Positions 1 through 64,000 of a stretch of 64,000 nucleotides of DNA are shown here, piece after piece. The stretch lies in the NCBI RefSeq assembly GCF_023520795.1, contig NZ_CP046605.1, positions 248,001-312,000 on the forward strand, read 5' to 3'. The notes beneath the pieces are model-generated. The model made no database searches. It was not told the DNA's origin and was given only the letters and a program-made list of their open reading frames with translations. The translations under genes were made by a program, and so were the position numbers. Each line of letters opens with the position of its first letter. Position 1 is the stretch's first letter. This DNA is from Corynebacterium accolens. Lineage in GTDB: Bacteria > Actinomycetota > Actinomycetes > Mycobacteriales > Mycobacteriaceae.

Positions 1-569
1 CGAGCGCGCCGCTTTTGCCCCTTTTGGCGGCGGAGGCGCAGGACCCCACCCTGAGCCCCGCCTTGTTGGCCGGCGCGGTGGGGCAGGCGGAAAAATCGCG
101 CCGCTTGCATCACCCCTCTTTCCTTGGGGTGGCAGGCGTTACCGCTAGCCACGCGGCGTATTCGTGGGTGCTCTATCGGCGCGGCGCGCGCAACGATGCC
201 CGCGGGTGGGGCCTGCGCGCCATCGCTTGGGCGGCGGCGCTCTTCGCCACGCGCAAGCAGCCCACTCGGACCGCGGTAGCGGTGGGCGGCGCGGCGGTGC
301 TGACCACCTCGGCGCTGGCGGGCGATCCGCGCCTGCGTACTGATGCGACGAAGGGCTTGAGCCACGGCGCCAATCTCTTGGTCGCGGCGGAAGGCCTGAC
401 GGCGCTGCGGGCGTGGCTGTCTTTTGCTGAGTCTCAGCAGAAGATGCGGATACTGAAGAAAAACAAGAAACAGGCCAAGCCCACGAAGGCGGCCCGGGCG
501 GTGGGTGCGGCGGAGGCCGGCGCCTTTGCCTTGGGGCACTTCCTGCTAGTCGATGCCCTGACTAGGTAA
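1..569 (+). CDS. Lysoplasmalogenase-like (YhhN family) membrane protein, 5' end outside window
   Basis: The reading frame is open from the first complete codon of the window to TAA at 567-569, so the start lies upstream and about 30 residues are probably missing. The visible part is Ala- and Leu-rich with several hydrophobic segments. Its spacing of a HPSFLGVAGVTASHAAY-like segment, a second hydrophobic block and a late GGAAVLTTSALAGD block matches the YhhN/lysoplasmalogenase pattern, which cleaves the vinyl-ether bond of lysoplasmalogens. The C-terminus is basic (KKNKKQAK). The stop codon lies inside the 15-bp target duplication of the IS at 574, so the gene keeps its natural end. It is convergent with the DUF418 gene. 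The family call is a motif impression only; a generic small membrane protein is the alternative. Confidence 0.5.
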   Translation, partial: SAPLLPLLAAEAQDPTLSPALLAGAVGQAEKSRRLHHPSFLGVAGVTASHAAYSWVLYRRGARNDARGWGLRAIAWAAALFATRKQPTRTAVAVGGAAVLTTSALAGDPRLRTDATKGLSHGANLLVAAEGLTALRAWLSFAESQQKMRILKKNKKQAKPTKAARAVGAAEAGAFALGHFLLVDALTR

Positions 570-573
570 GATC

Positions 574-2337
574 TGTGATGTCTAGTGACTTTTTGGACTC
601 GGAGTCCATTGACTTTTTGGACGCGGAGTCCAGTTAGTTTTTTGACGCGGAGTCCAGGAAGTTTATGGACAGGATGTCTAACGACTTTTTGGACTCTGGC
701 TTCTTGACAATGTGGGGATGGCAATTCCCATTACTCTCCGCAAGAAGATAGCGGATTTCGACCCCATCCGTGAGGGCATCACGGTCCAGCAGTTCTGCAA
801 GAACATCGGCGTATCGAAGCAGACGTACTACAACATCAAAGCACGTATCGCCGAACGCGGGCGGGCTGGCATCGTGCCCGACAGCACGGCACCGCTGAAC
901 CCGCGACGGGTCTACGATGACAAGATTCGACAACAGGTCCTGCAAGCTCGCGGTACGTTAAGAGCCCGCGGCCAAGACTGCGGCCCATGGTCAATCTTCT
1001 ACTTCTTCCTCGACGAACTCGGCTACGACCAACCACCGTCACGAGCTTTAATCGCACAATGGTTGCACGAGGCTGGCGTCGCTGACATCAATGCACGTAA
1101 ACGACCGCGTAAGTCCTACAGGCACTTTGCCAGGGGCGAAGTCAATGAACTGTGGCAGATCGATGCGTTTGCCTACAGACTCTTCGATGTGCCTCACACG
1201 CAAGTGACTATCTACCAAGTCGTCGACGATGCCAGCCGCTTCGACGTCGGCTCCCAAGCTTTTGGAACTCCAGAAAACGGCACCGATGCCCGCATCACGC
1301 TAAGTGGAGCCATTGATGCTTACGGACTTCCCCAAGAAGTCCTCTCTGACAACGGTGATGCCTTTGCCACCTACCATCGCGGCCGGCTGTCGCAAACCGA
1401 ACGCTGGCTCGCCAGCCTGGGAGTTCAATCAAGTGCGGGCTTTGCTCCCACGACGCAAGGCAAAGACGAGCGATCGCACCAAACCATGACCAGGTTTTTG
1501 GATGCTCGTACCCCGACGACGCTGGCGCAGGTCCAACAGCTGATTGTCGACTACCGCAACTTCTACAACACACGCCGTCGCCACCAAGGACTTCTCAGGG
1601 GCAAGATGCACATCACCCCAGCCCAAGCCTGGGAGATTATCTCGCATGCCCAGCCACCGACGCAGCCGATTGACCCAGATGTTTTATGGACAAAAATCGC
1701 GAAACAATATCACCGGATTCACCCCGACAACCAGGCAGATGCTTTAGCAGCCGACACAGTGGTCGCGACAGATAATGCCCTGCCTGAAGTTGCAGCTTCA
1801 GACAGGGCACCAAGTAACGACACTCAGGCGATCCAGCAAGATACACCCCATGCCGATTCCTCAACCGTAATGCCAAGCTCTACCGGTGTAAATGCACTCT
1901 GGCCTATCCCGGACAAGCTGTGGATCAACAAAAGCGGGGTGGTACGCGTTATGGGGCACGGCCTCTACGTCGGGCTGCGCTTCAAAAATCGAGCCATCTA
2001 CAGCAGCGTAGCCGATGACTATGTGGAATTTTTTACTGATCACGACGGTGAGAAACTGTTTTCATTTCCGCTACCGATCCAACTGAATCAGCGTCCACCC
2101 GGCGGTCAAATCAACATAAACCACGTTGTCGGCATGTGGCACCGACAACCCCCAGAGCTAAAACCCAACCTCTCTGGGCCACGGCCAAGCCGCCGGAAGA
2201 AGCCAAGCTAGCACCAGTACAAAAACTCCGTGGACTCCCCGTCCAAAAAGCGGGGAGACTCCGCGTCCACAAAGTCCCAAGACTCCGAGTCCACAAAGTA
2301 GCTGGACTCCAAGTCCAAAAACCTCATGGACATAACA
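574..2337 (+). mobile_element. IS481-type insertion sequence, complete copy 1 (1764 bp)
   Basis: The element is bounded by the 15-bp direct repeat TGACTAGGTAAGATC at 559-573 and 2338-2352, a clean target duplication. The ends are imperfect inverted repeats: TGTGATGTCTAGTGAC on the left, and TGTTATGTCCATGAGG on the right read inward, both followed by TTTTTGGAC. Inside each end lies an array of near-palindromic TGGACTCGGAGTCCA-like units (about 596-656 on the left, 2230-2325 on the right). One transposase ORF fills the element. It appears identical to the copies at 6373 and 47669. It sits between two convergent genes and breaks neither. Confidence 0.93.
712..2211 (+). CDS. IS481-family transposase, copy 1
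   Basis: A 499-residue single-ORF transposase. The N-terminal 90 residues carry a helix-turn-helix of the VQQFCKNIGVSKQTYYNIKAR type. An rve/DDE core follows, with the first Asp in WQIDAF, the second in LSDNGDAF and the Glu in GKDERSHQT. A proline/alanine linker leads to an extra C-terminal domain ending in RRKK. The start is GTG at 712; ATG at 718 is equally possible. The ORF is intact and identical in the three complete copies, so the element is probably active. Confidence 0.9.
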   Translation: MGMAIPITLRKKIADFDPIREGITVQQFCKNIGVSKQTYYNIKARIAERGRAGIVPDSTAPLNPRRVYDDKIRQQVLQARGTLRARGQDCGPWSIFYFFLDELGYDQPPSRALIAQWLHEAGVADINARKRPRKSYRHFARGEVNELWQIDAFAYRLFDVPHTQVTIYQVVDDASRFDVGSQAFGTPENGTDARITLSGAIDAYGLPQEVLSDNGDAFATYHRGRLSQTERWLASLGVQSSAGFAPTTQGKDERSHQTMTRFLDARTPTTLAQVQQLIVDYRNFYNTRRRHQGLLRGKMHITPAQAWEIISHAQPPTQPIDPDVLWTKIAKQYHRIHPDNQADALAADTVVATDNALPEVAASDRAPSNDTQAIQQDTPHADSSTVMPSSTGVNALWPIPDKLWINKSGVVRVMGHGLYVGLRFKNRAIYSSVADDYVEFFTDHDGEKLFSFPLPIQLNQRPPGGQININHVVGMWHRQPPELKPNLSGPRPSRRKKPS

Positions 2338-2385
2338 TGACTAGGTAAGATCCTGACTAGGTAAGGTCCTGACTGGGTAAGCTCC
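2338..2385. repeat. Three 16-bp tandem units at the convergent gene ends
   Basis: Units TGACTAGGTAAGATCC, TGACTAGGTAAGGTCC and TGACTGGGTAAGCTCC follow each other at 2338, 2354 and 2370. The first is the IS target duplication. The middle unit and the next carry the stop and last codons of the DUF418 gene on the minus strand, so the repeat is partly coding. Confidence 0.8.
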
Positions 2386-3565
2386 GCTCCGGCTGCATGC
2401 TCGGCCCATAAGATAGCCGGCGGTGCACCACCTCGAAGGGCCCGCGCAGGCCCAGCGCTTCGAGCACGCAGGCGCCAATCACGGTCACCAGCCACACGCC
2501 GCAGGCGAGGGCGGCTTGGCCGAAGGCGCCTAGCTCGTGGCCGTAGTCCAGCGTGAAGGGGTGCACGATAAGGAAAAACAGTATCGACTGGCCTACATAA
2601 CCACTCATGGATCGTTTGCCCAGCGCGACGAAGGGCCACAAGAGCGCGGGCACGGAGGTACCAGCGGCAAGGCGTTCTTGCACGGGCTGCAGGATAAGCG
2701 CGAGCCCGGCGAGGATCCCCGGCCCGGTTAGCACGCCGAGGGTGGAATTGGCGCTACTGGCGGCGTTCGCCCAGCGCTCATCAATGACCCCGAGGGTACC
2801 CAAAGACCAGAACGTGCCAATGACCAGCGTTACGGCCGCGGCGATGGCCACCCAGCGCAGGAGTTGGGAGCGGTGAGAGGGGACATCGGCAAGCACGCCC
2901 TCGCGCGCCCACACAAAGCCCACCAGCATGACCGGCAGGTACATCAGCACGATGAGCGGGGCGGAGATGATCTGCGCGCCCAGGGTGAGAAGCTGGCTGA
3001 GCAGCAGGTCACCGTAGGAATTTACCGTGCCAATGGCATCGACGGGGATATCGAGCCCGCCGTCAATCGCGGAGAAAATAAACGTGGCGATGCCGAGCAC
3101 CGTCAGCACCCCGAGCGCGATATGAGAAATCTTGCGCAGCGTAGAATTGTGCAGCGTGAGCAGCAGAGCAATGACTATGCCCGCTATGCCGTAGACAAAC
3201 ATGATATCGCCCCAAAACAGCAGCACCATGTGCACCGCGCCCAACAGCGCGAGGAAGCCATAGCGCTTGGCGATGACCCTCCTTGCCTCCCCCAGCGGAA
3301 ATCCCCGCCGCCACAGGCTCATCGCAATAAGCCCCACGCCGAAGCCCAGCAGGGTCGAAAACATGGGTAGGCCGCGGTTGTGCACGAAGAAAGCGCCGAA
3401 GACGACGGCGATTTTATCCAGCACGCTGTCATTGAGGATGCCGCCGAAATACGCGCCCGGGCGATCCTCGGTGATGATCCACGCGGTGGTCATATTCGCT
3501 ATCGCGATTCCTAAAAGCGCCATTCCGCGCGCCGCGTCGGGCACGATGAGGCGGGTGCTTGCCAT
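2357..3565 (-). CDS. DUF418 (YeiB-like) multi-pass membrane protein
   Basis: About 402 residues. The N-terminus has the PDAARGMALLGIAIANM signature of DUF418 proteins. About ten hydrophobic helices follow, ending with LGLRGPFEVVHRRLSYG, the family's GPxExxxR-like C-terminal motif. Function is unknown; these proteins are thought to be transporters or membrane enzymes. The ATG at 3565 overlaps the TAA of the adenylate cyclase gene by one base (TAATG) and has GAAAGG upstream, so I prefer it to the ATG four codons earlier. Translational coupling with the cyclase is likely. Confidence 0.8.
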   Translation of the reverse strand: MASTRLIVPDAARGMALLGIAIANMTTAWIITEDRPGAYFGGILNDSVLDKIAVVFGAFFVHNRGLPMFSTLLGFGVGLIAMSLWRRGFPLGEARRVIAKRYGFLALLGAVHMVLLFWGDIMFVYGIAGIVIALLLTLHNSTLRKISHIALGVLTVLGIATFIFSAIDGGLDIPVDAIGTVNSYGDLLLSQLLTLGAQIISAPLIVLMYLPVMLVGFVWAREGVLADVPSHRSQLLRWVAIAAAVTLVIGTFWSLGTLGVIDERWANAASSANSTLGVLTGPGILAGLALILQPVQERLAAGTSVPALLWPFVALGKRSMSGYVGQSILFFLIVHPFTLDYGHELGAFGQAALACGVWLVTVIGACVLEALGLRGPFEVVHRRLSYGPSMQPERSLPSQDLT

Positions 3566-5097
3566 TAGATTTCGCACCTTTCTGCCAGGCTGGCGCGGAT
3601 GGGGCGCGCCAACTGGGTCATGCGGCGGCGCCCGCGCAGCTCGATGGATTTCATGACGGTCCAGCGGGCCTGTTCGGCCTCGTTGGCGGTCTTTAAGGTA
3701 GCAGCATTGGTCAGGACCTGGCCGGGGGTGTCCTTGGCCATTTCGGTCAGGCGGGCGGCCTCGTTGACGGCATCGCCGATGACAGTGTACTCGAAGCGAT
3801 CCGCGCCGCCGATGTGCCCTGCCACCACATGGCCAGAGGCGACGCCGATGCCGGCCTGCAGCTCGAGCCCGCGCAATTCCCCGCGCAGCTCGCGGGCGGC
3901 CTGCAGCGCCATCGAAGTCGAGTCGTACACGTTGAGCGGCGCGCCAAAGACGGCGAGGGCGGCATCGCCTTGGAACTTGTTGATGATGCCCTTATTGCGG
4001 TGCACCACCGTCACGACGTGCTCGAAGAATTTATTGAGCTCCGTGACCACTTCTTCGGGCGAGTGGTTGACCGCGAAGGTGGTGGAACCGATGACATCGA
4101 TAAACAACACCGCGACCTTCCGGTCCTCGCCGCCCAATTCGGGGCGCTCATCAAGGGCGCGCTGGGCCACCTCGGTGCCCACGTAGCGGCCGAAGATATC
4201 GCGGACGCGCTGGCGCTCGCGCAGACCGCGCATCATCTCATTAAATCCTGCCTGCAGGACGCCGAGCTCGGATCCATCGTAGATATCGACCTCGGCATCG
4301 GACTCGCCGCGGCGCACGCGGTTAATCGCATCCTGCAGCTCCACGATGGGATCGACCACGCTCATGATGGCGAAGCTGGTGCCGATAAACCCAGTAGCCA
4401 GCGCGGTGAGTGCCAGCGCCACGATGGCTGGGATGATCTCGCTGGCATCGCCGGAGAAGAGCCCGGTGTGCTGCCCCAGCAGCACCAACACGATGCCGAG
4501 CAGCGGCACACCGGAGGTCATCAGCCAGGTGGAAAACAGGCGATATTTGATGGGTGGTTCGACTGTGGAATCTTCAAAGCGGCGGGCGACGGCTTGCGCG
4601 GCGACGGGACGCACGAGGCGCTCTGCCTGCAGGTAGGTCAAGATGATGACCACCAGGCCCGCCAGGGTGGTGGAGATGCCCACGACGAGCCCGAGCCGCC
4701 CGGATTGCCCGCTGGAGATTGCCACCGTCAAGATGATGCCGATGAGCCAGACCGCGGCCGCGACCAGGGATTGGTACACGGGGATGCGCAGCACGAGGGT
4801 GCGCACCATATTTGGATCGTGTGCATCAGGATTGCGCTGCCAGTCCAGCACGGGGCGGAAGAGCAGCAGGGTAGCGGCGATGCCGATGATGACGGCAAAG
4901 ATGAGGTAGACCGCCGCCACTCCCTTCAGGTTGGGCAGCTCGGCGGCAAAGTCCTCGATTTCCGGCATGGGCAGGAAATAGAGGATGAAGGTCATGATCG
5001 CGATGGCGCCGATGAGATTGGCGCCCAAGACCAAGGCAGCGTATACCGGCCATTGGGTTCCCATAAGCCAACGAGCGCCACGCAATAGTCTGTTCAT
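3565..5097 (-). CDS. cyaB: Membrane class III adenylate cyclase (six TM, HAMP, cyclase domain)
   Basis: 510 residues. Six hydrophobic helices lie at about 20-42, 60-80, 107-128, 136-156, 190-210 and 223-247, then a HAMP linker (about 247-299) and a class III cyclase domain. Catalytic residues are all present: metal Asp334 in VLFIDVIGST, Lys374 and Asp378 in NKFQGDA, Asp442 in VIGDAVN, and Asn445 and Arg449 in NEAAR. The enzyme should make cAMP, the ligand of the regulator GlxR in corynebacteria. The layout matches the mycobacterial Rv3645 family, whose gene also neighbours the DNA polymerase III delta-prime gene. It is divergent from holB with only 37 bp between the two starts. Confidence 0.88.
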   Translation of the reverse strand: MNRLLRGARWLMGTQWPVYAALVLGANLIGAIAIMTFILYFLPMPEIEDFAAELPNLKGVAAVYLIFAVIIGIAATLLLFRPVLDWQRNPDAHDPNMVRTLVLRIPVYQSLVAAAVWLIGIILTVAISSGQSGRLGLVVGISTTLAGLVVIILTYLQAERLVRPVAAQAVARRFEDSTVEPPIKYRLFSTWLMTSGVPLLGIVLVLLGQHTGLFSGDASEIIPAIVALALTALATGFIGTSFAIMSVVDPIVELQDAINRVRRGESDAEVDIYDGSELGVLQAGFNEMMRGLRERQRVRDIFGRYVGTEVAQRALDERPELGGEDRKVAVLFIDVIGSTTFAVNHSPEEVVTELNKFFEHVVTVVHRNKGIINKFQGDAALAVFGAPLNVYDSTSMALQAARELRGELRGLELQAGIGVASGHVVAGHIGGADRFEYTVIGDAVNEAARLTEMAKDTPGQVLTNAATLKTANEAEQARWTVMKSIELRGRRRMTQLARPIRASLAERCEI

Positions 5098-5102
5098 AAC
5101 TA

Positions 5103-5116
5103 CTTACTGTAGTAAG
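5103..5116. promoter_or_regulatory. 14-bp inverted repeat in the cyaB-holB divergent spacer
   Basis: CTTACTGTAGTAAG has arms CTTACT and AGTAAG. It fills much of the 37-bp gap between the two divergent start codons, six bases from the cyaB ATG. It could be an operator or chance; no regulator is assigned. Confidence 0.3.
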
Positions 5117-5134
5117 ACCAGTAGGCTAGAGCGA

Positions 5135-6334
5135 GTGAATACGGGAAGCGTTGCGCAACGATTGGCAGATACCCCAGGTGTGGCCCGCACTATCTTGGGT
5201 GCCGCGCGGGCGGCGCGGGGGATGCCGGGGGCAGATCCGCGGGCGATGAGCCATTCCTGGCTCTTTACCGGCCCTCCCGGTTCGGGTCGCTCCTTGGCAG
5301 CAATCGATTTCGCGGCCGCGCTCATGTGCACGGATCCAGAGGAGCCCGGTTGCGGAAAATGCGAGGCCTGCCGCGCCGTGCTGGGCACTAAGCAGCACAC
5401 GGACCTAGTCTTGGTGGACCCGCAGGAGGTCATCATCCCGGTGGATACGGTGCGCGAGGTCATTGGGCGCGCCGCGAGCCTGCCCACGGTCGCCCCGTGG
5501 CGCGTCGTGATCTTCAATAACGCGGATCGCCTCAACAATAACGGCGCCAACGCGCTGCTCAAGACGGTGGAGGAGCCGCCGGAGCGCACCGTGATTATCA
5601 TGTGCGCGCCTTCCGATGCCCCTGAGGACTTCTCCCAAACCCTTCGCTCGCGCTGCCGGCACCTGTACATTCCCTCGCCGTCGGTGGAGAATATCGTTTC
5701 CCAGTTGGTGAGCGAAGGCGCCTCGGATCACGATGCCCGCCTCGCCGCCGTGACTTCCCTGCGCCACGTGGGCAGGGCGCGCCACTTGGTGGCGGATCCG
5801 ACGGTGCAAAAACGCCGGGCAGTGGCCATCAACCTGGCCGAGGACATCTTCCATGAATCCCAGGGCTTTCAGGCGGTGACCTCGCTTCTTAAGCTGGTGG
5901 ATGCGGATGCGAAGGAATCGCACAAGGAGGAAGAAGAAGCGGAGCTGGCCAAGCTGGAAAATACCTTTGGCGTTGGGGCGAAGGGCAAGGGCGCGGCGAA
6001 GGCGCAGCGCGATGCCCGCTCCGCCATCAAGGACTTACAGGAACAGCACAAGAAGCGGGCGAAGCGACGGGTCATCGATAACCTCGACCTGGTGCTCGTC
6101 GATCTCTCCGGAATCTACCGCGACGCGCTGATGACAAAGGTGGGCGCGCAGGTGGAGATGACCCACCCGGATTTCGCGGGACTATCTGGCGAGCTGGCGC
6201 AGCGGGTAAGCGAGGAGGGCCTCTTGGAGTGCCAGTCCGCCATTTCTTATTGCCGCGAGCAGCTGACCCAGAACGTGGGCACGCAGATTGCTTTCGACGG
6301 CTTGGTGGGCAGGCTGCGGCGGGCCTGCCTCTAG
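5135..6334 (+). CDS. holB: DNA polymerase III subunit delta-prime
   Basis: 399 residues from GTG at 5135. The clamp-loader subunit has a P-loop-like GPPGSGRS in which Arg replaces Lys, typical of the non-hydrolysing delta-prime subunit. A four-cysteine zinc module (CGKCEAC with flanking Cys) follows, then a Walker-B-like VIFNNADRL, the ALLKTVEEPP block and the SRC motif in LRSRCRH. The C-terminal half contains an acidic/basic coiled region (KEEEEAELAKLEN). The longer frame upstream of 5135 overlaps cyaB and has no family similarity, so it is not used. An IS lies 38 bp after the stop. Confidence 0.92.
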   Translation: MNTGSVAQRLADTPGVARTILGAARAARGMPGADPRAMSHSWLFTGPPGSGRSLAAIDFAAALMCTDPEEPGCGKCEACRAVLGTKQHTDLVLVDPQEVIIPVDTVREVIGRAASLPTVAPWRVVIFNNADRLNNNGANALLKTVEEPPERTVIIMCAPSDAPEDFSQTLRSRCRHLYIPSPSVENIVSQLVSEGASDHDARLAAVTSLRHVGRARHLVADPTVQKRRAVAINLAEDIFHESQGFQAVTSLLKLVDADAKESHKEEEEAELAKLENTFGVGAKGKGAAKAQRDARSAIKDLQEQHKKRAKRRVIDNLDLVLVDLSGIYRDALMTKVGAQVEMTHPDFAGLSGELAQRVSEEGLLECQSAISYCREQLTQNVGTQIAFDGLVGRLRRACL

Positions 6335-6372
6335 CGCTGGGGGCTGTCTAGTACCGGGACCGTCGCTAGTAT

Positions 6373-8136
6373 TGTGATGTCTAGTGACTTTTTGGACTCG
6401 GAGTCCATTGACTTTTTGGACGCGGAGTCCAGTTAGTTTTTTGACGCGGAGTCCAGGAAGTTTATGGACAGGATGTCTAACGACTTTTTGGACTCTGGCT
6501 TCTTGACAATGTGGGGATGGCAATTCCCATTACTCTCCGCAAGAAGATAGCGGATTTCGACCCCATCCGTGAGGGCATCACGGTCCAGCAGTTCTGCAAG
6601 AACATCGGCGTATCGAAGCAGACGTACTACAACATCAAAGCACGTATCGCCGAACGCGGGCGGGCTGGCATCGTGCCCGACAGCACGGCACCGCTGAACC
6701 CGCGACGGGTCTACGATGACAAGATTCGACAACAGGTCCTGCAAGCTCGCGGTACGTTAAGAGCCCGCGGCCAAGACTGCGGCCCATGGTCAATCTTCTA
6801 CTTCTTCCTCGACGAACTCGGCTACGACCAACCACCGTCACGAGCTTTAATCGCACAATGGTTGCACGAGGCTGGCGTCGCTGACATCAATGCACGTAAA
6901 CGACCGCGTAAGTCCTACAGGCACTTTGCCAGGGGCGAAGTCAATGAACTGTGGCAGATCGATGCGTTTGCCTACAGACTCTTCGATGTGCCTCACACGC
7001 AAGTGACTATCTACCAAGTCGTCGACGATGCCAGCCGCTTCGACGTCGGCTCCCAAGCTTTTGGAACTCCAGAAAACGGCACCGATGCCCGCATCACGCT
7101 AAGTGGAGCCATTGATGCTTACGGACTTCCCCAAGAAGTCCTCTCTGACAACGGTGATGCCTTTGCCACCTACCATCGCGGCCGGCTGTCGCAAACCGAA
7201 CGCTGGCTCGCCAGCCTGGGAGTTCAATCAAGTGCGGGCTTTGCTCCCACGACGCAAGGCAAAGACGAGCGATCGCACCAAACCATGACCAGGTTTTTGG
7301 ATGCTCGTACCCCGACGACGCTGGCGCAGGTCCAACAGCTGATTGTCGACTACCGCAACTTCTACAACACACGCCGTCGCCACCAAGGACTTCTCAGGGG
7401 CAAGATGCACATCACCCCAGCCCAAGCCTGGGAGATTATCTCGCATGCCCAGCCACCGACGCAGCCGATTGACCCAGATGTTTTATGGACAAAAATCGCG
7501 AAACAATATCACCGGATTCACCCCGACAACCAGGCAGATGCTTTAGCAGCCGACACAGTGGTCGCGACAGATAATGCCCTGCCTGAAGTTGCAGCTTCAG
7601 ACAGGGCACCAAGTAACGACACTCAGGCGATCCAGCAAGATACACCCCATGCCGATTCCTCAACCGTAATGCCAAGCTCTACCGGTGTAAATGCACTCTG
7701 GCCTATCCCGGACAAGCTGTGGATCAACAAAAGCGGGGTGGTACGCGTTATGGGGCACGGCCTCTACGTCGGGCTGCGCTTCAAAAATCGAGCCATCTAC
7801 AGCAGCGTAGCCGATGACTATGTGGAATTTTTTACTGATCACGACGGTGAGAAACTGTTTTCATTTCCGCTACCGATCCAACTGAATCAGCGTCCACCCG
7901 GCGGTCAAATCAACATAAACCACGTTGTCGGCATGTGGCACCGACAACCCCCAGAGCTAAAACCCAACCTCTCTGGGCCACGGCCAAGCCGCCGGAAGAA
8001 GCCAAGCTAGCACCAGTACAAAAACTCCGTGGACTCCCCGTCCAAAAAGCGGGGAGACTCCGCGTCCACAAAGTCCCAAGACTCCGAGTCCACAAAGTAG
8101 CTGGACTCCAAGTCCAAAAACCTCATGGACATAACA
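6373..8136 (+). mobile_element. IS481-type insertion sequence, complete copy 2 (1764 bp)
   Basis: Same length, ends and ORF as the copy at 574. The 15-bp target duplication GACCGTCGCTAGTAT is at 6358-6372 and 8137-8151. Removing the element restores a continuous sequence from the holB stop to the hairpin at 8152, so the IS separates holB from its probable terminator. Confidence 0.93.
6511..8010 (+). CDS. IS481-family transposase, copy 2
   Basis: A 499-residue ORF identical in translation to the one at 712: HTH, DDE core (WQIDAF, LSDNGDAF, GKDERSHQT) and C-terminal extension. The GTG start at 6511 or the ATG two codons later is used. It is intact and presumably functional. Confidence 0.9.
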   Translation: MGMAIPITLRKKIADFDPIREGITVQQFCKNIGVSKQTYYNIKARIAERGRAGIVPDSTAPLNPRRVYDDKIRQQVLQARGTLRARGQDCGPWSIFYFFLDELGYDQPPSRALIAQWLHEAGVADINARKRPRKSYRHFARGEVNELWQIDAFAYRLFDVPHTQVTIYQVVDDASRFDVGSQAFGTPENGTDARITLSGAIDAYGLPQEVLSDNGDAFATYHRGRLSQTERWLASLGVQSSAGFAPTTQGKDERSHQTMTRFLDARTPTTLAQVQQLIVDYRNFYNTRRRHQGLLRGKMHITPAQAWEIISHAQPPTQPIDPDVLWTKIAKQYHRIHPDNQADALAADTVVATDNALPEVAASDRAPSNDTQAIQQDTPHADSSTVMPSSTGVNALWPIPDKLWINKSGVVRVMGHGLYVGLRFKNRAIYSSVADDYVEFFTDHDGEKLFSFPLPIQLNQRPPGGQININHVVGMWHRQPPELKPNLSGPRPSRRKKPS

Positions 8137-8151
8137 GACCGTCGCTAGTAT

Positions 8152-8176
8152 CGGGCCGGAGTTTAACACCGGCCCG
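8152..8176 (+). terminator. Probable holB terminator hairpin, displaced by IS
   Basis: Arms CGGGCCGG (8152-8159) and CCGGCCCG (8169-8176) pair perfectly with a 9-nt loop. There is no long T-run, so it may be a weak or bidirectional terminator. It was 40-50 bp after the holB stop before the IS landed. Confidence 0.5.
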
Positions 8177-8255
8177 CCAAAAACCAGGCCTGAGCCCCGA
8201 TTTCTTTTCCGCGCCACCCCTGCGATAGAATCGCCAGTGCTGCTTTAAGCAGCGC

Positions 8256-8331
8256 GCCGCCTTAGCTCAGTCGGTAGAGCATTTCACTCGTAATGAAAAG
8301 GTCGCGAGTTCGATTCTCGCAGGCGGCTCCA
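8256..8331 (+). tRNA. tRNA-Thr (anticodon CGT)
   Basis: A complete cloverleaf with encoded CCA. The acceptor arm GCCGCCT pairs with AGGCGGC. The D-arm is TTAGCTCAGTCGGTAGAGC. Anticodon stem TTTCA/TGAAA flanks loop CTCGTAA, giving anticodon CGT (Thr, codon ACG). The T-arm is GCGAGTTCGATTCTCGC. Length 76 nt. Confidence 0.96.
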
Positions 8332-8399
8332 TTTTTATATGTGCGGGGTTCTTCCTTAATATAAACTCTCCTTCAATAGAAGCAGGCCATATGGCCTCG

Positions 8400-8896
8400 A
8401 TGAGAGAAGGAACGAGACACTGCTTATTGCTACCGTCGCAGCAGAAATCCTCTTTTGGGCGTGCCTTATTCTGGGCGGTGTTCTCCGATACATCGTCAAG
8501 GCCCCAAGAATTGGACTGGCATTCTTTATCGCTACGCCAATTATTGACATAGTCTTGTTAATTTTCTCATTTTTCACTCTGCATACTGACGGCGAAGCGG
8601 GATTCATGCACGGTTTCGCAGCTTTTTATATCGCATTTTCGCTGGTCTTTGGCGGCGACATCATACGCGCAGTTGATCGGAAACTCAGCGGGAAGTCGAA
8701 AACCGAGTCTGGGAATCAGTCCGATAATAATGTAAGAAAATCCGTATATGCCAGTGCGGTGACGGCTGCGATCCTTATAGTTAGCATCGCGGTGGTAGGG
8801 CTAAACGGCAGCTTCTGGTTGATTTATTGGCTTATTGCCGTGCTCTTTACCCCACCGATGTGGTGGGGCATTGAAAAACTTAGTCGCCGTGCTTAA
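8400..8896 (+). pseudogene. Small membrane protein with probable one-base frameshift near the start
   Basis: A frame open from 8360 to TAA at 8894-8896 encodes hydrophobic segments (ATVAAEILFWACLILGG, LAFFIATPIIDIVLLIF, AAFYIAFSLVFGG, AVTAAILIVSIAVVG, FWLIYWLIAVLF), but it has no ATG or GTG until deep inside the first helices. An ATG at 8400 lies one frame off. Inserting one base near 8408-8412 would join it to this frame as MREGNETLLIA. Either the sequence lacks a base or the gene is recently broken. Function is unknown. The 3' end overlaps fadD convergently by 17 bp. Confidence 0.5.
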
Positions 8897-10502
8897 GCAG
8901 GCGCGGAACCACCTTGCCGGTGGCATTGCGCGGCAGCTTGGATAAGAAATGCACATCGCGGGGCACGGAGTGCTCGGCGAGCTTATCGTGCACCCAGGCG
9001 CGGATGGCATCGGCAGTCAGTTCGCGGCCAGCGGCATCGGCAGTAGGCACCGCCCAGACGGCGATGCGGCTGAAGGTCTCGCTATCCTCCACGCCACCCG
9101 CGTGCACCTCATCGATGCCGGGCATGGCCTCGAGCACCTCGGTCACGGACTGGGGGTGGACATTCTCGCCACCGACGATGATCATGTCATCGGCCCGGCC
9201 CACGACGTGGAGGAAGCCCTGCTTGTCGATGTACCCCAGATCGCCGATCGACAACAACCCATCGACCCGATTGAGCTTGAGCTTGGGGTTGGTATAGCCG
9301 GTCATGGCGGTGGAATTGGTGAGATAGATTTCGCCCACCTCGCCGCGGGGAACGGGGTGGCCCTCCTTATCGAGGATGCGCAGCTTGGTGCCATTGGCCA
9401 CCTTGCCCACAACATCGGGGTTTTCTGCGACCTGTTCCATCGTGGCCGTTGAGGCAAGCGCCAGCTCCGTGGAACCATAAACATTGCAGAGGATGGGGCC
9501 GAAGCGCGCATTGGTGTCCTTGACCACCTGCGGGGTAAGGGCATTGCCGGCAGAGGCGATGAAGTTCAGGCTCGAGGTATCGAAGGCGCCCTCGGGATCG
9601 TGATCCACCAAGCGCTTGAAAAAGATGGGGGAGGAGAGCATGCCGTCGAGGCGGTAGCGTTGGACATCATCAAGCACCTGCTCCGGCTCAAAAATGCGGC
9701 GGGTGACGATGGTATTGCGTAGCCCCAAGGCAATATTGATGCAGGCCCACCCCCAGGTGTGGAAGATGGAGGCCGTCATCTGCACGCGCTGATCGGCGCG
9801 CCACGGGATATTGCCCACGATGGAGGCGAGGACAACCGGCAAGGTCGGCTCGGGACGGACGATGCCCTTGGGGATGCCGGTGGTGCCGGAGGACATCAGC
9901 ACGATGGGGCCGTGCTTGGGAAAGGCGGGCAGCGCGATATCCAGGGGATTCTTCACGATCTTATCGAGCGTGGGTAGATCGCTTGCCCCCGTATCGTGGG
10001 CGATAATGACCGGGATATCGAGGTTGGGATCGACGCGGTCGATGAATTCATCATCGATGACCAGGACATTAATGCCATTTTCTTCGATGCAGCCGGCCAA
10101 CTGCTCTGGGGAAGAACCGACATTGAGTAGGTAGATCCCGGCACCAGCGTAGCCCTTGGCACCGAGCGGGATGATGATGCCGCGGCCGTTGCGGGCCATG
10201 ACGCCGAGCCGGATTTCCGGCAGCTCCAGGGACTCTAGGTAGCGGGCGAAATTCTGCGCGTGGGATCGCAGCTGGCGGTAGGTGAGGGTGCCGTCGTCAT
10301 CGATAAGCGCGAGGCGATCGGGGCAGGTCAAATAGGCCTGCTCGATTTCACGCGCCGTGGTGAAGCGGTAGCGCGCGAGGTTGGGCAGGAGCTTGATCTG
10401 CCCGCTCAGCCCGCCTTGCCGGGTAATCAGCCCCGATTTGAAGAGGGCAGGGAAGAACTGGCTGAGCGCGGACGCATGGAAGGAAACATCAGACAATTTC
10501 AT
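8880..10502 (-). CDS. Acyl-CoA synthetase (FadD-type AMP-binding enzyme)
   Basis: 540 residues of the ANL superfamily. The phosphate loop is MSSGTTGIPKG, then NVYGSTE (A5), SIGDLGYID (A7 Asp), GRADDMIIVGGENV (hinge) and a C-terminal NATGKV with the adenylation Lys. All motifs are complete. It should activate a fatty or other carboxylic acid to acyl-AMP and then acyl-CoA; the substrate cannot be read from sequence. It is divergent from the secreted SGNH hydrolase across a 152-bp promoter region containing an inverted repeat. Confidence 0.88.
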   Translation of the reverse strand: MKLSDVSFHASALSQFFPALFKSGLITRQGGLSGQIKLLPNLARYRFTTAREIEQAYLTCPDRLALIDDDGTLTYRQLRSHAQNFARYLESLELPEIRLGVMARNGRGIIIPLGAKGYAGAGIYLLNVGSSPEQLAGCIEENGINVLVIDDEFIDRVDPNLDIPVIIAHDTGASDLPTLDKIVKNPLDIALPAFPKHGPIVLMSSGTTGIPKGIVRPEPTLPVVLASIVGNIPWRADQRVQMTASIFHTWGWACINIALGLRNTIVTRRIFEPEQVLDDVQRYRLDGMLSSPIFFKRLVDHDPEGAFDTSSLNFIASAGNALTPQVVKDTNARFGPILCNVYGSTELALASTATMEQVAENPDVVGKVANGTKLRILDKEGHPVPRGEVGEIYLTNSTAMTGYTNPKLKLNRVDGLLSIGDLGYIDKQGFLHVVGRADDMIIVGGENVHPQSVTEVLEAMPGIDEVHAGGVEDSETFSRIAVWAVPTADAAGRELTADAIRAWVHDKLAEHSVPRDVHFLSKLPRNATGKVVPRLLKHGD

Positions 10503-10558
10503 GAAAGAGATAACTCCGAAAAGGCGAAGATAACAAAAATATAACTACGATCGATATC

Positions 10559-10588
10559 GTTAGAAGGAAAGATGATGTTGCTTCTAAC
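10559..10588. promoter_or_regulatory. Inverted repeat in the fadD / SGNH-hydrolase divergent promoter
   Basis: Arms GTTAGAAG (10559-10566) and CTTCTAAC (10581-10588) are perfect and spaced by 14 nt, about one and a half helical turns. This is the geometry of a dimeric repressor site between two divergent genes. No regulator gene is adjacent. Confidence 0.4.
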
Positions 10589-10654
10589 TCGAAAAATGTT
10601 ACTGGAGTGACTAATCTACACTTAAGTTACAAGGTTTGAAGAAAAGGTCCCTCA

Positions 10655-11473
10655 ATGAAATCCCTAAAACTCAAGGCATTTTCGGTCGTCGCTTCCGCGA
10701 TCGCGGTGGTGGGCGTGGCGGTAGCGGCGCCGCAGGCTAGCGCGGCAGAGCGCAATCTCGTTTCCTTCGGCGACTCGGTCATGGCGGATCCGAATGGCGG
10801 GGAATACTTGAAGGACCGCTTCAATCCAACGCGGGTAATCGGAGAAAACTGCCCCACCTCCTTCAACTATGCGAAGCGGGCCGGCGCCAAGATGGGCCTG
10901 CCGGTCCGCGATTTTTCCTGCTCTGGTGCGGTGTCGATGTCGAACGGCCCGCAGATTTGGCAGCAGGTTGATGCCGCCATCGGATCGGGCGCGCTGACCC
11001 CGGATACGGCGCGCGTGCTGATTACCACCGGCTTTAATGACACCTATAACCACCGCGATCTGAATATGGATCAGATTCGCCGGGAATTTACGGATCGCAC
11101 CGCCCCGCAGATTGAGCGGATCAAGCACGCCGCGCCGAATGCCCGCATCCAGATCGTGGGCTACCCCACCATCGGTTCGGGGCCGCACTACTGCCTCGTC
11201 CACGTTGGCCCGACGCCGCTGGATTCGACCTTCCTACCCATGGTTCAAGACTACGAAAACAAGGCGCAGTGGATGCAGGTTGATTTGGCGGCCCGCACCG
11301 GCGTGCAGTTTTTGGATATGAAGCCATCGACCCGCAATAACGGCATGTGCGCTAATGCGAATGACCGCATGTGGGCAGGTCTCGTGGACTTTACGGCGGG
11401 CGCGGGTAACTTGCCTATCCACATGAACCAGCGTGGTCACGAGCACGCGGCCAATGTGATTGCGGCTTCCTAG
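10655..11473 (+). CDS. Secreted SGNH/GDSL-family hydrolase
   Basis: 272 residues. A Sec signal peptide (KLKAF then a hydrophobic stretch) ends at ASA-AE around residue 31. SGNH blocks: GDSV with nucleophile Ser41, Gly91 in the CSGAV block, GFND with Asn128, and His256 in IHMNQRGH. The usual Asp three residues before His is Leu (LPIH), so the triad may be a dyad or use another acid. Four cysteines (66, 89, 180, 232) could form two disulfides outside the cell. It is likely an esterase or lipase acting on envelope or host lipids. Confidence 0.82.
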
Positions 11474-11525
11474 CAACTATTTTCATTACCGCGGCCATAT
11501 TGAAAATGTAGGTATGGTTGTGGAC

Positions 11526-12626
11526 ATGACTGTAAAAGCTGTTATTGCCCGCTCTAAGGGCGCGGAAGTTGAGACCGTAAATATCGTCGTTCCCGATCCC
11601 GGCCCCAATGACGTCATCGTGCGGGTGCAGGCTTGCGGTGTATGCCACACCGACTTGGCCTACCGCGATGGTGACATCGAGGATGCCTTCCCCTTCCTGC
11701 TGGGCCACGAGGCGGCAGGCGTGGTGGAGACCGTAGGTTCTGCGGTTACCCACGTGGAGGAAGGCGATTTCGTCGTCCTGAACTGGCGCGCAGTGTGCGG
11801 CGAGTGCCGCGCTTGCAAGAAGGGCGAGCCCAAGTACTGCTTTAATACCCACAACGCGTCCGCTCGCATGACACTCGCGGACGATGATCCGGACGCCGGC
11901 ACCGAGCTCACGCCTGCGCTGGGCATCGGTTCCTTCGCAGAGAAGACCCTGGTCCACGAGGGCCAGTGCACGAAGGTCGATGACATGGACCCCGCAGCTG
12001 CCGGTCTACTGGGCTGCGGCATCATGGCCGGCTTGGGCGCTTCCGTCAATACCGGCGATATCCAGCTGGGCGAGTCCGTAGCCATCTTCGGTTGCGGCGG
12101 CGTCGGCGTGGCGGCGATTGCCGGTGCGAAGCTGGCGGGTGCGGCGAAGATCATCGCCGTAGACATCGACGAGTCGAAGCTGGAGACCGCGCGCGAGTTC
12201 GGCGCCACCGACACCATTTGCTCGAAGGGCATGTCGGAGCAGGAGGTCATCGATGCGGTGCGCGATCTCACCGGCGGCTTCGGCACGGACGTTTCCATCG
12301 ACGCGGTGGGCATCCAGCCGACGTGGCGCCAGGCCTTCTACTCCCGCGATCATGCCGGCCGCATGGTGATGGTGGGCGTGCCTAACCTGACCGACCACGT
12401 GGACATCCCGGCCATCGACCTTTACGGCCGCGGCGGTTCCATCAAGCCGGCTTGGTACGGCGACTGCTTGCCGGAGCGCGACTTCCCCGCATACGTTGCC
12501 CTGCACAAGGCCGGCAACTTCCCGCTGGATAAGTTCGTTTCTGAGCGCATCGCGCTTGACGATGTCGAGTCTGCCTTCCAAACTATGAAGGACGGCAAGG
12601 TACTACGTTCGGTGGTGGAATTTTAA
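11526..12626 (+). CDS. mscR: S-(hydroxymethyl)mycothiol dehydrogenase
   Basis: A zinc-dependent medium-chain dehydrogenase of 366 residues. It shows the catalytic-zinc CGVCHTD and GHEAAG motifs, four structural cysteines in [15 protein letters not shown], and the nucleotide-binding [10 protein letters not shown]. It should oxidise the mycothiol-formaldehyde adduct (formaldehyde detoxification) and related alcohols. The start is placed at ATG 11526, the family-like MTVKAVIAR; in-frame ATG 11514 is possible. Its stop overlaps the start of the metallo-hydrolase gene (TAATG), a pairing also known from Rv2259/Rv2260 in mycobacteria. Confidence 0.87.
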
Positions 12627-13240
12627 TGCAGATTGAAAGCACGGTAACTTCTGGCAAGTTCCGCTTGGATGGCGGCGAATGGGACGTGGACAATAACGTC
12701 TACGTGCTAGGCGATGCCTCCAGCGTCTACATCGTCGACCCCTCCCACGATCTCGATGCCGTGGCAGAGCTGGTGGGCGACCGCAAGGTCGAGGGCATCA
12801 TCCTGACCCACGGCCACAACGATCACTGCGAGCTCGCGCCGGAGGCGGCGAAGCGCTTCGATGCGGATGTCTACATGCACCCGGACGATGACATGCTCTG
12901 GCGAGAGGCGAATGGCGATGCCCACTACATCGACCTAGCCGATAACGGCCAGTTCGACATCAACGGCGAGAAGATCACCGTCTACCACACCCCGGGCCAC
13001 TCGCCGGGCTGCGTCGTCCTCTACGTCGATGGCACGCTGCTGTCTGGCGATACCCTGTTCAACGGCGGCCCTGGCGCGACGGGGCGCAAGTACTCGGATT
13101 TCGATGTCATCATCGAATCCCTGCGCAACGTCGTCTTCAACCTGCCGGAAGATACGAAGGTCTTGCCGGGCCACGGCGATGCCACGACAGTGGGAGCGGA
13201 AGCGGCGCGCATCGACGAGTACATCGAGCGCGGCTACTAA
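12626..13240 (+). CDS. MBL-fold metallo-hydrolase partner of MscR
   Basis: 204 residues with the complete metallo-beta-lactamase signature: HGHNDHCE (metal ligands), [14 protein letters not shown] and LPGHGDAT. Related to glyoxalase-II-like thioesterases. One-base overlap with mscR suggests it hydrolyses the S-formyl-mycothiol product of that enzyme; this role is inferred from context. Its 3' end overlaps rmlA convergently by three bases. Confidence 0.85.
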
Positions 13241-14085
13241 TAATCGCGCAAGTACTCTCCGTAGCCGGATTTGAGGAGGGGCTGGGCTAGCGCTTCCAGC
13301 TCTGCCTGGGAGATGAATCCGGCTTCGTAGGCCGCCACCTCGGGGGAACCGATGACGATGCCCGTCCTCTTCTGCATCACCTCTACGTAGGCGGCGGCCT
13401 CGCTCATGGAATCGACGGTGCCGGTATCAAGCCACACGCTGCCGCGGTGGAGGCGCTGCACGCTCAGCGCGCCGCGGCGCAGGTAGGCCTCGTTGATGGA
13501 GGTAATCTCGAGCTCCCCGCGATCGCTTGGCGTGATGGACTTAGCGATATCGATGACCGAATTATCGTAGAAATACAGCCCCACGACGGCATGATTAGAC
13601 CGCGGTTCCGACGGCTTTTCTTCAATGCTGAGCGCTTGGCCGGCGTGGTCGAATTCGACGACTCCGTAGCGCTGCGGATCTGATACTTCATAGGCAAAGA
13701 TGATGCCGCCTTCTGGATTGCGGCACTGGCTTAGCTCTCCGCCGAAGCCGTGGAAGATATTGTCGCCGAGAACGAGCGCGACGCTGTCATCACCAATGAA
13801 ATCCTCCCCAATCAAAAAGGCCTGCGCCAATCCTTCTGGGCGGGCTTGGACGGCGTAATCGATCATCAACCCGAGCTGGGATCCATCCCCGAAGAGCCTT
13901 TGAAACGCCCCAGCGTCCTCTGGGGTGGTGATGATGAGGATCTCCCGAATGCCCGCCTGGATGAGCGTGGTCAACGGGTAGTAGATCATCGGCTTGTCAT
14001 AGATGGGCATGAGCTGCTTAGAGATGCCCTTAGTAATGGGATAAAGCCGCGTTCCGGATCCACCGGCGAGGATTATGCCTTTCAT
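13237..14085 (-). CDS. rmlA: Glucose-1-phosphate thymidylyltransferase
   Basis: 282 residues. The nucleotidyltransferase signature [16 protein letters not shown] opens the protein, then [25 protein letters not shown] (metal Asp) and the [10 protein letters not shown] block. It makes dTDP-glucose, the first step to dTDP-L-rhamnose. It is the last gene of an operon rmlB - rmlCD - rmlA, with 2 bp between rmlCD stop and this ATG. Confidence 0.94.
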
Positions 14086-14087
14086 CG

Positions 14088-15473
14088 CTACTCCTCGCTG
14101 GCCTTGCTGGGCTCGCCAGGAACGCTAGGGTACAGCGCGAGGTACAAGGCGAGGGCGGCCCGCCAATTCTGCGGGGAAAAGCCCGTGGCCTCGATTTTGT
14201 CTAGGGCAAGCGTCGATTCTTTGGGCCGTGGTGCTTCGGGGCCAGCGATTTCCCGATACTGTTCGGTGCTTACCGGCGTGACCTCTGATGGGTCATGGCC
14301 CAAGCCGATGAATACGGACATCGCCATTTCATCGCGCCCGACGGTATCGCCAGAATTGGAAATATTATAGATTCCGTACTCGGGCCGGGTGCGCAAGAGA
14401 TGCGCGATGCCCTTCGCCAAATCCTCGGCAAAGGTGGGTCGCCCGCGCTGGTCATGAATGACCTTCGGCTCTTTATCGGCTTCGGCGAGGCGGCGCATGG
14501 TGGCGATGAAGTTTGGGCCATCGCCAAACACCCACGAGGTGCGCACGACATAATGTTGCGGCGCGGTTTGCGCGGCGGTTTCGCCCGCGGCCTTCGACGC
14601 TCCGTAGGCGGAAAGGGGCGAGGGAATCTCGTCTTCGGTATGCAGCTCCTTAGAACCATCGAAAATGTAGTCGCTGGATACGTGCACGAAGGTCAGCTGG
14701 TTTTCGGCAGCGATGTGGGCGAGCTTGGCCGGCGCCTCGGCGTTGACGGCCCAAGCGGCGGCGCGATCGTCCTCGGCGCCATTGACGTCGTTGTAGGCGG
14801 CGCAGTTGATGATGGCCTCGTATTGCTTCCACTGGCGCTGCGGGGGATTGGTGATGTCGAACTCCGCATGGGTGCAGAACTCGGCATTCTTAAGAACCCG
14901 CTTCAGCGCCCGGCCGAGCTGGCCATTCGCACCGGTAACGAGGATTTTGCGGGGAGGCATGGGGGTGACGTCGGCAAGCGCAGGCAGGTGCTTGTCCTTT
15001 TCTGATACCTCGCGCGGTTCGAGGGGCCACTCCACGGCGTCGAGGTTGATTCCGGTATAGCGCGCCTCGGGGGACCAGTGCTCGTTGACCAGGTAGGAGT
15101 AGGAAGTCTCCTCGAGCGCTTGAAAACCATTGGCAACCCCGCGGGGCACAAATACGGCGGTCTCTGGCCCCACTTCATGGGTGACGATTTCGCCGAAAGT
15201 TGCGGAGCCTTCCCGCAGATCGCACCAAGCGCCAAAGATCTTGCCGTTCGCGACGGAGACGAGCTTGTCCCAAGGCTCGGCGTGCAGCCCGCGCGTGGCA
15301 CCAGTGCGGTTATAAGAAATATTATTTTGCACCGGCTGGAACGAAGCCAACTCTGGTGCGACCTCACCAAGCTTTTCGCGCTGCCAGTTTTCCTTGAACC
15401 AGCCACGGTTATCCCCGTGCACGTCCAGCTCGATGATGCGTAGGCCTTCAATGGCGGTGTTGTGTACCTGCAT
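14088..15473 (-). CDS. rmlCD: Bifunctional dTDP-4-dehydrorhamnose 3,5-epimerase / reductase fusion
   Basis: 461 residues. Residues 1 to about 170 are an RmlC cupin ([22 protein letters not shown] with catalytic His). From about 173 an RmlD short-chain reductase follows, with [12 protein letters not shown] for NADPH and [11 protein letters not shown] carrying the Tyr-x3-Lys pair. The two last steps of dTDP-L-rhamnose synthesis are thus on one chain, a fusion known in corynebacteria. Two base pairs separate it from rmlB upstream and rmlA downstream. Confidence 0.93.
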
Positions 15474-15475
15474 AA

Positions 15476-18171
<2,696 letters not shown>

Positions 18172-18336
18172 GGTTCCTCCTCCTTCCTGTTTCGCTTTCA
18201 TGTTCTATTCTATGTCAATAAAACACCAGCGCAACCGCAAGAAAGGAATTGGTCAATAGACTGTACATTCCCCAACCAAACGGGCCCAGCCGCAACCAAA
18301 CGCAAGCAACCCCCGCCAAACAGCGCCCGAAAACCA

Positions 18337-19662
18337 CTAATCCGGAAACTTAGGCAACGCTGTTTCATCGAGCCATGCGGCAACGGTGGCATCGAAAAGG
18401 GCGGCGTCCGGCGCAGCCTCCCGGAAGGACGAGAGGAGATCTGCGGGCTCGACCACGGAGTGCTGATGCTGGGTGAGGTAGGAGGTGAGGGTGGGGAAGA
18501 AGGCATCGCCAAGCAGCCGGTGAATGGCGTGTACCGCGAGGGCCCCGCGCTTGTACACGCGGTCATCGAACATATCGCGCGCGCCGGGATCAGAAACCTT
18601 GATGTCTTGGCGCTTGCGCATCAGAACTTGGTAATGCGAGCGCGCCGCCTCGCGCGCGGAGGACGCACCCTTGTGCTCACCCCACAACCACTCGCTGTAG
18701 CAGGCAAAACCCTCATTGAGCCAAATATCCTTCCACGCAGAAAGGCCAACGGAATTGCCAAACCACTGGTGGGAAAGCTCGTGCGCGATGAGCCGCTCGA
18801 AGGCGTGATCGCCCTTCACATGGTTGGAACCGAAAATGGACAAGCCTTGGGCCTCGAGGGGAATCTCCAGCTCATCCTCGGTAATGATGACCTGATAGGC
18901 GGGGAACGGATAAGGCCCGTAGATAGAGGAGAAGAAATCCACCATCTCCTGCTGCCGGGAAAACTCTTCGCGTACGCGCTCGCGCAAGAACGCCGGGGCC
19001 CACGCCTGGGTATTAGCCCCCAGCGAATACGAAGAAAACTCGCCTACCTGTACCGTTGCCAGGTATGTGGCCATGGGGTGGCGCGTGCGGTAGTGCCACC
19101 GAGTGGTGGAACCGCCGGCCTTGCGGGAGACCAATTCGCCATTGGAAATAACGGTAAAGGGGCTATCGGCGGTGATGATGATGTCATACGTCGCCTTTTC
19201 AGAAGGCGTGTCATCGCACGGGAACCAGCTGGGCGCGCCATTGGGCTGGCTGGCCACCAACGAGCCGGATTCGGTTTCCTCCCAGCCAATTTCACCCCAT
19301 GTGGTGCGGATGGGGCGCGGGCTGCCGCCGTAGCGAATGTGCAGCTCAAACTCGGTTCCGGCAGGGATTTCGGAGGCAAAACGCAAGCGCAGCTTCCCAG
19401 AAGATTGGCGGAACTTGGCCACCCGGGGCGCGTGCTTGGCGGTCACGCGCCGCGCCACCATCGCCCCGCCAAGATCTAAGGTTAAGGAGGTCAGTTCCTC
19501 CACCGCGCGCACGCTCAAAATGGCCTCGCCCTGCAGCAGGTTAGGCTCCACGCGGTAGTTCAAGTCCAGCGTGTAGTGGGTGACTTCAAAACCAAGGTTG
19601 AAGTCCACGCCGGTATAAGGATCAGTATGCGCACGCGAAAAGGCGGTAGGAAGCAATGTCAT
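18337..19662 (-). CDS. M1-family zinc metallopeptidase (aminopeptidase N-like)
   Basis: 441 residues. Zinc motif HELSHQWFGN at 294-303 with the third ligand Glu317 in WLNEGFACYSE, and catalytic Tyr370 in DDRVYKRGALA. The substrate loop reads LEAQGLSIFG in place of the classical GAMEN. The protein stops after the catalytic domain and lacks the large C-terminal helical domain, as in short actinobacterial members. No signal peptide is evident. Probably a cytoplasmic aminopeptidase. It lies 36 bp after the mycolyltransferase gene and may be co-transcribed. Confidence 0.88.
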   Translation of the reverse strand: MTLLPTAFSRAHTDPYTGVDFNLGFEVTHYTLDLNYRVEPNLLQGEAILSVRAVEELTSLTLDLGGAMVARRVTAKHAPRVAKFRQSSGKLRLRFASEIPAGTEFELHIRYGGSPRPIRTTWGEIGWEETESGSLVASQPNGAPSWFPCDDTPSEKATYDIIITADSPFTVISNGELVSRKAGGSTTRWHYRTRHPMATYLATVQVGEFSSYSLGANTQAWAPAFLRERVREEFSRQQEMVDFFSSIYGPYPFPAYQVIITEDELEIPLEAQGLSIFGSNHVKGDHAFERLIAHELSHQWFGNSVGLSAWKDIWLNEGFACYSEWLWGEHKGASSAREAARSHYQVLMRKRQDIKVSDPGARDMFDDRVYKRGALAVHAIHRLLGDAFFPTLTSYLTQHQHSVVEPADLLSSFREAAPDAALFDATVAAWLDETALPKFPD

Positions 19663-19698
19663 AATTGCACCCTACCGCCCGTTGCGCGCAGCCTAAAT

Positions 19699-20778
19699 TT
19701 AGCTATTGAAGCCCCGCTCGAATACTGGCCAGGAATCCTTCAGATCCTGGTTCCAGTGCGGCCACGAGTGGGTTCCGGTATTGCGGAAGTTAAAGGTGGC
19801 GGGCACGCCAGCCTGGTCAAGCTTGGCCTTGAAGTTGTGGGTGCAGTAGTTCACACCGGCCTCGATGGCGCCGCCTTCAACCTGCAGGGTAGCGGAGCCC
19901 TGCGCTGCCTGGAGCGGGTTGTAGCCCTTGGACTGGATGTAGGAGAACGTGTCTTCCTCGCTAGCCAGACCAGAGCCGGAGGACACGTACAGCTCGGTGC
20001 CGTGCAGCTTCTCGGCATTCATCATGGCGTCGTTATAGCGGTTGGTGGGAGAACCCAGCGGGCCCCACATCTGGTCCACGCTGCCGCCGCCGCGGCCAAC
20101 GGTCAGCTCTACGCCCTGGCGCTCGATGGGGTACGCGGTAGCCGCGCAACCTGCAAAGGAACCAACGGCGTCGTAGAAGCCCTGGTTGTGCTGTGCCAGC
20201 AACAGGGAGGAGGTGGCGGACATGGACATGCCCGCGATGGCGCGGTGGTTATCGGCATTGATGTGCTTCTCGATGGCCCCCGGCAGCTCCTTGGTCAAGA
20301 AGGTCTCCCACTTTTGTGGTCCCTGCAGGAAGCCCGAATTCGGCTCAGAGATCCAGTCGGTGTAGTAGGAGAAAGCGCCGGCCTGTGGGACAACGACGTT
20401 GACGTCCTTCGAGTGGTAGAAGTCAACGGCATCAGAAAGCTTCAGCCAATCCATGTCCTGTTCCGCGCCGCCTGCACCGTTGAGCAGGTACACGGTCGGG
20501 CGGTTTTCATGCTGGGCGCGGACGACGGCCAAAGGAATCTTCCGGCCGTTCATCGCCGGCGAGGTTGCCTCGAGCTTTTCAACGCGCGCATCATCCTTGT
20601 ACTTCTTGTACCAGGACTTACCCTCGATTTCCGGGGTAGGCTCCAGCGGGGAAATCGTGGACTGTGCGGCATCGCCCGCCACCTGCTGCGGGGTCAGCTC
20701 GGCCGCGCCTGCCACGGGGGCATAAGCCAAGCCCGTGCAAACCGCAGCTGCCGCGAGGACAGAATTGAGACGCTTCAT
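19699..20778 (-). CDS. Corynomycolyltransferase (antigen 85-like secreted esterase)
   Basis: 359 residues with a signal peptide cleaved near AGA-AE at residue 25-26. An alpha/beta hydrolase of the antigen 85 type: NGAGG oxyanion region, nucleophile Ser185 in GMSMSAT, and catalytic His337 in GTHSWPHW. It should transfer corynomycolate between trehalose monomycolates or onto arabinogalactan in the cell envelope. An AAAGGAAAGAAGCACC-like leader precedes the ATG. Confidence 0.88.
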   Translation of the reverse strand: MKRLNSVLAAAAVCTGLAYAPVAGAAELTPQQVAGDAAQSTISPLEPTPEIEGKSWYKKYKDDARVEKLEATSPAMNGRKIPLAVVRAQHENRPTVYLLNGAGGAEQDMDWLKLSDAVDFYHSKDVNVVVPQAGAFSYYTDWISEPNSGFLQGPQKWETFLTKELPGAIEKHINADNHRAIAGMSMSATSSLLLAQHNQGFYDAVGSFAGCAATAYPIERQGVELTVGRGGGSVDQMWGPLGSPTNRYNDAMMNAEKLHGTELYVSSGSGLASEEDTFSYIQSKGYNPLQAAQGSATLQVEGGAIEAGVNYCTHNFKAKLDQAGVPATFNFRNTGTHSWPHWNQDLKDSWPVFERGFNS

Positions 20779-21141
20779 GGTGCTTCTTTCCTGTAGGGAG
20801 TGGACTCGATAACTATACTTCGGCCGCGAAAAATTGGCATATTAAGGAAGTATATTCAGTGTTTAGACATACAGATATCGCCATTTATAGTGCCCAATAA
20901 ATGCCCGCCGGTAAAGACCTAGGTCGATTTGGGACATGAGCGGGGGTAAGCGGCGCTCTATACGCCTGTACCTTTGTTAATGATAACAAACACTGTGACA
21001 ATTGAGGTTTGTGTGTCATAATCTCCTAAGAAATCGCGGCGCAGCTGTAACGCCAGCAGAAATGGCTGCGTTAGTGCTTTTAGTATGAAAAGCTAAGCAG
21101 TGCGATTGTGCACGTGCGCTCCAACAAAAGAAAGAACCTCA
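20779..21141. other. Divergent promoter region, mycolyltransferase versus small peptide
   Basis: 363 bp without a gene. AT-richer than its surroundings. It includes AATGATAACAAACACTGTGA near 20978-20997 followed by a GTTTGTGTG tract, a loose inverted pair (CAAAC/GTTTG). No confident operator can be named. Confidence 0.5.
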
Positions 21142-21252
21142 ATGAACGTTTTCGATACCGTCCTCGTTTCCATCAACGAATTCCTCGGCCCCTTCATCCA
21201 CTCCGCGTTGGAGGCCTACTCCAAGCTGCTGGTTTCCCTTCACCTGATCTAA
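21142..21252 (+). CDS. 36-residue amphipathic peptide
   Basis: ATG 21142 to TAA 21250-21252. The peptide has charges D5, E13, E24 and K28. Hydrophobic residues fall at 1, 4, 8, 11, 15, 18, 22, 26, 29 and 33, a regular amphipathic helix. AAAGAAAGAACC precedes the ATG and a strong hairpin follows 15 bp after the stop, so it looks like a complete small transcription unit. No signal peptide. In size and helical character it recalls the short PorA/PorH pore peptides of corynebacteria, but it shows no clear sequence match; a leader peptide is an alternative. Confidence 0.55.
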   Translation: MNVFDTVLVSINEFLGPFIHSALEAYSKLLVSLHLI

Positions 21253-21266
21253 ACCTGCGAAGCCTC

Positions 21267-21323
21267 AAGGGCCCTGCGGGGGTGCATCTGCTGCTTGCCG
21301 ATGCCTCCCTTCGCAGGGCCCTT
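21267..21323 (+). terminator. Hairpin after the 36-residue peptide
   Basis: Arms AAGGGCCCTGCG (21267-21278) and CGCAGGGCCCTT (21312-21323) are perfect over 12 bp with a 33-nt loop and are followed by TCCTTCTTCT. Confidence 0.65.
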
Positions 21324-21412
21324 TCCTTCTTCTCACCGCCGTATGGGGTGGGGTGCCCCCAAGTGTGACCAATTACGCGACAATGAGGACAAAGTTACGT
21401 ATCCTGTAGGGC

Positions 21413-22825
21413 GTGACTAACGAACATTATGACGTAGTAGTACTCGGTGCGGGCCCTGGCGGCTACGTTGCCGCCATCCGCGCAGCTCAGCTTGGAAAGA
21501 AAGTCGCTGTTATTGAAAAGCAGTACTGGGGCGGAGTCTGCCTCAACGTAGGCTGTATTCCCTCCAAGTCGCTGCTGAAGAATGCAGAGGTAGCCCACAC
21601 CTTCAACCACGAGGCGAAGGCTTTTGGCATCTCCGGCGATGTTTCCTTTGATTTCGGTGTAGCCCACAAGCGTTCCCGCAAGGTTTCTTCGGGCATCGTC
21701 AAGGGCGTTCACTACCTGATGAAGAAGAACAAGATCACCGAGATCAACGGTCTGGGTTCCTTCAAGGACGATAAGACCATTGAGATTACTGAGGGCGATG
21801 ATGAAGGTAAGACCGTTACCTTCGATGACTGCATCATCGCCACCGGCTCCGTGGTCAAGTCCCTGCCTGGCGTTGAGCTGGGCGGCAATATCGTCTCCTA
21901 TGAAGAGCAGATCCTGAACGAGGAAGCACCGAAGTCCATGGTCATTGTGGGCGCCGGCGCCATCGGCATGGAGTTTGCTTATGTGCTAGCCAATTACGGT
22001 GTGGACGTCACTATCGTGGAGTTCATGGACCGCGTCCTGCCGAATGAGGACAAGGACGTATCCAAGGAGATTGCCAAGCAGTACAAGAAGCTCGGCGTGA
22101 AGCTCCTGACCGGTTACAAGACCACCTCTGTGAAGGACAACGGCGACGATGTCACCGTTGAGGTCGAATCCAAGGACGGCTCCAAGCAGGACACCCTGAC
22201 CGTGGATCGCGCCATGATCTCCATCGGCTTCGCCCCGCGCGTTGAGGGCTTTGGCCTTGAGAACACCGGCGTTGAGCTGACTGAGCGCGGTGCCATCGAC
22301 ATCGATGACCGCATGCGCACCAACGTTGACCACATTTATGCCATCGGTGACGTCACCGCGAAGCTGCAGCTCGCACACGTGGCAGAGGCACAGGGCGTTG
22401 TAGCGGCAGAAACCATTGCTGATGCAGAAACTCAGCTCTTGGGTGACTACAACAACATGCCGCGCGCTACCTTCTGCAACCCGCAGGTCGCTTCCTTTGG
22501 CTACACCGAAGAGGCAGCCAAGGAGAAGTTCCCGGATAAGGACATCAAGGTTGCTACCTTCCCGTTCTCCGCAAACGGTAAGGCCGCTGGCCTGAATGAG
22601 ACCGCCGGCTTTGTCAAGCTTATTGCTGACGGCGAATTCGGCGAGCTCATCGGCGGACACATGGTGGGCTCCAACGTTTCGGAGCTCTTGCCTGAGCTGA
22701 CCTTGGCGCAGCGTTTCGACCTGACCACTGAGGAAATCGGCCGCAACGTACACACCCACCCGACCTTGTCTGAGGCCATGAAGGAAGCCGCTGAGGGTAT
22801 CAGCGGCCACATGATCAACCTCTAA
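21413..22825 (+). CDS. lpd: Dihydrolipoyl dehydrogenase
   Basis: 470 residues from GTG 21413. FAD motif LGAGPGG; redox disulfide Cys43-Cys48 in [13 protein letters not shown] motif [22 protein letters not shown]-terminal [10 protein letters not shown] with the His-Glu pair. It reoxidises lipoamide in pyruvate and 2-oxoglutarate dehydrogenase complexes. The gene lies next to ramB and sdhCAB as in C. glutamicum. A strong terminator follows. A damaged copy lies at 36996-38391. Confidence 0.95.
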
Positions 22826-22848
22826 ACAAGCCTCCCCTATACCGCATA

Positions 22849-22895
22849 ACGGCACCGCGGCGTTCTCCAGAAAGGAGGACCGCGGTGCCGTTTTT
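22849..22895. terminator. Strong bidirectional terminator between lpd and ramB
   Basis: ACGGCACCGCGG (22849-22860) and CCGCGGTGCCGT (22880-22891) form a perfect 12-bp stem followed by a T-run. It sits between convergent lpd and ramB and can serve both. Confidence 0.9.
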
Positions 22896-22918
22896 CTGTG
22901 TGCGGCTAAAAAGCCCAG

Positions 22919-24328
22919 CTAGTAAGGCGCGACCGCCGAGCGGTGAATATCGATATCGATCGCCTCGTTGATGGGCGGGAAAGCGCGCTGCGAGCAGTTC
23001 TCACGCGCGCAAGTACGGCAGCCAGGACCGATGGGCGTAGCAGCGTGGAGATTGGTGAGGTCGAGGCCCTCCGCATAGACCGTGCGATCGGCGTGGCGGG
23101 CCTCGCAGCCCAGGCCAATGGCGAAGAGCTTATTGGTATCGCCGTAGCGCCCTTGGTGGTGCTGCACGGCGCGGGAAATCCACAGGTAGTTGCGCCCATC
23201 AGGCATCTGCGCCAGCTGACGCGAGATGACCCCCGGGCGGGTGAAGGTCTCATAGACATTCCAGAGCGGGCAGGTGCCGCCATTATTGGAAAAGTGCACG
23301 CCGGTGGCGGATTGCCGCTTGGACATATTGCCGGCGCGATCCACGCGCACGAAGGTAAACGGAACGCCGCGCAAGTTATCGCGCTGCAGGGTGGAAAGCC
23401 GGGAGGCGACTGTCTCGTATCCCACGCCGAAGACCTGGCACAGATACTCCACATCGTAGCCGGCGCGCTCGGCCTCGCTGTGCATCATGGCATAGGGCAT
23501 GAGCGTGGCGGCTGCAAAGTAGCTGGCCAAGCCGCGTTGCGCCAGGCTGCGGGAGGAATCAGAGGTAAAGGGTTCATCGGCCACGAGCGCGGAGATTTGC
23601 TCCTGGGCCTCGAGCAGGCCGAGCTCGGCGGCCATGCGGAAGGCGCGTTGGCCCTCGCTCAAGCGCGAGGCAAGCGTGAACTGCCCGCTCTCGCGGTCAA
23701 AGCGGTGCAGCGTGCCATCCATCTGCGCCGTGAGCTCGATTTCTACGCCGTGCTTCTCGCGCAGCCGGTTCGCCAGCGCCTGTTCGGTATTGCGAATGCC
23801 GAATCCGGAAACGCCGAGGTCACCGGCAAGCTCCTCCGCGTGATGGTCCAGCCCGTCCAGGTAATTTTGCCGGGCATAGAAGAAGTCGCGCACCTCATCG
23901 TGCGGCATGGATAGGGCAGCTGCGCTTTCCGATGTCCGCCTCGTATCCGTGGCCAGCGAGAGCTTATCGCGCACGTTGCGGTAGCGGCGGTGTACATCGA
24001 CAAGCGTGCGGGCGACGGTGGGGTGGTTATATACCAGCTCCGATAGCTCCTGAAGCTCCACCGGGGAGGGGCAGAGCTCCTTGTCTTGGATGACGTCCTG
24101 GATCTCCGCGAGGAGACGGGAGTCATCATCGCGGGAGAAAAACGTGGCGTCGACGCCAAAGACCTCGGTAATGCGCAGCAGCACCGGCACGGTGAGCGGG
24201 CGGACATCGTGCTCAATCTGGTTGACGTAACTGGCGGAAAGGCCGAGGGTGCCAGCTAGGGAGGCTTGGCTGAGATCGCGTTCGCGGCGAAGCTGGCGAA
24301 GGCGAGATCCCACATACGTCTTACTCAT
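22919..24328 (-). CDS. ramB: RamB-type transcriptional regulator
   Basis: 469 residues. N-terminal Xre-type HTH ([27 protein letters not shown]). The long C-terminal part is the short-chain fatty-acyl regulator domain and ends with a cysteine-rich [17 protein letters not shown] segment. Position between lpd and sdhCAB is that of RamB (cg0444) in C. glutamicum, which represses acetate and glyoxylate genes and controls its own promoter. Divergent from sdhC across 372 bp. Confidence 0.92.
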
Positions 24329-24700
24329 GCGCCAAAGGTTACTAGTAGCGAGCGCGGCTGTGCATCTTTATGGCGAAAATTTTGTGAAGACTCTTCGCTA
24401 CCTGGACACGCTGTTTGTGGGGTTTCATGCGAAAGTTTGACACATAAAGGGGTGGGTTAATCACTTGCGCAACATGGAGTGGCGAAGCTCACAATTTGGG
24501 CTACAAATATGAAACATCTGCATTGCGGAAATGAAGGTACCCAAGGTAACAGCGTTTTCGCATTCTTGTTCTCAGGATACCCTTACCTAAAAGATCTCAC
24601 CGCCTAGTCGCGCTTGCGAACCAGGAGCAATTGGCCGCTCGAAAATAACTAGTAACCAGCGGTTAAGCCCAGTTAAGGTAAGTACGACTATGGAGGTGTC
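24329..24700. promoter_or_regulatory. ramB - sdhC divergent control region
   Basis: 372 bp without a gene. GAAAGTTTGACA (24431-24442) partly resembles the AAAGTTTGC-type RamB site, fitting ramB autoregulation. AGTGGCGAAGCTCACA (24478-24493) matches 9 of 12 defined positions of the GlxR consensus TGTGAnnTAnnTCACA; GlxR and RamB control of sdhCAB is known in C. glutamicum. GGAGGTG precedes the sdhC ATG. Site calls are by eye. Confidence 0.5.
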
Positions 24701-25456
24701 ATGACTTTAAGAAATCCGGACCGTGAGGCAATCGCTCACGGCCACATCACTAATGAACCAATTCGTCAGCAGCCCGGAACGCCATCGTGGGTACTGAAGC
24801 TCATCATGGCCGTTACCGGTTTGCTCTTTGCGCTTTTCGTCGTCGGCCACATGGCCGGCAACCTGAAGCTGTACATGCCGGCACACAACGGTGAGCCCGC
24901 CCTGGATGAGTACGGCGAGTTCCTGCGCTCTATGGGTGAACCGCTGTTGCCGCATGGCTCTGCCCTGTGGATCATCCGCATCGTGCTGATCGTGGCAATC
25001 CTTGCCCACATCTACGGTGCCTTTACCTTGGCTTCCCGCTCCAAGGCATCCCGCGGCAAGTTCAAGCGCACCAACCTGATGGGTGGCCTGGATTCCTTCG
25101 CCACCAAGTCCATGCTGGTAACCGGTGTCGTGCTGCTGCTCTTCATCATCTTCCACCTGCTGGACCTCACCATGGGCGTACAGCCGATGGCCCCAGAGGG
25201 CTTCGTTGAAGGCTCTGTCAAGGCCAATATGATCGAAACCTTTAGCCGTTGGCCGGTCACCATCTTCTACGTGCTGGCAATGTGCTGCCTCTTCCTGCAC
25301 CTGACCCACGGCATTCGCCTCGCCGCATCTGACCTGGGTATCACCGGTGCCAAATGGCGTCAGACCTTCTTGGTCTTGGCCTACATCATCCCGGCCGTTG
25401 TATGCATCGGCAACATCGTTATGCCTTTGTCCGTTGCCCTGGGCTTGGTCAGCTAA
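24701..25456 (+). CDS. sdhC: Succinate dehydrogenase cytochrome b subunit
   Basis: 251 residues with five hydrophobic helices (from about residues 32, 89, 136, 183 and 222). Several helix-embedded histidines (VGHMAGNLKLYM, ILAHIYGAF, IFHLLDL, FLHLTHGIRL) are candidate haem ligands of a dihaem b558-type anchor. It anchors the complex and reduces menaquinone. First gene of sdhCAB; 15 bp to sdhA. Confidence 0.93.
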   Translation: MTLRNPDREAIAHGHITNEPIRQQPGTPSWVLKLIMAVTGLLFALFVVGHMAGNLKLYMPAHNGEPALDEYGEFLRSMGEPLLPHGSALWIIRIVLIVAILAHIYGAFTLASRSKASRGKFKRTNLMGGLDSFATKSMLVTGVVLLLFIIFHLLDLTMGVQPMAPEGFVEGSVKANMIETFSRWPVTIFYVLAMCCLFLHLTHGIRLAASDLGITGAKWRQTFLVLAYIIPAVVCIGNIVMPLSVALGLVS

Positions 25457-25471
25457 AGGAGATAGGAACCC

Positions 25472-27487
25472 ATGACTACTACTGAACTCAAGCGTGAACA
25501 CCCCAACTTCTCGCACCCAAAGTCCATCGTTGAGGGCGTCTCCGCTGGTAATATCCTGGAATCCCAGGAACCGCACGGCGTGCCGATGAAGGATATGTGG
25601 GCTCACCACGTTGACCACATGAACCTGGTCTCCCCACTGAACCGCCGCAAGTTTGAGGTCCTCGTCGTAGGTACCGGCTTGTCCGCGGGCGCTGCTGCGG
25701 CAGCCCTTGGTGAATTGGGCTACGGCGTTAAGGTCTTTACCTACCACGACTCCCCGCGCCGCGCGCACTCTATTGCTGCGCAGGGTGGTGTCAACGCCTC
25801 CCGTGCCAAGAAGGTGGATAATGACTCCGCTTACCGCCACACCAAGGACACCGTAAAGGGCGGCGACTACCGCTGCCGCGAGTCTGACTGCTGGCGCCTG
25901 GCCAACGAGTCCGTTCGTGTTATCGACCACATGAACGCCATCGGCGCCCCGTTCGCCCGTGAGTACGGCGGCACCCTGGCCACCCGTTCCTTCGGTGGTG
26001 TGCAGGTCTCCCGTACCTACTACACCCGTGGTCAAACAGGTCAGCAGCTGCAGCTGTCCACGACCTCTGCACTGTACCGTCAGATCGGGCTGGGCAATGT
26101 GGAGCTTTTTGCCCACAACGATATGCAGGACATCATCACCTATGAGGACAACGGCAAGAAGCGCGCGGGCGGCATTGTCACCCGCAACCTGATTACCGGT
26201 GAGCTCAAGGCCTTCACCGGCCACGCCGTCATCCTGGGTACCGGTGGTTACGGCAACGTTTACCACATGTCCACCCTGGCGAAGAACTCCAACGCCAGCG
26301 CCATGATGCGCGCTTATGACAAGGGCGCTTATCTGGCTTCCCCGGCGTTCGTGCAGTTCCACCCGACGGGCCTGCCGGTCAACTCTGACTGGCAATCCAA
26401 GACCATTTTGATGTCGGAGTCCCTGCGTAACGATGGCCGCATCTGGTCGCCCAAGGAAGAGGGCGACGACCGCGACCCGAACACCATTCCGGAGGAAGAG
26501 CGCGACTACTTCTTGGAGCGCCGCTACCCGGCCTTCGGCAACCTGGTTCCCCGTGACGTTGCCTCCCGTGCAATTTCCCAGCAGATCAACAAGGGCCTGG
26601 GCGTTGGACCGCTGAAGAACTCGGTCTACCTTGACTTCCGCGACGCCATCGAGCGTCTGGGCAAGGATAAGATCCGCGAGCGTTACTCCAACCTCATTCA
26701 GATGTATGAAGAGGCCATTGGTGAGTCCGCGTACGAGACCCCCATGCGCATCGCTCCTACCTGCCACTTCACCATGGGCGGCCTGTGGACCGACTTCAAC
26801 GAGATGACCTCTATTGACGGCCTCTTCGCCGCCGGTGAGTGCTCTTGGACCTACCACGGTGCTAACCGCCTGGGCGCGAACTCCCTGCTTTCGGCTTCTG
26901 TTGACGGCTGGTTCACCCTGCCGTTTACCATCCCGAACTACTTGGCTGACCACCTCAACGAGGACAAGCTGGCCGAGGACTCCGCTGAGGCACAAGAAGC
27001 CGTGCAGAAGTCCCAGGAGCGCATCGACAAGCTGATGCAGGTTCACGGCGATGACCCGCACGGTCCGTCCCACTACCACCGCCAGCTGGGTGACCTGCTG
27101 TACTTCGGCTGCGGTGTGTCCCGTAACGTCGAGGACCTGAAGGACACCATCGAGAAGATCCGTGCCCTGCGCGATGACTTCTGGAAGAACGTCCGCATCC
27201 CTGGTGAGGCGAATGACATGAACCAAGTCCTGGAATACGGCCTGCGCGTTGCCGATTACCTGGACCTGGGTGAGCTCATGTGCATCGACGCCCTTGACCG
27301 CGATGAGTCTTGCGGCGCTCACTTCCGCGAAGATCACCTTTCTGAAGAAGGCGAAGCCGAGCGTGACGACGAAAACTGGTGCTTCGTTTCCGCCTGGGAG
27401 CCGGGCGCGAACAAGAACGAGTTCATCCGCCACGCAGAACCCCTGTACTTTGACTCGATCCCGCTGATGACAAGGAACTACAAGTAA
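25472..27487 (+). CDS. sdhA: Succinate dehydrogenase flavoprotein subunit
   Basis: 671 residues. FAD-binding region GTGLSAGAAAAALGELGY; covalent-FAD histidine in the [11 protein letters not shown] block; [36 protein letters not shown] with the active-site Arg. Oxidises succinate to fumarate. AGGAGA precedes the ATG. The stop overlaps the sdhB start (TAATG). The long form matches the Gram-positive SdhA. Confidence 0.95.
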   Translation: MTTTELKREHPNFSHPKSIVEGVSAGNILESQEPHGVPMKDMWAHHVDHMNLVSPLNRRKFEVLVVGTGLSAGAAAAALGELGYGVKVFTYHDSPRRAHSIAAQGGVNASRAKKVDNDSAYRHTKDTVKGGDYRCRESDCWRLANESVRVIDHMNAIGAPFAREYGGTLATRSFGGVQVSRTYYTRGQTGQQLQLSTTSALYRQIGLGNVELFAHNDMQDIITYEDNGKKRAGGIVTRNLITGELKAFTGHAVILGTGGYGNVYHMSTLAKNSNASAMMRAYDKGAYLASPAFVQFHPTGLPVNSDWQSKTILMSESLRNDGRIWSPKEEGDDRDPNTIPEEERDYFLERRYPAFGNLVPRDVASRAISQQINKGLGVGPLKNSVYLDFRDAIERLGKDKIRERYSNLIQMYEEAIGESAYETPMRIAPTCHFTMGGLWTDFNEMTSIDGLFAAGECSWTYHGANRLGANSLLSASVDGWFTLPFTIPNYLADHLNEDKLAEDSAEAQEAVQKSQERIDKLMQVHGDDPHGPSHYHRQLGDLLYFGCGVSRNVEDLKDTIEKIRALRDDFWKNVRIPGEANDMNQVLEYGLRVADYLDLGELMCIDALDRDESCGAHFREDHLSEEGEAERDDENWCFVSAWEPGANKNEFIRHAEPLYFDSIPLMTRNYK

Positions 27488-28236
27488 TGAAATTGACACT
27501 TGAGATCTGGCGTCAAGCCGGACCCACCCAGGAAGGTAAATTCGAAACCGTCCAGGTGGATGATGCCTCCGAGCAGATGTCCATTCTGGAGCTATTGGAC
27601 CACGTCAACGAAGGCTATGTTGAGCGCGGCGAAGAACCGTTCGCTTTCGCTTCTGACTGCCGCGAGGGCATCTGCGGTACCTGTGGTTTGACCGTCAACG
27701 GTCGCCCACACGGCCCGGGCCAGAACACCCCTGCCTGCCAGCAGCGCCTGTTCAACTTCAACGATGGCGACACCATCCAGCTGGAGCCCTTCCGCTCCGC
27801 TGCGTACCCCGTCATTAAGGACATGGTGGTTGACCGCTCCGCACTGGACCACGTGATGGAGCAGGGCGGTTACGTATCCATGGATGCCGGCACCGCACCG
27901 GATGCCGATACCATGCACATCAACCACGAGACCGCCGAGTACTCGCTGGACCACGCCGCTTGCATTGGTTGCGGTGCCTGCGTTGCTGCCTGCCCGAACG
28001 GTGCGGCACACCTGTTCACCGGCGCCAAGCTGGTTCACTTGTCCATGATGCCGCTGGGTAAGGAAGAGCGCGGCAGCCGTGCCCGCAACATGGTTGCTGA
28101 TTTGGAATCCAACTTCGGCCACTGCTCCCTCTACGGTGAGTGTGCCGATGTCTGCCCGGCTGGCGTCCCACTGACCGCAGTATCTGCCGTTACCCGCGAA
28201 CGTGCACGTGCTGCTTTCCGTGGCAAGGACGACTAA
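27487..28236 (+). CDS. sdhB: Succinate dehydrogenase iron-sulfur subunit
   Basis: 249 residues. A 2Fe-2S cluster in CREGICGTCGL plus a later Cys, then two ferredoxin-like cysteine groups: CIGCGACVAACPNG and CSLYGECADVCPAG. It passes electrons from SdhA to SdhC. Overlaps sdhA by one base, so translation is probably coupled. Confidence 0.95.
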   Translation: MKLTLEIWRQAGPTQEGKFETVQVDDASEQMSILELLDHVNEGYVERGEEPFAFASDCREGICGTCGLTVNGRPHGPGQNTPACQQRLFNFNDGDTIQLEPFRSAAYPVIKDMVVDRSALDHVMEQGGYVSMDAGTAPDADTMHINHETAEYSLDHAACIGCGACVAACPNGAAHLFTGAKLVHLSMMPLGKEERGSRARNMVADLESNFGHCSLYGECADVCPAGVPLTAVSAVTRERARAAFRGKDD

Positions 28237-28292
28237 GCTAGAGTTATTCCGTAGGAATACTAGGAACGAGAGAAAGACAGAAAGACTCCGCC

Positions 28293-28667
28293 ATGAGCGA
28301 TAACACCCACGTAGTTGCTGACTACCAGAGCGAAACGTATCCGGAGTTCTCCGGCAAGATTCAGGACAACTACATCGAAGGCTACGACCCAGTATCCTTC
28401 GCAGCTCCTCACTCTTCCCTTCTCCGCACCTCCACGTGGGTCGGCATGGGCTTGATCCTGTCTTGCCTGCCAGCAGCCGGCATCCTCATCTGGGGCCTCG
28501 GCGTGTGGGACACCCCGCTGGGCACCGCAGGTGAAGGCAACTACGGCCTGACCATCGCCATCGGCGTCATTTCCTTGGTTGTGGTGGCCATCGCAGCCGC
28601 CGGCACCATCCACTATGGACGCCGCTACTACCGCCAGTACCGCAAGGAAACCGGCCGAGTTAACTAA
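28293..28667 (+). CDS. Conserved small membrane protein of the sdh locus
   Basis: 124 residues, two hydrophobic helices (about 48-70 and 85-110), polar N-terminus and basic RRYYRQYRKE C-terminus. In C. glutamicum a membrane protein gene also follows sdhB. Function unknown; it may be an accessory to the complex. It lies 56 bp after sdhB, ahead of a strong terminator. Confidence 0.8.
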   Translation: MSDNTHVVADYQSETYPEFSGKIQDNYIEGYDPVSFAAPHSSLLRTSTWVGMGLILSCLPAAGILIWGLGVWDTPLGTAGEGNYGLTIAIGVISLVVVAIAAAGTIHYGRRYYRQYRKETGRVN

Positions 28668-28717
28668 GGCGCACGCCTAGTTCAGGCAACGTCTCAGTTT
28701 CTGTACTGACTCTACAC

Positions 28718-28762
28718 AACCCCCGCCTCTACCGCATATAAGCTCTGCAGGAGGCGGGGGTT
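28718..28762 (+). terminator. sdh operon terminator
   Basis: AACCCCCGCCTC (28718-28729) and GAGGCGGGGGTT (28751-28762) form a perfect 12-bp stem, followed by GCTTGTATTT. In the second copy at about 44,170 each arm has one fewer base in its C or G run, as expected of homopolymer miscalls. Confidence 0.85.
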
Positions 28763-28897
28763 GCTTGTATTTGAAGCAGATAGGGGTTAAGTAGCAAGAG
28801 GGGATGCGGACATTTTTAGGAATATTTAGAGTAGCAGCTTGCGTCGGCGTTGATTGATGCTTAATCTGCCGAACTCAAGCTTGATTCTTCGTTCGTT

Positions 28898-28976
28898 TTA
28901 GAAGTCGACATAGTTATGAATCGCTTTTTCTAATTCCTCATGATGTCGCCATTTAGGCCCATAGAACATCTCATTT
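28898..28976 (-). pseudogene. C-terminal remnant of an IS3-family OrfB
   Basis: On the minus strand the frame reads NEMFYG, then KWRHHEELEKAIHNYVDF and stop, which resembles the EMFYG...ELExAIxxYIxFYN tail of IS3-group transposases. Only this tail is left. It directly abuts an IS-end fragment (28977-29013), a nested remnant. It is also present at 44348-44426. Confidence 0.6.
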
Positions 28977-29013
28977 GGACCTGACCCCAGTTTGGTGGAC
29001 ACCTGATATCCAG
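28977..29013 (+). repeat. Orphan left end of the IS3 element found intact at 51127
   Basis: GGACCTGACCCCAG, then GTGGACACCTGATATCCAG, match the left end of the element at 51127 with a few changes. No transposase follows, so this is a deletion scar. Confidence 0.7.
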
Positions 29014-29231
29014 CGGTTGCGTCCCTTAGTGTGGTGTAACGCTTGCTGATGGTGGGCCCGAAAATAGTAGGGCGGTCACCGTCGGAAACTTTCGACTCAA
29101 CAACCACATCTCACCGAACGGCATATGACGATGACCGCTGCACCACATTCTATCGACCCTGCAACCTACTTGGAGAGAGTGTCTAATGGTTTGTGTGTGG
29201 GTACCTAACCCGCATGAGGAGATGGACCAGA
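29014..29231. other. Intergenic remnant DNA
   Basis: No supported gene between the orphan IS end and the transposase fragment at 29232; only short random frames. It is part of the IS graveyard. Confidence 0.5.
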
Positions 29232-29447
29232 ATGACTACTATGGCGAGACGAGATCCGGCTGATAAGGCCAAGATTGATGCGATTGAAAAGAAGCTGCTT
29301 GCTAACCCAGAAATCGCGAAACTGATTGATGACCTAGGCACGTCGACAACGGATGCCAATGGCCCAGTTCGGGGCATGTTGCAACGACCCTCTGAACTCA
29401 AGCCCGTCGCAAACGCTGCAAAGACCCCATTCGTAACGCCGTATTAG
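29232..29447 (+). pseudogene. N-terminal fragment of an IS256-type (mutator) transposase
   Basis: 71 codons from ATG 29232, with GAGGAG upstream. The text ARRDPADKAKIDAIEKKLLANPEIAKLIDDLGTS broken by VRGMLQ resembles the start of mutator-type transposases, which normally continue into a 400-residue protein. After GMLQ the sequence diverges and stops. A genuine small hypothetical gene is the alternative. The same frame recurs at 44682-44897. Confidence 0.5.
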
Positions 29448-29557
29448 CGCTTATGATTAGGTGGAATCAGATAACTTAAGAGCTGAGTAGGCTACTGATG
29501 AAAAATGGGGCTTGGCCTCTTTAGCAAGTAATCACCGCGTCTCTCTTAGGAGCTATC

Positions 29558-29716
29558 GTGGTGACCATTATATCGCTCCAGAGCGAGCAGGGAACCTTAG
29601 TGGAAGCAATTTTAATCTTCTGCTTGTCTTCGGTTTTCCTTTTTATCGTGTTCTTTTCTGCAGCGAGACTATTCAACGCGCTCTACCGACGTTGGAACTT
29701 TTCTAATCAGGAATAG
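29558..29716 (+). CDS. Short hydrophobic ORF, possible membrane protein remnant
   Basis: A 52-codon frame from GTG 29558 (or 29561) to TAG 29714-29716. It reads VVTIISL, then VEAILIFCLSSVFLFIVFF and a basic RLFNALYRRW tail. The frame is open seven codons further upstream without a start, so it may be the tail of a truncated membrane protein. Function unknown. Duplicate at 45008-45166. Confidence 0.4.
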   Translation: MVTIISLQSEQGTLVEAILIFCLSSVFLFIVFFSAARLFNALYRRWNFSNQE

Positions 29717-29894
29717 ACGTAAATTTATAACGTTCATTCCTTTCTTGACTGGAACAGCAATTGTTCCCATCAATGCCGCAGTCGCACTTTGATCTGTACC
29801 AGCGCAGCGCCGAGCGTTCGTCCGCGGGGTGCACCGGCAAGAGTGCTACCTGTATGCCCGGCAAGGTCGTAGGCGAATCTCAGTTCCGCGGTGT

Positions 29895-31204
29895 TGAAGT
29901 GTCCCAGGTTTTGTTCCGTTTGAGTAGATGGGAAAATCTGGAACATGCCGAAAAATTTGACCAGGATGCGAAGGACCGTGTGGTCCGTCTCGTGGAAGGA
30001 CCGCATCTTGGCGGAAAATATGTCGATGCGCCCCGCGTGCCAGGCAGTAGGCCCAAAGCTGGGGGTTTCATGGCACACAGCTCGTCAATGGACTTAAGCC
30101 TGCTCGCCGTGCAGGAAGAACCCCAGAACCTGTGCCTGAAGATGTGGCTGCCGAAAACGCGAGGCTACGTCGTGAAAATCACCAGCTACGCGATACTAAT
30201 GAGTTGTTGAAGGCCGCGTCAGCTTTTTCGCGTCGGAACTCGACCCGAAACGTTAAGAAATGATCCGGTTCATCGATGAAAACCGGAATCGTTTCACTGC
30301 CCGAGTTCATCTGCAAGACGTTGAAAAATAACCGGGCTGGTGGGTTTATCACCTCGCGTGGGTATCGCCAGTCCAAGGCTCGCGGGTTAAGTGCTCGTCG
30401 ACTTCGTGATGCTGCGTTGGTTGAACGCATTAGTGCTGTTCATCGGGATAATTATGGTGTCTACGGTGTGCGGAAAATGTGGCATGCTCTTCGCCGTGAA
30501 GGAATCGATATCGGTCGTGAACAAACCGCCCGACTGATGCGCCTAGCTGGCGTTTCTGGCAAAGGCAAAGGCGGATCACCGATTACAACCCGAAAAGCTA
30601 ACGTGCCTGATTTGCGCCCGGATTTGGTCGAGCGTGAATTTAAAGCTCAAGGACCGAATAAGCTGTGGGTGGCTGACATTACCTATGTACGGACACGAAA
30701 AGGATTCGTCTACACCGCGTTTGTCACCGACGTCTACTCCCGGCGGATCGTCGGGTGGGCGCTGTCAGATTCGATGCGGACCGAAGCTTTGCCGCTGCAA
30801 GCACTCAACCAAGCGATTGTGAGTGCTGAGGAAACAACAGGTCTCATTCACCATTCGGATCACGGCTCGCAGTACGTCAGCGTTGTCTACAACGAGCGAC
30901 TTACCCGGCACGGCATTACAGCTTCCACCGGAAGTGTTGGTGACTCCTATGATAATGCTCTGGCTGAAAACGTTAACGGCCCCTCATAAGAACGAGCTAG
31001 TCCATACCCGCAGGTGGGATGACGTTGTAGAGGTAGAAATCGCGACGTTCGAGTGGGTGTCATGGTGGAACGAGACTAGGCTCCACCAAAGCTTGGGATA
31101 CCGAACCCCGGTCGAGGTGGAAACCGAGTTTTGGAAGCAGAACTTGCCACAGGCAATAATGGAAAACAAGGCAAATGCCTAGGAACAAAACTCGGGGCAC
31201 TTCA
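29895..31204 (+). mobile_element. IS3-family element with decayed ORFs, copy A (1310 bp)
   Basis: Ends TGAAGTGTCCCAGG and, inward from the right, TGAAGTGCCCCGAG, both followed by TTTTGTTCC, are the inverted repeats. OrfA (about 29946-30240) and OrfB are recognisable. OrfB at 30276-30989 carries the DDE residues in WVADITYV, HHSDHGSQY and DNALAE, but stops early; its tail continues in another frame to 31182. Copy A also has two local indels near 29950 and 29990 absent from the other copies. No target duplication is visible: flanking triplets are TGT and AGT. Confidence 0.85.
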
Positions 31205-31527
31205 AGTAGATCGTTTATCAGGGCCGCCAAAAAGGGGACGAGGCGGACCATGAGCGCGCCAACGATGAACAAGGCGATAAGCCCAATGCCGATGACGGCG
31301 CCGAGGGCTAGCTCCTTGAGTGTGTGGCCGTGGAAGCATGACCGGTCGACCCACAAACACCATGTGCCCAGCCAGATGGCGGCGGTGAAGAATGTGGCGG
31401 CGTAGAAACCTCCCGAACCAGCCGGCGCCTGAGAGGAATAGAACAGTCCGATGGCACCCAAGATTGCAGGTAGAACTACCCGCCAGAGAATCGGCAGGCG
31501 GGTGGCGGTGGCATCACCGTGCGGCAT
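31205..31527 (-). pseudogene. CPBP-type intramembrane protease, N-terminal fragment cut by IS
   Basis: About 107 native residues from ATG 31527: two hydrophobic helices, then a GHTLKELALGAVIGIGL block and VRLVPFLAALINDLLE, after which the frame runs into the IS end. The pattern resembles the N-terminal half of CPBP (CAAX-type) membrane proteases, whose catalytic EExxxR motif would lie beyond the break. No matching C-terminal half lies on the other side of the IS, so DNA was also lost. Duplicate at 46655-46977. Confidence 0.5.
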
Positions 31528-31596
31528 GAAGGCCTTTCACAGTGGGGAAATCAATGAGGGAGCTCGACGCGGGAGGTCATGATTTAGTGTAATCGC

Positions 31597-31632
31597 GTAC
31601 TGTCGAAAGTATTGACAACATCGCACTCGTCG
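31597..31632 (+). repeat. 36-bp repeat element, first occurrence
   Basis: Starts GTACTGTCGAAAGTATTGAC and ends GCACTCGTCG. The same segment is at 47047-47082 (duplicate block), and a 31/36 match is at 50595-50630. Confidence 0.6.
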
Positions 31633-31753
31633 ACGTGTGCCGGGAGCCAGGAGAAAACATGAATAAAGATACCGCTGTGTAGCACGGCTGGCGCTTGTCA
31701 CGGGAAGGTGAGATTTGAAGGGCATACCTGCGTAGGGAGTTCAGGAGGAACTA

Positions 31754-32206
31754 GTGGATGATTTCGAGTTTCCGGAGATGCCTCACGTGTATCTGCCGGC
31801 AGTTAATGCGGACGATGGGTTGACGCGTTGGGAGTTTCTGCAGGGGCGTTGGATGAGTTCCAGAAGCTTGAAGGTATCAATAAAGATGCTTTTCTCGAGA
31901 TGCAACAACTTTTGCTGCGTTGGAGTGAGCGTGGCGCCCGAAGATGACGTTGCATTGGTGGAGCCATCGGGCACGAGGGTTCTCAATGAAATTCTGAACC
32001 CGCCATGGTTAGGCGAGTTGAAAGGGTGGGGAACTGGTGGGAATGGCGAGGACCGTCATTTTCGACTGTACTTCCTCGATATCTCTTCGAGGCCGGGTGA
32101 ACCAGCCCACCAGATGCTTGAGCTTGTGTAAAGAAAAGCGGATCTTTGATGACACGCGTCAGGAGCTCATAGGACTAACGAGGCTGGATCGAGATATTTT
32201 TGCGGG
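31754..32206 (+). pseudogene. RelE/HigB-like toxin gene, first (error-laden) copy
   Basis: GTG 31754 after GGAGGAACTA, same gene as at 47208. Several one- or two-base losses relative to the second copy break the frame. For example, four G instead of an expected five occurs near 31835, and there are changes at about 31940, 32115 and 32160. The frame runs into the truncated IS at 32207. This end of the first repeat unit is noisier than its counterpart. The putative function is discussed at 47208. Confidence 0.55.
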
Positions 32207-32625
32207 TGTGATGTCTGGTGACTTTTTGGACTCGAGTCCATTGACTTTTGGACGCGAGTCCAGTTGGTTTTGACGCGGAGTCCAGGAAGTTTATGGACAG
32301 GATGTCTAACGACTTTTGGACTCTGGCTTCTTGACAATGTGGGGATGGCAATTCCCATTACTCTCCGCAAGAAGATAGCGGATTTCGACCCCATCCGTGA
32401 GGGCATCACGGTCCAGCAGTTCTGCAAGAACATCGGCGTATCGAAGCAGACGTACTACAACATCAAAGCACGTATCGCCGAACGCGGGCGGGCTGGCATC
32501 GTGCCCGACAGCACGGCACCGCTGAACCCGCGACGGGTCTACGATGACAAGATTCGACAACAGGTCCTGCAAGCTCGCGGTACGTTAAGAGCCCGCGGCC
32601 AAGACTGCGGCCATGGTCAATCTTC
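32207..32625 (+). mobile_element. Truncated IS481-type element (left 419 bp only)
   Basis: Begins TGTGATGTCTGG after the GAGATATTTTTGCGGG target sequence, corresponding to the complete copy at 47669. Base runs are shortened (ACTTTTGG instead of ACTTTTTGG and so on), and it stops inside the transposase gene (frame from 32339). At 32625 it changes without transition to HNH-gene sequence. No natural IS end is present. Confidence 0.85.
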
Positions 32626-33861
32626 GTTATTGTCCACGTGGTGCCGGCGGGCAGAGCAGGGTGGAGGTTCCGGAGGTCCGTAGTTCCCCGTGGACCACGC
32701 CTGCAGGTGGTGGACATCGCAGTCTCATGGCCGGTTGCAGTCCGTGGGTGCACACGATTTCCCGGCAGCGAGCGCTATTTTGCCATAGCGAAGCGGTGCG
32801 CTTGGTGCGACCGAGCTCGAGCGGAAGCCCTTGTCATCGACGGCGCAGAAAGTCGTGCTGCGCAGCGCCCAAGCGGAGAAGATCGAGCGGAGATAGATCG
32901 ATTCCCGCGCTTGTGGTGAAGCGGGTATCGCTGCTCATCGCTTGTATTCTTCCAGAGTGGTGGCGACGAAGAAGGAGCGAGGCCATCCGATTTCTTTTGG
33001 CCCGCGGACAAATAGCTGCCTAGTGCCGCGGTCAACTGATCCGCCATGCGCTGGCAGCATAGGTGCGGTATCGTCTTCGGGGCTCAGGCTCGCTGCCTTT
33101 ATTCTTGGCAGGGGCGAAGGCACTGGCTAGGAGCGCGGCGGCGGAGGCATCGAGGTAGCCGGAGATGTGCACGCCACCGTCTGCATCTTGGTTAGAAATG
33201 CTGAAGCGGCGCTTGCGGGTAACCGCGTGTGGATCGCGCCCCCCGGAGGATCGACGGCATGCTTATTCGCCTTGCGGATGGCCTGACGCAGCCAATCGCA
33301 GAGATTCATAAGAGAGCGGCGCTTGGCCTCTTCCAAGGCCTTATTGCAGCTCCCGCGGCCCAGGGACCGCGAACTTATTGAGGCGCGCCCCGTTCGATGA
33401 GGTTGAGGACGCGTTCGGGATGGGGTCTTCCTCGAAGTAGTTTGCGCTGTTCTTCCGCCTGGCGCTCACGATCGGCGCGGCGGCGCGCTTCCTCCTCGGC
33501 TTTTGCGCGGCCGCATCTGCCTCGTCGTCTGCTGGCGGTTCAGGATCCTCAATGGGTGCAAAGAGGTTCTTGCCGTTGCGCAGGCGGGCGGCGGCCTCAG
33601 ACTCTGAGGCCAAGGCGGGCGACTAAGTAGTCCCAGCCTTAGAAGAGCCGACCCGCCTGCCGGCATCATCGCGCTCTGCAATAAAGGCAAAGGCGGCATC
33701 GATAGTGGATTTATAGCCCAGCGCCCGCTCTAAGTGTTCGAAATTGGGGTGGAGCAATTCGAAGGAGAGATCGTCCGGATTCTGCATAAGGTTGCGCAGG
33801 CGCGTAAGGCAGCCACATCAGAAATGGCTGTATTGATTTCCGTATGCTTGGCAGTTTCCAT
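32626..33861 (-). pseudogene. Duplicate of HNH/DUF222 gene, truncated and frameshifted
   Basis: Matches the gene at 16615-18171 but lacks its C-terminal end (lost at the 32625 junction, just inside the HNH motif) and carries many short deletions, so no frame exceeds about 90 codons. Start region and ribosome site are unchanged at 33861. Confidence 0.85.
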
Positions 33862-34024
33862 GGTTCCTCCTCCTTCCTGTTTCGCTTTCATGTTCTATTC
33901 TATGTCATAAAACACCAGCGCAACCGCAAGAAAGGGAATTGGTCAATAGACTGTACATTCCCAACCAAACGGGCCCAGCCGCAACCAACGCAAGCAACCC
34001 CGCCAAACAGCGCCCGGAAAACCA

Positions 34025-35301
34025 CTAATCCGGAAACTTAGGCAACGCTGTTTCATCGAGCCATGCGGCAACGGTGGCATCGAGGGGCGGCGTCCGGCGC
34101 AGCCTCCCGGAAGGACGAGGAGAGGAGATCTGCGGGCTCGACCACGGAGTGCTGATGCTGGGTGGTAGGAGGTGAGGGTGGGGAAGAAGGCATCGCCAAG
34201 CAGCCGGTGAATGGCGTACCGCGAGGGCCCCGCGCTTGTACACGCGGTCATCGAACATATCGCGCGCGCCAGGATCAGAAACCTTGATGTTGGCGCTTGC
34301 GCATCAGAACTGTAATGCGAGCGCGCCGCCTCGCGCGCGGAGGACGCACCCCGTGCTCACCCCACAACCACCTGCCAGGCAAACCCTCATTGAGCCAAAT
34401 ATCCTTCCACGCAGAAAGGCCAACGGAATTGCCAAACCACTGGTGGGAAAGCTCGCGCGATGAGCCGCTCGAAGGCGTGATCGCCCTTCACATGGTTGGA
34501 ACCGAAAATGGACAAGCCTTGGGCCTCGAGGGAATCTCCAGCTCATCCTCGGTAATGATGACCTGATAGGCGGGGAACGGATAGGCCCGTAGATAGAGGA
34601 GAAGAAATCCACCATCTCCTGCTGCCGGGAAAACTCTTCGCGTACGCGCTCGCGCAAGAACGCCAGGCACGCCGCCTGGGTATTAGCCCCCAGCGAATAA
34701 GAAGAAAACTCGCCTACCTGTACCGCTGCAGGTATGTGGCCATGGGGTGGCGCGTGCGGTAGTGCCACCGAGTGGTGGAACCGCCGGCCTTGGGGAGACC
34801 AATTCGCCATTGGAAATAACGGTAAAGGGCTATCGGCGGTGATGATGATGTCATACGTCGCCTTTTCAGAAGGCGTGTCATCGCACGGAACCAGCTGGGC
34901 GCGCCATTGGGCTGGCTGGCCACCAACGAGCCGGATTCTCCTTTCCTCAACCACCCCTGTGTGGTGCGGATGGGGCGCGGGCTGCCGCCGTAGCGAATGC
35001 AGCTCAAACTCGGTTCCGGCAGGGATTTCGGAGGCAAAACGCGCAGCTTCCCAGAAGATTGGCGGAACCCGCAGGGCGCGTGCTTGGCGGTCACGCGCCG
35101 CGCCACCATCGCCCCCGCCAAGATCTAAGGTTAAGGAGGTCAGTTCCTCCACCGCGCGCACGCTCAAAATGGCCTCGCCCTGCAGCGGGTTAGGCTCCAC
35201 GCGGTAGTTCAAGTCGTGGTGGTGACTTCAAAACCAAGGTTGAAGTCCACGCCGGTATAAGGATCAGTATGCGACGCAAAGGCGGTAGGAAGCAATGTCA
35301 T
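34025..35301 (-). pseudogene. Duplicate of M1 metallopeptidase gene, frameshifted
   Basis: Collinear with 18337-19662 but about 50 bp shorter overall through scattered losses. The HELSHQWFGN and NEGFA regions fall in different frames. Read as sequencing or assembly damage. Confidence 0.85.
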
Positions 35302-35336
35302 AATTGCACCCTACCGCCCGTTGCGCGCAGCCTAAA

Positions 35337-36389
35337 TTAGCTATTGAAGCCCCGCTCGAATACTGGCCAGGAATCCTTCAGATCCTGGTTCCAGGTGCGG
35401 CCACGAGTGGGTTCCGGTGGAAGTTAAAGGTGGCGGGCACGCCAGCCTGGCCGCTTGGCCTTGAAGTTGTGGTGCAGTAGTTCACACCGGCCTCGATGGC
35501 GCCGCCTTCAACCTGCAGGGTAGCGGAGCCCTGCGCTGCCTGGAGCGGGTTGTAGCCCTTGGACTGGATGTAGGAGAACGTGTCTTCCTCGCTAGCCAGA
35601 CCAGCCGGAGGACACGTACAGCTCGGTGCCGTGCAGCTTCTCGGCATTCATCATGGCGTCGTTATAGCGGTTGGTGGGAGAACCAGCGGCCCCACATCTG
35701 GTCCACGCTACGCCGCCGCGGCCAACGGTCAGCTCGCTACGCCCTGGCGCTCGATGGGGTACGCGGTAGCCGCGCAACCTGCAAAGGAACCAACGGCGTC
35801 GTAGAAGCCCTGGTGTGCTGTGCCAGCAACAGGGAGGAGGTGGCGGACATGGACATGCCCGCGATGGCGCGGTGGTTATCGGCATTGATGTGCTTCTCGA
35901 TGGCCCCGGCAGCTCCTTGGTCAAGAAGGTCTCCCACTTTTGTGGTCCCTGCAGGAAGCCCGAATTCGGCTCAGAGATCCAGTCGGTGTAGTAGGAGAAA
36001 GCGCCGGCCTGTGGGACAACGACGTTGACGTCCTTCCGTGTAGAAGTCAACGGCATCAAAGCTTCAGCCAATCCATGTCCTGTTCCGCGCCGCCTGCACC
36101 GTTGAGCAGGTACACGGTCGGGCGAGCCATTCGCTGCGCGGACGACGGCCAAAGGAATCTTCCGGCCGTTCATCGCCGGCGAGGTTGCCCTCGAGCTTTC
36201 AACGCGCGCATCATCCTTGTACTCTTGTACCAGGACTTACCCTCGATTTCCCGGGTAGGCTCCAGCGGGGAAATCGTGGACTGTGCGGCATCGCCCGCCA
36301 CCTGCTGCGGGGTCAGCTCGGCCGCGCCTGCCACGGCATAAGCCAAGCCCAGTAAACCGCAGCTCCGAGGCAGAATTGAGACGCTTCAT
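35337..36389 (-). pseudogene. Duplicate of corynomycolyltransferase gene, frameshifted
   Basis: Collinear with 19699-20778 and 27 bp shorter. The signal-peptide end, nucleophile region and His region are in different frames. Intact copy upstream. Confidence 0.85.
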
Positions 36390-36739
36390 GGTGCTTCTTT
36401 CCTGTAGGGAGTGGACTCGATAACTATACTTCGGCCGCGAAAATTGGCATATTAAGGAAGTATTCAGTGTTTAGACATACAGATATCGCCATTTATAGTG
36501 CCCAATAAATGCCCGCCGGTAAAGACCTAGGTCGATTTGGGACATGGGGGTAAGCGGCGCTCTATACGCCTGTACTTTGTTAATGATAACAAACACTGTG
36601 ACAATTGAGGTTTGTGTGTCATAATCTCCTAAGAAATCGCGGCGCAGCTGTAACGCCAGCAGAAATGGCTGCGTTAGTGCTTTAGTATGAAAAGCTAAAG
36701 TGCGATTGTGCACGCGCTCCAACAAAAGAAAGAACCTCA

Positions 36740-36847
36740 ATGAACGTTTTCGATACCGTCCTCGTTTCCATCAACGATTCCTCGGCCCTTCATCCACTCC
36801 GCGTTGGAGGCCTACTCCAAGCTGCTGGTTTCCCTCACCTGATCTAA
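36740..36847 (+). pseudogene. Duplicate of the 36-residue peptide gene, damaged
   Basis: Same start and ribosome site as 21142, but three single-base losses (in the AACGAATTC, GGCCCC and CCCTTCACC stretches) change the frame for the middle part. The following terminator hairpin is also altered. Confidence 0.75.
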
Positions 36848-36995
36848 ACCTGCGAGCCTCAAGGGCCCTGTGCATCTGCTGCTTGCCGATGCCTCCCTTC
36901 TTCGCGGGCCCTTTCCTCTTCTCACCGCCGTATGGGGTGCCCCTCAAGTGTGACCAATTGCGACAATGAGGACAAAGTTACGTATCCTGTAGGGC

Positions 36996-38391
<1,396 letters not shown>

Positions 38392-38474
38392 ACAAGCCTC
38401 CCTATAGCATAACGGCACCGCGGCGTTCTCCAGGAGGACCGCGGTGCCGTTTCTGTGTGCGGCTAAAAGCCCAG

Positions 38475-39863
38475 CTAGTAAGGCGCGACCGCCGAGCGGT
38501 GAATATCGATATCGATCGCCTCGTTGATGGGCGGGAAAGCGCGCTGCGAGTTCTCACGCGCGCAAGTACGGCAGCCAGGACCGATGGGCGTAGCAGCGTG
38601 GAGATTGGTGAGGTCGAGGCCCTCCGCATAGACCGTGCGATCGGCGTGGCGGGCCTCGCAGCCCAGGCCAATGGCGAAGAGCTTATTGGTATCGCCGTAG
38701 CGCCCTTGGTGGTGCTGCACGGCGCGGAAACCACGGTAGTTGCGCCCATCAGGCATCTGCGCCAGCTGACGCGAGATGACCCCGGGCGGGTGAAGGTCTC
38801 ATAGACATTCCAGAGCGGGCAGGTGCCGCCATTATTGGAAAAGTGCACGCCGGTGGCGGATTGCCGCTTGGACATATTGCCGGCGCGATCCACGCGCACG
38901 AAGGTAAACGGAACGCCGCGCTATCGCGCTGCAGGGTGGAAAGCCGGGAGGCGACTGTCTCATCCCACGCCGAAGACCTGGCACAGATACTCCACATCGT
39001 AGCGCGCTCGGCCTCGCTGTGCATCATGGCATAGGGCATGAGCGTGGCGGCTGCAAAGTAGCTGGCCAAGCCGCGTTGCGCCAGGCTGCGGGAGGAATCA
39101 GAGGTAAAGGTTCATCGGGCCACGAGATTTGCCTTGGGCCTCGAGAGCAGGCCGAGCTCGGCGGCCATGCGGAAGGCGCGTTGGCCCTCGCTCAAGCGCG
39201 AGGCAAGCGTGAACTGCCCGCTCTCGGCGGTCAAAGCGGTGCAGCGTGCCATCCATCTGCGCCGTGAGCTCGATTTCTACGCCGTGCTTCTCGCGCGCAG
39301 CCGGTTCGCCAGCGCCTGTTCGGTATTGCGAATGCCGAATCCGGAAACGCCGAGGTCACCGGCGCTCCTCCTCCGCGTGATGGTCCAGCCCGTCCAGGTA
39401 ATTTTGCCGGGCATAGAAGAAGTCGCGCACCTCATCGTGCGGCATGGAGGGCAGCTGCGCTTTCCGATGTCCGCCTCGTATCCGTGGCCAGCGAGAGCTT
39501 ATCGCGCACGTTGCGGTAGCGGCGGTGTACATCGACAAGCGTGCGGGCGACGGTGGGGTGGTTATATACCAGCTCCGATAGCTCCTGAAGCTCCACCGGG
39601 GAGGGGCAGAGCTCCTTGTCTTGGATGACGTCCTGGATCTCCGCGAGGAGACGGGAGTCATCATCGCGGGAGAAAAACGTGGCGTCGACGCCAAAGACCT
39701 CGGTAATGCGCAGCAGCACCGGCACGGTGAGCGGGCGGACATCGTGCTCAATCTGGTTGACGTAACTGGCGGAAAGGCCGAGGGTGCCAGCTAGGGAGGC
39801 TTGGCTGAGATCGCGTTCGCGGCGAAGCTGGCGAAGGCGAGATCCCACATACGTCTTACTCAT
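38475..39863 (-). pseudogene. Duplicate of ramB, frameshifted
   Basis: Collinear with 22919-24328. The N-terminal 140 codons, with the HTH, are intact; the rest is broken by many small indels. A whole-cell copy number of two for this regulator should not be inferred. Confidence 0.85.
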
Positions 39864-40235
39864 GCGCCAAAGGTTACTAGTAGCGAGCGCGGCTGTGCAT
39901 CTTTATGGCGAAAATTTTGTGAAGACTCTTCGCTACCTGGACACGCTGTTTGTGGGGTTTCATGCGAAAGTTTGACACATAAAGGGGTGGGTTAATCACT
40001 TGCGCAACATGGAGTGGCGAAGCTCACAATTTGGGCTACAAATATGAAACATCTGCATTGCGGAAATGAAGGTACCCAAGGTAACAGCGTTTTCGCATTC
40101 TTGTTCTCAGGATACCCTTACCTAAAAGATCTCACCGCCTAGTCGCGCTTGCGAACCAGGAGCAATTGGCCGCTCGAAAATAACTAGTAACCAGCGGTTA
40201 AGCCCAGTTAAGGTAAGTACGACTATGGAGGTGTC

Positions 40236-40984
40236 ATGACTTTAAGAAATCCGGACCGTGAGGCAATCGCTCACGGCCACATCACTAATGAACCAATTCG
40301 TCAGCAGCCCGGAACGCCATCGTGGGTACTGAAGCTCATCATGGCCGTTACCGGTTTTTCTTTGCGCTTTTCGTCGTCGGCCATGGCCGGCAACCTGAAG
40401 CTGTACATGCCGGCACACAACGGTGAGCCCGCCCTGGATGAGTACGGCGAGTTCCTGCGCTCTATGGGTGAACCGCTGTTGCCGCATGGCTCTGCCCTGT
40501 GGATCATCCGCATCGTGCTGATCGTGGCAATCCTTGCCCACATCTCTACGGTGCCTTTACCCTGGCTTCCCGCTCCAAGGCATCCCGCGGCAAGTTCAAG
40601 CGCACCAACCTGATGGGTGGCCTGGATTCCTTCGCCACCAAGTCCATGCTGGTAACCGGTGTCGCTGCTGCTCTTCATCATCTTCCACCTGCTGGACCTC
40701 ACCATGGGCGTACAGCCGATGGCCCCAGAGGGTTTTGAAGGCTCTGTCAGGCCAATATGATCGAAACCTTTAGCCGTTGGCCGGTCACCATCTTCTACGT
40801 GCTGGCAATGTGCTGCCTCTTCCTGCACCTGACCCACGGCATTCGCCTCGCCGCATCTGACCTGGGTATCACCGGTGCCAAATGGCGTCAGACCTTCTTG
40901 GTCTTGGCCTACATCATCCCGGCCGTTGTATGCATCGGCAACATCGTTATGCCTTTGTCCGTTGCCCTGGGCTTGGTCAGCTAA
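40236..40984 (+). pseudogene. Duplicate of sdhC, frameshifted
   Basis: Collinear with 24701-25456 and 7 bp shorter. Breaks at about 40,357, 40,382, 40,545, 40,665 and 40,735. The promoter region upstream (39,864-40,235) is identical to the first copy. Confidence 0.85.
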
Positions 40985-41001
40985 AGGAGATAGGAACCCG
41001 C

Positions 41002-42950
41002 TGACTACTACTGAACTCAAGCGTGAACACCCCAACTTCGCACCCAAAGTCCATCGTTGAGGGCGTCTCCGCTGGTAATATCCTGGAATCCCAGGAACCG
41101 CACGGCGTGCCGATGAAGGATATGGGGCTCACCACGTTGACCACATGAACCTGGTCTCCCCACTGAACCGCCAAGTTTGAGGTCCTCGTCGTACCGAGCT
41201 TGTCCGCGGCGCTGCGGCAGCCCCAGTGAAGTGGGCTGCGGCGTTAAGGTCTTTACCTACCACGACTCCCGCGCCGCGCGCACTCTATTGCTGCGCAGGG
41301 TGGTGTCAACGCCTCCCGTGCCAAGAAGGTGGATAATGACTCCGCTTACCACACCAAGACACCAAAGGGCGGCGACTACCGCTGCCGCGAGTCTGACTGC
41401 TGGCGCCTGGCCAACAGAGTCCGTTCGTGTTATCGACCACATGAACGCCATCGGCGCCCCGTTCGCCCGTGAGTACGGCGGCACCCTGGCCACCCGTTCC
41501 TTCGGTGGTGTGCAGGTCTCCCCTACTACTACACCCGTGGTCAAACAGGTCAGCAGCTGCAGCTGTCCACGACCTCTGCACTGTACCGTCAGATCGGGCT
41601 GGGCAATGTGGAGCTTTTGCCCCAACGATATGCAGGGATCATCACCTATGAGGACAACGGCAAGAAGCGCGCGGGCGGCATTGTCACCTGCAACCTGATT
41701 ACCGGTGAGCTCAAGGCCTTCACCAGCCACGCGTCATCATCCTGGGTACCGGTGGTTACGGCAGCGTTTACCACATGTCCACCCTGGCGAAGAACTCAAC
41801 GCCAGCGCCATGATGCGCGCTTATGACAAGGGCGCTTATCTGGCTTCCCCGGCGTTCGTGCAGTTCCACCCGACGGGCCTGCCGGTCAACTCTGACTGGC
41901 AATCCAAGACCATTTTGATGTCGGAGTCCCTGCGTAACGATGGCCGCATCTGGTCGCCTGAAGAGGGCGACGACCGCGACCCGAACACCATTCCGGAGGA
42001 AGAGCGCGACTACTTGGAGCGCCGCTACCCGGCCTTCGGCAACCTGGTTCCCCGTGACGTTGCCTCCCGTGCAATTTCCCAGCAGATCAACAATCTGGGC
42101 GTTGGACCGCTGAAGAACTCGGTCTACCTTGACTTCCGCGACGCCATCGAGCGTCTGGGCAAGGATAAGATCCGCGAGCGCTCCAACCTCATTCAGATGT
42201 ATGAAGAGGCCATTGGTGAGTCCGCGTACGAGACCCCCATGCGCATCGCTCCTACCTGCCACTTCACCATGGGCGGCCTGTGGACCGACTTCAACGAGAT
42301 GACCTCTATTGACGGCCTCTTCGCCGCCGGTGAGTGCTCTTGGACCTACCACGGTGCTAACCGCCTGGGCGCGAACTCCTGCTTTCGGCTTCTGTTGACG
42401 GCTGGTTCACCCTGCCGTTTACCATCCCGAACTACTTGGCTGACCACCTCAACGAGGACAAGCTGGCCGAGGACTCCGCTGAGGCAAAGGGCAGCCGTGC
42501 AGAAGTTCACGGCGCATGCCGCACGGTCCGTCCCACTACCACCGCCAGCTGGGTGACCTGCTGTACTTCGGCTGCGGTGTGTCCCGTAACGTCGAGGACC
42601 TGAAGGACACCATCGAGAAGATCCGTGCCCTGCGCGATGACTTCTGGAAGAACGTCCGCATCCCTGGTGAGGCGAATGACATGAACCAAGTCCTGGAATA
42701 CGGCCTGCGCGTTGCCGATTACCTGGACCTGGGTGAGCTCATGTGCATCGACGCCCTTGACCGCGATGAGTCTTGCGGCGCTCACTTCCGCGAAGATCAC
42801 CTTTCTGAAGAAGGCGAAGCCGAGCGTGACGACGAAAACTGGTGCTTCGTTTCCGCCTGGGAGCCGGGCGCGAACAAGAACGAGTTCATCCGCCACGCAG
42901 AACCCCTGTACTTTGACTCGATCCCGCTGATGACAAGGAACTACAAGTAA
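41002..42950 (+). pseudogene. Duplicate of sdhA, frameshifted and without ATG
   Basis: Collinear with 25472-27487 but 67 bp shorter. The ATG is replaced (CCCGCTGAC for CCCATGAC). Many losses occur before 42,510; from there to the stop it is intact. The intact sdhA is the first copy. Confidence 0.85.
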
Positions 42951-43690
42951 TGAAATTGACACTTGAGATCTGGCGTCAAGCCGGACCCACCCAGGAAGGT
43001 AAATTCGAAACCGTCCAGGTGGATGATGCCTCCGAGCAGATGTCCATTCTGGAGCTATTGGACCACGTCAACGAAGGCTATGTTGAGCGCGGCGAAGAAC
43101 CGTTCGCTTTCGCTTCTGACTGCCGCGAGGGCATCTGCGGTACCTGTGGTTTGACCGTCAACGGTCGCCCACACGGCCCGGGCCAGAACACCCCTGCCTG
43201 CCAGCAGCGCCTGTTCAACTTCAACGATGGCGACACCATCCAGCTGGAGCCCTTCCGCTCCGCTGCGTACCCCGTCATTAAGGACATGGTGGTTGACCGC
43301 TCCGCACTGGACCACGTGATGGAGCAGGGCGGTTACGTATCCATGGATGCCGGCACCGCACCGGATGCCGATACCATGCACATCAACCACGAGACCGCCG
43401 AGTACTCGCTGGACCACGCCGCTTGCATTGGTTGCGGTGCCTGCGTTGCTGCCTGCCCGAACGGTGCGGCACACCTGTTCACCGGCGCCAAGCTGGTTCA
43501 CTTGTCCATGATGCCGCTGGGTAAGGAAGAGCGCGGCAGCCGTGCCCGCAACATGGTTGCTGATTTGAATCCAACTTCGGCCACTGCCTCTACGGTGAGT
43601 GTGCCGATGTCGGCTGGCGTCCCACTGACCGCAGTATCTGCCGTTACCCGCGAACGTGCACGTGCTGCTTTCCGTGGCAAGGACGACTAA
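42950..43690 (+). pseudogene. Duplicate of sdhB with small deletions near the 3' end
   Basis: Identical to 27487-28236 through about codon 204. Losses at about 43,566-43,612 remove part of the last cysteine group (CSLYGECADVCPAG becomes unreadable) and then restore the frame, giving a 246-codon ORF lacking cluster ligands. As written the product could not hold its last cluster. Confidence 0.85.
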
Positions 43691-43746
43691 GCTAGAGTTA
43701 TTCCGTAGGAATACTAGGAACGAGAGAAAGACAGAAAGACTCCGCC

Positions 43747-44121
43747 ATGAGCGATAACACCCACGTAGTTGCTGACTACCAGAGCGAAACGTATCCGGAG
43801 TTCTCCGGCAAGATTCAGGACAACTACATCGAAGGCTACGACCCAGTATCCTTCGCAGCTCCTCACTCTTCCCTTCTCCGCACCTCCACGTGGGTCGGCA
43901 TGGGCTTGATCCTGTCTTGCCTGCCAGCAGCCGGCATCCTCATCTGGGGCCTCGGCGTGTGGGACACCCCGCTGGGCACCGCAGGTGAAGGCAACTACGG
44001 CCTGACCATCGCCATCGGCGTCATTTCCTTGGTTGTGGTGGCCATCGCAGCCGCCGGCACCATCCACTATGGACGCCGCTACTACCGCCAGTACCGCAAG
44101 GAAACCGGCCGAGTTAACTAA
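43747..44121 (+). CDS. Duplicate of the sdh-locus membrane protein (identical)
   Basis: 124 codons, identical to 28293-28667. This is one of the clean patches of the repeated block. It is probably the same genomic locus represented twice. Confidence 0.75.
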   Translation: MSDNTHVVADYQSETYPEFSGKIQDNYIEGYDPVSFAAPHSSLLRTSTWVGMGLILSCLPAAGILIWGLGVWDTPLGTAGEGNYGLTIAIGVISLVVVAIAAAGTIHYGRRYYRQYRKETGRVN

Positions 44122-44347
44122 GGCGCACGCCTAGTTCAGGCAACGTCTCAGTTTCTGTACTGACTCTACAACCCCGCCTCTACCGCATATAAGCTCTGCA
44201 GGAGGCGGGGTTGCTTGTATTTGAAGCAGATAGGGGTTAAGTAGCAAGAGGGGATGCGGACATTTTTAGGAATATTTAGAGTAGCAGCTTGCGTCGGCGT
44301 TGATTGATGCTTAATCTGCCGAACTCAAGCTTGATTCTTCGTTCGTT

Positions 44348-44463
44348 TTAGAAGTCGACATAGTTATGAATCGCTTTTTCTAATTCCTCATGATGTCGCC
44401 ATTTAGGCCCATAGAACATCTCATTTGGACCTGACCCCAGTTTGGTGGACACCTGATATCCAG
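44348..44463 (-). pseudogene. Duplicate of IS3 OrfB tail and orphan IS end
   Basis: Identical to 28898-29013: transposase tail (EMFYG...YVDF) abutting the GGACCTGACC IS-end fragment. Confidence 0.6.
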
Positions 44464-44681
44464 CGGTTGCGTCCCTTAGTGTGGTGTAACGCTTGCTGAT
44501 GGTGGGCCCGAAAATAGTAGGGCGGTCACCGTCGGAAACTTTCGACTCAACAACCACATCTCACCGAACGGCATATGACGATGACCGCTGCACCACATTC
44601 TATCGACCCTGCAACCTACTTGGAGAGAGTGTCTAATGGTTTGTGTGTGGGTACCTAACCCGCATGAGGAGATGGACCAGA

Positions 44682-44897
44682 ATGACTACTATGGCGAGAC
44701 GAGATCCGGCTGATAAGGCCAAGATTGATGCGATTGAAAAGAAGCTGCTTGCTAACCCAGAAATCGCGAAACTGATTGATGACCTAGGCACGTCGACAAC
44801 GGATGCCAATGGCCCAGTTCGGGGCATGTTGCAACGACCCTCTGAACTCAAGCCCGTCGCAAACGCTGCAAAGACCCCATTCGTAACGCCGTATTAG
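44682..44897 (+). pseudogene. Duplicate of IS256-type transposase fragment
   Basis: Identical to 29232-29447. Confidence 0.5.
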
Positions 44898-45007
44898 CGC
44901 TTATGATTAGGTGGAATCAGATAACTTAAGAGCTGAGTAGGCTACTGATGAAAAATGGGGCTTGGCCTCTTTAGCAAGTAATCACCGCGTCTCTCTTAGG
45001 AGCTATC

Positions 45008-45166
45008 GTGGTGACCATTATATCGCTCCAGAGCGAGCAGGGAACCTTAGTGGAAGCAATTTTAATCTTCTGCTTGTCTTCGGTTTTCCTTTTTATCGTG
45101 TTCTTTTCTGCAGCGAGACTATTCAACGCGCTCTACCGACGTTGGAACTTTTCTAATCAGGAATAG
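45008..45166 (+). CDS. Duplicate of short hydrophobic ORF
   Basis: Identical to 29558-29716; see there. Confidence 0.4.
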   Translation: MVTIISLQSEQGTLVEAILIFCLSSVFLFIVFFSAARLFNALYRRWNFSNQE

Positions 45167-45344
45167 ACGTAAATTTATAACGTTCATTCCTTTCTTGACT
45201 GGAACAGCAATTGTTCCCATCAATGCCGCAGTCGCACTTTGATCTGTACCAGCGCAGCGCCGAGCGTTCGTCCGCGGGGTGCACCGGCAAGAGTGCTACC
45301 TGTATGCCCGGCAAGGTCGTAGGCGAATCTCAGTTCCGCGGTGT

Positions 45345-46654
45345 TGAAGTGTCCCAGGTTTTGTTCCGTTTGAGTAGATGGGAAAATCTGGAACATGCCG
45401 AGAAAATTTGACCAGGATGCGAAGGACCGTGTGGTCCGTCTCGTGGAGGACCGCATCTTGGCGGAAAATATGTCGATGCGCCCCGCGTGCCAGGCAGTAG
45501 GCCCAAAGCTGGGGGTTTCATGGCACACAGCTCGTCAATGGACTTAAGCCTGCTCGCCGTGCAGGAAGAACCCCAGAACCTGTGCCTGAAGATGTGGCTG
45601 CCGAAAACGCGAGGCTACGTCGTGAAAATCACCAGCTACGCGATACTAATGAGTTGTTGAAGGCCGCGTCAGCTTTTTCGCGTCGGAACTCGACCCGAAA
45701 CGTTAAGAAATGATCCGGTTCATCGATGAAAACCGGAATCGTTTCACTGCCCGAGTTCATCTGCAAGACGTTGAAAAATAACCGGGCTGGTGGGTTTATC
45801 ACCTCGCGTGGGTATCGCCAGTCCAAGGCTCGCGGGTTAAGTGCTCGTCGACTTCGTGATGCTGCGTTGGTTGAACGCATTAGTGCTGTTCATCGGGATA
45901 ATTATGGTGTCTACGGTGTGCGGAAAATGTGGCATGCTCTTCGCCGTGAAGGAATCGATATCGGTCGTGAACAAACCGCCCGACTGATGCGCCTAGCTGG
46001 CGTTTCTGGCAAAGGCAAAGGCGGATCACCGATTACAACCCGAAAAGCTAACGTGCCTGATTTGCGCCCGGATTTGGTCGAGCGTGAATTTAAAGCTCAA
46101 GGACCGAATAAGCTGTGGGTGGCTGACATTACCTATGTACGGACACGAAAAGGATTCGTCTACACCGCGTTTGTCACCGACGTCTACTCCCGGCGGATCG
46201 TCGGGTGGGCGCTGTCAGATTCGATGCGGACCGAAGCTTTGCCGCTGCAAGCACTCAACCAAGCGATTGTGAGTGCTGAGGAAACAACAGGTCTCATTCA
46301 CCATTCGGATCACGGCTCGCAGTACGTCAGCGTTGTCTACAACGAGCGACTTACCCGGCACGGCATTACAGCTTCCACCGGAAGTGTTGGTGACTCCTAT
46401 GATAATGCTCTGGCTGAAAACGTTAACGGCCCCTCATAAGAACGAGCTAGTCCATACCCGCAGGTGGGATGACGTTGTAGAGGTAGAAATCGCGACGTTC
46501 GAGTGGGTGTCATGGTGGAACGAGACTAGGCTCCACCAAAGCTTGGGATACCGAACCCCGGTCGAGGTGGAAACCGAGTTTTGGAAGCAGAACTTGCCAC
46601 AGGCAATAATGGAAAACAAGGCAAATGCCTAGGAACAAAACTCGGGGCACTTCA
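45345..46654 (+). mobile_element. IS3-family element with decayed ORFs, copy B (1310 bp)
   Basis: Same flanks as copy A because it lies in the repeated block, but without A's two extra indels: OrfA begins MPRKFDQDAKDRVVRLVEDR. OrfA stops at WT, then continues in another frame. OrfB (45726-46439) opens out of frame with its own MIRFIDENRNRF start and stops before its tail. The same breaks are seen in copies C and D. Confidence 0.85.
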
Positions 46655-46977
46655 AGTAGATCGTTTATCAGGGCCGCCAAAAAGGGGACGAGGCGGACCA
46701 TGAGCGCGCCAACGATGAACAAGGCGATAAGCCCAATGCCGATGACGGCGCCGAGGGCTAGCTCCTTGAGTGTGTGGCCGTGGAAGCATGACCGGTCGAC
46801 CCACAAACACCATGTGCCCAGCCAGATGGCGGCGGTGAAGAATGTGGCGGCGTAGAAACCTCCCGAACCAGCCGGCGCCTGAGAGGAATAGAACAGTCCG
46901 ATGGCACCCAAGATTGCAGGTAGAACTACCCGCCAGAGAATCGGCAGGCGGGTGGCGGTGGCATCACCGTGCGGCAT
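46655..46977 (-). pseudogene. Duplicate of CPBP-type protease N-terminal fragment
   Basis: Identical to 31205-31527; frame runs into the IS3 end at 46654. Confidence 0.5.
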
Positions 46978-47046
46978 GAAGGCCTTTCACAGTGGGGAAA
47001 TCAATGAGGGAGCTCGACGCGGGAGGTCATGATTTAGTGTAATCGC

Positions 47047-47082
47047 GTACTGTCGAAAGTATTGACAACATCGCACTCGTCG
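47047..47082 (+). repeat. 36-bp repeat upstream of the toxin-antitoxin-like operon
   Basis: Same segment as 31597-31632. It is 31/36 identical to 50595-50630, in the same orientation, so the pair flanks the operon. It contains TATTGACAACAT, which could include a -35 box. Confidence 0.5.
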
Positions 47083-47668
47083 ACGTGTGCCGGGAGCCAG
47101 GAGAAAACATGAATAAAGATACCGCTGTGTAGGCACGGCTGGCGCTTGTCACGGGGGAAGGTGAGATTTGAAGGGCATACCTGCGTAGGGGAGTTCGGGA
47201 GGAACTAGTGGATGATTTCGAGTTTCCGGAGATGCCTCACGTGTATCTGCCGGCAGTTAATGCGGACGATGGGTTGACGCGTTGGGAGTTTCTGCAGGGG
47301 GGCGTTGGATGAGTTCCAGAAGCTTGAAGGTATCAATAAAGATGCTTTTCTCGAGATGCAACAACTTTTGCTGCGTTGGAGTGAGCGTGGCGCCCGAGAA
47401 GATGACGTTGCATTGGTGGAGCCATCGGGCACGAGGGTTCTCAATGAAATTCTGAACCCGCCATGGTTAGGCGAGTTGAAAGGGTGGGGAACTGGTGGGA
47501 ATGGCGAGGACCGTCATTTTCGACTGTACTTCCTCGATATCTCTTCGAGGCCGGGTGAACCGGCCCACCAGATGCTTGTGAGCTTGTGTAAAGAAAAGCG
47601 GATCTTTGATGACACGCGTCAGGGAGCTCATAGGACTAACGAGGCGCAGGATCGAGATATTTTGCGGG

Positions 47669-49432
47669 TGTGATGTCTAGTGACTTTTTGGACTCGGAGT
47701 CCATTGACTTTTTGGACGCGGAGTCCAGTTAGTTTTTTGACGCGGAGTCCAGGAAGTTTATGGACAGGATGTCTAACGACTTTTTGGACTCTGGCTTCTT
47801 GACAATGTGGGGATGGCAATTCCCATTACTCTCCGCAAGAAGATAGCGGATTTCGACCCCATCCGTGAGGGCATCACGGTCCAGCAGTTCTGCAAGAACA
47901 TCGGCGTATCGAAGCAGACGTACTACAACATCAAAGCACGTATCGCCGAACGCGGGCGGGCTGGCATCGTGCCCGACAGCACGGCACCGCTGAACCCGCG
48001 ACGGGTCTACGATGACAAGATTCGACAACAGGTCCTGCAAGCTCGCGGTACGTTAAGAGCCCGCGGCCAAGACTGCGGCCCATGGTCAATCTTCTACTTC
48101 TTCCTCGACGAACTCGGCTACGACCAACCACCGTCACGAGCTTTAATCGCACAATGGTTGCACGAGGCTGGCGTCGCTGACATCAATGCACGTAAACGAC
48201 CGCGTAAGTCCTACAGGCACTTTGCCAGGGGCGAAGTCAATGAACTGTGGCAGATCGATGCGTTTGCCTACAGACTCTTCGATGTGCCTCACACGCAAGT
48301 GACTATCTACCAAGTCGTCGACGATGCCAGCCGCTTCGACGTCGGCTCCCAAGCTTTTGGAACTCCAGAAAACGGCACCGATGCCCGCATCACGCTAAGT
48401 GGAGCCATTGATGCTTACGGACTTCCCCAAGAAGTCCTCTCTGACAACGGTGATGCCTTTGCCACCTACCATCGCGGCCGGCTGTCGCAAACCGAACGCT
48501 GGCTCGCCAGCCTGGGAGTTCAATCAAGTGCGGGCTTTGCTCCCACGACGCAAGGCAAAGACGAGCGATCGCACCAAACCATGACCAGGTTTTTGGATGC
48601 TCGTACCCCGACGACGCTGGCGCAGGTCCAACAGCTGATTGTCGACTACCGCAACTTCTACAACACACGCCGTCGCCACCAAGGACTTCTCAGGGGCAAG
48701 ATGCACATCACCCCAGCCCAAGCCTGGGAGATTATCTCGCATGCCCAGCCACCGACGCAGCCGATTGACCCAGATGTTTTATGGACAAAAATCGCGAAAC
48801 AATATCACCGGATTCACCCCGACAACCAGGCAGATGCTTTAGCAGCCGACACAGTGGTCGCGACAGATAATGCCCTGCCTGAAGTTGCAGCTTCAGACAG
48901 GGCACCAAGTAACGACACTCAGGCGATCCAGCAAGATACACCCCATGCCGATTCCTCAACCGTAATGCCAAGCTCTACCGGTGTAAATGCACTCTGGCCT
49001 ATCCCGGACAAGCTGTGGATCAACAAAAGCGGGGTGGTACGCGTTATGGGGCACGGCCTCTACGTCGGGCTGCGCTTCAAAAATCGAGCCATCTACAGCA
49101 GCGTAGCCGATGACTATGTGGAATTTTTTACTGATCACGACGGTGAGAAACTGTTTTCATTTCCGCTACCGATCCAACTGAATCAGCGTCCACCCGGCGG
49201 TCAAATCAACATAAACCACGTTGTCGGCATGTGGCACCGACAACCCCCAGAGCTAAAACCCAACCTCTCTGGGCCACGGCCAAGCCGCCGGAAGAAGCCA
49301 AGCTAGCACCAGTACAAAAACTCCGTGGACTCCCCGTCCAAAAAGCGGGGAGACTCCGCGTCCACAAAGTCCCAAGACTCCGAGTCCACAAAGTAGCTGG
49401 ACTCCAAGTCCAAAAACCTCATGGACATAACA
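47669..49432 (+). mobile_element. IS481-type insertion sequence, complete copy 3 (1764 bp)
   Basis: Target duplication GAGATATTTTGCGGG at 47654-47668 and 49433-49447. Same ends and subterminal repeat arrays as copies 1 and 2. It lies inside the 3' part of the toxin-like gene. Confidence 0.94.
47807..49306 (+). CDS. IS481-family transposase, copy 3
   Basis: 499 codons, same translation as the ORFs at 712 and 6511, with all DDE motifs. GTG 47807 or ATG 47813 start. Confidence 0.9.
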   Translation: MGMAIPITLRKKIADFDPIREGITVQQFCKNIGVSKQTYYNIKARIAERGRAGIVPDSTAPLNPRRVYDDKIRQQVLQARGTLRARGQDCGPWSIFYFFLDELGYDQPPSRALIAQWLHEAGVADINARKRPRKSYRHFARGEVNELWQIDAFAYRLFDVPHTQVTIYQVVDDASRFDVGSQAFGTPENGTDARITLSGAIDAYGLPQEVLSDNGDAFATYHRGRLSQTERWLASLGVQSSAGFAPTTQGKDERSHQTMTRFLDARTPTTLAQVQQLIVDYRNFYNTRRRHQGLLRGKMHITPAQAWEIISHAQPPTQPIDPDVLWTKIAKQYHRIHPDNQADALAADTVVATDNALPEVAASDRAPSNDTQAIQQDTPHADSSTVMPSSTGVNALWPIPDKLWINKSGVVRVMGHGLYVGLRFKNRAIYSSVADDYVEFFTDHDGEKLFSFPLPIQLNQRPPGGQININHVVGMWHRQPPELKPNLSGPRPSRRKKPS

Positions 49433-49579
49433 GAGATATTTTGCGGGCTATGCGTCTAGGGAAGCGATGGTGTCAGAAAAACCGGGTCACTTTTCGGCCA
49501 TGGCCGAAATAGGGATGTGCATTTTAATGCACATAGCTTATGATGGGATGGAACATAGGGAAGCAGGGGTGAATTGATA

Positions 49580-50062
49580 ATGGCGAAGTTAACTATCAAG
49601 CCGAAGGATGCGTTGCCCGGGGACCTCATCGGGTCGCAAATGGACCTCATTGAGCAACTCGTGGAGTTTCGAAAACTGCGAGGTATGACGCAAAGCGAGG
49701 TGGCATCGCGCATGGGTGTCGACCGCTCTGTTGTCACCAAGTTTGAATCATTGGTGGGACTTGGGAAGAAGAACCACACAATGAAGATGATTCGTGCGTA
49801 CGCAAACTCCGTTGAAGCGTATGTGGCGCACGTTGTAGTAGATGGTCGTATCCAGCACGGAAGTGCTCCCTACGCCGAGCTTAAAGAAAATATTGCTCGG
49901 CGGATTACCGCTTTGGCAAACGTGAACGAGGCTCACGAACAATTCCCTGATGCTGGCCGTGGTCAGCTGGGAACGGACTTTGTATTTGCTGCCCCGGTAG
50001 AGTCCGCTGAAACAGGAGTACTGCAGCAGATGGACTACACAATGGAGTGGACTCTTGTCTAA
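49580..50062 (+). CDS. HTH (Xre-type) protein, probable antitoxin/regulator
   Basis: 160 residues from ATG 49580. The Cro/C1 helix-turn-helix lies at residues 34-57 (LRGMTQSEVASRMGVDRSVVTKFE). The following region has no recognised enzyme motif. It lies 67 bp after the toxin-like gene and overlaps the next gene by 8 bp. As in HigA antitoxins, the HTH protein probably represses the operon and neutralises the upstream protein; with the toxin gene broken it may be expressed alone. An ordinary regulator is the alternative. Confidence 0.65.
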   Translation: MAKLTIKPKDALPGDLIGSQMDLIEQLVEFRKLRGMTQSEVASRMGVDRSVVTKFESLVGLGKKNHTMKMIRAYANSVEAYVAHVVVDGRIQHGSAPYAELKENIARRITALANVNEAHEQFPDAGRGQLGTDFVFAAPVESAETGVLQQMDYTMEWTLV

Positions 50063-50474
50063 GGAACAACGGGCTGGCTATGCGACGTGGCAGTTGCTTC
50101 GCGCTGAGGGGCAGCGCATCGGGGAACAACAGTCGAAGGATGTAGTGCAAAAGAAAGGTCAAGTATCTTTCCAGGTTTCGCGAGGTCAGACTAGTGAGAC
50201 TCTGGTGCTTGAAGTTCGCATTGATGTTGACGTGCCGGAGCGCGCGAAGTTGGCGCTGGCCCTACGTGGTGACTGGCCAAATTCAGAACATAAAAAGTTA
50301 ACGCCGGAAGAATTGGATCAGCTTCTCTTGGGCTACAAGCTTGATGAGCTCGTTGCCGTGGTCAATTACGAATTGCAAAACCTAGCGCCTAAGTTTGGCG
50401 TGTCAGCACCCTCGATTCCGCAAGAGCAATTGGAAGCCCTACGCCAAGACGCTGCGGACAAGGAAGCGGAGTAG
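50055..50474 (+). CDS. Hypothetical protein, third gene of toxin-antitoxin-like operon
   Basis: 139 residues from TTG 50055, overlapping the HTH gene. Charged, no signal peptide or membrane segment. A beta-rich middle (QVSFQVSRGQTSETLVLEVRIDVDV) is followed by an acidic helix-rich C-terminus. Not recognised. The overlap suggests a three-component module, such as the antitoxin-chaperone (SecB-like) arrangement seen with some HigBA systems; the length and beta-rich fold would fit, but I see no decisive motif. Confidence 0.55.
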   Translation: MSKEQRAGYATWQLLRAEGQRIGEQQSKDVVQKKGQVSFQVSRGQTSETLVLEVRIDVDVPERAKLALALRGDWPNSEHKKLTPEELDQLLLGYKLDELVAVVNYELQNLAPKFGVSAPSIPQEQLEALRQDAADKEAE

Positions 50475-50667
50475 TCCGTGCCGTTCCTTGGGATAAGGCG
50501 GATGGCCTTTCCAAGCGCGTGCCCGTTGGTGTCGCGGCTACCCGGTCGCTGAATGATGAGGTAGGCAGCGGCGGCCATAAATTATTGCAATAGTGTACTG
50601 TCAAATGTATTGATAACATTGCACTCGCCGGTTTACCAGCCCATCCAGGCTGGCGAACGGAATCTTA
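50475..50667. other. Intergenic with repeat element
   Basis: Holds the 36-bp repeat (50595-50630). No supported gene; a short minus-strand frame begins MAAAAYLIIQRPG at 50578 but overlaps the previous gene and is unrecognised. Confidence 0.4.
50595..50630 (+). repeat. 36-bp repeat downstream of the toxin-antitoxin-like operon
   Basis: Starts GTACTGTCAAATGTATTGAT and ends GCACTCGCCG; 31 of 36 positions match 47047-47082. Confidence 0.5.
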
Positions 50668-51126
50668 CTAGGGGCCATTGCGCTTACCAGCAGAAACAAA
50701 GCACATAGCACTACAAATAGCAACCGGTATAGCAATACCTATAGCTATATGTATAGCGTCACGGAGTACTCCTGCTGCTTGCGGCTGTCGCGCATACTTA
50801 GGCAGTGCTGGTTTCGCTTTGAGTATTTGCCCCACCCTGCCGTAGGTGATGCCAAGAAGGTAGGCAATATCGCGGTAGTTGTACCTACCATCCGCTAGCT
50901 GCCGAGCATGTTGCGACATATTGGCAAGCTCGTGCGCTTCACGCTCGCGGATGGCGGCAAGTTGGTCGCGGGTAGCTTGAGCTTGTTGCTCTACTTCACC
51001 AACAAGGTCGAGATGAACGATAGCTGTTTCAAAGGATTTTTGGTCCAAAGTTGCTGTCCATGCTCTCTGCCCAAACACAGACTTCTTCAAGGTGAGCTCT
51101 ACCGAAAAAATTCCATTCGTGAGTTT
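50668..51126 (-). pseudogene. Hypothetical protein truncated at its N-terminus by an IS
   Basis: The minus-strand frame enters from the IS end at 51127, so its first five or so codons are IS-derived. Native text: FSVELTLKKSVFGQRAWTA, a helical region rich in Glu/Gln/Ala, then an HTH-like NYRDIAYLLGITYGRVGQILK and a hydrophobic C-terminal helix (IAIGIAIPVAICSAMCFV). It looks like a DNA-binding plus membrane-tail protein. Not recognised. The original start lies beyond the IS and was not found on the other side. Confidence 0.5.
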
Positions 51127-51198
51127 GGACCTGACCCCCATGTGGTGGACACCTGATATCCAGCCCAGTCGAGCTGGGAAGAAAGGTAATCTACCACC

Positions 51199-51498
51199 AT
51201 GTCCAGGTACTCCGAACAGTTCAAACGCGATGCCGTGGCCCTCTATGAGAACAATGAGGACCTCTCGCTGAACTCAGCATCAGCCGAGCTCGGAATCAAT
51301 CGAGCCTCGCTGCATTCTTGGGTCAAAAAGTACGGCACCGGCAAACGTGCTCGCACAAAGGCCATGCACGATAAAGCCCAAGCGGCGAATGATTCCGAGC
51401 GAATCCGCCAGCTAGAAAAAGAGAACGCAAAATTGCGCGAAGAGCGCGATATTCTGCGCAAGGCCGCCAAATATTTTGCCGAAGAGACACGCTGGTGA
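51199..51498 (+). CDS. IS3-family OrfA
   Basis: 99 residues: N-terminal HTH (LNSASAELGINRASLHSWVKKYG) and a leucine-zipper-like LEKENAKLREERDILRKAAKYF, the standard OrfA layout. TGA at 51496-51498 overlaps the OrfB GTG, allowing a frameshifted OrfAB transposase. Confidence 0.9.
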   Translation: MSRYSEQFKRDAVALYENNEDLSLNSASAELGINRASLHSWVKKYGTGKRARTKAMHDKAQAANDSERIRQLEKENAKLREERDILRKAAKYFAEETRW

Positions 51499-52391
51499 TC
51501 CGCTTCCAGTTTGTCTATGACCACCGAACCGAGTACTCGGTCAAGCGGATGTGCCATGTGTTAAAGCTCAATCGCTCCTCGTTCTACAAATGGGTCAATA
51601 CCCGCGAAAATCGCAGGTTAAAGATGTGCTCTGATGCTCTTATTGGTGCAAGAATCAAGACCATCTTCGATGATGAGCACGGGCTTTATGGTGCCAAACG
51701 CATCGCCGCAAGCCTCAACGACGATACGGACCTCGGCCCGACCAATCATAAGAAGGTCGCACGCATCATGAAATCGATGGGGATCAAAGGCTTTACCAAA
51801 CGACGTCGATGCATCACCACCAAGCGCAAGCCTGGCCACCGTGTCATGCCAGATTTAGTAGGCCGCAATTTCACCGCTGACAGGCCGAACCACGTCTATG
51901 TAGGCGACATCACCTACCTGCCGTGCAAGGGAGGCAAAAACATGTATTTGGCTACAGTCATTGACACCTATTCACGGAAACTTGCAGGTTATGCACTCGC
52001 AGACCACATGCGTGTCTCACTGGTCATCGATGCCCTAGCCCACGCACACGGTGTGCGTGGCAGTCTTGACGGGGCTATTTTCCATTCCGATCACGGCAGC
52101 GTGTACACCTCACAAGCGTTTAGAAACTACTGCTCGTCGCTGGGTGTACGCCAATCCATGGGCGCGGTGGGAACGAGTGCCGATAATGTCCTGGCAGAGT
52201 CATTTAACGCCACCTTAAAACGTGAAGTGCTGCGTGATCGGAAAGTCTTTGATAATCCCATTATCTGCCGTCAGGAAGTCTTCCGGTGGTGCATGCGCTA
52301 CAACACCCGCAGGCGCCACTCCTGGTGCAATCTTGTGGCTCCTGATGTCTTTGAAGCCGAGACTTCAGCTATACTAGCTAAAGTCGCATAG
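51495..52391 (+). CDS. IS3-family OrfB transposase
   Basis: 298 residues with complete DDE: Asp in YVGDITYL, Asp in FHSDHGSVYTS, Glu in DNVLAESFNATLK, and the C-terminal RYNTRRRHSW. Intact, so the element may be active. Confidence 0.9.
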   Translation: MIRFQFVYDHRTEYSVKRMCHVLKLNRSSFYKWVNTRENRRLKMCSDALIGARIKTIFDDEHGLYGAKRIAASLNDDTDLGPTNHKKVARIMKSMGIKGFTKRRRCITTKRKPGHRVMPDLVGRNFTADRPNHVYVGDITYLPCKGGKNMYLATVIDTYSRKLAGYALADHMRVSLVIDALAHAHGVRGSLDGAIFHSDHGSVYTSQAFRNYCSSLGVRQSMGAVGTSADNVLAESFNATLKREVLRDRKVFDNPIICRQEVFRWCMRYNTRRRHSWCNLVAPDVFEAETSAILAKVA

Positions 52392-52434
52392 TTAACCCCC
52401 GATGTGTCCACTTTCCGGGGGTCGGGCCCTTTCC

Positions 52435-52689
52435 CTAAAGAGGAGTAGGAGTTAAAACAAGTAGATTAACTGTTAAGGCAATGGACACAACGATAGAAGT
52501 TGCCCTCCAAAAAAGAACCTTACCTCTTTTAAGACTATTAAGCTGGGGCCATTTAATGTCCGCAGCAACCCAAAGAAGAGGAAAGAAAAATAGGTAGGGA
52601 AACCCAGCAACGGCTGCGCCCATAGAAATCAAAATTATCGAGGCAGGTAAAATCCCCGACCCTGCTTTAGTTGCAGGTCTTGTCTGCAT
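52435..52689 (-). CDS. Small three-helix membrane protein, partner of the secreted protein upstream
   Basis: 84 residues from ATG 52689, chosen for AGGAGAG upstream. Three hydrophobic stretches: GILPASIILISMGAAVAGF, LFFFPLLWVAA and FWRATSIVVSIALTVNLLVL. The start lies 23 bp inside the 3' end of the gene for the secreted 4-Cys protein, so the two are translated together. The stop is only 4 bp from the IS end at 52430, so the natural C-terminus may be slightly altered. Immunity or export partner is a reasonable guess from context; no family recognised. Confidence 0.6.
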   Translation of the reverse strand: MQTRPATKAGSGILPASIILISMGAAVAGFPYLFFFPLLWVAADIKWPQLNSLKRGKVLFWRATSIVVSIALTVNLLVLTPTPL

Positions 52690-53293
52690 TGTACTCTCCT
52701 GAAGGTACAATATTTGCTGTGATGCATTCAGTCCGACGGTTCAACTTTACTTGACTGAAAGTCTCAGAAGACTTAGACGTCCAAGTTCCATTTCCAGTCG
52801 CGTATGCGACTGGATCATTTGCGTGACCGTCGTATGACCACGTTGGAGTTTTGGTCTCACCGCCAGCATCAATTACTTTGACGCTATCAATACTTACGCC
52901 GGGGTTCCCGCAAATTTCGACGGTCTGCCACCATGTGTAAAGTGTGTTTCCAAGCAAAGCTTTCTGCTCGAAATGCACACCATCCTTGCGGCAATAGTCT
53001 GCAGATCGTGTCGCGGTTCCCGAGTCTGCTGCCTCAGAAACAACAACATCACCAGGAGTATTATACTTATCAAAAGCTTCTCGATCAGCCGATGATAGCT
53101 TTTCAATGGCTTCTTCGGGAGCCGAGGATTCCATAACACGGTTGGTCACTTCCTTGGCTTTAGATAGCTCAACCGAATTACCTTCACTATCTGCCATAGC
53201 GGGAGCTTGCATGCCACTGGCCATGCTCAGTGCGAAGACTGCACTTGCTGCAAAAGCTGACAACTTCTTGTGATTTTCAGTGTTGGTTTTCAT
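52667..53293 (-). CDS. Secreted protein with four cysteines (candidate bacteriocin/effector)
   Basis: 208 residues from ATG 53293; the earlier frame is not used because the signal peptide starts here. Sec signal peptide with cleavage near AMA-DS (residue 34). An acidic helical pro-region (about 40-95) precedes a Cys-containing domain, with C101, C128, C190 and C207. The domain is rich in Thr, Gly, Asn and Trp (TLYTWWQTVE, WSYDGHAND, GNGTWTSKS). It looks like an exported precursor with a disulfide-bonded mature part, loosely like lactococcin-972-style bacteriocins, but no firm match. It overlaps the gene for a small membrane protein. Confidence 0.6.
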   Translation of the reverse strand: MKTNTENHKKLSAFAASAVFALSMASGMQAPAMADSEGNSVELSKAKEVTNRVMESSAPEEAIEKLSSADREAFDKYNTPGDVVVSEAADSGTATRSADYCRKDGVHFEQKALLGNTLYTWWQTVEICGNPGVSIDSVKVIDAGGETKTPTWSYDGHANDPVAYATGNGTWTSKSSETFSQVKLNRRTECITANIVPSGEYNADKTCN

Positions 53294-53529
53294 CTGAATT
53301 CCAATCTGAGTTCTTATCGTCCTAGTCCTTGACAAACATAACCTAACGCGTGAAGGGGGCAAGGGACAATCATTCGACTTTTTGCGTAGCGGAATTGTTA
53401 TATTTCCAGCGTGGCCTAACGCCGGCATCGAAGCCGACACGGACGGAGCAACCGTCACCAAGACCGCCACCTCAGTCCGGCAACGACCACCCCGCCCGGA
53501 ACTGGACTAGCCCCTAGAAAAACAAAGAC

Positions 53530-53560
53530 AAAGCACCCTACGGGGTGCTTTCATTTTTGT
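53530..53560 (+). terminator. Terminator with tetraloop
   Basis: AAAGCACCC (53530-53538), loop TACG, GGGTGCTTT (53543-53551), then CATTTTTG. It ends the plus-strand frame that stops at 53510. Confidence 0.85.
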
Positions 53561-53667
53561 CCTGCCAAGTCTGCGCTGATTTACCATCATTAGGCCACTT
53601 ATCCCCAGGGTTTCACCTGCGATTAAACCTATTTTCCCAGGTCGCTTATAACTATATCCCTGTATCT

Positions 53668-53869
53668 CTATACCCAGGGGTGATCAACCAACAAAACGTC
53701 ATCTTGTGGGTTACGGTTTAGGCTCCCGCCTCGCCTTACGGCTCGTTGGGCTGCCGCCCAAATCAATAGATTTGGTTGCCACCAAGACACCCCACCGCAA
53801 CTACACACCTTATTGCCCTTACGGGTAACCCCACAGTATTTACAGTCAGCACCCGTACCTTGCGCGAGA
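53668..53869 (-). pseudogene. Zinc-ribbon C-terminal fragment cut by IS
   Basis: Minus-strand frame reading GADCKYCGVTRKGNKVCSCGG, then a WWQPNLLIWAAAQRAVRRGG tail and stop at 53668. The CxxC...CxC spacing suggests a zinc ribbon. It begins at the IS boundary (53870), so the N-terminal part is gone. Function unknown. Confidence 0.4.
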
Positions 53870-55155
53870 GGACCTGACCCCCTGGTGGTGGACACGCTGA
53901 AACCAGCATGTCGCTGGGGAAGTGAGGTACCTTTCCACCATGCCACGCAAGACCTACACCGAGCGGTTCAGGGGTCAACCGCAACTCGCTGCGCAGCTGG
54001 CGCGATGCCTTCGGCACACGCACCAAAACCAATGCCAACGGTGAGAAGGTCGCCAGCCTCATCGCCGCGTCGGACTCCGCCACCGCTGCCTCAGGACTGT
54101 CGGACGCCGAGCGCATCCGCGTACTGGAACGCGAAAACGCCAAACTCCGCGAGGAACGAGAAATCCTTCGTAAGGCGGCCAAGTATTTCGCGGAAGAGAC
54201 GAACTGGTGAACCGCTTCCGGTTCGTTGACGACCATCGAGACCTCTACGAGGTCAAGCGGTTATGCCAGGTCTTGAAACTCAATCGGTCCTCTTACTACG
54301 CCTGGAAATCAGCTGCCCCTGCCCGCCGGCAACGCCTCGTCGATGACGCGGTGCTGGGAGCGCAGATCAAGACCACCTTCAACGCCGAGAACGGCTGCTA
54401 CGGCGCGAAATGAGTGACTGCGGCGATCGACTCCGATCCCGTCAACGACCGGGGCAAGGGCGGCCGTCTCAATCACAAGCGCACCGCCCGGCTGATGCGG
54501 CAGATGGGCCTTTTTGGTTTCACCAGGAAACGCCGGGTGAAAACGACGACGTCGAGTAAACGGGACCCGAGGTTTCCGGATCTGCTGCAACGCCGGTTCA
54601 CTGCGGACAGGCCGAACGCGGTCTACGTCGGCGACATCACGTACCTGCCGATCGTGGACGAGTCGAATATGTACCTGGCCACGGTTATCGACTGCTATTC
54701 GCGGCAGTTGACGGGGTTTGCGATCGTTGATCACATGCGCACCGAGTTGGTTGAAGAAGCCCTGACGATGGCCCGGAAGGTTCGCGGGAGCCTAGACGGG
54801 GCGATCTTCCACTCGGATCACGGCAGTGTTTATACCTCTGATCAGTACCGGAGACTATGCGTGCGCTTCGGTGTCACCCAGTCGATGGGCGCGATCGGGA
54901 CGAGTGCGGACAACTCGTTGGCGGAGTCGTTCAACGCCTCGTTGAAGCGGGAAGTCCTGCAGGATGAGTCTAGTTTTCACTAGTCAGTTGGCCTGCCGCC
55001 AGGATGTGTTTCGGTGGTGCACGCGGTACAACACCAAACGATTGCATTCATGGTGCGGTTACCGCTCACCGAACGCCTTCGAAGACGCCGGGTTAGCTAC
55101 ACTTACTATCGCATCGTGATTAAATCCCCGTGTCCACTTTCCGGGGTTCGGGCCC
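53870..55155 (+). mobile_element. IS3-family element, decayed relative of the one at 51127 (1286 bp)
   Basis: Ends GGACCTGACCCCCTGG and, inward from the right, GGGCCCGAACCCCGG. OrfA starts MPRKTYTERF at 53941, then loses about 20 codons and the frame before GVNRNSLRSW. OrfB (54207 on) has AAA TGA at 54408-54413 where AAA CGA is expected, and an extra C near 54980 (TTTTCACTAG) that stops the protein before its RQDVFRWC tail. Flanking triplets AGA and ATT show no duplication. Dead copy. Confidence 0.85.
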
Positions 55156-55839
55156 ATTGAGGGAGATCCCCGCGTCGTTGAGCGCTGCCCGCCCGGTGGG
55201 AGTGAGACGCACGGCCCGGGTACGACCCCTGCGGGAAAGCCATTCCTTATCCAGCAGAGTCTTGCAGATTCCCGTGCCGAGAGGGCCGGCGAGGTGGAAG
55301 CGGCGTTCGGTGGAGTCCATGCACGACCTGCCCGTGTCGAGCATCTTCGGGGGCACACCCCACTGTATGAACAAGCGATGACCTTGATTAGTGACCTGAC
55401 AGTGCGAGTCGATGAACTCGTGCTCTTCCAGTTGTTCAGCCAGGCGCACCCCGAGCTTACCGGCGAGGTGCTGATAACAGGTGCGGCCTTCACGTAGGTT
55501 CGCATTCGCCCGTGACGCGCTGAGGCTGTGAGGAGTGGGCAGGGGCGAGCGGGCGACCACGCCAAGGCTCTCGACCACTCGTGCGATGTCTTCCCCGGCC
55601 AGGCGAATGTAGCGGTGCCGGCCCTGCCGAATGTCGTGGACGAGACCGTGGGTGACGAGCACGTCAACATGCTCGCTCGCCGTCGACCGGGCCAGGCCCG
55701 CGTACCTGCCAAGTTCACCAACCGTCCAGGCCCGCCCGTCCATGAGCGCAGCACACATGGCCGCCCGCGACGAGTCAGCCAGAGCCGACGCGACTGTCGA
55801 GATATCCGGGACCGCTTCAGGAAACACGCGCGCAACCAT
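55120..55839 (-). CDS. ArsR-type winged-helix repressor, last residues replaced by IS
   Basis: 239 residues from ATG 55839 (MVARVFPEAV); a start at 55914 is less likely because it would swallow the operator. N-terminal ArsR-like helix-turn-helix (LADSSRAAMCAALMDGRAWTVGELGRYAGLARSTASEHVDVLVTHGLV). The C-terminal half, with RRFHLAGPLGTGICKTLLDKEWL and LTPTGRAALNDAGI, is typical of the longer actinobacterial members. The final GPEPRKVDTGI comes from the IS end at 55155. No CxC metal motif is seen, so it is not a classical arsenic sensor. It probably controls the divergent thiF operon. Confidence 0.78.
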   Translation of the reverse strand: MVARVFPEAVPDISTVASALADSSRAAMCAALMDGRAWTVGELGRYAGLARSTASEHVDVLVTHGLVHDIRQGRHRYIRLAGEDIARVVESLGVVARSPLPTPHSLSASRANANLREGRTCYQHLAGKLGVRLAEQLEEHEFIDSHCQVTNQGHRLFIQWGVPPKMLDTGRSCMDSTERRFHLAGPLGTGICKTLLDKEWLSRRGRTRAVRLTPTGRAALNDAGISLNGPEPRKVDTGI

Positions 55840-55861
55840 GCCTCCAGTGTGCACCCGGAAC

Positions 55862-55881
55862 TGTTCGGTGACGACCGAACA
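55862..55881. promoter_or_regulatory. Operator palindrome between the ArsR-type gene and the thiF operon
   Basis: TGTTCGGT (55862-55869) and ACCGAACA (55874-55881) are perfect arms around GACG. It lies 23 bp upstream of the regulator ATG and 63 bp upstream of the ThiF ATG, the expected place for joint autoregulation and operon control. Confidence 0.6.
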
Positions 55882-55943
55882 ATCGCAGGCATAGTCTGAA
55901 CTCACCAGATTCATTGCATCAGGAGGCGAAGGGAGCGATCGCG

Positions 55944-56822
55944 ATGAACGGGGACCGCCAACGGCTACGCGGGCACTACGATGAGGACTTCTACTGGGAA
56001 CGCGTTGACCGCAACCTGGGTTGGCTCGGCGACACCACCGAGGAACAGCGTGAACGCCAAGCACGGTTGCGCGATGCCGTGATCGGCATCGTCGGCACCG
56101 GGGGCATCGGCGGTGCCGCAGCCGCCCGCCTGGTGCGCATGGGCGCACTCAACCTGAAACTGGCCGATCCCGACCACTTCGACCTGACTAACGTGCAACG
56201 CCAGTACGGCGCCGGGCGAGACACGATCGGCCGCAACAAGGCCGAAGTCGTCGCGGAGCAGGTCTTCGCACTGACCGGGGATGCCAACATCGATGTCTTC
56301 CCCGAGGGCATCACCCCGGACACGGCTGAAGAGTTCATGGACGGCTGCGACTATGTGATGGACCAGATGGAGTTCTACCAGATCAGCAACCGCTACGCCC
56401 TCCATCGCGCCTTCCGCGCCTCGGACCGGTGCAGGTTCATGTTCAAGATCCCGACCGTCGCGCACTCGACGGTCGTGTTCACCTACACGAAGGACTCGAT
56501 GCCCATCGAGGAGGTCTACGATCTCCCCGAGGATGCCGAGTTCACCCCGGACGTGATCCACCGGCTGATGGAACGCATCATGCCCGAGCATCAGGACTTC
56601 CCCTCGCCAGGCACGCTGGATGAGTGGTTCGTGGAGAAGCAGACGATGCCGATCTTCGGAGCCTGCCCGCCCCTGGCCGAAGGCATCCTCGTTGAACGCC
56701 TCGCCCAAGAGATCATGGACTTGCCCGGCCGTACGCCTCTGCCCGTGCAGCCCGGGTACGCGCTCTTCGACACCCTGACCTGGGAAGCGAAGACCGTTGA
56801 GAAGGCGTGGTGGGCGAAATGA
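55944..56822 (+). CDS. ThiF/MccB-like adenylyltransferase
   Basis: 292 residues from ATG 55944 (GAAGGGAG upstream). E1-like Rossmann core: GTGGIGG at 51-57, LADPDHFD with Asp75/Asp77, TNVQRQ with Asn83 and Arg86, GRNKA with Lys99, and DYVMDQMEF (136-144). The four-cysteine zinc site of ThiF/MoeB is absent, as is an obvious catalytic Cys for ubiquitin-like thioester chemistry. It should adenylate a carboxylate, perhaps a peptide C-terminus or small acid. It couples by ATGA to a formyltransferase gene and is followed by an exporter gene, recalling the mccB/mccC pair of microcin C clusters. Confidence 0.82.
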   Translation: MNGDRQRLRGHYDEDFYWERVDRNLGWLGDTTEEQRERQARLRDAVIGIVGTGGIGGAAAARLVRMGALNLKLADPDHFDLTNVQRQYGAGRDTIGRNKAEVVAEQVFALTGDANIDVFPEGITPDTAEEFMDGCDYVMDQMEFYQISNRYALHRAFRASDRCRFMFKIPTVAHSTVVFTYTKDSMPIEEVYDLPEDAEFTPDVIHRLMERIMPEHQDFPSPGTLDEWFVEKQTMPIFGACPPLAEGILVERLAQEIMDLPGRTPLPVQPGYALFDTLTWEAKTVEKAWWAK

Positions 56823-57481
56823 CACGCATGGTGCTCTTCACCGAGACCAATTCCGTCTTTGGCTCTTACTTCCTCACCCGACTTGCCAGGCACGATGATG
56901 TCATCCTGGCGGCTGTGGTGCTGCGTGAACCCGGCACACTCTGTGACTACTACCTCGATGAGCCCGAGCCCCTCGACCTCGCGAAGGACGCCGCCGAGCT
57001 GGATGTGCATACGCTGCGGCCGGCGCACATCAACACCGACGAATTCATTACCGCCATTGGGGGCCTGGCGCCGGACTACTTCATCGTCGCCAACTACCAG
57101 CTGCGGCTCGGGCAGCGACTCCTCGCGGTTCCGAGCTACGACGCCCTCAACTTCCACCCCAGCCCGTTGCCCCGCTATGCGGGGCTGGCACCGTTCTATT
57201 GGATGGCCGAGAACCACGAGACCCAGGGCGGAGTCTCCGCAGTGCGAACGACAGCTGGGCTCGACGAGGGCCCCCTCGTCGCCCAGCAACTCCTCACGCT
57301 CACCGGGGGAGAGACGGCCAGGGAGATCCGGGACATGCACTTCGCCGCGTCCTGGCGCCTGTTCGATCTGGTGCTGCCGACACTACTGGACCGGTCCTAC
57401 CGGACCTGGGATCAAGACCTGAGCAAGCGCACCTACTTCGGCCACCCGCCCGCCGAGGCTTCGCTGGAGTCTCGCGTATGA
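56819..57481 (+). CDS. Formyltransferase-fold enzyme (10-formyl-THF type)
   Basis: 220 residues from ATG 56819, which overlaps the ThiF TGA (ATGA). The formyltransferase triad is complete: Asn111 and His113 in NFHPSPLPRYAG, and Asp149 in GLDEGPL. The C-terminal tRNA-binding domain of methionyl-tRNA formyltransferase is missing, so it is more like GART or sugar/amine formyltransferases. It probably N-formylates the substrate or product of the ThiF-like enzyme. It ends in ATGA overlap with the transporter gene. Confidence 0.8.
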   Translation: MTRMVLFTETNSVFGSYFLTRLARHDDVILAAVVLREPGTLCDYYLDEPEPLDLAKDAAELDVHTLRPAHINTDEFITAIGGLAPDYFIVANYQLRLGQRLLAVPSYDALNFHPSPLPRYAGLAPFYWMAENHETQGGVSAVRTTAGLDEGPLVAQQLLTLTGGETAREIRDMHFAASWRLFDLVLPTLLDRSYRTWDQDLSKRTYFGHPPAEASLESRV

Positions 57482-58842
57482 CCGCGCATCGGCACACGGC
57501 GCTGGTCGCGACCCTCCTCGGTTTCTTCATCGTCATGCTCGATACGACCATCGTCAATGTCGCCCTCGCCGAGATCGGCACTGACCTCGACACGACGGTG
57601 GGCTCACTGCAGTGGGTCGTCGACGCTTACACCCTCGTGTTCGCCGCGTTCCTTCTCACAGCTGGGGCCGCATGCGACCGTCTCGGGGCCCGCAGGGTCT
57701 ACCTCGCTGGCCTGGTGGTCTTTGCTGTACTCTCGGCCGTGTGCGCCCTCGCTCCCACAGGCGGGTTCCTCGTCGCTGGTCGCACCGTCCAGGGCGTGGG
57801 CGCGGCAGCGATCGTGCCGGGCTCTCTGGCATTGCTGTCGGCTGTGTACGACGATCCGAAGGAACGAGCACGCGCCATCGGGCTGTGGGGCGGCGCAGGA
57901 GGTGTTGCCGCCGCGATCGGACCGGTCCTGGGCGGAGCGCTGGTGTCGGCGATCGGGTGGCGGGCGGTGTTCTGGGTCAACCTCCCCATCGTCGCTATCG
58001 GCTGTCTGCTCACCTTGTGGGCAATTCCCGCGCTCACGGGCAGTCGCGCGAGACGGGTGGACCTACCCGGACAGGTGCTCTCCGTGCTCACGCTGGTGGC
58101 AGTAACCTATGCAGTCATCACCGCAGGCGAACACGGATGGTCACCCTGGCAGGTAGCCGCGCTGATCGCCGGGGGCGTCTTCCTCGCCCTGTTCATCATC
58201 GCAGAGCGACGACATCCGGACCCGATGCTGCCGATGGCCTTGTTCACTCGTGCCCGGTTCTCCGTGGCCGCAATGGTAGGGCTCGCGCTCAACATCAGCT
58301 TCTTCGGACAACTCTTCGTGCTCTCCCTCTTCTTCCAGCAGTACCTGGGATACGAGCCGTGGCTGGCAGGCCTCGCGCTGGCACCACAGGCGTGCAGCGC
58401 CGTGGTCGCGTCACCGCTGGGCGGCCGTGCCGTCGCCCGGTGGGGCGCGTTCCCCACCATGCTCACCGGCCTGGTAGTCGGCACGATCGGCTTCAGCAGC
58501 CTCGTGCTGCTCACCGCAGAAACCCCTTACGTGGTGGTCGCGGTGTTGACCTTCACAGCTGGATTCGGGATGGCCTTCGCGATGCCGGCCGCGACCTCGG
58601 CCGCAGTGGCCTCGGCCCCGCCGGAACATGTCGGCATTGCAGGAGGAGTCATCAATGCCGCCCGCCAGACCGGCAGCGTCGTCGGCGTCGCAGTCCTCGG
58701 CGAAATGGTCGCCAGTGGAGCGTTCCTCACAGGCTTCCACACAGCCGTCGCGGTCGCCGGTGGAGTCTTCGGTGCCGCAGCGCTCGTAGTTGTTGCCACC
58801 ATCATCAGTCACCTACAGGAGCCAGTTACACCTGAAGTTTAG
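57478..58842 (+). CDS. DHA2-type MFS exporter
   Basis: 454 residues from ATG 57478. About 14 hydrophobic helices. It has FFIVMLDTTIVNVALAEI (motif D1-like), DRLGARRVYLAG (motif A) and the GxxxGPxxGG-type motif in AAIGPVLGGALV (motif C, antiporter drug/H+ exporters). It likely exports the product of the two upstream enzymes or confers self-resistance. Translationally coupled by a 4-bp overlap. The whole operon is visibly more GC-rich than the surrounding IS DNA. Confidence 0.85.
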   Translation: MTAHRHTALVATLLGFFIVMLDTTIVNVALAEIGTDLDTTVGSLQWVVDAYTLVFAAFLLTAGAACDRLGARRVYLAGLVVFAVLSAVCALAPTGGFLVAGRTVQGVGAAAIVPGSLALLSAVYDDPKERARAIGLWGGAGGVAAAIGPVLGGALVSAIGWRAVFWVNLPIVAIGCLLTLWAIPALTGSRARRVDLPGQVLSVLTLVAVTYAVITAGEHGWSPWQVAALIAGGVFLALFIIAERRHPDPMLPMALFTRARFSVAAMVGLALNISFFGQLFVLSLFFQQYLGYEPWLAGLALAPQACSAVVASPLGGRAVARWGAFPTMLTGLVVGTIGFSSLVLLTAETPYVVVAVLTFTAGFGMAFAMPAATSAAVASAPPEHVGIAGGVINAARQTGSVVGVAVLGEMVASGAFLTGFHTAVAVAGGVFGAAALVVVATIISHLQEPVTPEV

Positions 58843-58854
58843 AATCATTGTGTG

Positions 58855-59070
58855 ATGAAGCACCATCGGAGGAGGTCGAAGAAGCCGCCAGTCGAACGCG
58901 TACTGTGCTCCGAAACTGGTAAACGCGAATACGAGCACTATGATGACGCCGTGCACGTAGCACTGAAACGGTCGCGACGGGCAGGGCCGCTGCGGATCTA
59001 CGAATGCCCCTCGTGCGGGTCGTGGCACCTAACCAAGCGCCCTGACTGGGGTAAACCACCGGCGAACTAA
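58855..59070 (+). CDS. Small basic zinc-knuckle-like protein
   Basis: 71 residues from ATG 58855. Basic N-terminus (KHHRRRSKK), a Cys near residue 18, and IYECPSCGSWHLTKRP near the C-terminus. The CxxC with nearby His residues is a common short motif of actinobacterial phage and plasmid small proteins. It lies 12 bp after the exporter gene; it is probably a marker of mobile DNA rather than a part of the pathway, though a role as peptide precursor cannot be excluded. Confidence 0.6.
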   Translation: MKHHRRRSKKPPVERVLCSETGKREYEHYDDAVHVALKRSRRAGPLRIYECPSCGSWHLTKRPDWGKPPAN

Positions 59071-59458
59071 TGACACTGTACGGGTCTGTCTCGGCGAGGA
59101 ACGCTCCGGAGCGCGTCTTTCCTGGACGCTCCAGGAGTTTCGTTCTCATGCATAGGCAGCCGAGGCGCGCTGCAAGGCTTGTAGCCCTGAGGTCAGTCGC
59201 CTAGGGCTTTGTACCATGAAACTAGGCGCGCCAGCGACCATAGGCCATGGTCAGAGAGTATGAACACTGGTGACCAGATAGCAGGTCGCTTGTGTCAGGC
59301 AATGCGCCGGCGCATTGCCTGACCAGTATGAGCAACAGAGCGCGCTCAAAACGTTAGGGCGCGCACGCGCAAAAGAGAGCAGTCCCTTTTCGTAGTCACC
59401 TATGCTCCTCAGCCCACCGGGGTATGCACACAGCGCTCATACACTAAAAGAGTCACAC
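59071..59458. other. Noncoding block rich in perfect palindromes
   Basis: 388 bp without a supported gene. Palindromes: CGCTCCGGAGCG (59102-59113), CCTGGA-CGC-TCCAGG (59121-59135), GACCAT-aggcc-ATGGTC (59236-59252), the 30-bp palindrome at 59294-59323, and GCGCGC repeats near 59341-59365. The density is typical of plasmid origin, transfer or recombination sites. Confidence 0.5.
59294..59323. repeat. 30-bp perfect loopless palindrome
   Basis: Left half GTCAGGCAATGCGCC is followed directly by its exact reverse complement GGCGCATTGCCTGAC. No T-run follows, so it is not a standard terminator; a protein-binding or recombination site is more likely. Confidence 0.85.
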
Positions 59459-60768
59459 TGAAGTGCCCCGAGTTTTGTTCCTAGGCATTTGCCTTGTTTT
59501 CCATTATTGCCTGTGGCAAGTTCTGCTTCCAAAACTCGGTTTCCACCTCGACCGGGGTTCGGTATCCCAAGCTTTGGTGGAGCCTAGTCTCGTTCCACCA
59601 TGACACCCACTCGAACGTCGCGATTTCTACCTCTACAACGTCATCCCACCTGCGGGTATGGACTAGCTCGTTCTTATGAGGGGCCGTTAACGTTTTCAGC
59701 CAGAGCATTATCATAGGAGTCACCAACACTTCCGGTGGAAGCTGTAATGCCGTGCCGGGTAAGTCGCTCGTTGTAGACAACGCTGACGTACTGCGAGCCG
59801 TGATCCGAATGGTGAATGAGACCTGTTGTTTCCTCAGCACTCACAATCGCTTGGTTGAGTGCTTGCAGCGGCAAAGCTTCGGTCCGCATCGAATCTGACA
59901 GCGCCCACCCGACGATCCGCCGGGAGTAGACGTCGGTGACAAACGCGGTGTAGACGAATCCTTTTCGTGTCCGTACATAGGTAATGTCAGCCACCCACAG
60001 CTTATTCGGTCCTTGAGCTTTAAATTCACGCTCGACCAAATCCGGGCGCAAATCAGGCACGTTAGCTTTTCGGGTTGTAATCGGTGATCCGCCTTTGCCT
60101 TTGCCAGAAACGCCAGCTAGGCGCATCAGTCGGGCGGTTTGTTCACGACCGATATCGATTCCTTCACGGCGAAGAGCATGCCACATTTTCCGCACACCGT
60201 AGACACCATAATTATCCCGATGAACAGCACTAATGCGTTCAACCAACGCAGCATCACGAAGTCGACGAGCACTTAACCCGCGAGCCTTGGACTGGCGATA
60301 CCCACGCGAGGTGATAAACCCACCAGCCCGGTTATTTTTCAACGTCTTGCAGATGAACTCGGGCAGTGAAACGATTCCGGTTTTCATCGATGAACCGGAT
60401 CATTTCTTAACGTTTCGGGTCGAGTTCCGACGCGAAAAAGCTGACGCGGCCTTCAACAACTCATTAGTATCGCGTAGCTGGTGATTTTCACGACGTAGCC
60501 TCGCGTTTTCGGCAGCCACATCTTCAGGCACAGGTTCTGGGGTTCTTCCTGCACGGCGAGCAGGCTTAAGTCCATTGACGAGCTGTGTGCCATGAAACCC
60601 CCAGCTTTGGGCCTACTGCCTGGCACGCGGGGCGCATCGACATATTTTCCGCCAAGATGCGGTCCTCCACGAGACGGACCACACGGTCCTTCGCATCCTG
60701 GTCAAATTTTCTCGGCATGTTCCAGATTTTCCCATCTACTCAAACGGAACAAAACCTGGGACACTTCA
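59459..60768 (-). mobile_element. IS3-family element with decayed ORFs, copy C (1310 bp, minus strand)
   Basis: Same element as copies A, B and D in reverse orientation. OrfB is at 59674-60387 minus, with its tail in another frame at 59481-59840. It shares all frame breaks with copy B. Flanking triplets CAC and CCA show no duplication. Confidence 0.85.
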
Positions 60769-60778
60769 CCAAGAGCGA

Positions 60779-60904
60779 ATGAAAAATGTAGTAGCTCTTG
60801 CTAAACAAGGGAATTGGTCTGAGGCGTCTGAAGAGTTCCGCGAGCAGACAGGTGCGGATATTAAAATGAGTGTCTTTGCAGCTCAAATTGCTTCTATTGT
60901 TTAG
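60779..60904 (+). pseudogene. Short ORF at IS boundary, C-terminal remnant
   Basis: 41 codons from ATG 60779 to TAG 60902-60904, reading KNVVALAKQGNWSEASEEF then a short helical tail. The frame is open back to the IS edge, so it is likely the end of a gene cut by the IS. Not recognised. Confidence 0.35.
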
Positions 60905-60970
60905 GCACAAAGAAGTTCCTGTTCAACAGGTGTAATGCGCTTTCCTAAATAAGAGTTCTGAGACACGATA

Positions 60971-61020
60971 AAAGACTAAACGGGTAAGAACCTTTAAAGG
61001 TTCTTACCCGTTTAGTCTTT
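60971..61020. repeat. 50-bp perfect loopless palindrome
   Basis: The 25-bp half begins AAAGACTAAACGGG and ends AAGAACCTTT at 60995. Positions 60996-61020 are its exact reverse complement, ending in GTCTTT. Transcribed, it would make a very strong hairpin with terminal A/U tracts, so a bidirectional terminator is one reading. A cruciform or recombination site is another. Confidence 0.9.
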
Positions 61021-61307
61021 CCGCCTTGACCGTGTGGGAAGTCAGCGCGGGTGGTGACATCGGCCATGGACGCACTTTTTCGGCGCTTACCTTGATTATT
61101 AGTACTGTCTTGAAACCAATATATTTGGGCACATTTGTAGATGAAGGGTACCCAATCAGGAGCGTCCTCCGCTTCTGCGGCTGACGTACTCCTGACTCAC
61201 TTAAGTGGTAATTGCCGTTCTTAGATCACATCAGGAAATTGATGCGTTTACTTATGGGGTCGACGCCGCTCCAGGAGAAATAAAAACGAGTATGCATATG
61301 GCATGCT
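61021..61307. other. Intergenic, no gene seen
   Basis: 287 bp downstream of the small membrane-protein gene. One imperfect hairpin: CAGGAG near 61158 and CTCCTG near 61190. No supported coding sequence. Confidence 0.5.
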
Positions 61308-61634
61308 TTAAGACAAGGTGTAAATGACAATACCAATAATGGCAATGACTGCCATTATTATAGAAAAAGTAATCAACCTCTTATCGTATGGAAGTTCATA
61401 AACTGAAGGGGACACTTCCTTAGCTGCTGTCTTTACGCTCCCCAGCATGAGGGCTGTGAACAATAGAAATGTTAAAAGGTGAGCCCACCAAGGAACGGGA
61501 TTGCTCCATGTTATGAAAACGTTAGCAGACGTGAAAATCCCTGCCATAAGGAGAGCGAGTGTGATGGGGCGCATGTTATTCCCGAAGGATGTTTTCACTC
61601 TGCCGTCGAGAGCAAATGAGGTGAGATTAGCCAT
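61308..61634 (-). CDS. Small three-helix membrane protein, partner of the secreted four-cysteine protein
   Basis: 108 residues from ATG 61634, two bases after the stop of the upstream gene; ATG 61643, overlapping that stop, is an alternative. Hydrophobic segments: PITLALLMAGIFTSANVFI, HLLTFLLFTALMLG and TFSIIMAVIAIIGIVIY, with a basic/polar loop (KTAAKEVSPSVYELPYDKR). Tight coupling to a secreted Cys protein suggests an immunity or export partner. No family recognised. Confidence 0.6.
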   Translation of the reverse strand: MANLTSFALDGRVKTSFGNNMRPITLALLMAGIFTSANVFITWSNPVPWWAHLLTFLLFTALMLGSVKTAAKEVSPSVYELPYDKRLITFSIIMAVIAIIGIVIYTLS

Positions 61635-61636
61635 GC

Positions 61637-62149
61637 TTAACATCCTACTGCAGTTGCTGCTGCCCCCGCCGCAATGGTGCAAGGGATTCCTGCGGCTCCA
61701 GCGGTTCCCGCTGAAGCGGGAATGCATACAAGGCCTTCAACTGCTGCCCCTACACCCCACTTGACCCATTTATTGTTGGTGCAGGCCCTTTCAGCAATCC
61801 CCGAAGATGACACGGGGACGATGGTCCCGTCCTTATCTTGGAAAAGCTTCATGTCTTTAGGTAGTTCTGCATCTACTGAAGCGACTAGATCGCCGTGTTT
61901 ATTATGTACATTTACGGTTGCCCCGGAGAGTGTTACTTTATCTCCGCTTTGCAGGTGAGGCTTAAGCCCTACGCCGTCCATTGCATCAAATGATCTGCGT
62001 CCGTCCTTTGAGTCAAACGTCAAAGCATCTTTTTTCGTCTCTTGTTGTGCATGATTGCCAGTTGCGGCTTCGGCTTGAGCGGCAGTGGCTAGCCCTTCAC
62101 TCGTCGCCAGCGCAAGCGCGATAGAGGCAAAGATTTTCTTAACGGACAT
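61637..62149 (-). CDS. Secreted protein with hydrophobic four-cysteine C-terminal domain (candidate bacteriocin)
   Basis: 170 residues. Signal peptide 1-26 (cleavage near AQA-EA). A polar pro-region (about 30-118) follows. The C-terminal block of about 50 residues has Cys at 123, 142, 157 and 170; its core is Gly/Ala-rich and hydrophobic (WGVGAAVEGLVCIPASAGTA) and the last residue is Cys. This layout, a long polar leader plus a compact hydrophobic Cys-rich tail, is that of secreted bacteriocin precursors such as halocin-C8-like proteins; the family link is my impression only. AGGAAAGGG precedes the ATG. Translated directly before a three-helix membrane protein. Confidence 0.65.
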   Translation of the reverse strand: MSVKKIFASIALALATSEGLATAAQAEAATGNHAQQETKKDALTFDSKDGRRSFDAMDGVGLKPHLQSGDKVTLSGATVNVHNKHGDLVASVDAELPKDMKLFQDKDGTIVPVSSSGIAERACTNNKWVKWGVGAAVEGLVCIPASAGTAGAAGIPCTIAAGAAATAVGC

Positions 62150-62384
62150 TTTATAAAACCCTTTCCTGGTACGTGAGTGACTAAATTCGTCACCCTATCG
62201 ATATGTGAAATTAGAGACTTTTTTATTTATTCATCAAACGTTCAAGCGGTCAAGCGAAAGGAGTGAAAATTAACCATATGTTTACAACACCCTCGATAGC
62301 TCACCGCATATTAATTAGGAAATCACCCTATAGACAAAGAGGTTACGAGAACGTTAATTGTGCATAAACTCTGAAATGTTGACT
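62150..62384. other. Promoter region of the secreted-protein gene, up to IS copy D
   Basis: 235 bp, AT-rich, no gene. The IS at 62385 ends it. Confidence 0.5.
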
Positions 62385-63694
62385 TGAAGTGTCCCAGGTT
62401 TTGTTCCGTTTGAGTAGATGGGAAAATCTGGAACATGCCGAGAAAATTTGACCAGGATGCGAAGGACCGTGTGGTCCGTCTCGTGGAGGACCGCATCGTG
62501 GCGGAAAATATGTCGATGCGCCCCGCGTGCCAGGCAGTAGGCCCAAAGCTGGGGGTTTCATGGCACACAGCTCGTCAATGGACTTAAGCCTGCTCGCCGT
62601 GCAGGAAGAACCCCAGAACCTGTGCCTGAAGATGTGGCTGCCGAAAACGCGAGGCTACGTCGTGAAAATCACCAGCTACGCGATACTAATGAGTTGTTGA
62701 AGGCCGCGTCAGCTTTTTCGCGTCGGAACTCGACCCGAAACGTTAAGAAATGATCCGGTTCATCGATGAAAACCGGAATCGTTTCACTGCCCGAGTTCAT
62801 CTGCAAGACGTTGAAAAATAACCGGGCTGGTGGGTTTATCACCTCGCGTGGGTATCGCCAGTCCAAGGCTCGCGGGTTAAGTGCTCGTCGACTTCGTGAT
62901 GCTGCGTTGGTTGAACGCATTAGTGCTGTTCATCGGGATAATTATGGTGTCTACGGTGTGCGGAAAATGTGGCATGCTCTTCGCCGTGAAGGAATCGATA
63001 TCGGTCGTGAACAAACCGCCCGACTGATGCGCCTAGCTGGCGTTTCTGGCAAAGGCACAGGCGGATCACCGATTACAACCCGAAAAGCTAACGTGCCTGA
63101 TTTGCGCCCGGATTTGGTCGAGCGTGAATTTAAAGCTCAAGGACCGAATAAGCTGTGGGTGGCTGACATTACCTATGTACGGACACGAAAAGGATTCGTC
63201 TACACCGCGTTTGTCACCGACGTCTACTCCCGGCGGATCGTCGGGTGGGCGCTGTCAGATTCGATGCGGACCGAAGCTTTGCCGCTGCAAGCACTCAACC
63301 AAGCGATTGTGAGTGCTGAGGAAACAACAGGTCTCATTCACCATTCGGATCACGGCTCGCAGTACGTCAGCGTTGTCTACAACGAGCGACTTACCCGGCA
63401 CGGCATTACAGCTTCCACCGGAAGTGTTGGTGACTCCTATGATAATGCTCTGGCTGAAAACGTTAACGGCCCCTCATAAGAACGAGCTAGTCCATACCCG
63501 CAGGTGGGATGACGTTGTAGAGGTAGAAATCGCGACGTTCGAGTGGGTGTCATGGTGGAACGAGACTAGGCTCCACCAAAGCTTGGGATACCGAACCCCG
63601 GTCGAGGTGGAAACCGAGTTTTGGAAGCAGAACTTGCCACAGGCAATAATGGAAAACAAGGCAAATGCCTAGGAACAAAACTCGGGGCACTTCA
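62385..63694 (+). mobile_element. IS3-family element with decayed ORFs, copy D (1310 bp)
   Basis: Same ends and frame breaks as copies B and C, with substitutions of its own: Val for Leu in the EDRILAEN stretch of OrfA and Thr for Lys in the GKGKGG stretch of OrfB (62766-63479). Shared breaks plus private changes show that the breaks are older than this copy. Flanking triplets ACT and GTG. Confidence 0.87.
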
Positions 63695-63909
63695 GTGTCT
63701 CGCTTGATGGTTCCTCATCATTCCCCTGGACTACGGGTTCAAGACGGTGATAATGCCCATGGCGGAGCATCGGTCTCCGATCAGCCTGGAGGTCTGGTCC
63801 TATAAAACTCATTCTTCCTTCACTCTTGGTATAGTTTTTCGTAGGGATTGAAGGCCGACAGAAATCACAGCCACCCTCGATTCGAATGTACAAAGATACG
63901 TGAGTGACT
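63695..63909. other. Upstream region of the last gene
   Basis: 215 bp without a gene between the IS and the ATG at 63910. Confidence 0.4.
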
Positions 63910-64000
63910 ATGTTAAAAGGAATCACCTACGCATCGCTGGGTATGTTAGCGGTCTCCTCCTCCCTGTGGGCCATGTACATGCAAGACAATGCATTTGTGA
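63910..64000 (+). CDS. N-terminal fragment of a probable secreted or membrane protein, runs off the window
   Basis: ATG 63910, open to the window end: LKGITYASLGMLAVSSSLWAMYMQ looks like a signal peptide or membrane anchor. It follows a GATACGTGAG leader. Too short to identify. Confidence 0.4.
   Translation, partial: MLKGITYASLGMLAVSSSLWAMYMQDNAFV

What the first reader, a model, noticed from the sequence alone, without database searches (positions are those of the whole stretch)
55120..58842. ArsR-controlled ThiF-like adenylyltransferase + formyltransferase + DHA2 exporter: candidate undescribed biosynthesis/export system
Seen: three genes with consecutive ATGA overlaps; intact ATP-binding motifs in the ThiF-like enzyme but no zinc cysteines; complete Asn-His-Asp triad in a formyltransferase lacking a tRNA-binding domain; a 14-helix exporter; and a divergent ArsR-like gene sharing a perfect TGTTCGGT-N4-ACCGAACA operator. 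Known: ThiF-like MccB adenylates a formyl-Met peptide in microcin C synthesis, and MccC is an MFS exporter. Inference: a carboxylate is adenylated and an amine formylated to give an exported small molecule or modified peptide, with the ArsR-type protein sensing product or inducer. The GC-rich segment sits between two IS3-family elements, suggesting transfer.
Basis: partly seen in the sequence, partly recalled or inferred. Interest (0 to 1): 0.78.

Follow-up and report, generated by a model that had tools for sequence, protein, structure and literature searches.

The report
Mobile ThiF–formyltransferase small-molecule operon
A skin-type Corynebacterium carries a transferable four-gene set that most likely makes, exports and protects its host from a small formylated compound, and related sets occur in staphylococci, lactobacilli and Streptomyces.

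Summary
Window 55120-58842 holds an ArsR-like gene, a palindrome found once in the genome, and an overlapping thiF–formyltransferase–DHA2 exporter operon. The cassette is 99% identical to part of a C. tuberculostearicum plasmid. Linkage is conserved: in a tree of 44 ThiF proteins, the 39 with an N-acyl-transferring gene nearby (formyltransferase 19, aspartate-carbamoyltransferase-like 14, GNAT 6) form one clade, and these partners replace one another. So ThiF and its partner form one pathway. Plasmids carry it in Corynebacterium, lactobacilli and Staphylococcus. Four distinct deletions, in 9 loci, removed most of ThiF and much or all of the formyltransferase but left a full-length exporter, the pattern of immune non-producers of a toxic product. 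Some actinobacterial relatives add nitrite-forming genes (CreE/CreD), carbamoyl-phosphate synthase or cyanase; two gammaproteobacterial loci add a haem-oxygenase-like–cupin protein. DNA-alkylation-repair genes lie near it in a few lineages. Best reading: a mobile biosynthesis, export and immunity operon for an N-formyl small molecule. Bold reading: an N-nitroso or diazo DNA-alkylating product. The microcin-type peptide idea is not supported. Ten searches of one open-access library showed no description. The product is unknown.

The parts
55120..55839 (-). ArsR-like winged-helix repressor gene, 239 aa from the ATG at 55839 (start unsure; longer in-frame starts up to 55914)
   Evidence: HTH_20 over cut-off; HTH_metalloreg 51 bits, just under its 55-bit cut-off; a homologue in 34 of 60 loci clustered
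55862..55881 (.). palindrome TGTTCGGT-N4-ACCGAACA, candidate operator between the divergent genes
   Evidence: sequence; only perfect match in the genome; similar palindrome at a similar place in L006, L050, L086, L080 (Corynebacterium), L022 (Curtobacterium), L024 and L052 (Brevibacterium), shorter in L074
55944..56822 (+). thiF-like E1-type adenylyltransferase gene, 292 aa
   Evidence: Pfam ThiF 93.4 bits; D75, N83, R86, Q87, K99, D136, D140 invariant in the 39 linked loci (40 rows, the window twice)
56819..57481 (+). Formyl_trans_N formyltransferase gene, 220 aa, short form
   Evidence: Pfam Formyl_trans_N 66 bits; N111 and H113 in 17 of 17, D149 in 16 of 17 aligned rows; best solved match by sequence ArnA
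57478..58842 (+). DHA2-type MFS exporter gene, 454 aa
   Evidence: TIGR00711 247.9 bits over cut-off 230.2; full length in the 9 deletion-derivative loci
55129..59461 (.). mobile cassette shared with plasmid NZ_CP073099 of C. tuberculostearicum (99.35% over 4334 columns)
   Evidence: plasmid annotation
59455..60768 (-). IS3-family element bounding the cassette on the right; inverted copy at 62385-63698
   Evidence: self-comparison 99.85%; transposase-like ORFs
53870..55128 (+). IS3-family remnant bounding the cassette on the left (approximate limits)
   Evidence: transposase-like ORF 54414-54983; same IS-cassette junction on C. aurimucosum plasmid pET44827, 53971-56061 at 99.0%

Best explanation
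A transferable biosynthesis, export and immunity operon for a small, biologically active compound. The formyltransferase puts a formyl group on the amine of a small substrate; in relatives a carbamoyltransferase or a GNAT acyltransferase does the equivalent step. The ThiF protein uses ATP to adenylate that substrate and so activates it for the bond-forming step. The DHA2 exporter expels the product and is also the core of self-protection. The ArsR-like protein represses both units from the palindrome at 55862-55881 and is released by the product or an intermediate. Shown by sequence: operon structure, intact catalytic motifs, linkage of this ThiF clade to N-acyl-transferring genes, interchange of the partners, mobility on plasmids, repeated loss of ThiF/formyltransferase with retention of the exporter. 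Inferred: the substrate, the order of steps, what ThiF adenylates, that the product is toxic, repression at the palindrome, and the inducer.
For: Linkage: the 39 rows of the ThiF clade (100/98 support) have a formyltransferase (19), carbamoyltransferase (14) or GNAT gene (6, labels set by me) nearby; the 5 other rows got no such label; the four labels need 5 changes on the tree against 21.2 for shuffled labels. Start-to-stop distance is -37 to 0 nt in 30 of 33 loci (starts picked by script). Dedicated supply: L043, L044 and L049 have carA/carB beside ThiF-CT, and each of those 3 genomes holds a second carA over the cut-off elsewhere. The ThiF-linked CT falls below the aspartate-carbamoyltransferase cut-off of 237 bits in 6 of 6 genomes (175-233 bits); in 5 of them a separate enzyme passes it. 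Altered substrate site: the CT keeps the carbamoyl-phosphate motifs, while the stretch that aligns with TRIQ of a solved aspartate carbamoyltransferase differs in the 13 of 14 rows that reach it: IPFEL.DF in 6, a near variant in L033 and L041, other sequence in L043, L044, L047, L048, L049 (the 14th, L009, is cut by a stop before it). Exporter kept: four distinct ThiF/formyltransferase deletions in 9 loci, each with a 450- or 454-aa exporter; the lactobacillus types keep the DNA-3-methyladenine glycosylase gene too. Palindrome. Mobility.
Against: No product, substrate or activity is known. The exporter-kept pattern would also arise if exporter and enzymes were all resistance functions and the exporter alone sufficed. 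L009 has a shortened regulator as well as a stop in its CT. The four FT-type Streptomyces loci (L027, L028, L040, L075) have no DHA2-exporter hit beside them. The Curtobacterium L022 formyltransferase has G in place of D149. The palindrome is absent in 14 of 23 loci examined.
Confidence: 0.7

Rival explanations
1. The product is an N-N compound, an N-nitroso-formamide or N-nitroso-urea (or the diazo species it releases), that alkylates DNA. FT, CT or GNAT makes the N-acyl amine; nitrite or an N-oxygenase supplies the second nitrogen; ThiF performs the ATP-dependent nitrosation or the activation that precedes it. Minimal operons use nitrite made by the host or its surroundings.
For: CreD-like lyase within 10 kb in 7 of 52 ThiF-linked loci and 0 of 14 other loci; CreE-like enzyme in 8 of 52 (a weak 34% fragment in L050 left out) and 0 of 14. 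The L037 lyase scores 450 bits with solved CreD and 586.7 bits with the nitrosuccinate lyase model, under its cut-off of 650. Lyases of this kind (related non-CreD lyases probably included) are in 249 of 384 Streptomyces genomes, one to three copies in the rows listed, so by my estimate one within 10 kb of a given gene is under 1% likely by chance. A haem-oxygenase-like + cupin protein lies directly upstream of ThiF in L033 and one gene upstream in L029; that is the domain order of SznF as described in PMC11705231 (passages). Cyanase in L035 and L037, both CT-type with CreE/CreD, as expected if a nitrosourea releases cyanate (chemistry recalled). DNA-alkylation-repair genes in 11 of 52 linked loci and 0 of 14 others: 8 lactobacilli, L010, L045, and a weak match in L044. 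narG over cut-off in the window genome.
Against: No CreE/CreD, HDO or cyanase hit beside the minimal operons, this one included (the window genome as a whole was not searched for them). The actinomycete loci L036, L038, L039, L041, L051 and L074 have no CreE/CreD hit either. L043 has CT, CreE and CreD but no cyanase hit up to its contig end. narG is over the cut-off in only 6 of 12 genomes checked. No SznF entry appears in the list of the solved-structure search with the HDO-cupin protein (60 of 71 matches shown). The 8 lactobacillus loci are close kin, and the glycosylase copy of L012 is only 40% alike and in pieces. The 14 comparison loci hold 174,790 bases against 870,144, and one of them (L014) has a GNAT gene nearby. 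I know of no ThiF-type nitrosating enzyme.
Confidence: 0.3
2. Carboxylate activation and ring closure: FT or CT acylates an alpha-amino acid, ThiF adenylates its carboxylate, and the acyl nitrogen or oxygen attacks it to give a hydantoin-, oxazolone- or related ring, as TcdA does with the carbamoyl-threonine side chain of tRNA (the hydantoin form of that product is recalled).
For: TcdA-type enzymes are among the best solved matches of the ThiF profile. The CT keeps R166, near ATCase R167, in 13 of 14 rows while losing the stretch for the aspartate side chain, so an amino acid other than aspartate is a plausible acceptor (residue roles recalled).
Against: Ring closure is natural for an N-carbamoyl but not for an N-formyl amino acid, and does not explain the CreE/CreD, cyanase or repair genes.
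Confidence: 0.25
3. Resistance only: the enzymes modify and the pump expels an environmental toxin, and the ArsR-like protein senses it; no compound is made.
For: Small plasmids, sporadic distribution (6 of 201 genomes of the own genus, 6 of 392 Streptomyces, 1 of 296 of the phylum sample), divergent-repressor layout, drug-exporter family.
Against: Two coupled enzymes, plus carbamoyl-phosphate synthase and nitrite-forming genes in relatives, fit production better; the four distinct deletions dropped the enzymes and kept the pump.
Confidence: 0.15
4. Microcin-C- or pantocin-like modified peptide.
For: MccB and PaaA are among the solved matches of the ThiF profile; MFS exporter.
Against: N-terminal region of MccB and PaaA absent; no shared short ORF of 12-90 codons in 18 loci; the formyltransferase is a partner that CT and GNAT replace.
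Confidence: 0.04

Closest known systems
MccB / microcin C and PaaA / pantocin A
   Same: E1-type ThiF-fold adenylating enzyme (profile match) in a mobile or secondary-metabolite setting with an MFS exporter (their biology recalled)
   Different: no N-terminal region of MccB/PaaA, no peptide gene found, paired with FT/CT/GNAT instead
TcdA (tRNA threonylcarbamoyladenosine dehydratase)
   Same: E1-like fold, among the best solved matches by profile; acts on a carbamoyl-amino acid (recalled)
   Different: not a tRNA enzyme by context; only about residues 32-144 of the profile are matched
PRK08223-type ThiF proteins (NF006077, 'hypothetical protein')
   Same: best NCBIfam match of the window ThiF, 130.5 bits over residues 17-279
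   Different: below that model's cut-off of 266 bits; no function given
ArnA/Fmt/PurN formyltransferases
   Same: Formyl_trans_N domain and Asn-His-Asp residues
   Different: below the curated cut-offs of the ArnA, fmt and PurN models; short form in this branch
Aspartate-nitrosuccinate pathway clusters (cremeomycin CreE/CreD, alanosine, fosfazinomycin)
   Same: CreE- and CreD-like genes beside ThiF in some Streptomyces
   Different: a ThiF plus FT/CT core does not appear in the review passages that I read (PMC11705231)
Streptozotocin SznF
   Same: HDO-then-cupin architecture near ThiF in L029 and L033
   Different: no SznF entry in the listed sequence matches; absent beside this operon

Membership tests
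MccB-type peptide adenylyltransferase (microcin C) | ThiF-fold adenylation core | tested here: met
   profile match 58 bits to MccB over residues 10-118; invariant motif residues
MccB-type peptide adenylyltransferase (microcin C) | N-terminal peptide-binding domain (role recalled) | tested here: not met
   query residue 10 aligns with MccB residue 81-84; 292 aa in all
MccB-type peptide adenylyltransferase (microcin C) | small precursor-peptide gene | tested here: inconclusive
   none of 12-90 codons shared across lineages in 18 loci; shorter ones not examined
MoeB/ThiF sulfur-carrier activation | curated MoeB or ThiF score and zinc CxxC pairs | tested here: not met
   70 of 275 bits for ThiF, 40 of 377 for MoeB; no CxxC
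ArsR/SmtB metalloregulator | curated family score | tested here: not met
   51 bits against cut-off 55; about 240 aa against a 77-position model; metal ligands not tested
DHA2 MFS exporter | EmrB-type model over cut-off | tested here: met
   247.9 over 230.2 bits
Aspartate carbamoyltransferase (partner enzyme in relatives) | carbamoyl-phosphate site | tested here: met
   STRT and RH in 14 of 14 rows; HPTQ in 13 of 14, the 14th (L009) being cut by a stop; 14 of 15 CT hits used, L051 left out
Aspartate carbamoyltransferase (partner enzyme in relatives) | aspartate-binding stretch and curated score | tested here: not met
   TRIQ stretch replaced; below cut-off 237 in 6 of 6 genomes, with a separate enzyme over it in 5
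N-nitroso / diazo natural-product pathway | source of the second nitrogen in the cluster | tested here: inconclusive
   CreE/CreD or HDO-cupin in some relatives, none beside this operon
N-nitroso / diazo natural-product pathway | product with an N-N bond | not testable with these tools
   needs chemistry

The most novel reading that the evidence does not exclude
Skin, gut and food bacteria carry on plasmids a very small pathway to a DNA-alkylating N-nitroso-formamide or N-nitroso-urea. An E1-type ThiF enzyme acts as an ATP-dependent N-nitrosating enzyme on an N-formyl or N-carbamoyl amine, using host or ambient nitrite; Streptomyces versions make their own nitrite, and some carry cyanase to remove the cyanate released by the urea type. 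Exporter and DNA glycosylase form the immunity, and immune cheaters that have lost the biosynthetic genes are common.
Probability: 0.17. Interest if true: 0.93.

Novelty: new variant of a known kind. Interest (0 to 1): 0.74.

Why it matters
The core pair (E1-type ThiF plus an exchangeable formyl-, carbamoyl- or acyl-transferase) occurs in three phyla and on plasmids of human commensals, and I found no description of it in ten searches of one open-access library. If it makes a toxic small molecule, it explains competition and immune non-producers among skin corynebacteria and lactobacilli. If the N-N reading holds, it would expose commensal-made DNA-alkylating agents and a new class of N-N-forming enzyme; a review passage that I read names SznF as the only enzyme identified that builds the N-nitrosourea group (PMC11705231). 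Clear gene pairs and natural deletion mutants make it directly testable.

Tried and rejected
Sulfur-carrier activation (MoeB/ThiF): rejected on scores and absent CxxC. Anti-phage E1 systems: only matches of the ThiF domain to PADLOC E1 models, up to 46 bits among the 25 of 29 shown, and no PADLOC match for formyltransferase or exporter. Housekeeping pyrimidine operon as the explanation of CT plus carAB: rejected, since the three genomes each have a second carA over the cut-off elsewhere and the CT falls below the ATCase cut-off. N-nitroglycine as the product of the S. noursei cluster: rejected; the paper (PMC13274452, abstract and passages) assigns that compound to a hydrazinoacetate route. 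It mentions CreE/CreD homologues in the S. noursei genome; that these are the genes of L028 (another strain) is my inference. 6-N-hydroxyaminopurine of S. epidermidis: a listing of 8 papers (none opened) gave no hint of such a plasmid. Viral contigs: 105 stretches matched a pattern, none a relative. Short-peptide precursor: none found; a first attempt was discarded because it picked up tails of the main genes. First gene calls were replaced by codon-trained calls and tblastn maps because many GC-rich ORFs were wrong. One search was a translation one base out of frame. Structure prediction could not be used. Papers listed but not opened include PMC6594144 and PMC7109123.

Weak points of my own counts: the 52 linked loci include near-duplicates (also two copies of the same plasmid type, and broken operons); the 14 comparison loci hold 174,790 bases against 870,144, and L014 among them has a GNAT gene nearby; GNAT labels were set by hand; ThiF matches covering no more than 75% of the query or scoring no more than 80 bits were left out of the tree (44 of 58 used); three near-copies (L013, L021, L031) were left out before that; 17 of 24 FT hits were used for the residue count and 14 of 15 CT hits. 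Of the 6 genus hits only 2 (the own genome and G093) are full length.

Full report
What is there. The four genes and the palindrome are at the coordinates given: ArsR-like gene (minus strand, ending at 55120, start unsure), palindrome 55862-55881, thiF 55944-56822, formyltransferase 56819-57481, exporter 57478-58842. Both junctions overlap as ATGA. Pfam gives ThiF (93.4 bits), Formyl_trans_N (66 bits) and MFS_1 (187.5 bits). The exporter passes the DHA2/EmrB cut-off and the regulator falls just short of the ArsR/SmtB one. The palindrome has one perfect copy in the genome; within 2 mismatches the reversed control pattern matches as often.

Where it comes from. The window lies in a 2,465,625-base single-contig genome, of a Corynebacterium to judge by its closest relatives: a plasmid of C. 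tuberculostearicum (ThiF 99%) and a C. kefirresidentii contig (98%). The stretch 55129-59461 is 99.35% identical to that plasmid, and 53971-56061 is 99.0% identical to C. aurimucosum plasmid pET44827, including the IS3 junction. In samples of other species the gene is rare: 6 of 201 genomes of the genus (2 of them full length), 1 of 296 of the phylum (the window's own genome), 6 of 392 Streptomyces genomes. Sporadic presence, plasmid copies and IS borders together mean transfer.

Conserved linkage. Plasmid records gave 32 with a ThiF match at E 1e-5, some of them distant. Limosilactobacillus and Lactiplantibacillus plasmids carry an ArsR-type regulator, ThiF, formyltransferase and MFS in the same order. 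The three Staphylococcus plasmids that I opened (two S. epidermidis, one S. pasteuri; 14 matched) carry ThiF with an aspartate-carbamoyltransferase-like gene, a regulator and MFS; in S. pasteuri the second gene has a stop. A scan of one genome per species gave 47 loci. In a maximum-likelihood tree of 44 ThiF proteins, the 39 rows with a formyltransferase (19), carbamoyltransferase (14) or GNAT acyltransferase (6) nearby form one clade with support 100/98. The labels need 5 changes (shuffled mean 21.2). GNAT rows L034 and L042 nest inside the formyltransferase clade, and carbamoyltransferase rows L047 and L048 nest with GNAT rows. The formyl- or carbamoyltransferase start lies -37 to 0 nt from the ThiF stop in 30 of 33 loci, at 48-51 nt in two, and behind the MFS gene in one. 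Exchange of three unrelated N-acylating enzymes beside one ThiF clade says that an N-acyl group is the common step.

Active sites. D75, N83, R86, Q87, K99, D136 and D140 of ThiF are invariant in the 39 linked loci (40 rows, the window counted twice), together with Y17, R20, C135, H154 and R252, which the five ThiF proteins outside the clade mostly lack. The formyltransferase triad is present in 17, 17 and 16 of 17 rows. The carbamoyltransferase keeps the carbamoyl-phosphate motifs, but the stretch that aligns with TRIQ of a solved aspartate carbamoyltransferase is different in the 13 rows that reach it: IPFEL.DF in 6, near variants in 2, other sequence in 5 (residue roles recalled). It is a paralogue, not the housekeeping enzyme: in 6 of 6 genomes it falls below the curated cut-off, and in 5 a separate enzyme passes it; in the sixth, a 1.7-Mb assembly (L033), none passes. 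L043, L044 and L049 have carA and carB beside it, and each of those genomes has another carA over the cut-off elsewhere. A dedicated carbamoyl-phosphate supply argues for production rather than resistance.

Deletion derivatives that keep the exporter. Four distinct deletions occur in 9 loci. Corynebacterium L050 and L081 fuse ThiF 1-113 in frame to the formyltransferase tail (179-aa frame). C. aurimucosum plasmids L086 and L087 keep about 42 residues of ThiF and a piece of the formyltransferase. Lactobacilli L055, L082, L083 and L084 keep a 132-aa stub. Limosilactobacillus portuensis L085 keeps a 94-aa stub. In all 9 the exporter frame is full length (450 or 454 aa) and follows closely. A regulator gene is annotated at the expected place in L082-L086 (in L084 and L085 as DUF5937) and matched by sequence in L050, L055 and L081; in L087 none is annotated and I did not check the DNA. 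The lactobacilli also keep a DNA-3-methyladenine glycosylase I gene. Further broken cases are L051 (ThiF/CT deletion), L080 (formyltransferase split) and L009 (stop in CT, with a shortened regulator). The enzymes go, the pump stays: this is what immune non-producers of a toxic compound look like, though a pump sufficient for resistance would give the same picture.

What the relatives add. In some Streptomyces the operon sits in larger clusters. One type is ThiF-FT-O-methyltransferase-CapA-RidA-ArsR-CreE-CreD (L027, L028, L040, L075). The other is CapA-ThiF-CT-GlcD-CreE-CreD-cyanase-ArsR-RidA-MFS (L035, L037). L036, L038, L039, L041, L051 and L074 have no CreE/CreD hit. The L037 lyase matches solved CreD at 450 bits. 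Against 14 other loci, the 52 linked loci have CreD 7 to 0, CreE 8 to 0 (one weak fragment left out), CapA 13 to 0, RidA 10 to 2 (some RidA matches only 29-34% alike). Lyases of this kind are common in Streptomyces (249 of 384 genomes), but by my estimate one within 10 kb of a given gene is under 1% likely by chance. Two gammaproteobacterial loci have a Haem_oxygenas_2 + Cupin_2 protein just before ThiF (L033) or one gene before it (L029), the order of domains in SznF (PMC11705231, passages), though no SznF entry is in the listed matches. DNA-alkylation-repair genes lie near the operon in 11 of 52 loci, 8 of them lactobacilli and one (L044) a weak match, and in 0 of 14 others. The window genome has a full narG; of 12 genomes checked, 6 have one over the cut-off.

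How it probably works. Formylation of a small amine, ATP-dependent activation by ThiF, export by the DHA2 pump, repression by the ArsR-like protein at the palindrome. The chemistry of the ThiF step is open. Two readings compete: nitrosation (N-nitroso-formamide or -urea, explaining CreE/CreD, HDO-cupin, cyanase and repair genes), and carboxylate activation with ring closure as in TcdA. Neither is shown. The first has more genomic support in relatives but none inside the minimal operon.

Novelty. The ten paper searches showed no account of the system. The 2024 review of N-N enzymes was seen as outline and passages and has no hit for formyl. The S. noursei nitramine paper was seen as abstract, outline and passages and has no hit for ThiF or formyl. 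Most subscription papers and all preprints are missing from that library, so this is not proof of absence.

Noticed in passing
window 61637-62149 (-) and 61308-61727 (-): A 170-aa secreted-looking protein with a Cys/Gly/Ala-rich hydrophobic C-terminus next to a 139-aa membrane-type protein, between two inverted IS3 copies; looks by eye like a bacteriocin-and-immunity pair. No Pfam family over its cut-off.
   Followed up: partly
window 52667-53470 (-) and 52435-52710 (-): A second secreted-looking protein with a small membrane-type neighbour, just left of the cassette; no Pfam or NCBIfam match for the larger one.
   Followed up: partly
window 58855-59070 (+): A 71-codon frame with a CPSC zinc-ribbon-like motif directly downstream of the exporter (read); no cross-lineage match in the short-ORF test.
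   Followed up: partly
L080:8640-10830: Corynebacterium-genus genome G093 carries a ThiF identical to that of Brevibacterium linens, with its formyltransferase split by about 1.5 kb of other DNA: a recent transfer between genera.
   Followed up: partly
L046:5217-7695: More distant ThiF of the same clade between what look by eye like an acyl-carrier protein and a KAS-III gene, with a GNAT-like gene: another natural-product setting.
   Followed up: no
L028 (Streptomyces noursei A-2-1), 8970-19261: A ThiF/formyltransferase cluster with CreE and CreD homologues in the species that makes N-nitroglycine; by gene content not the hydrazinoacetate route described for that compound.
   Followed up: partly
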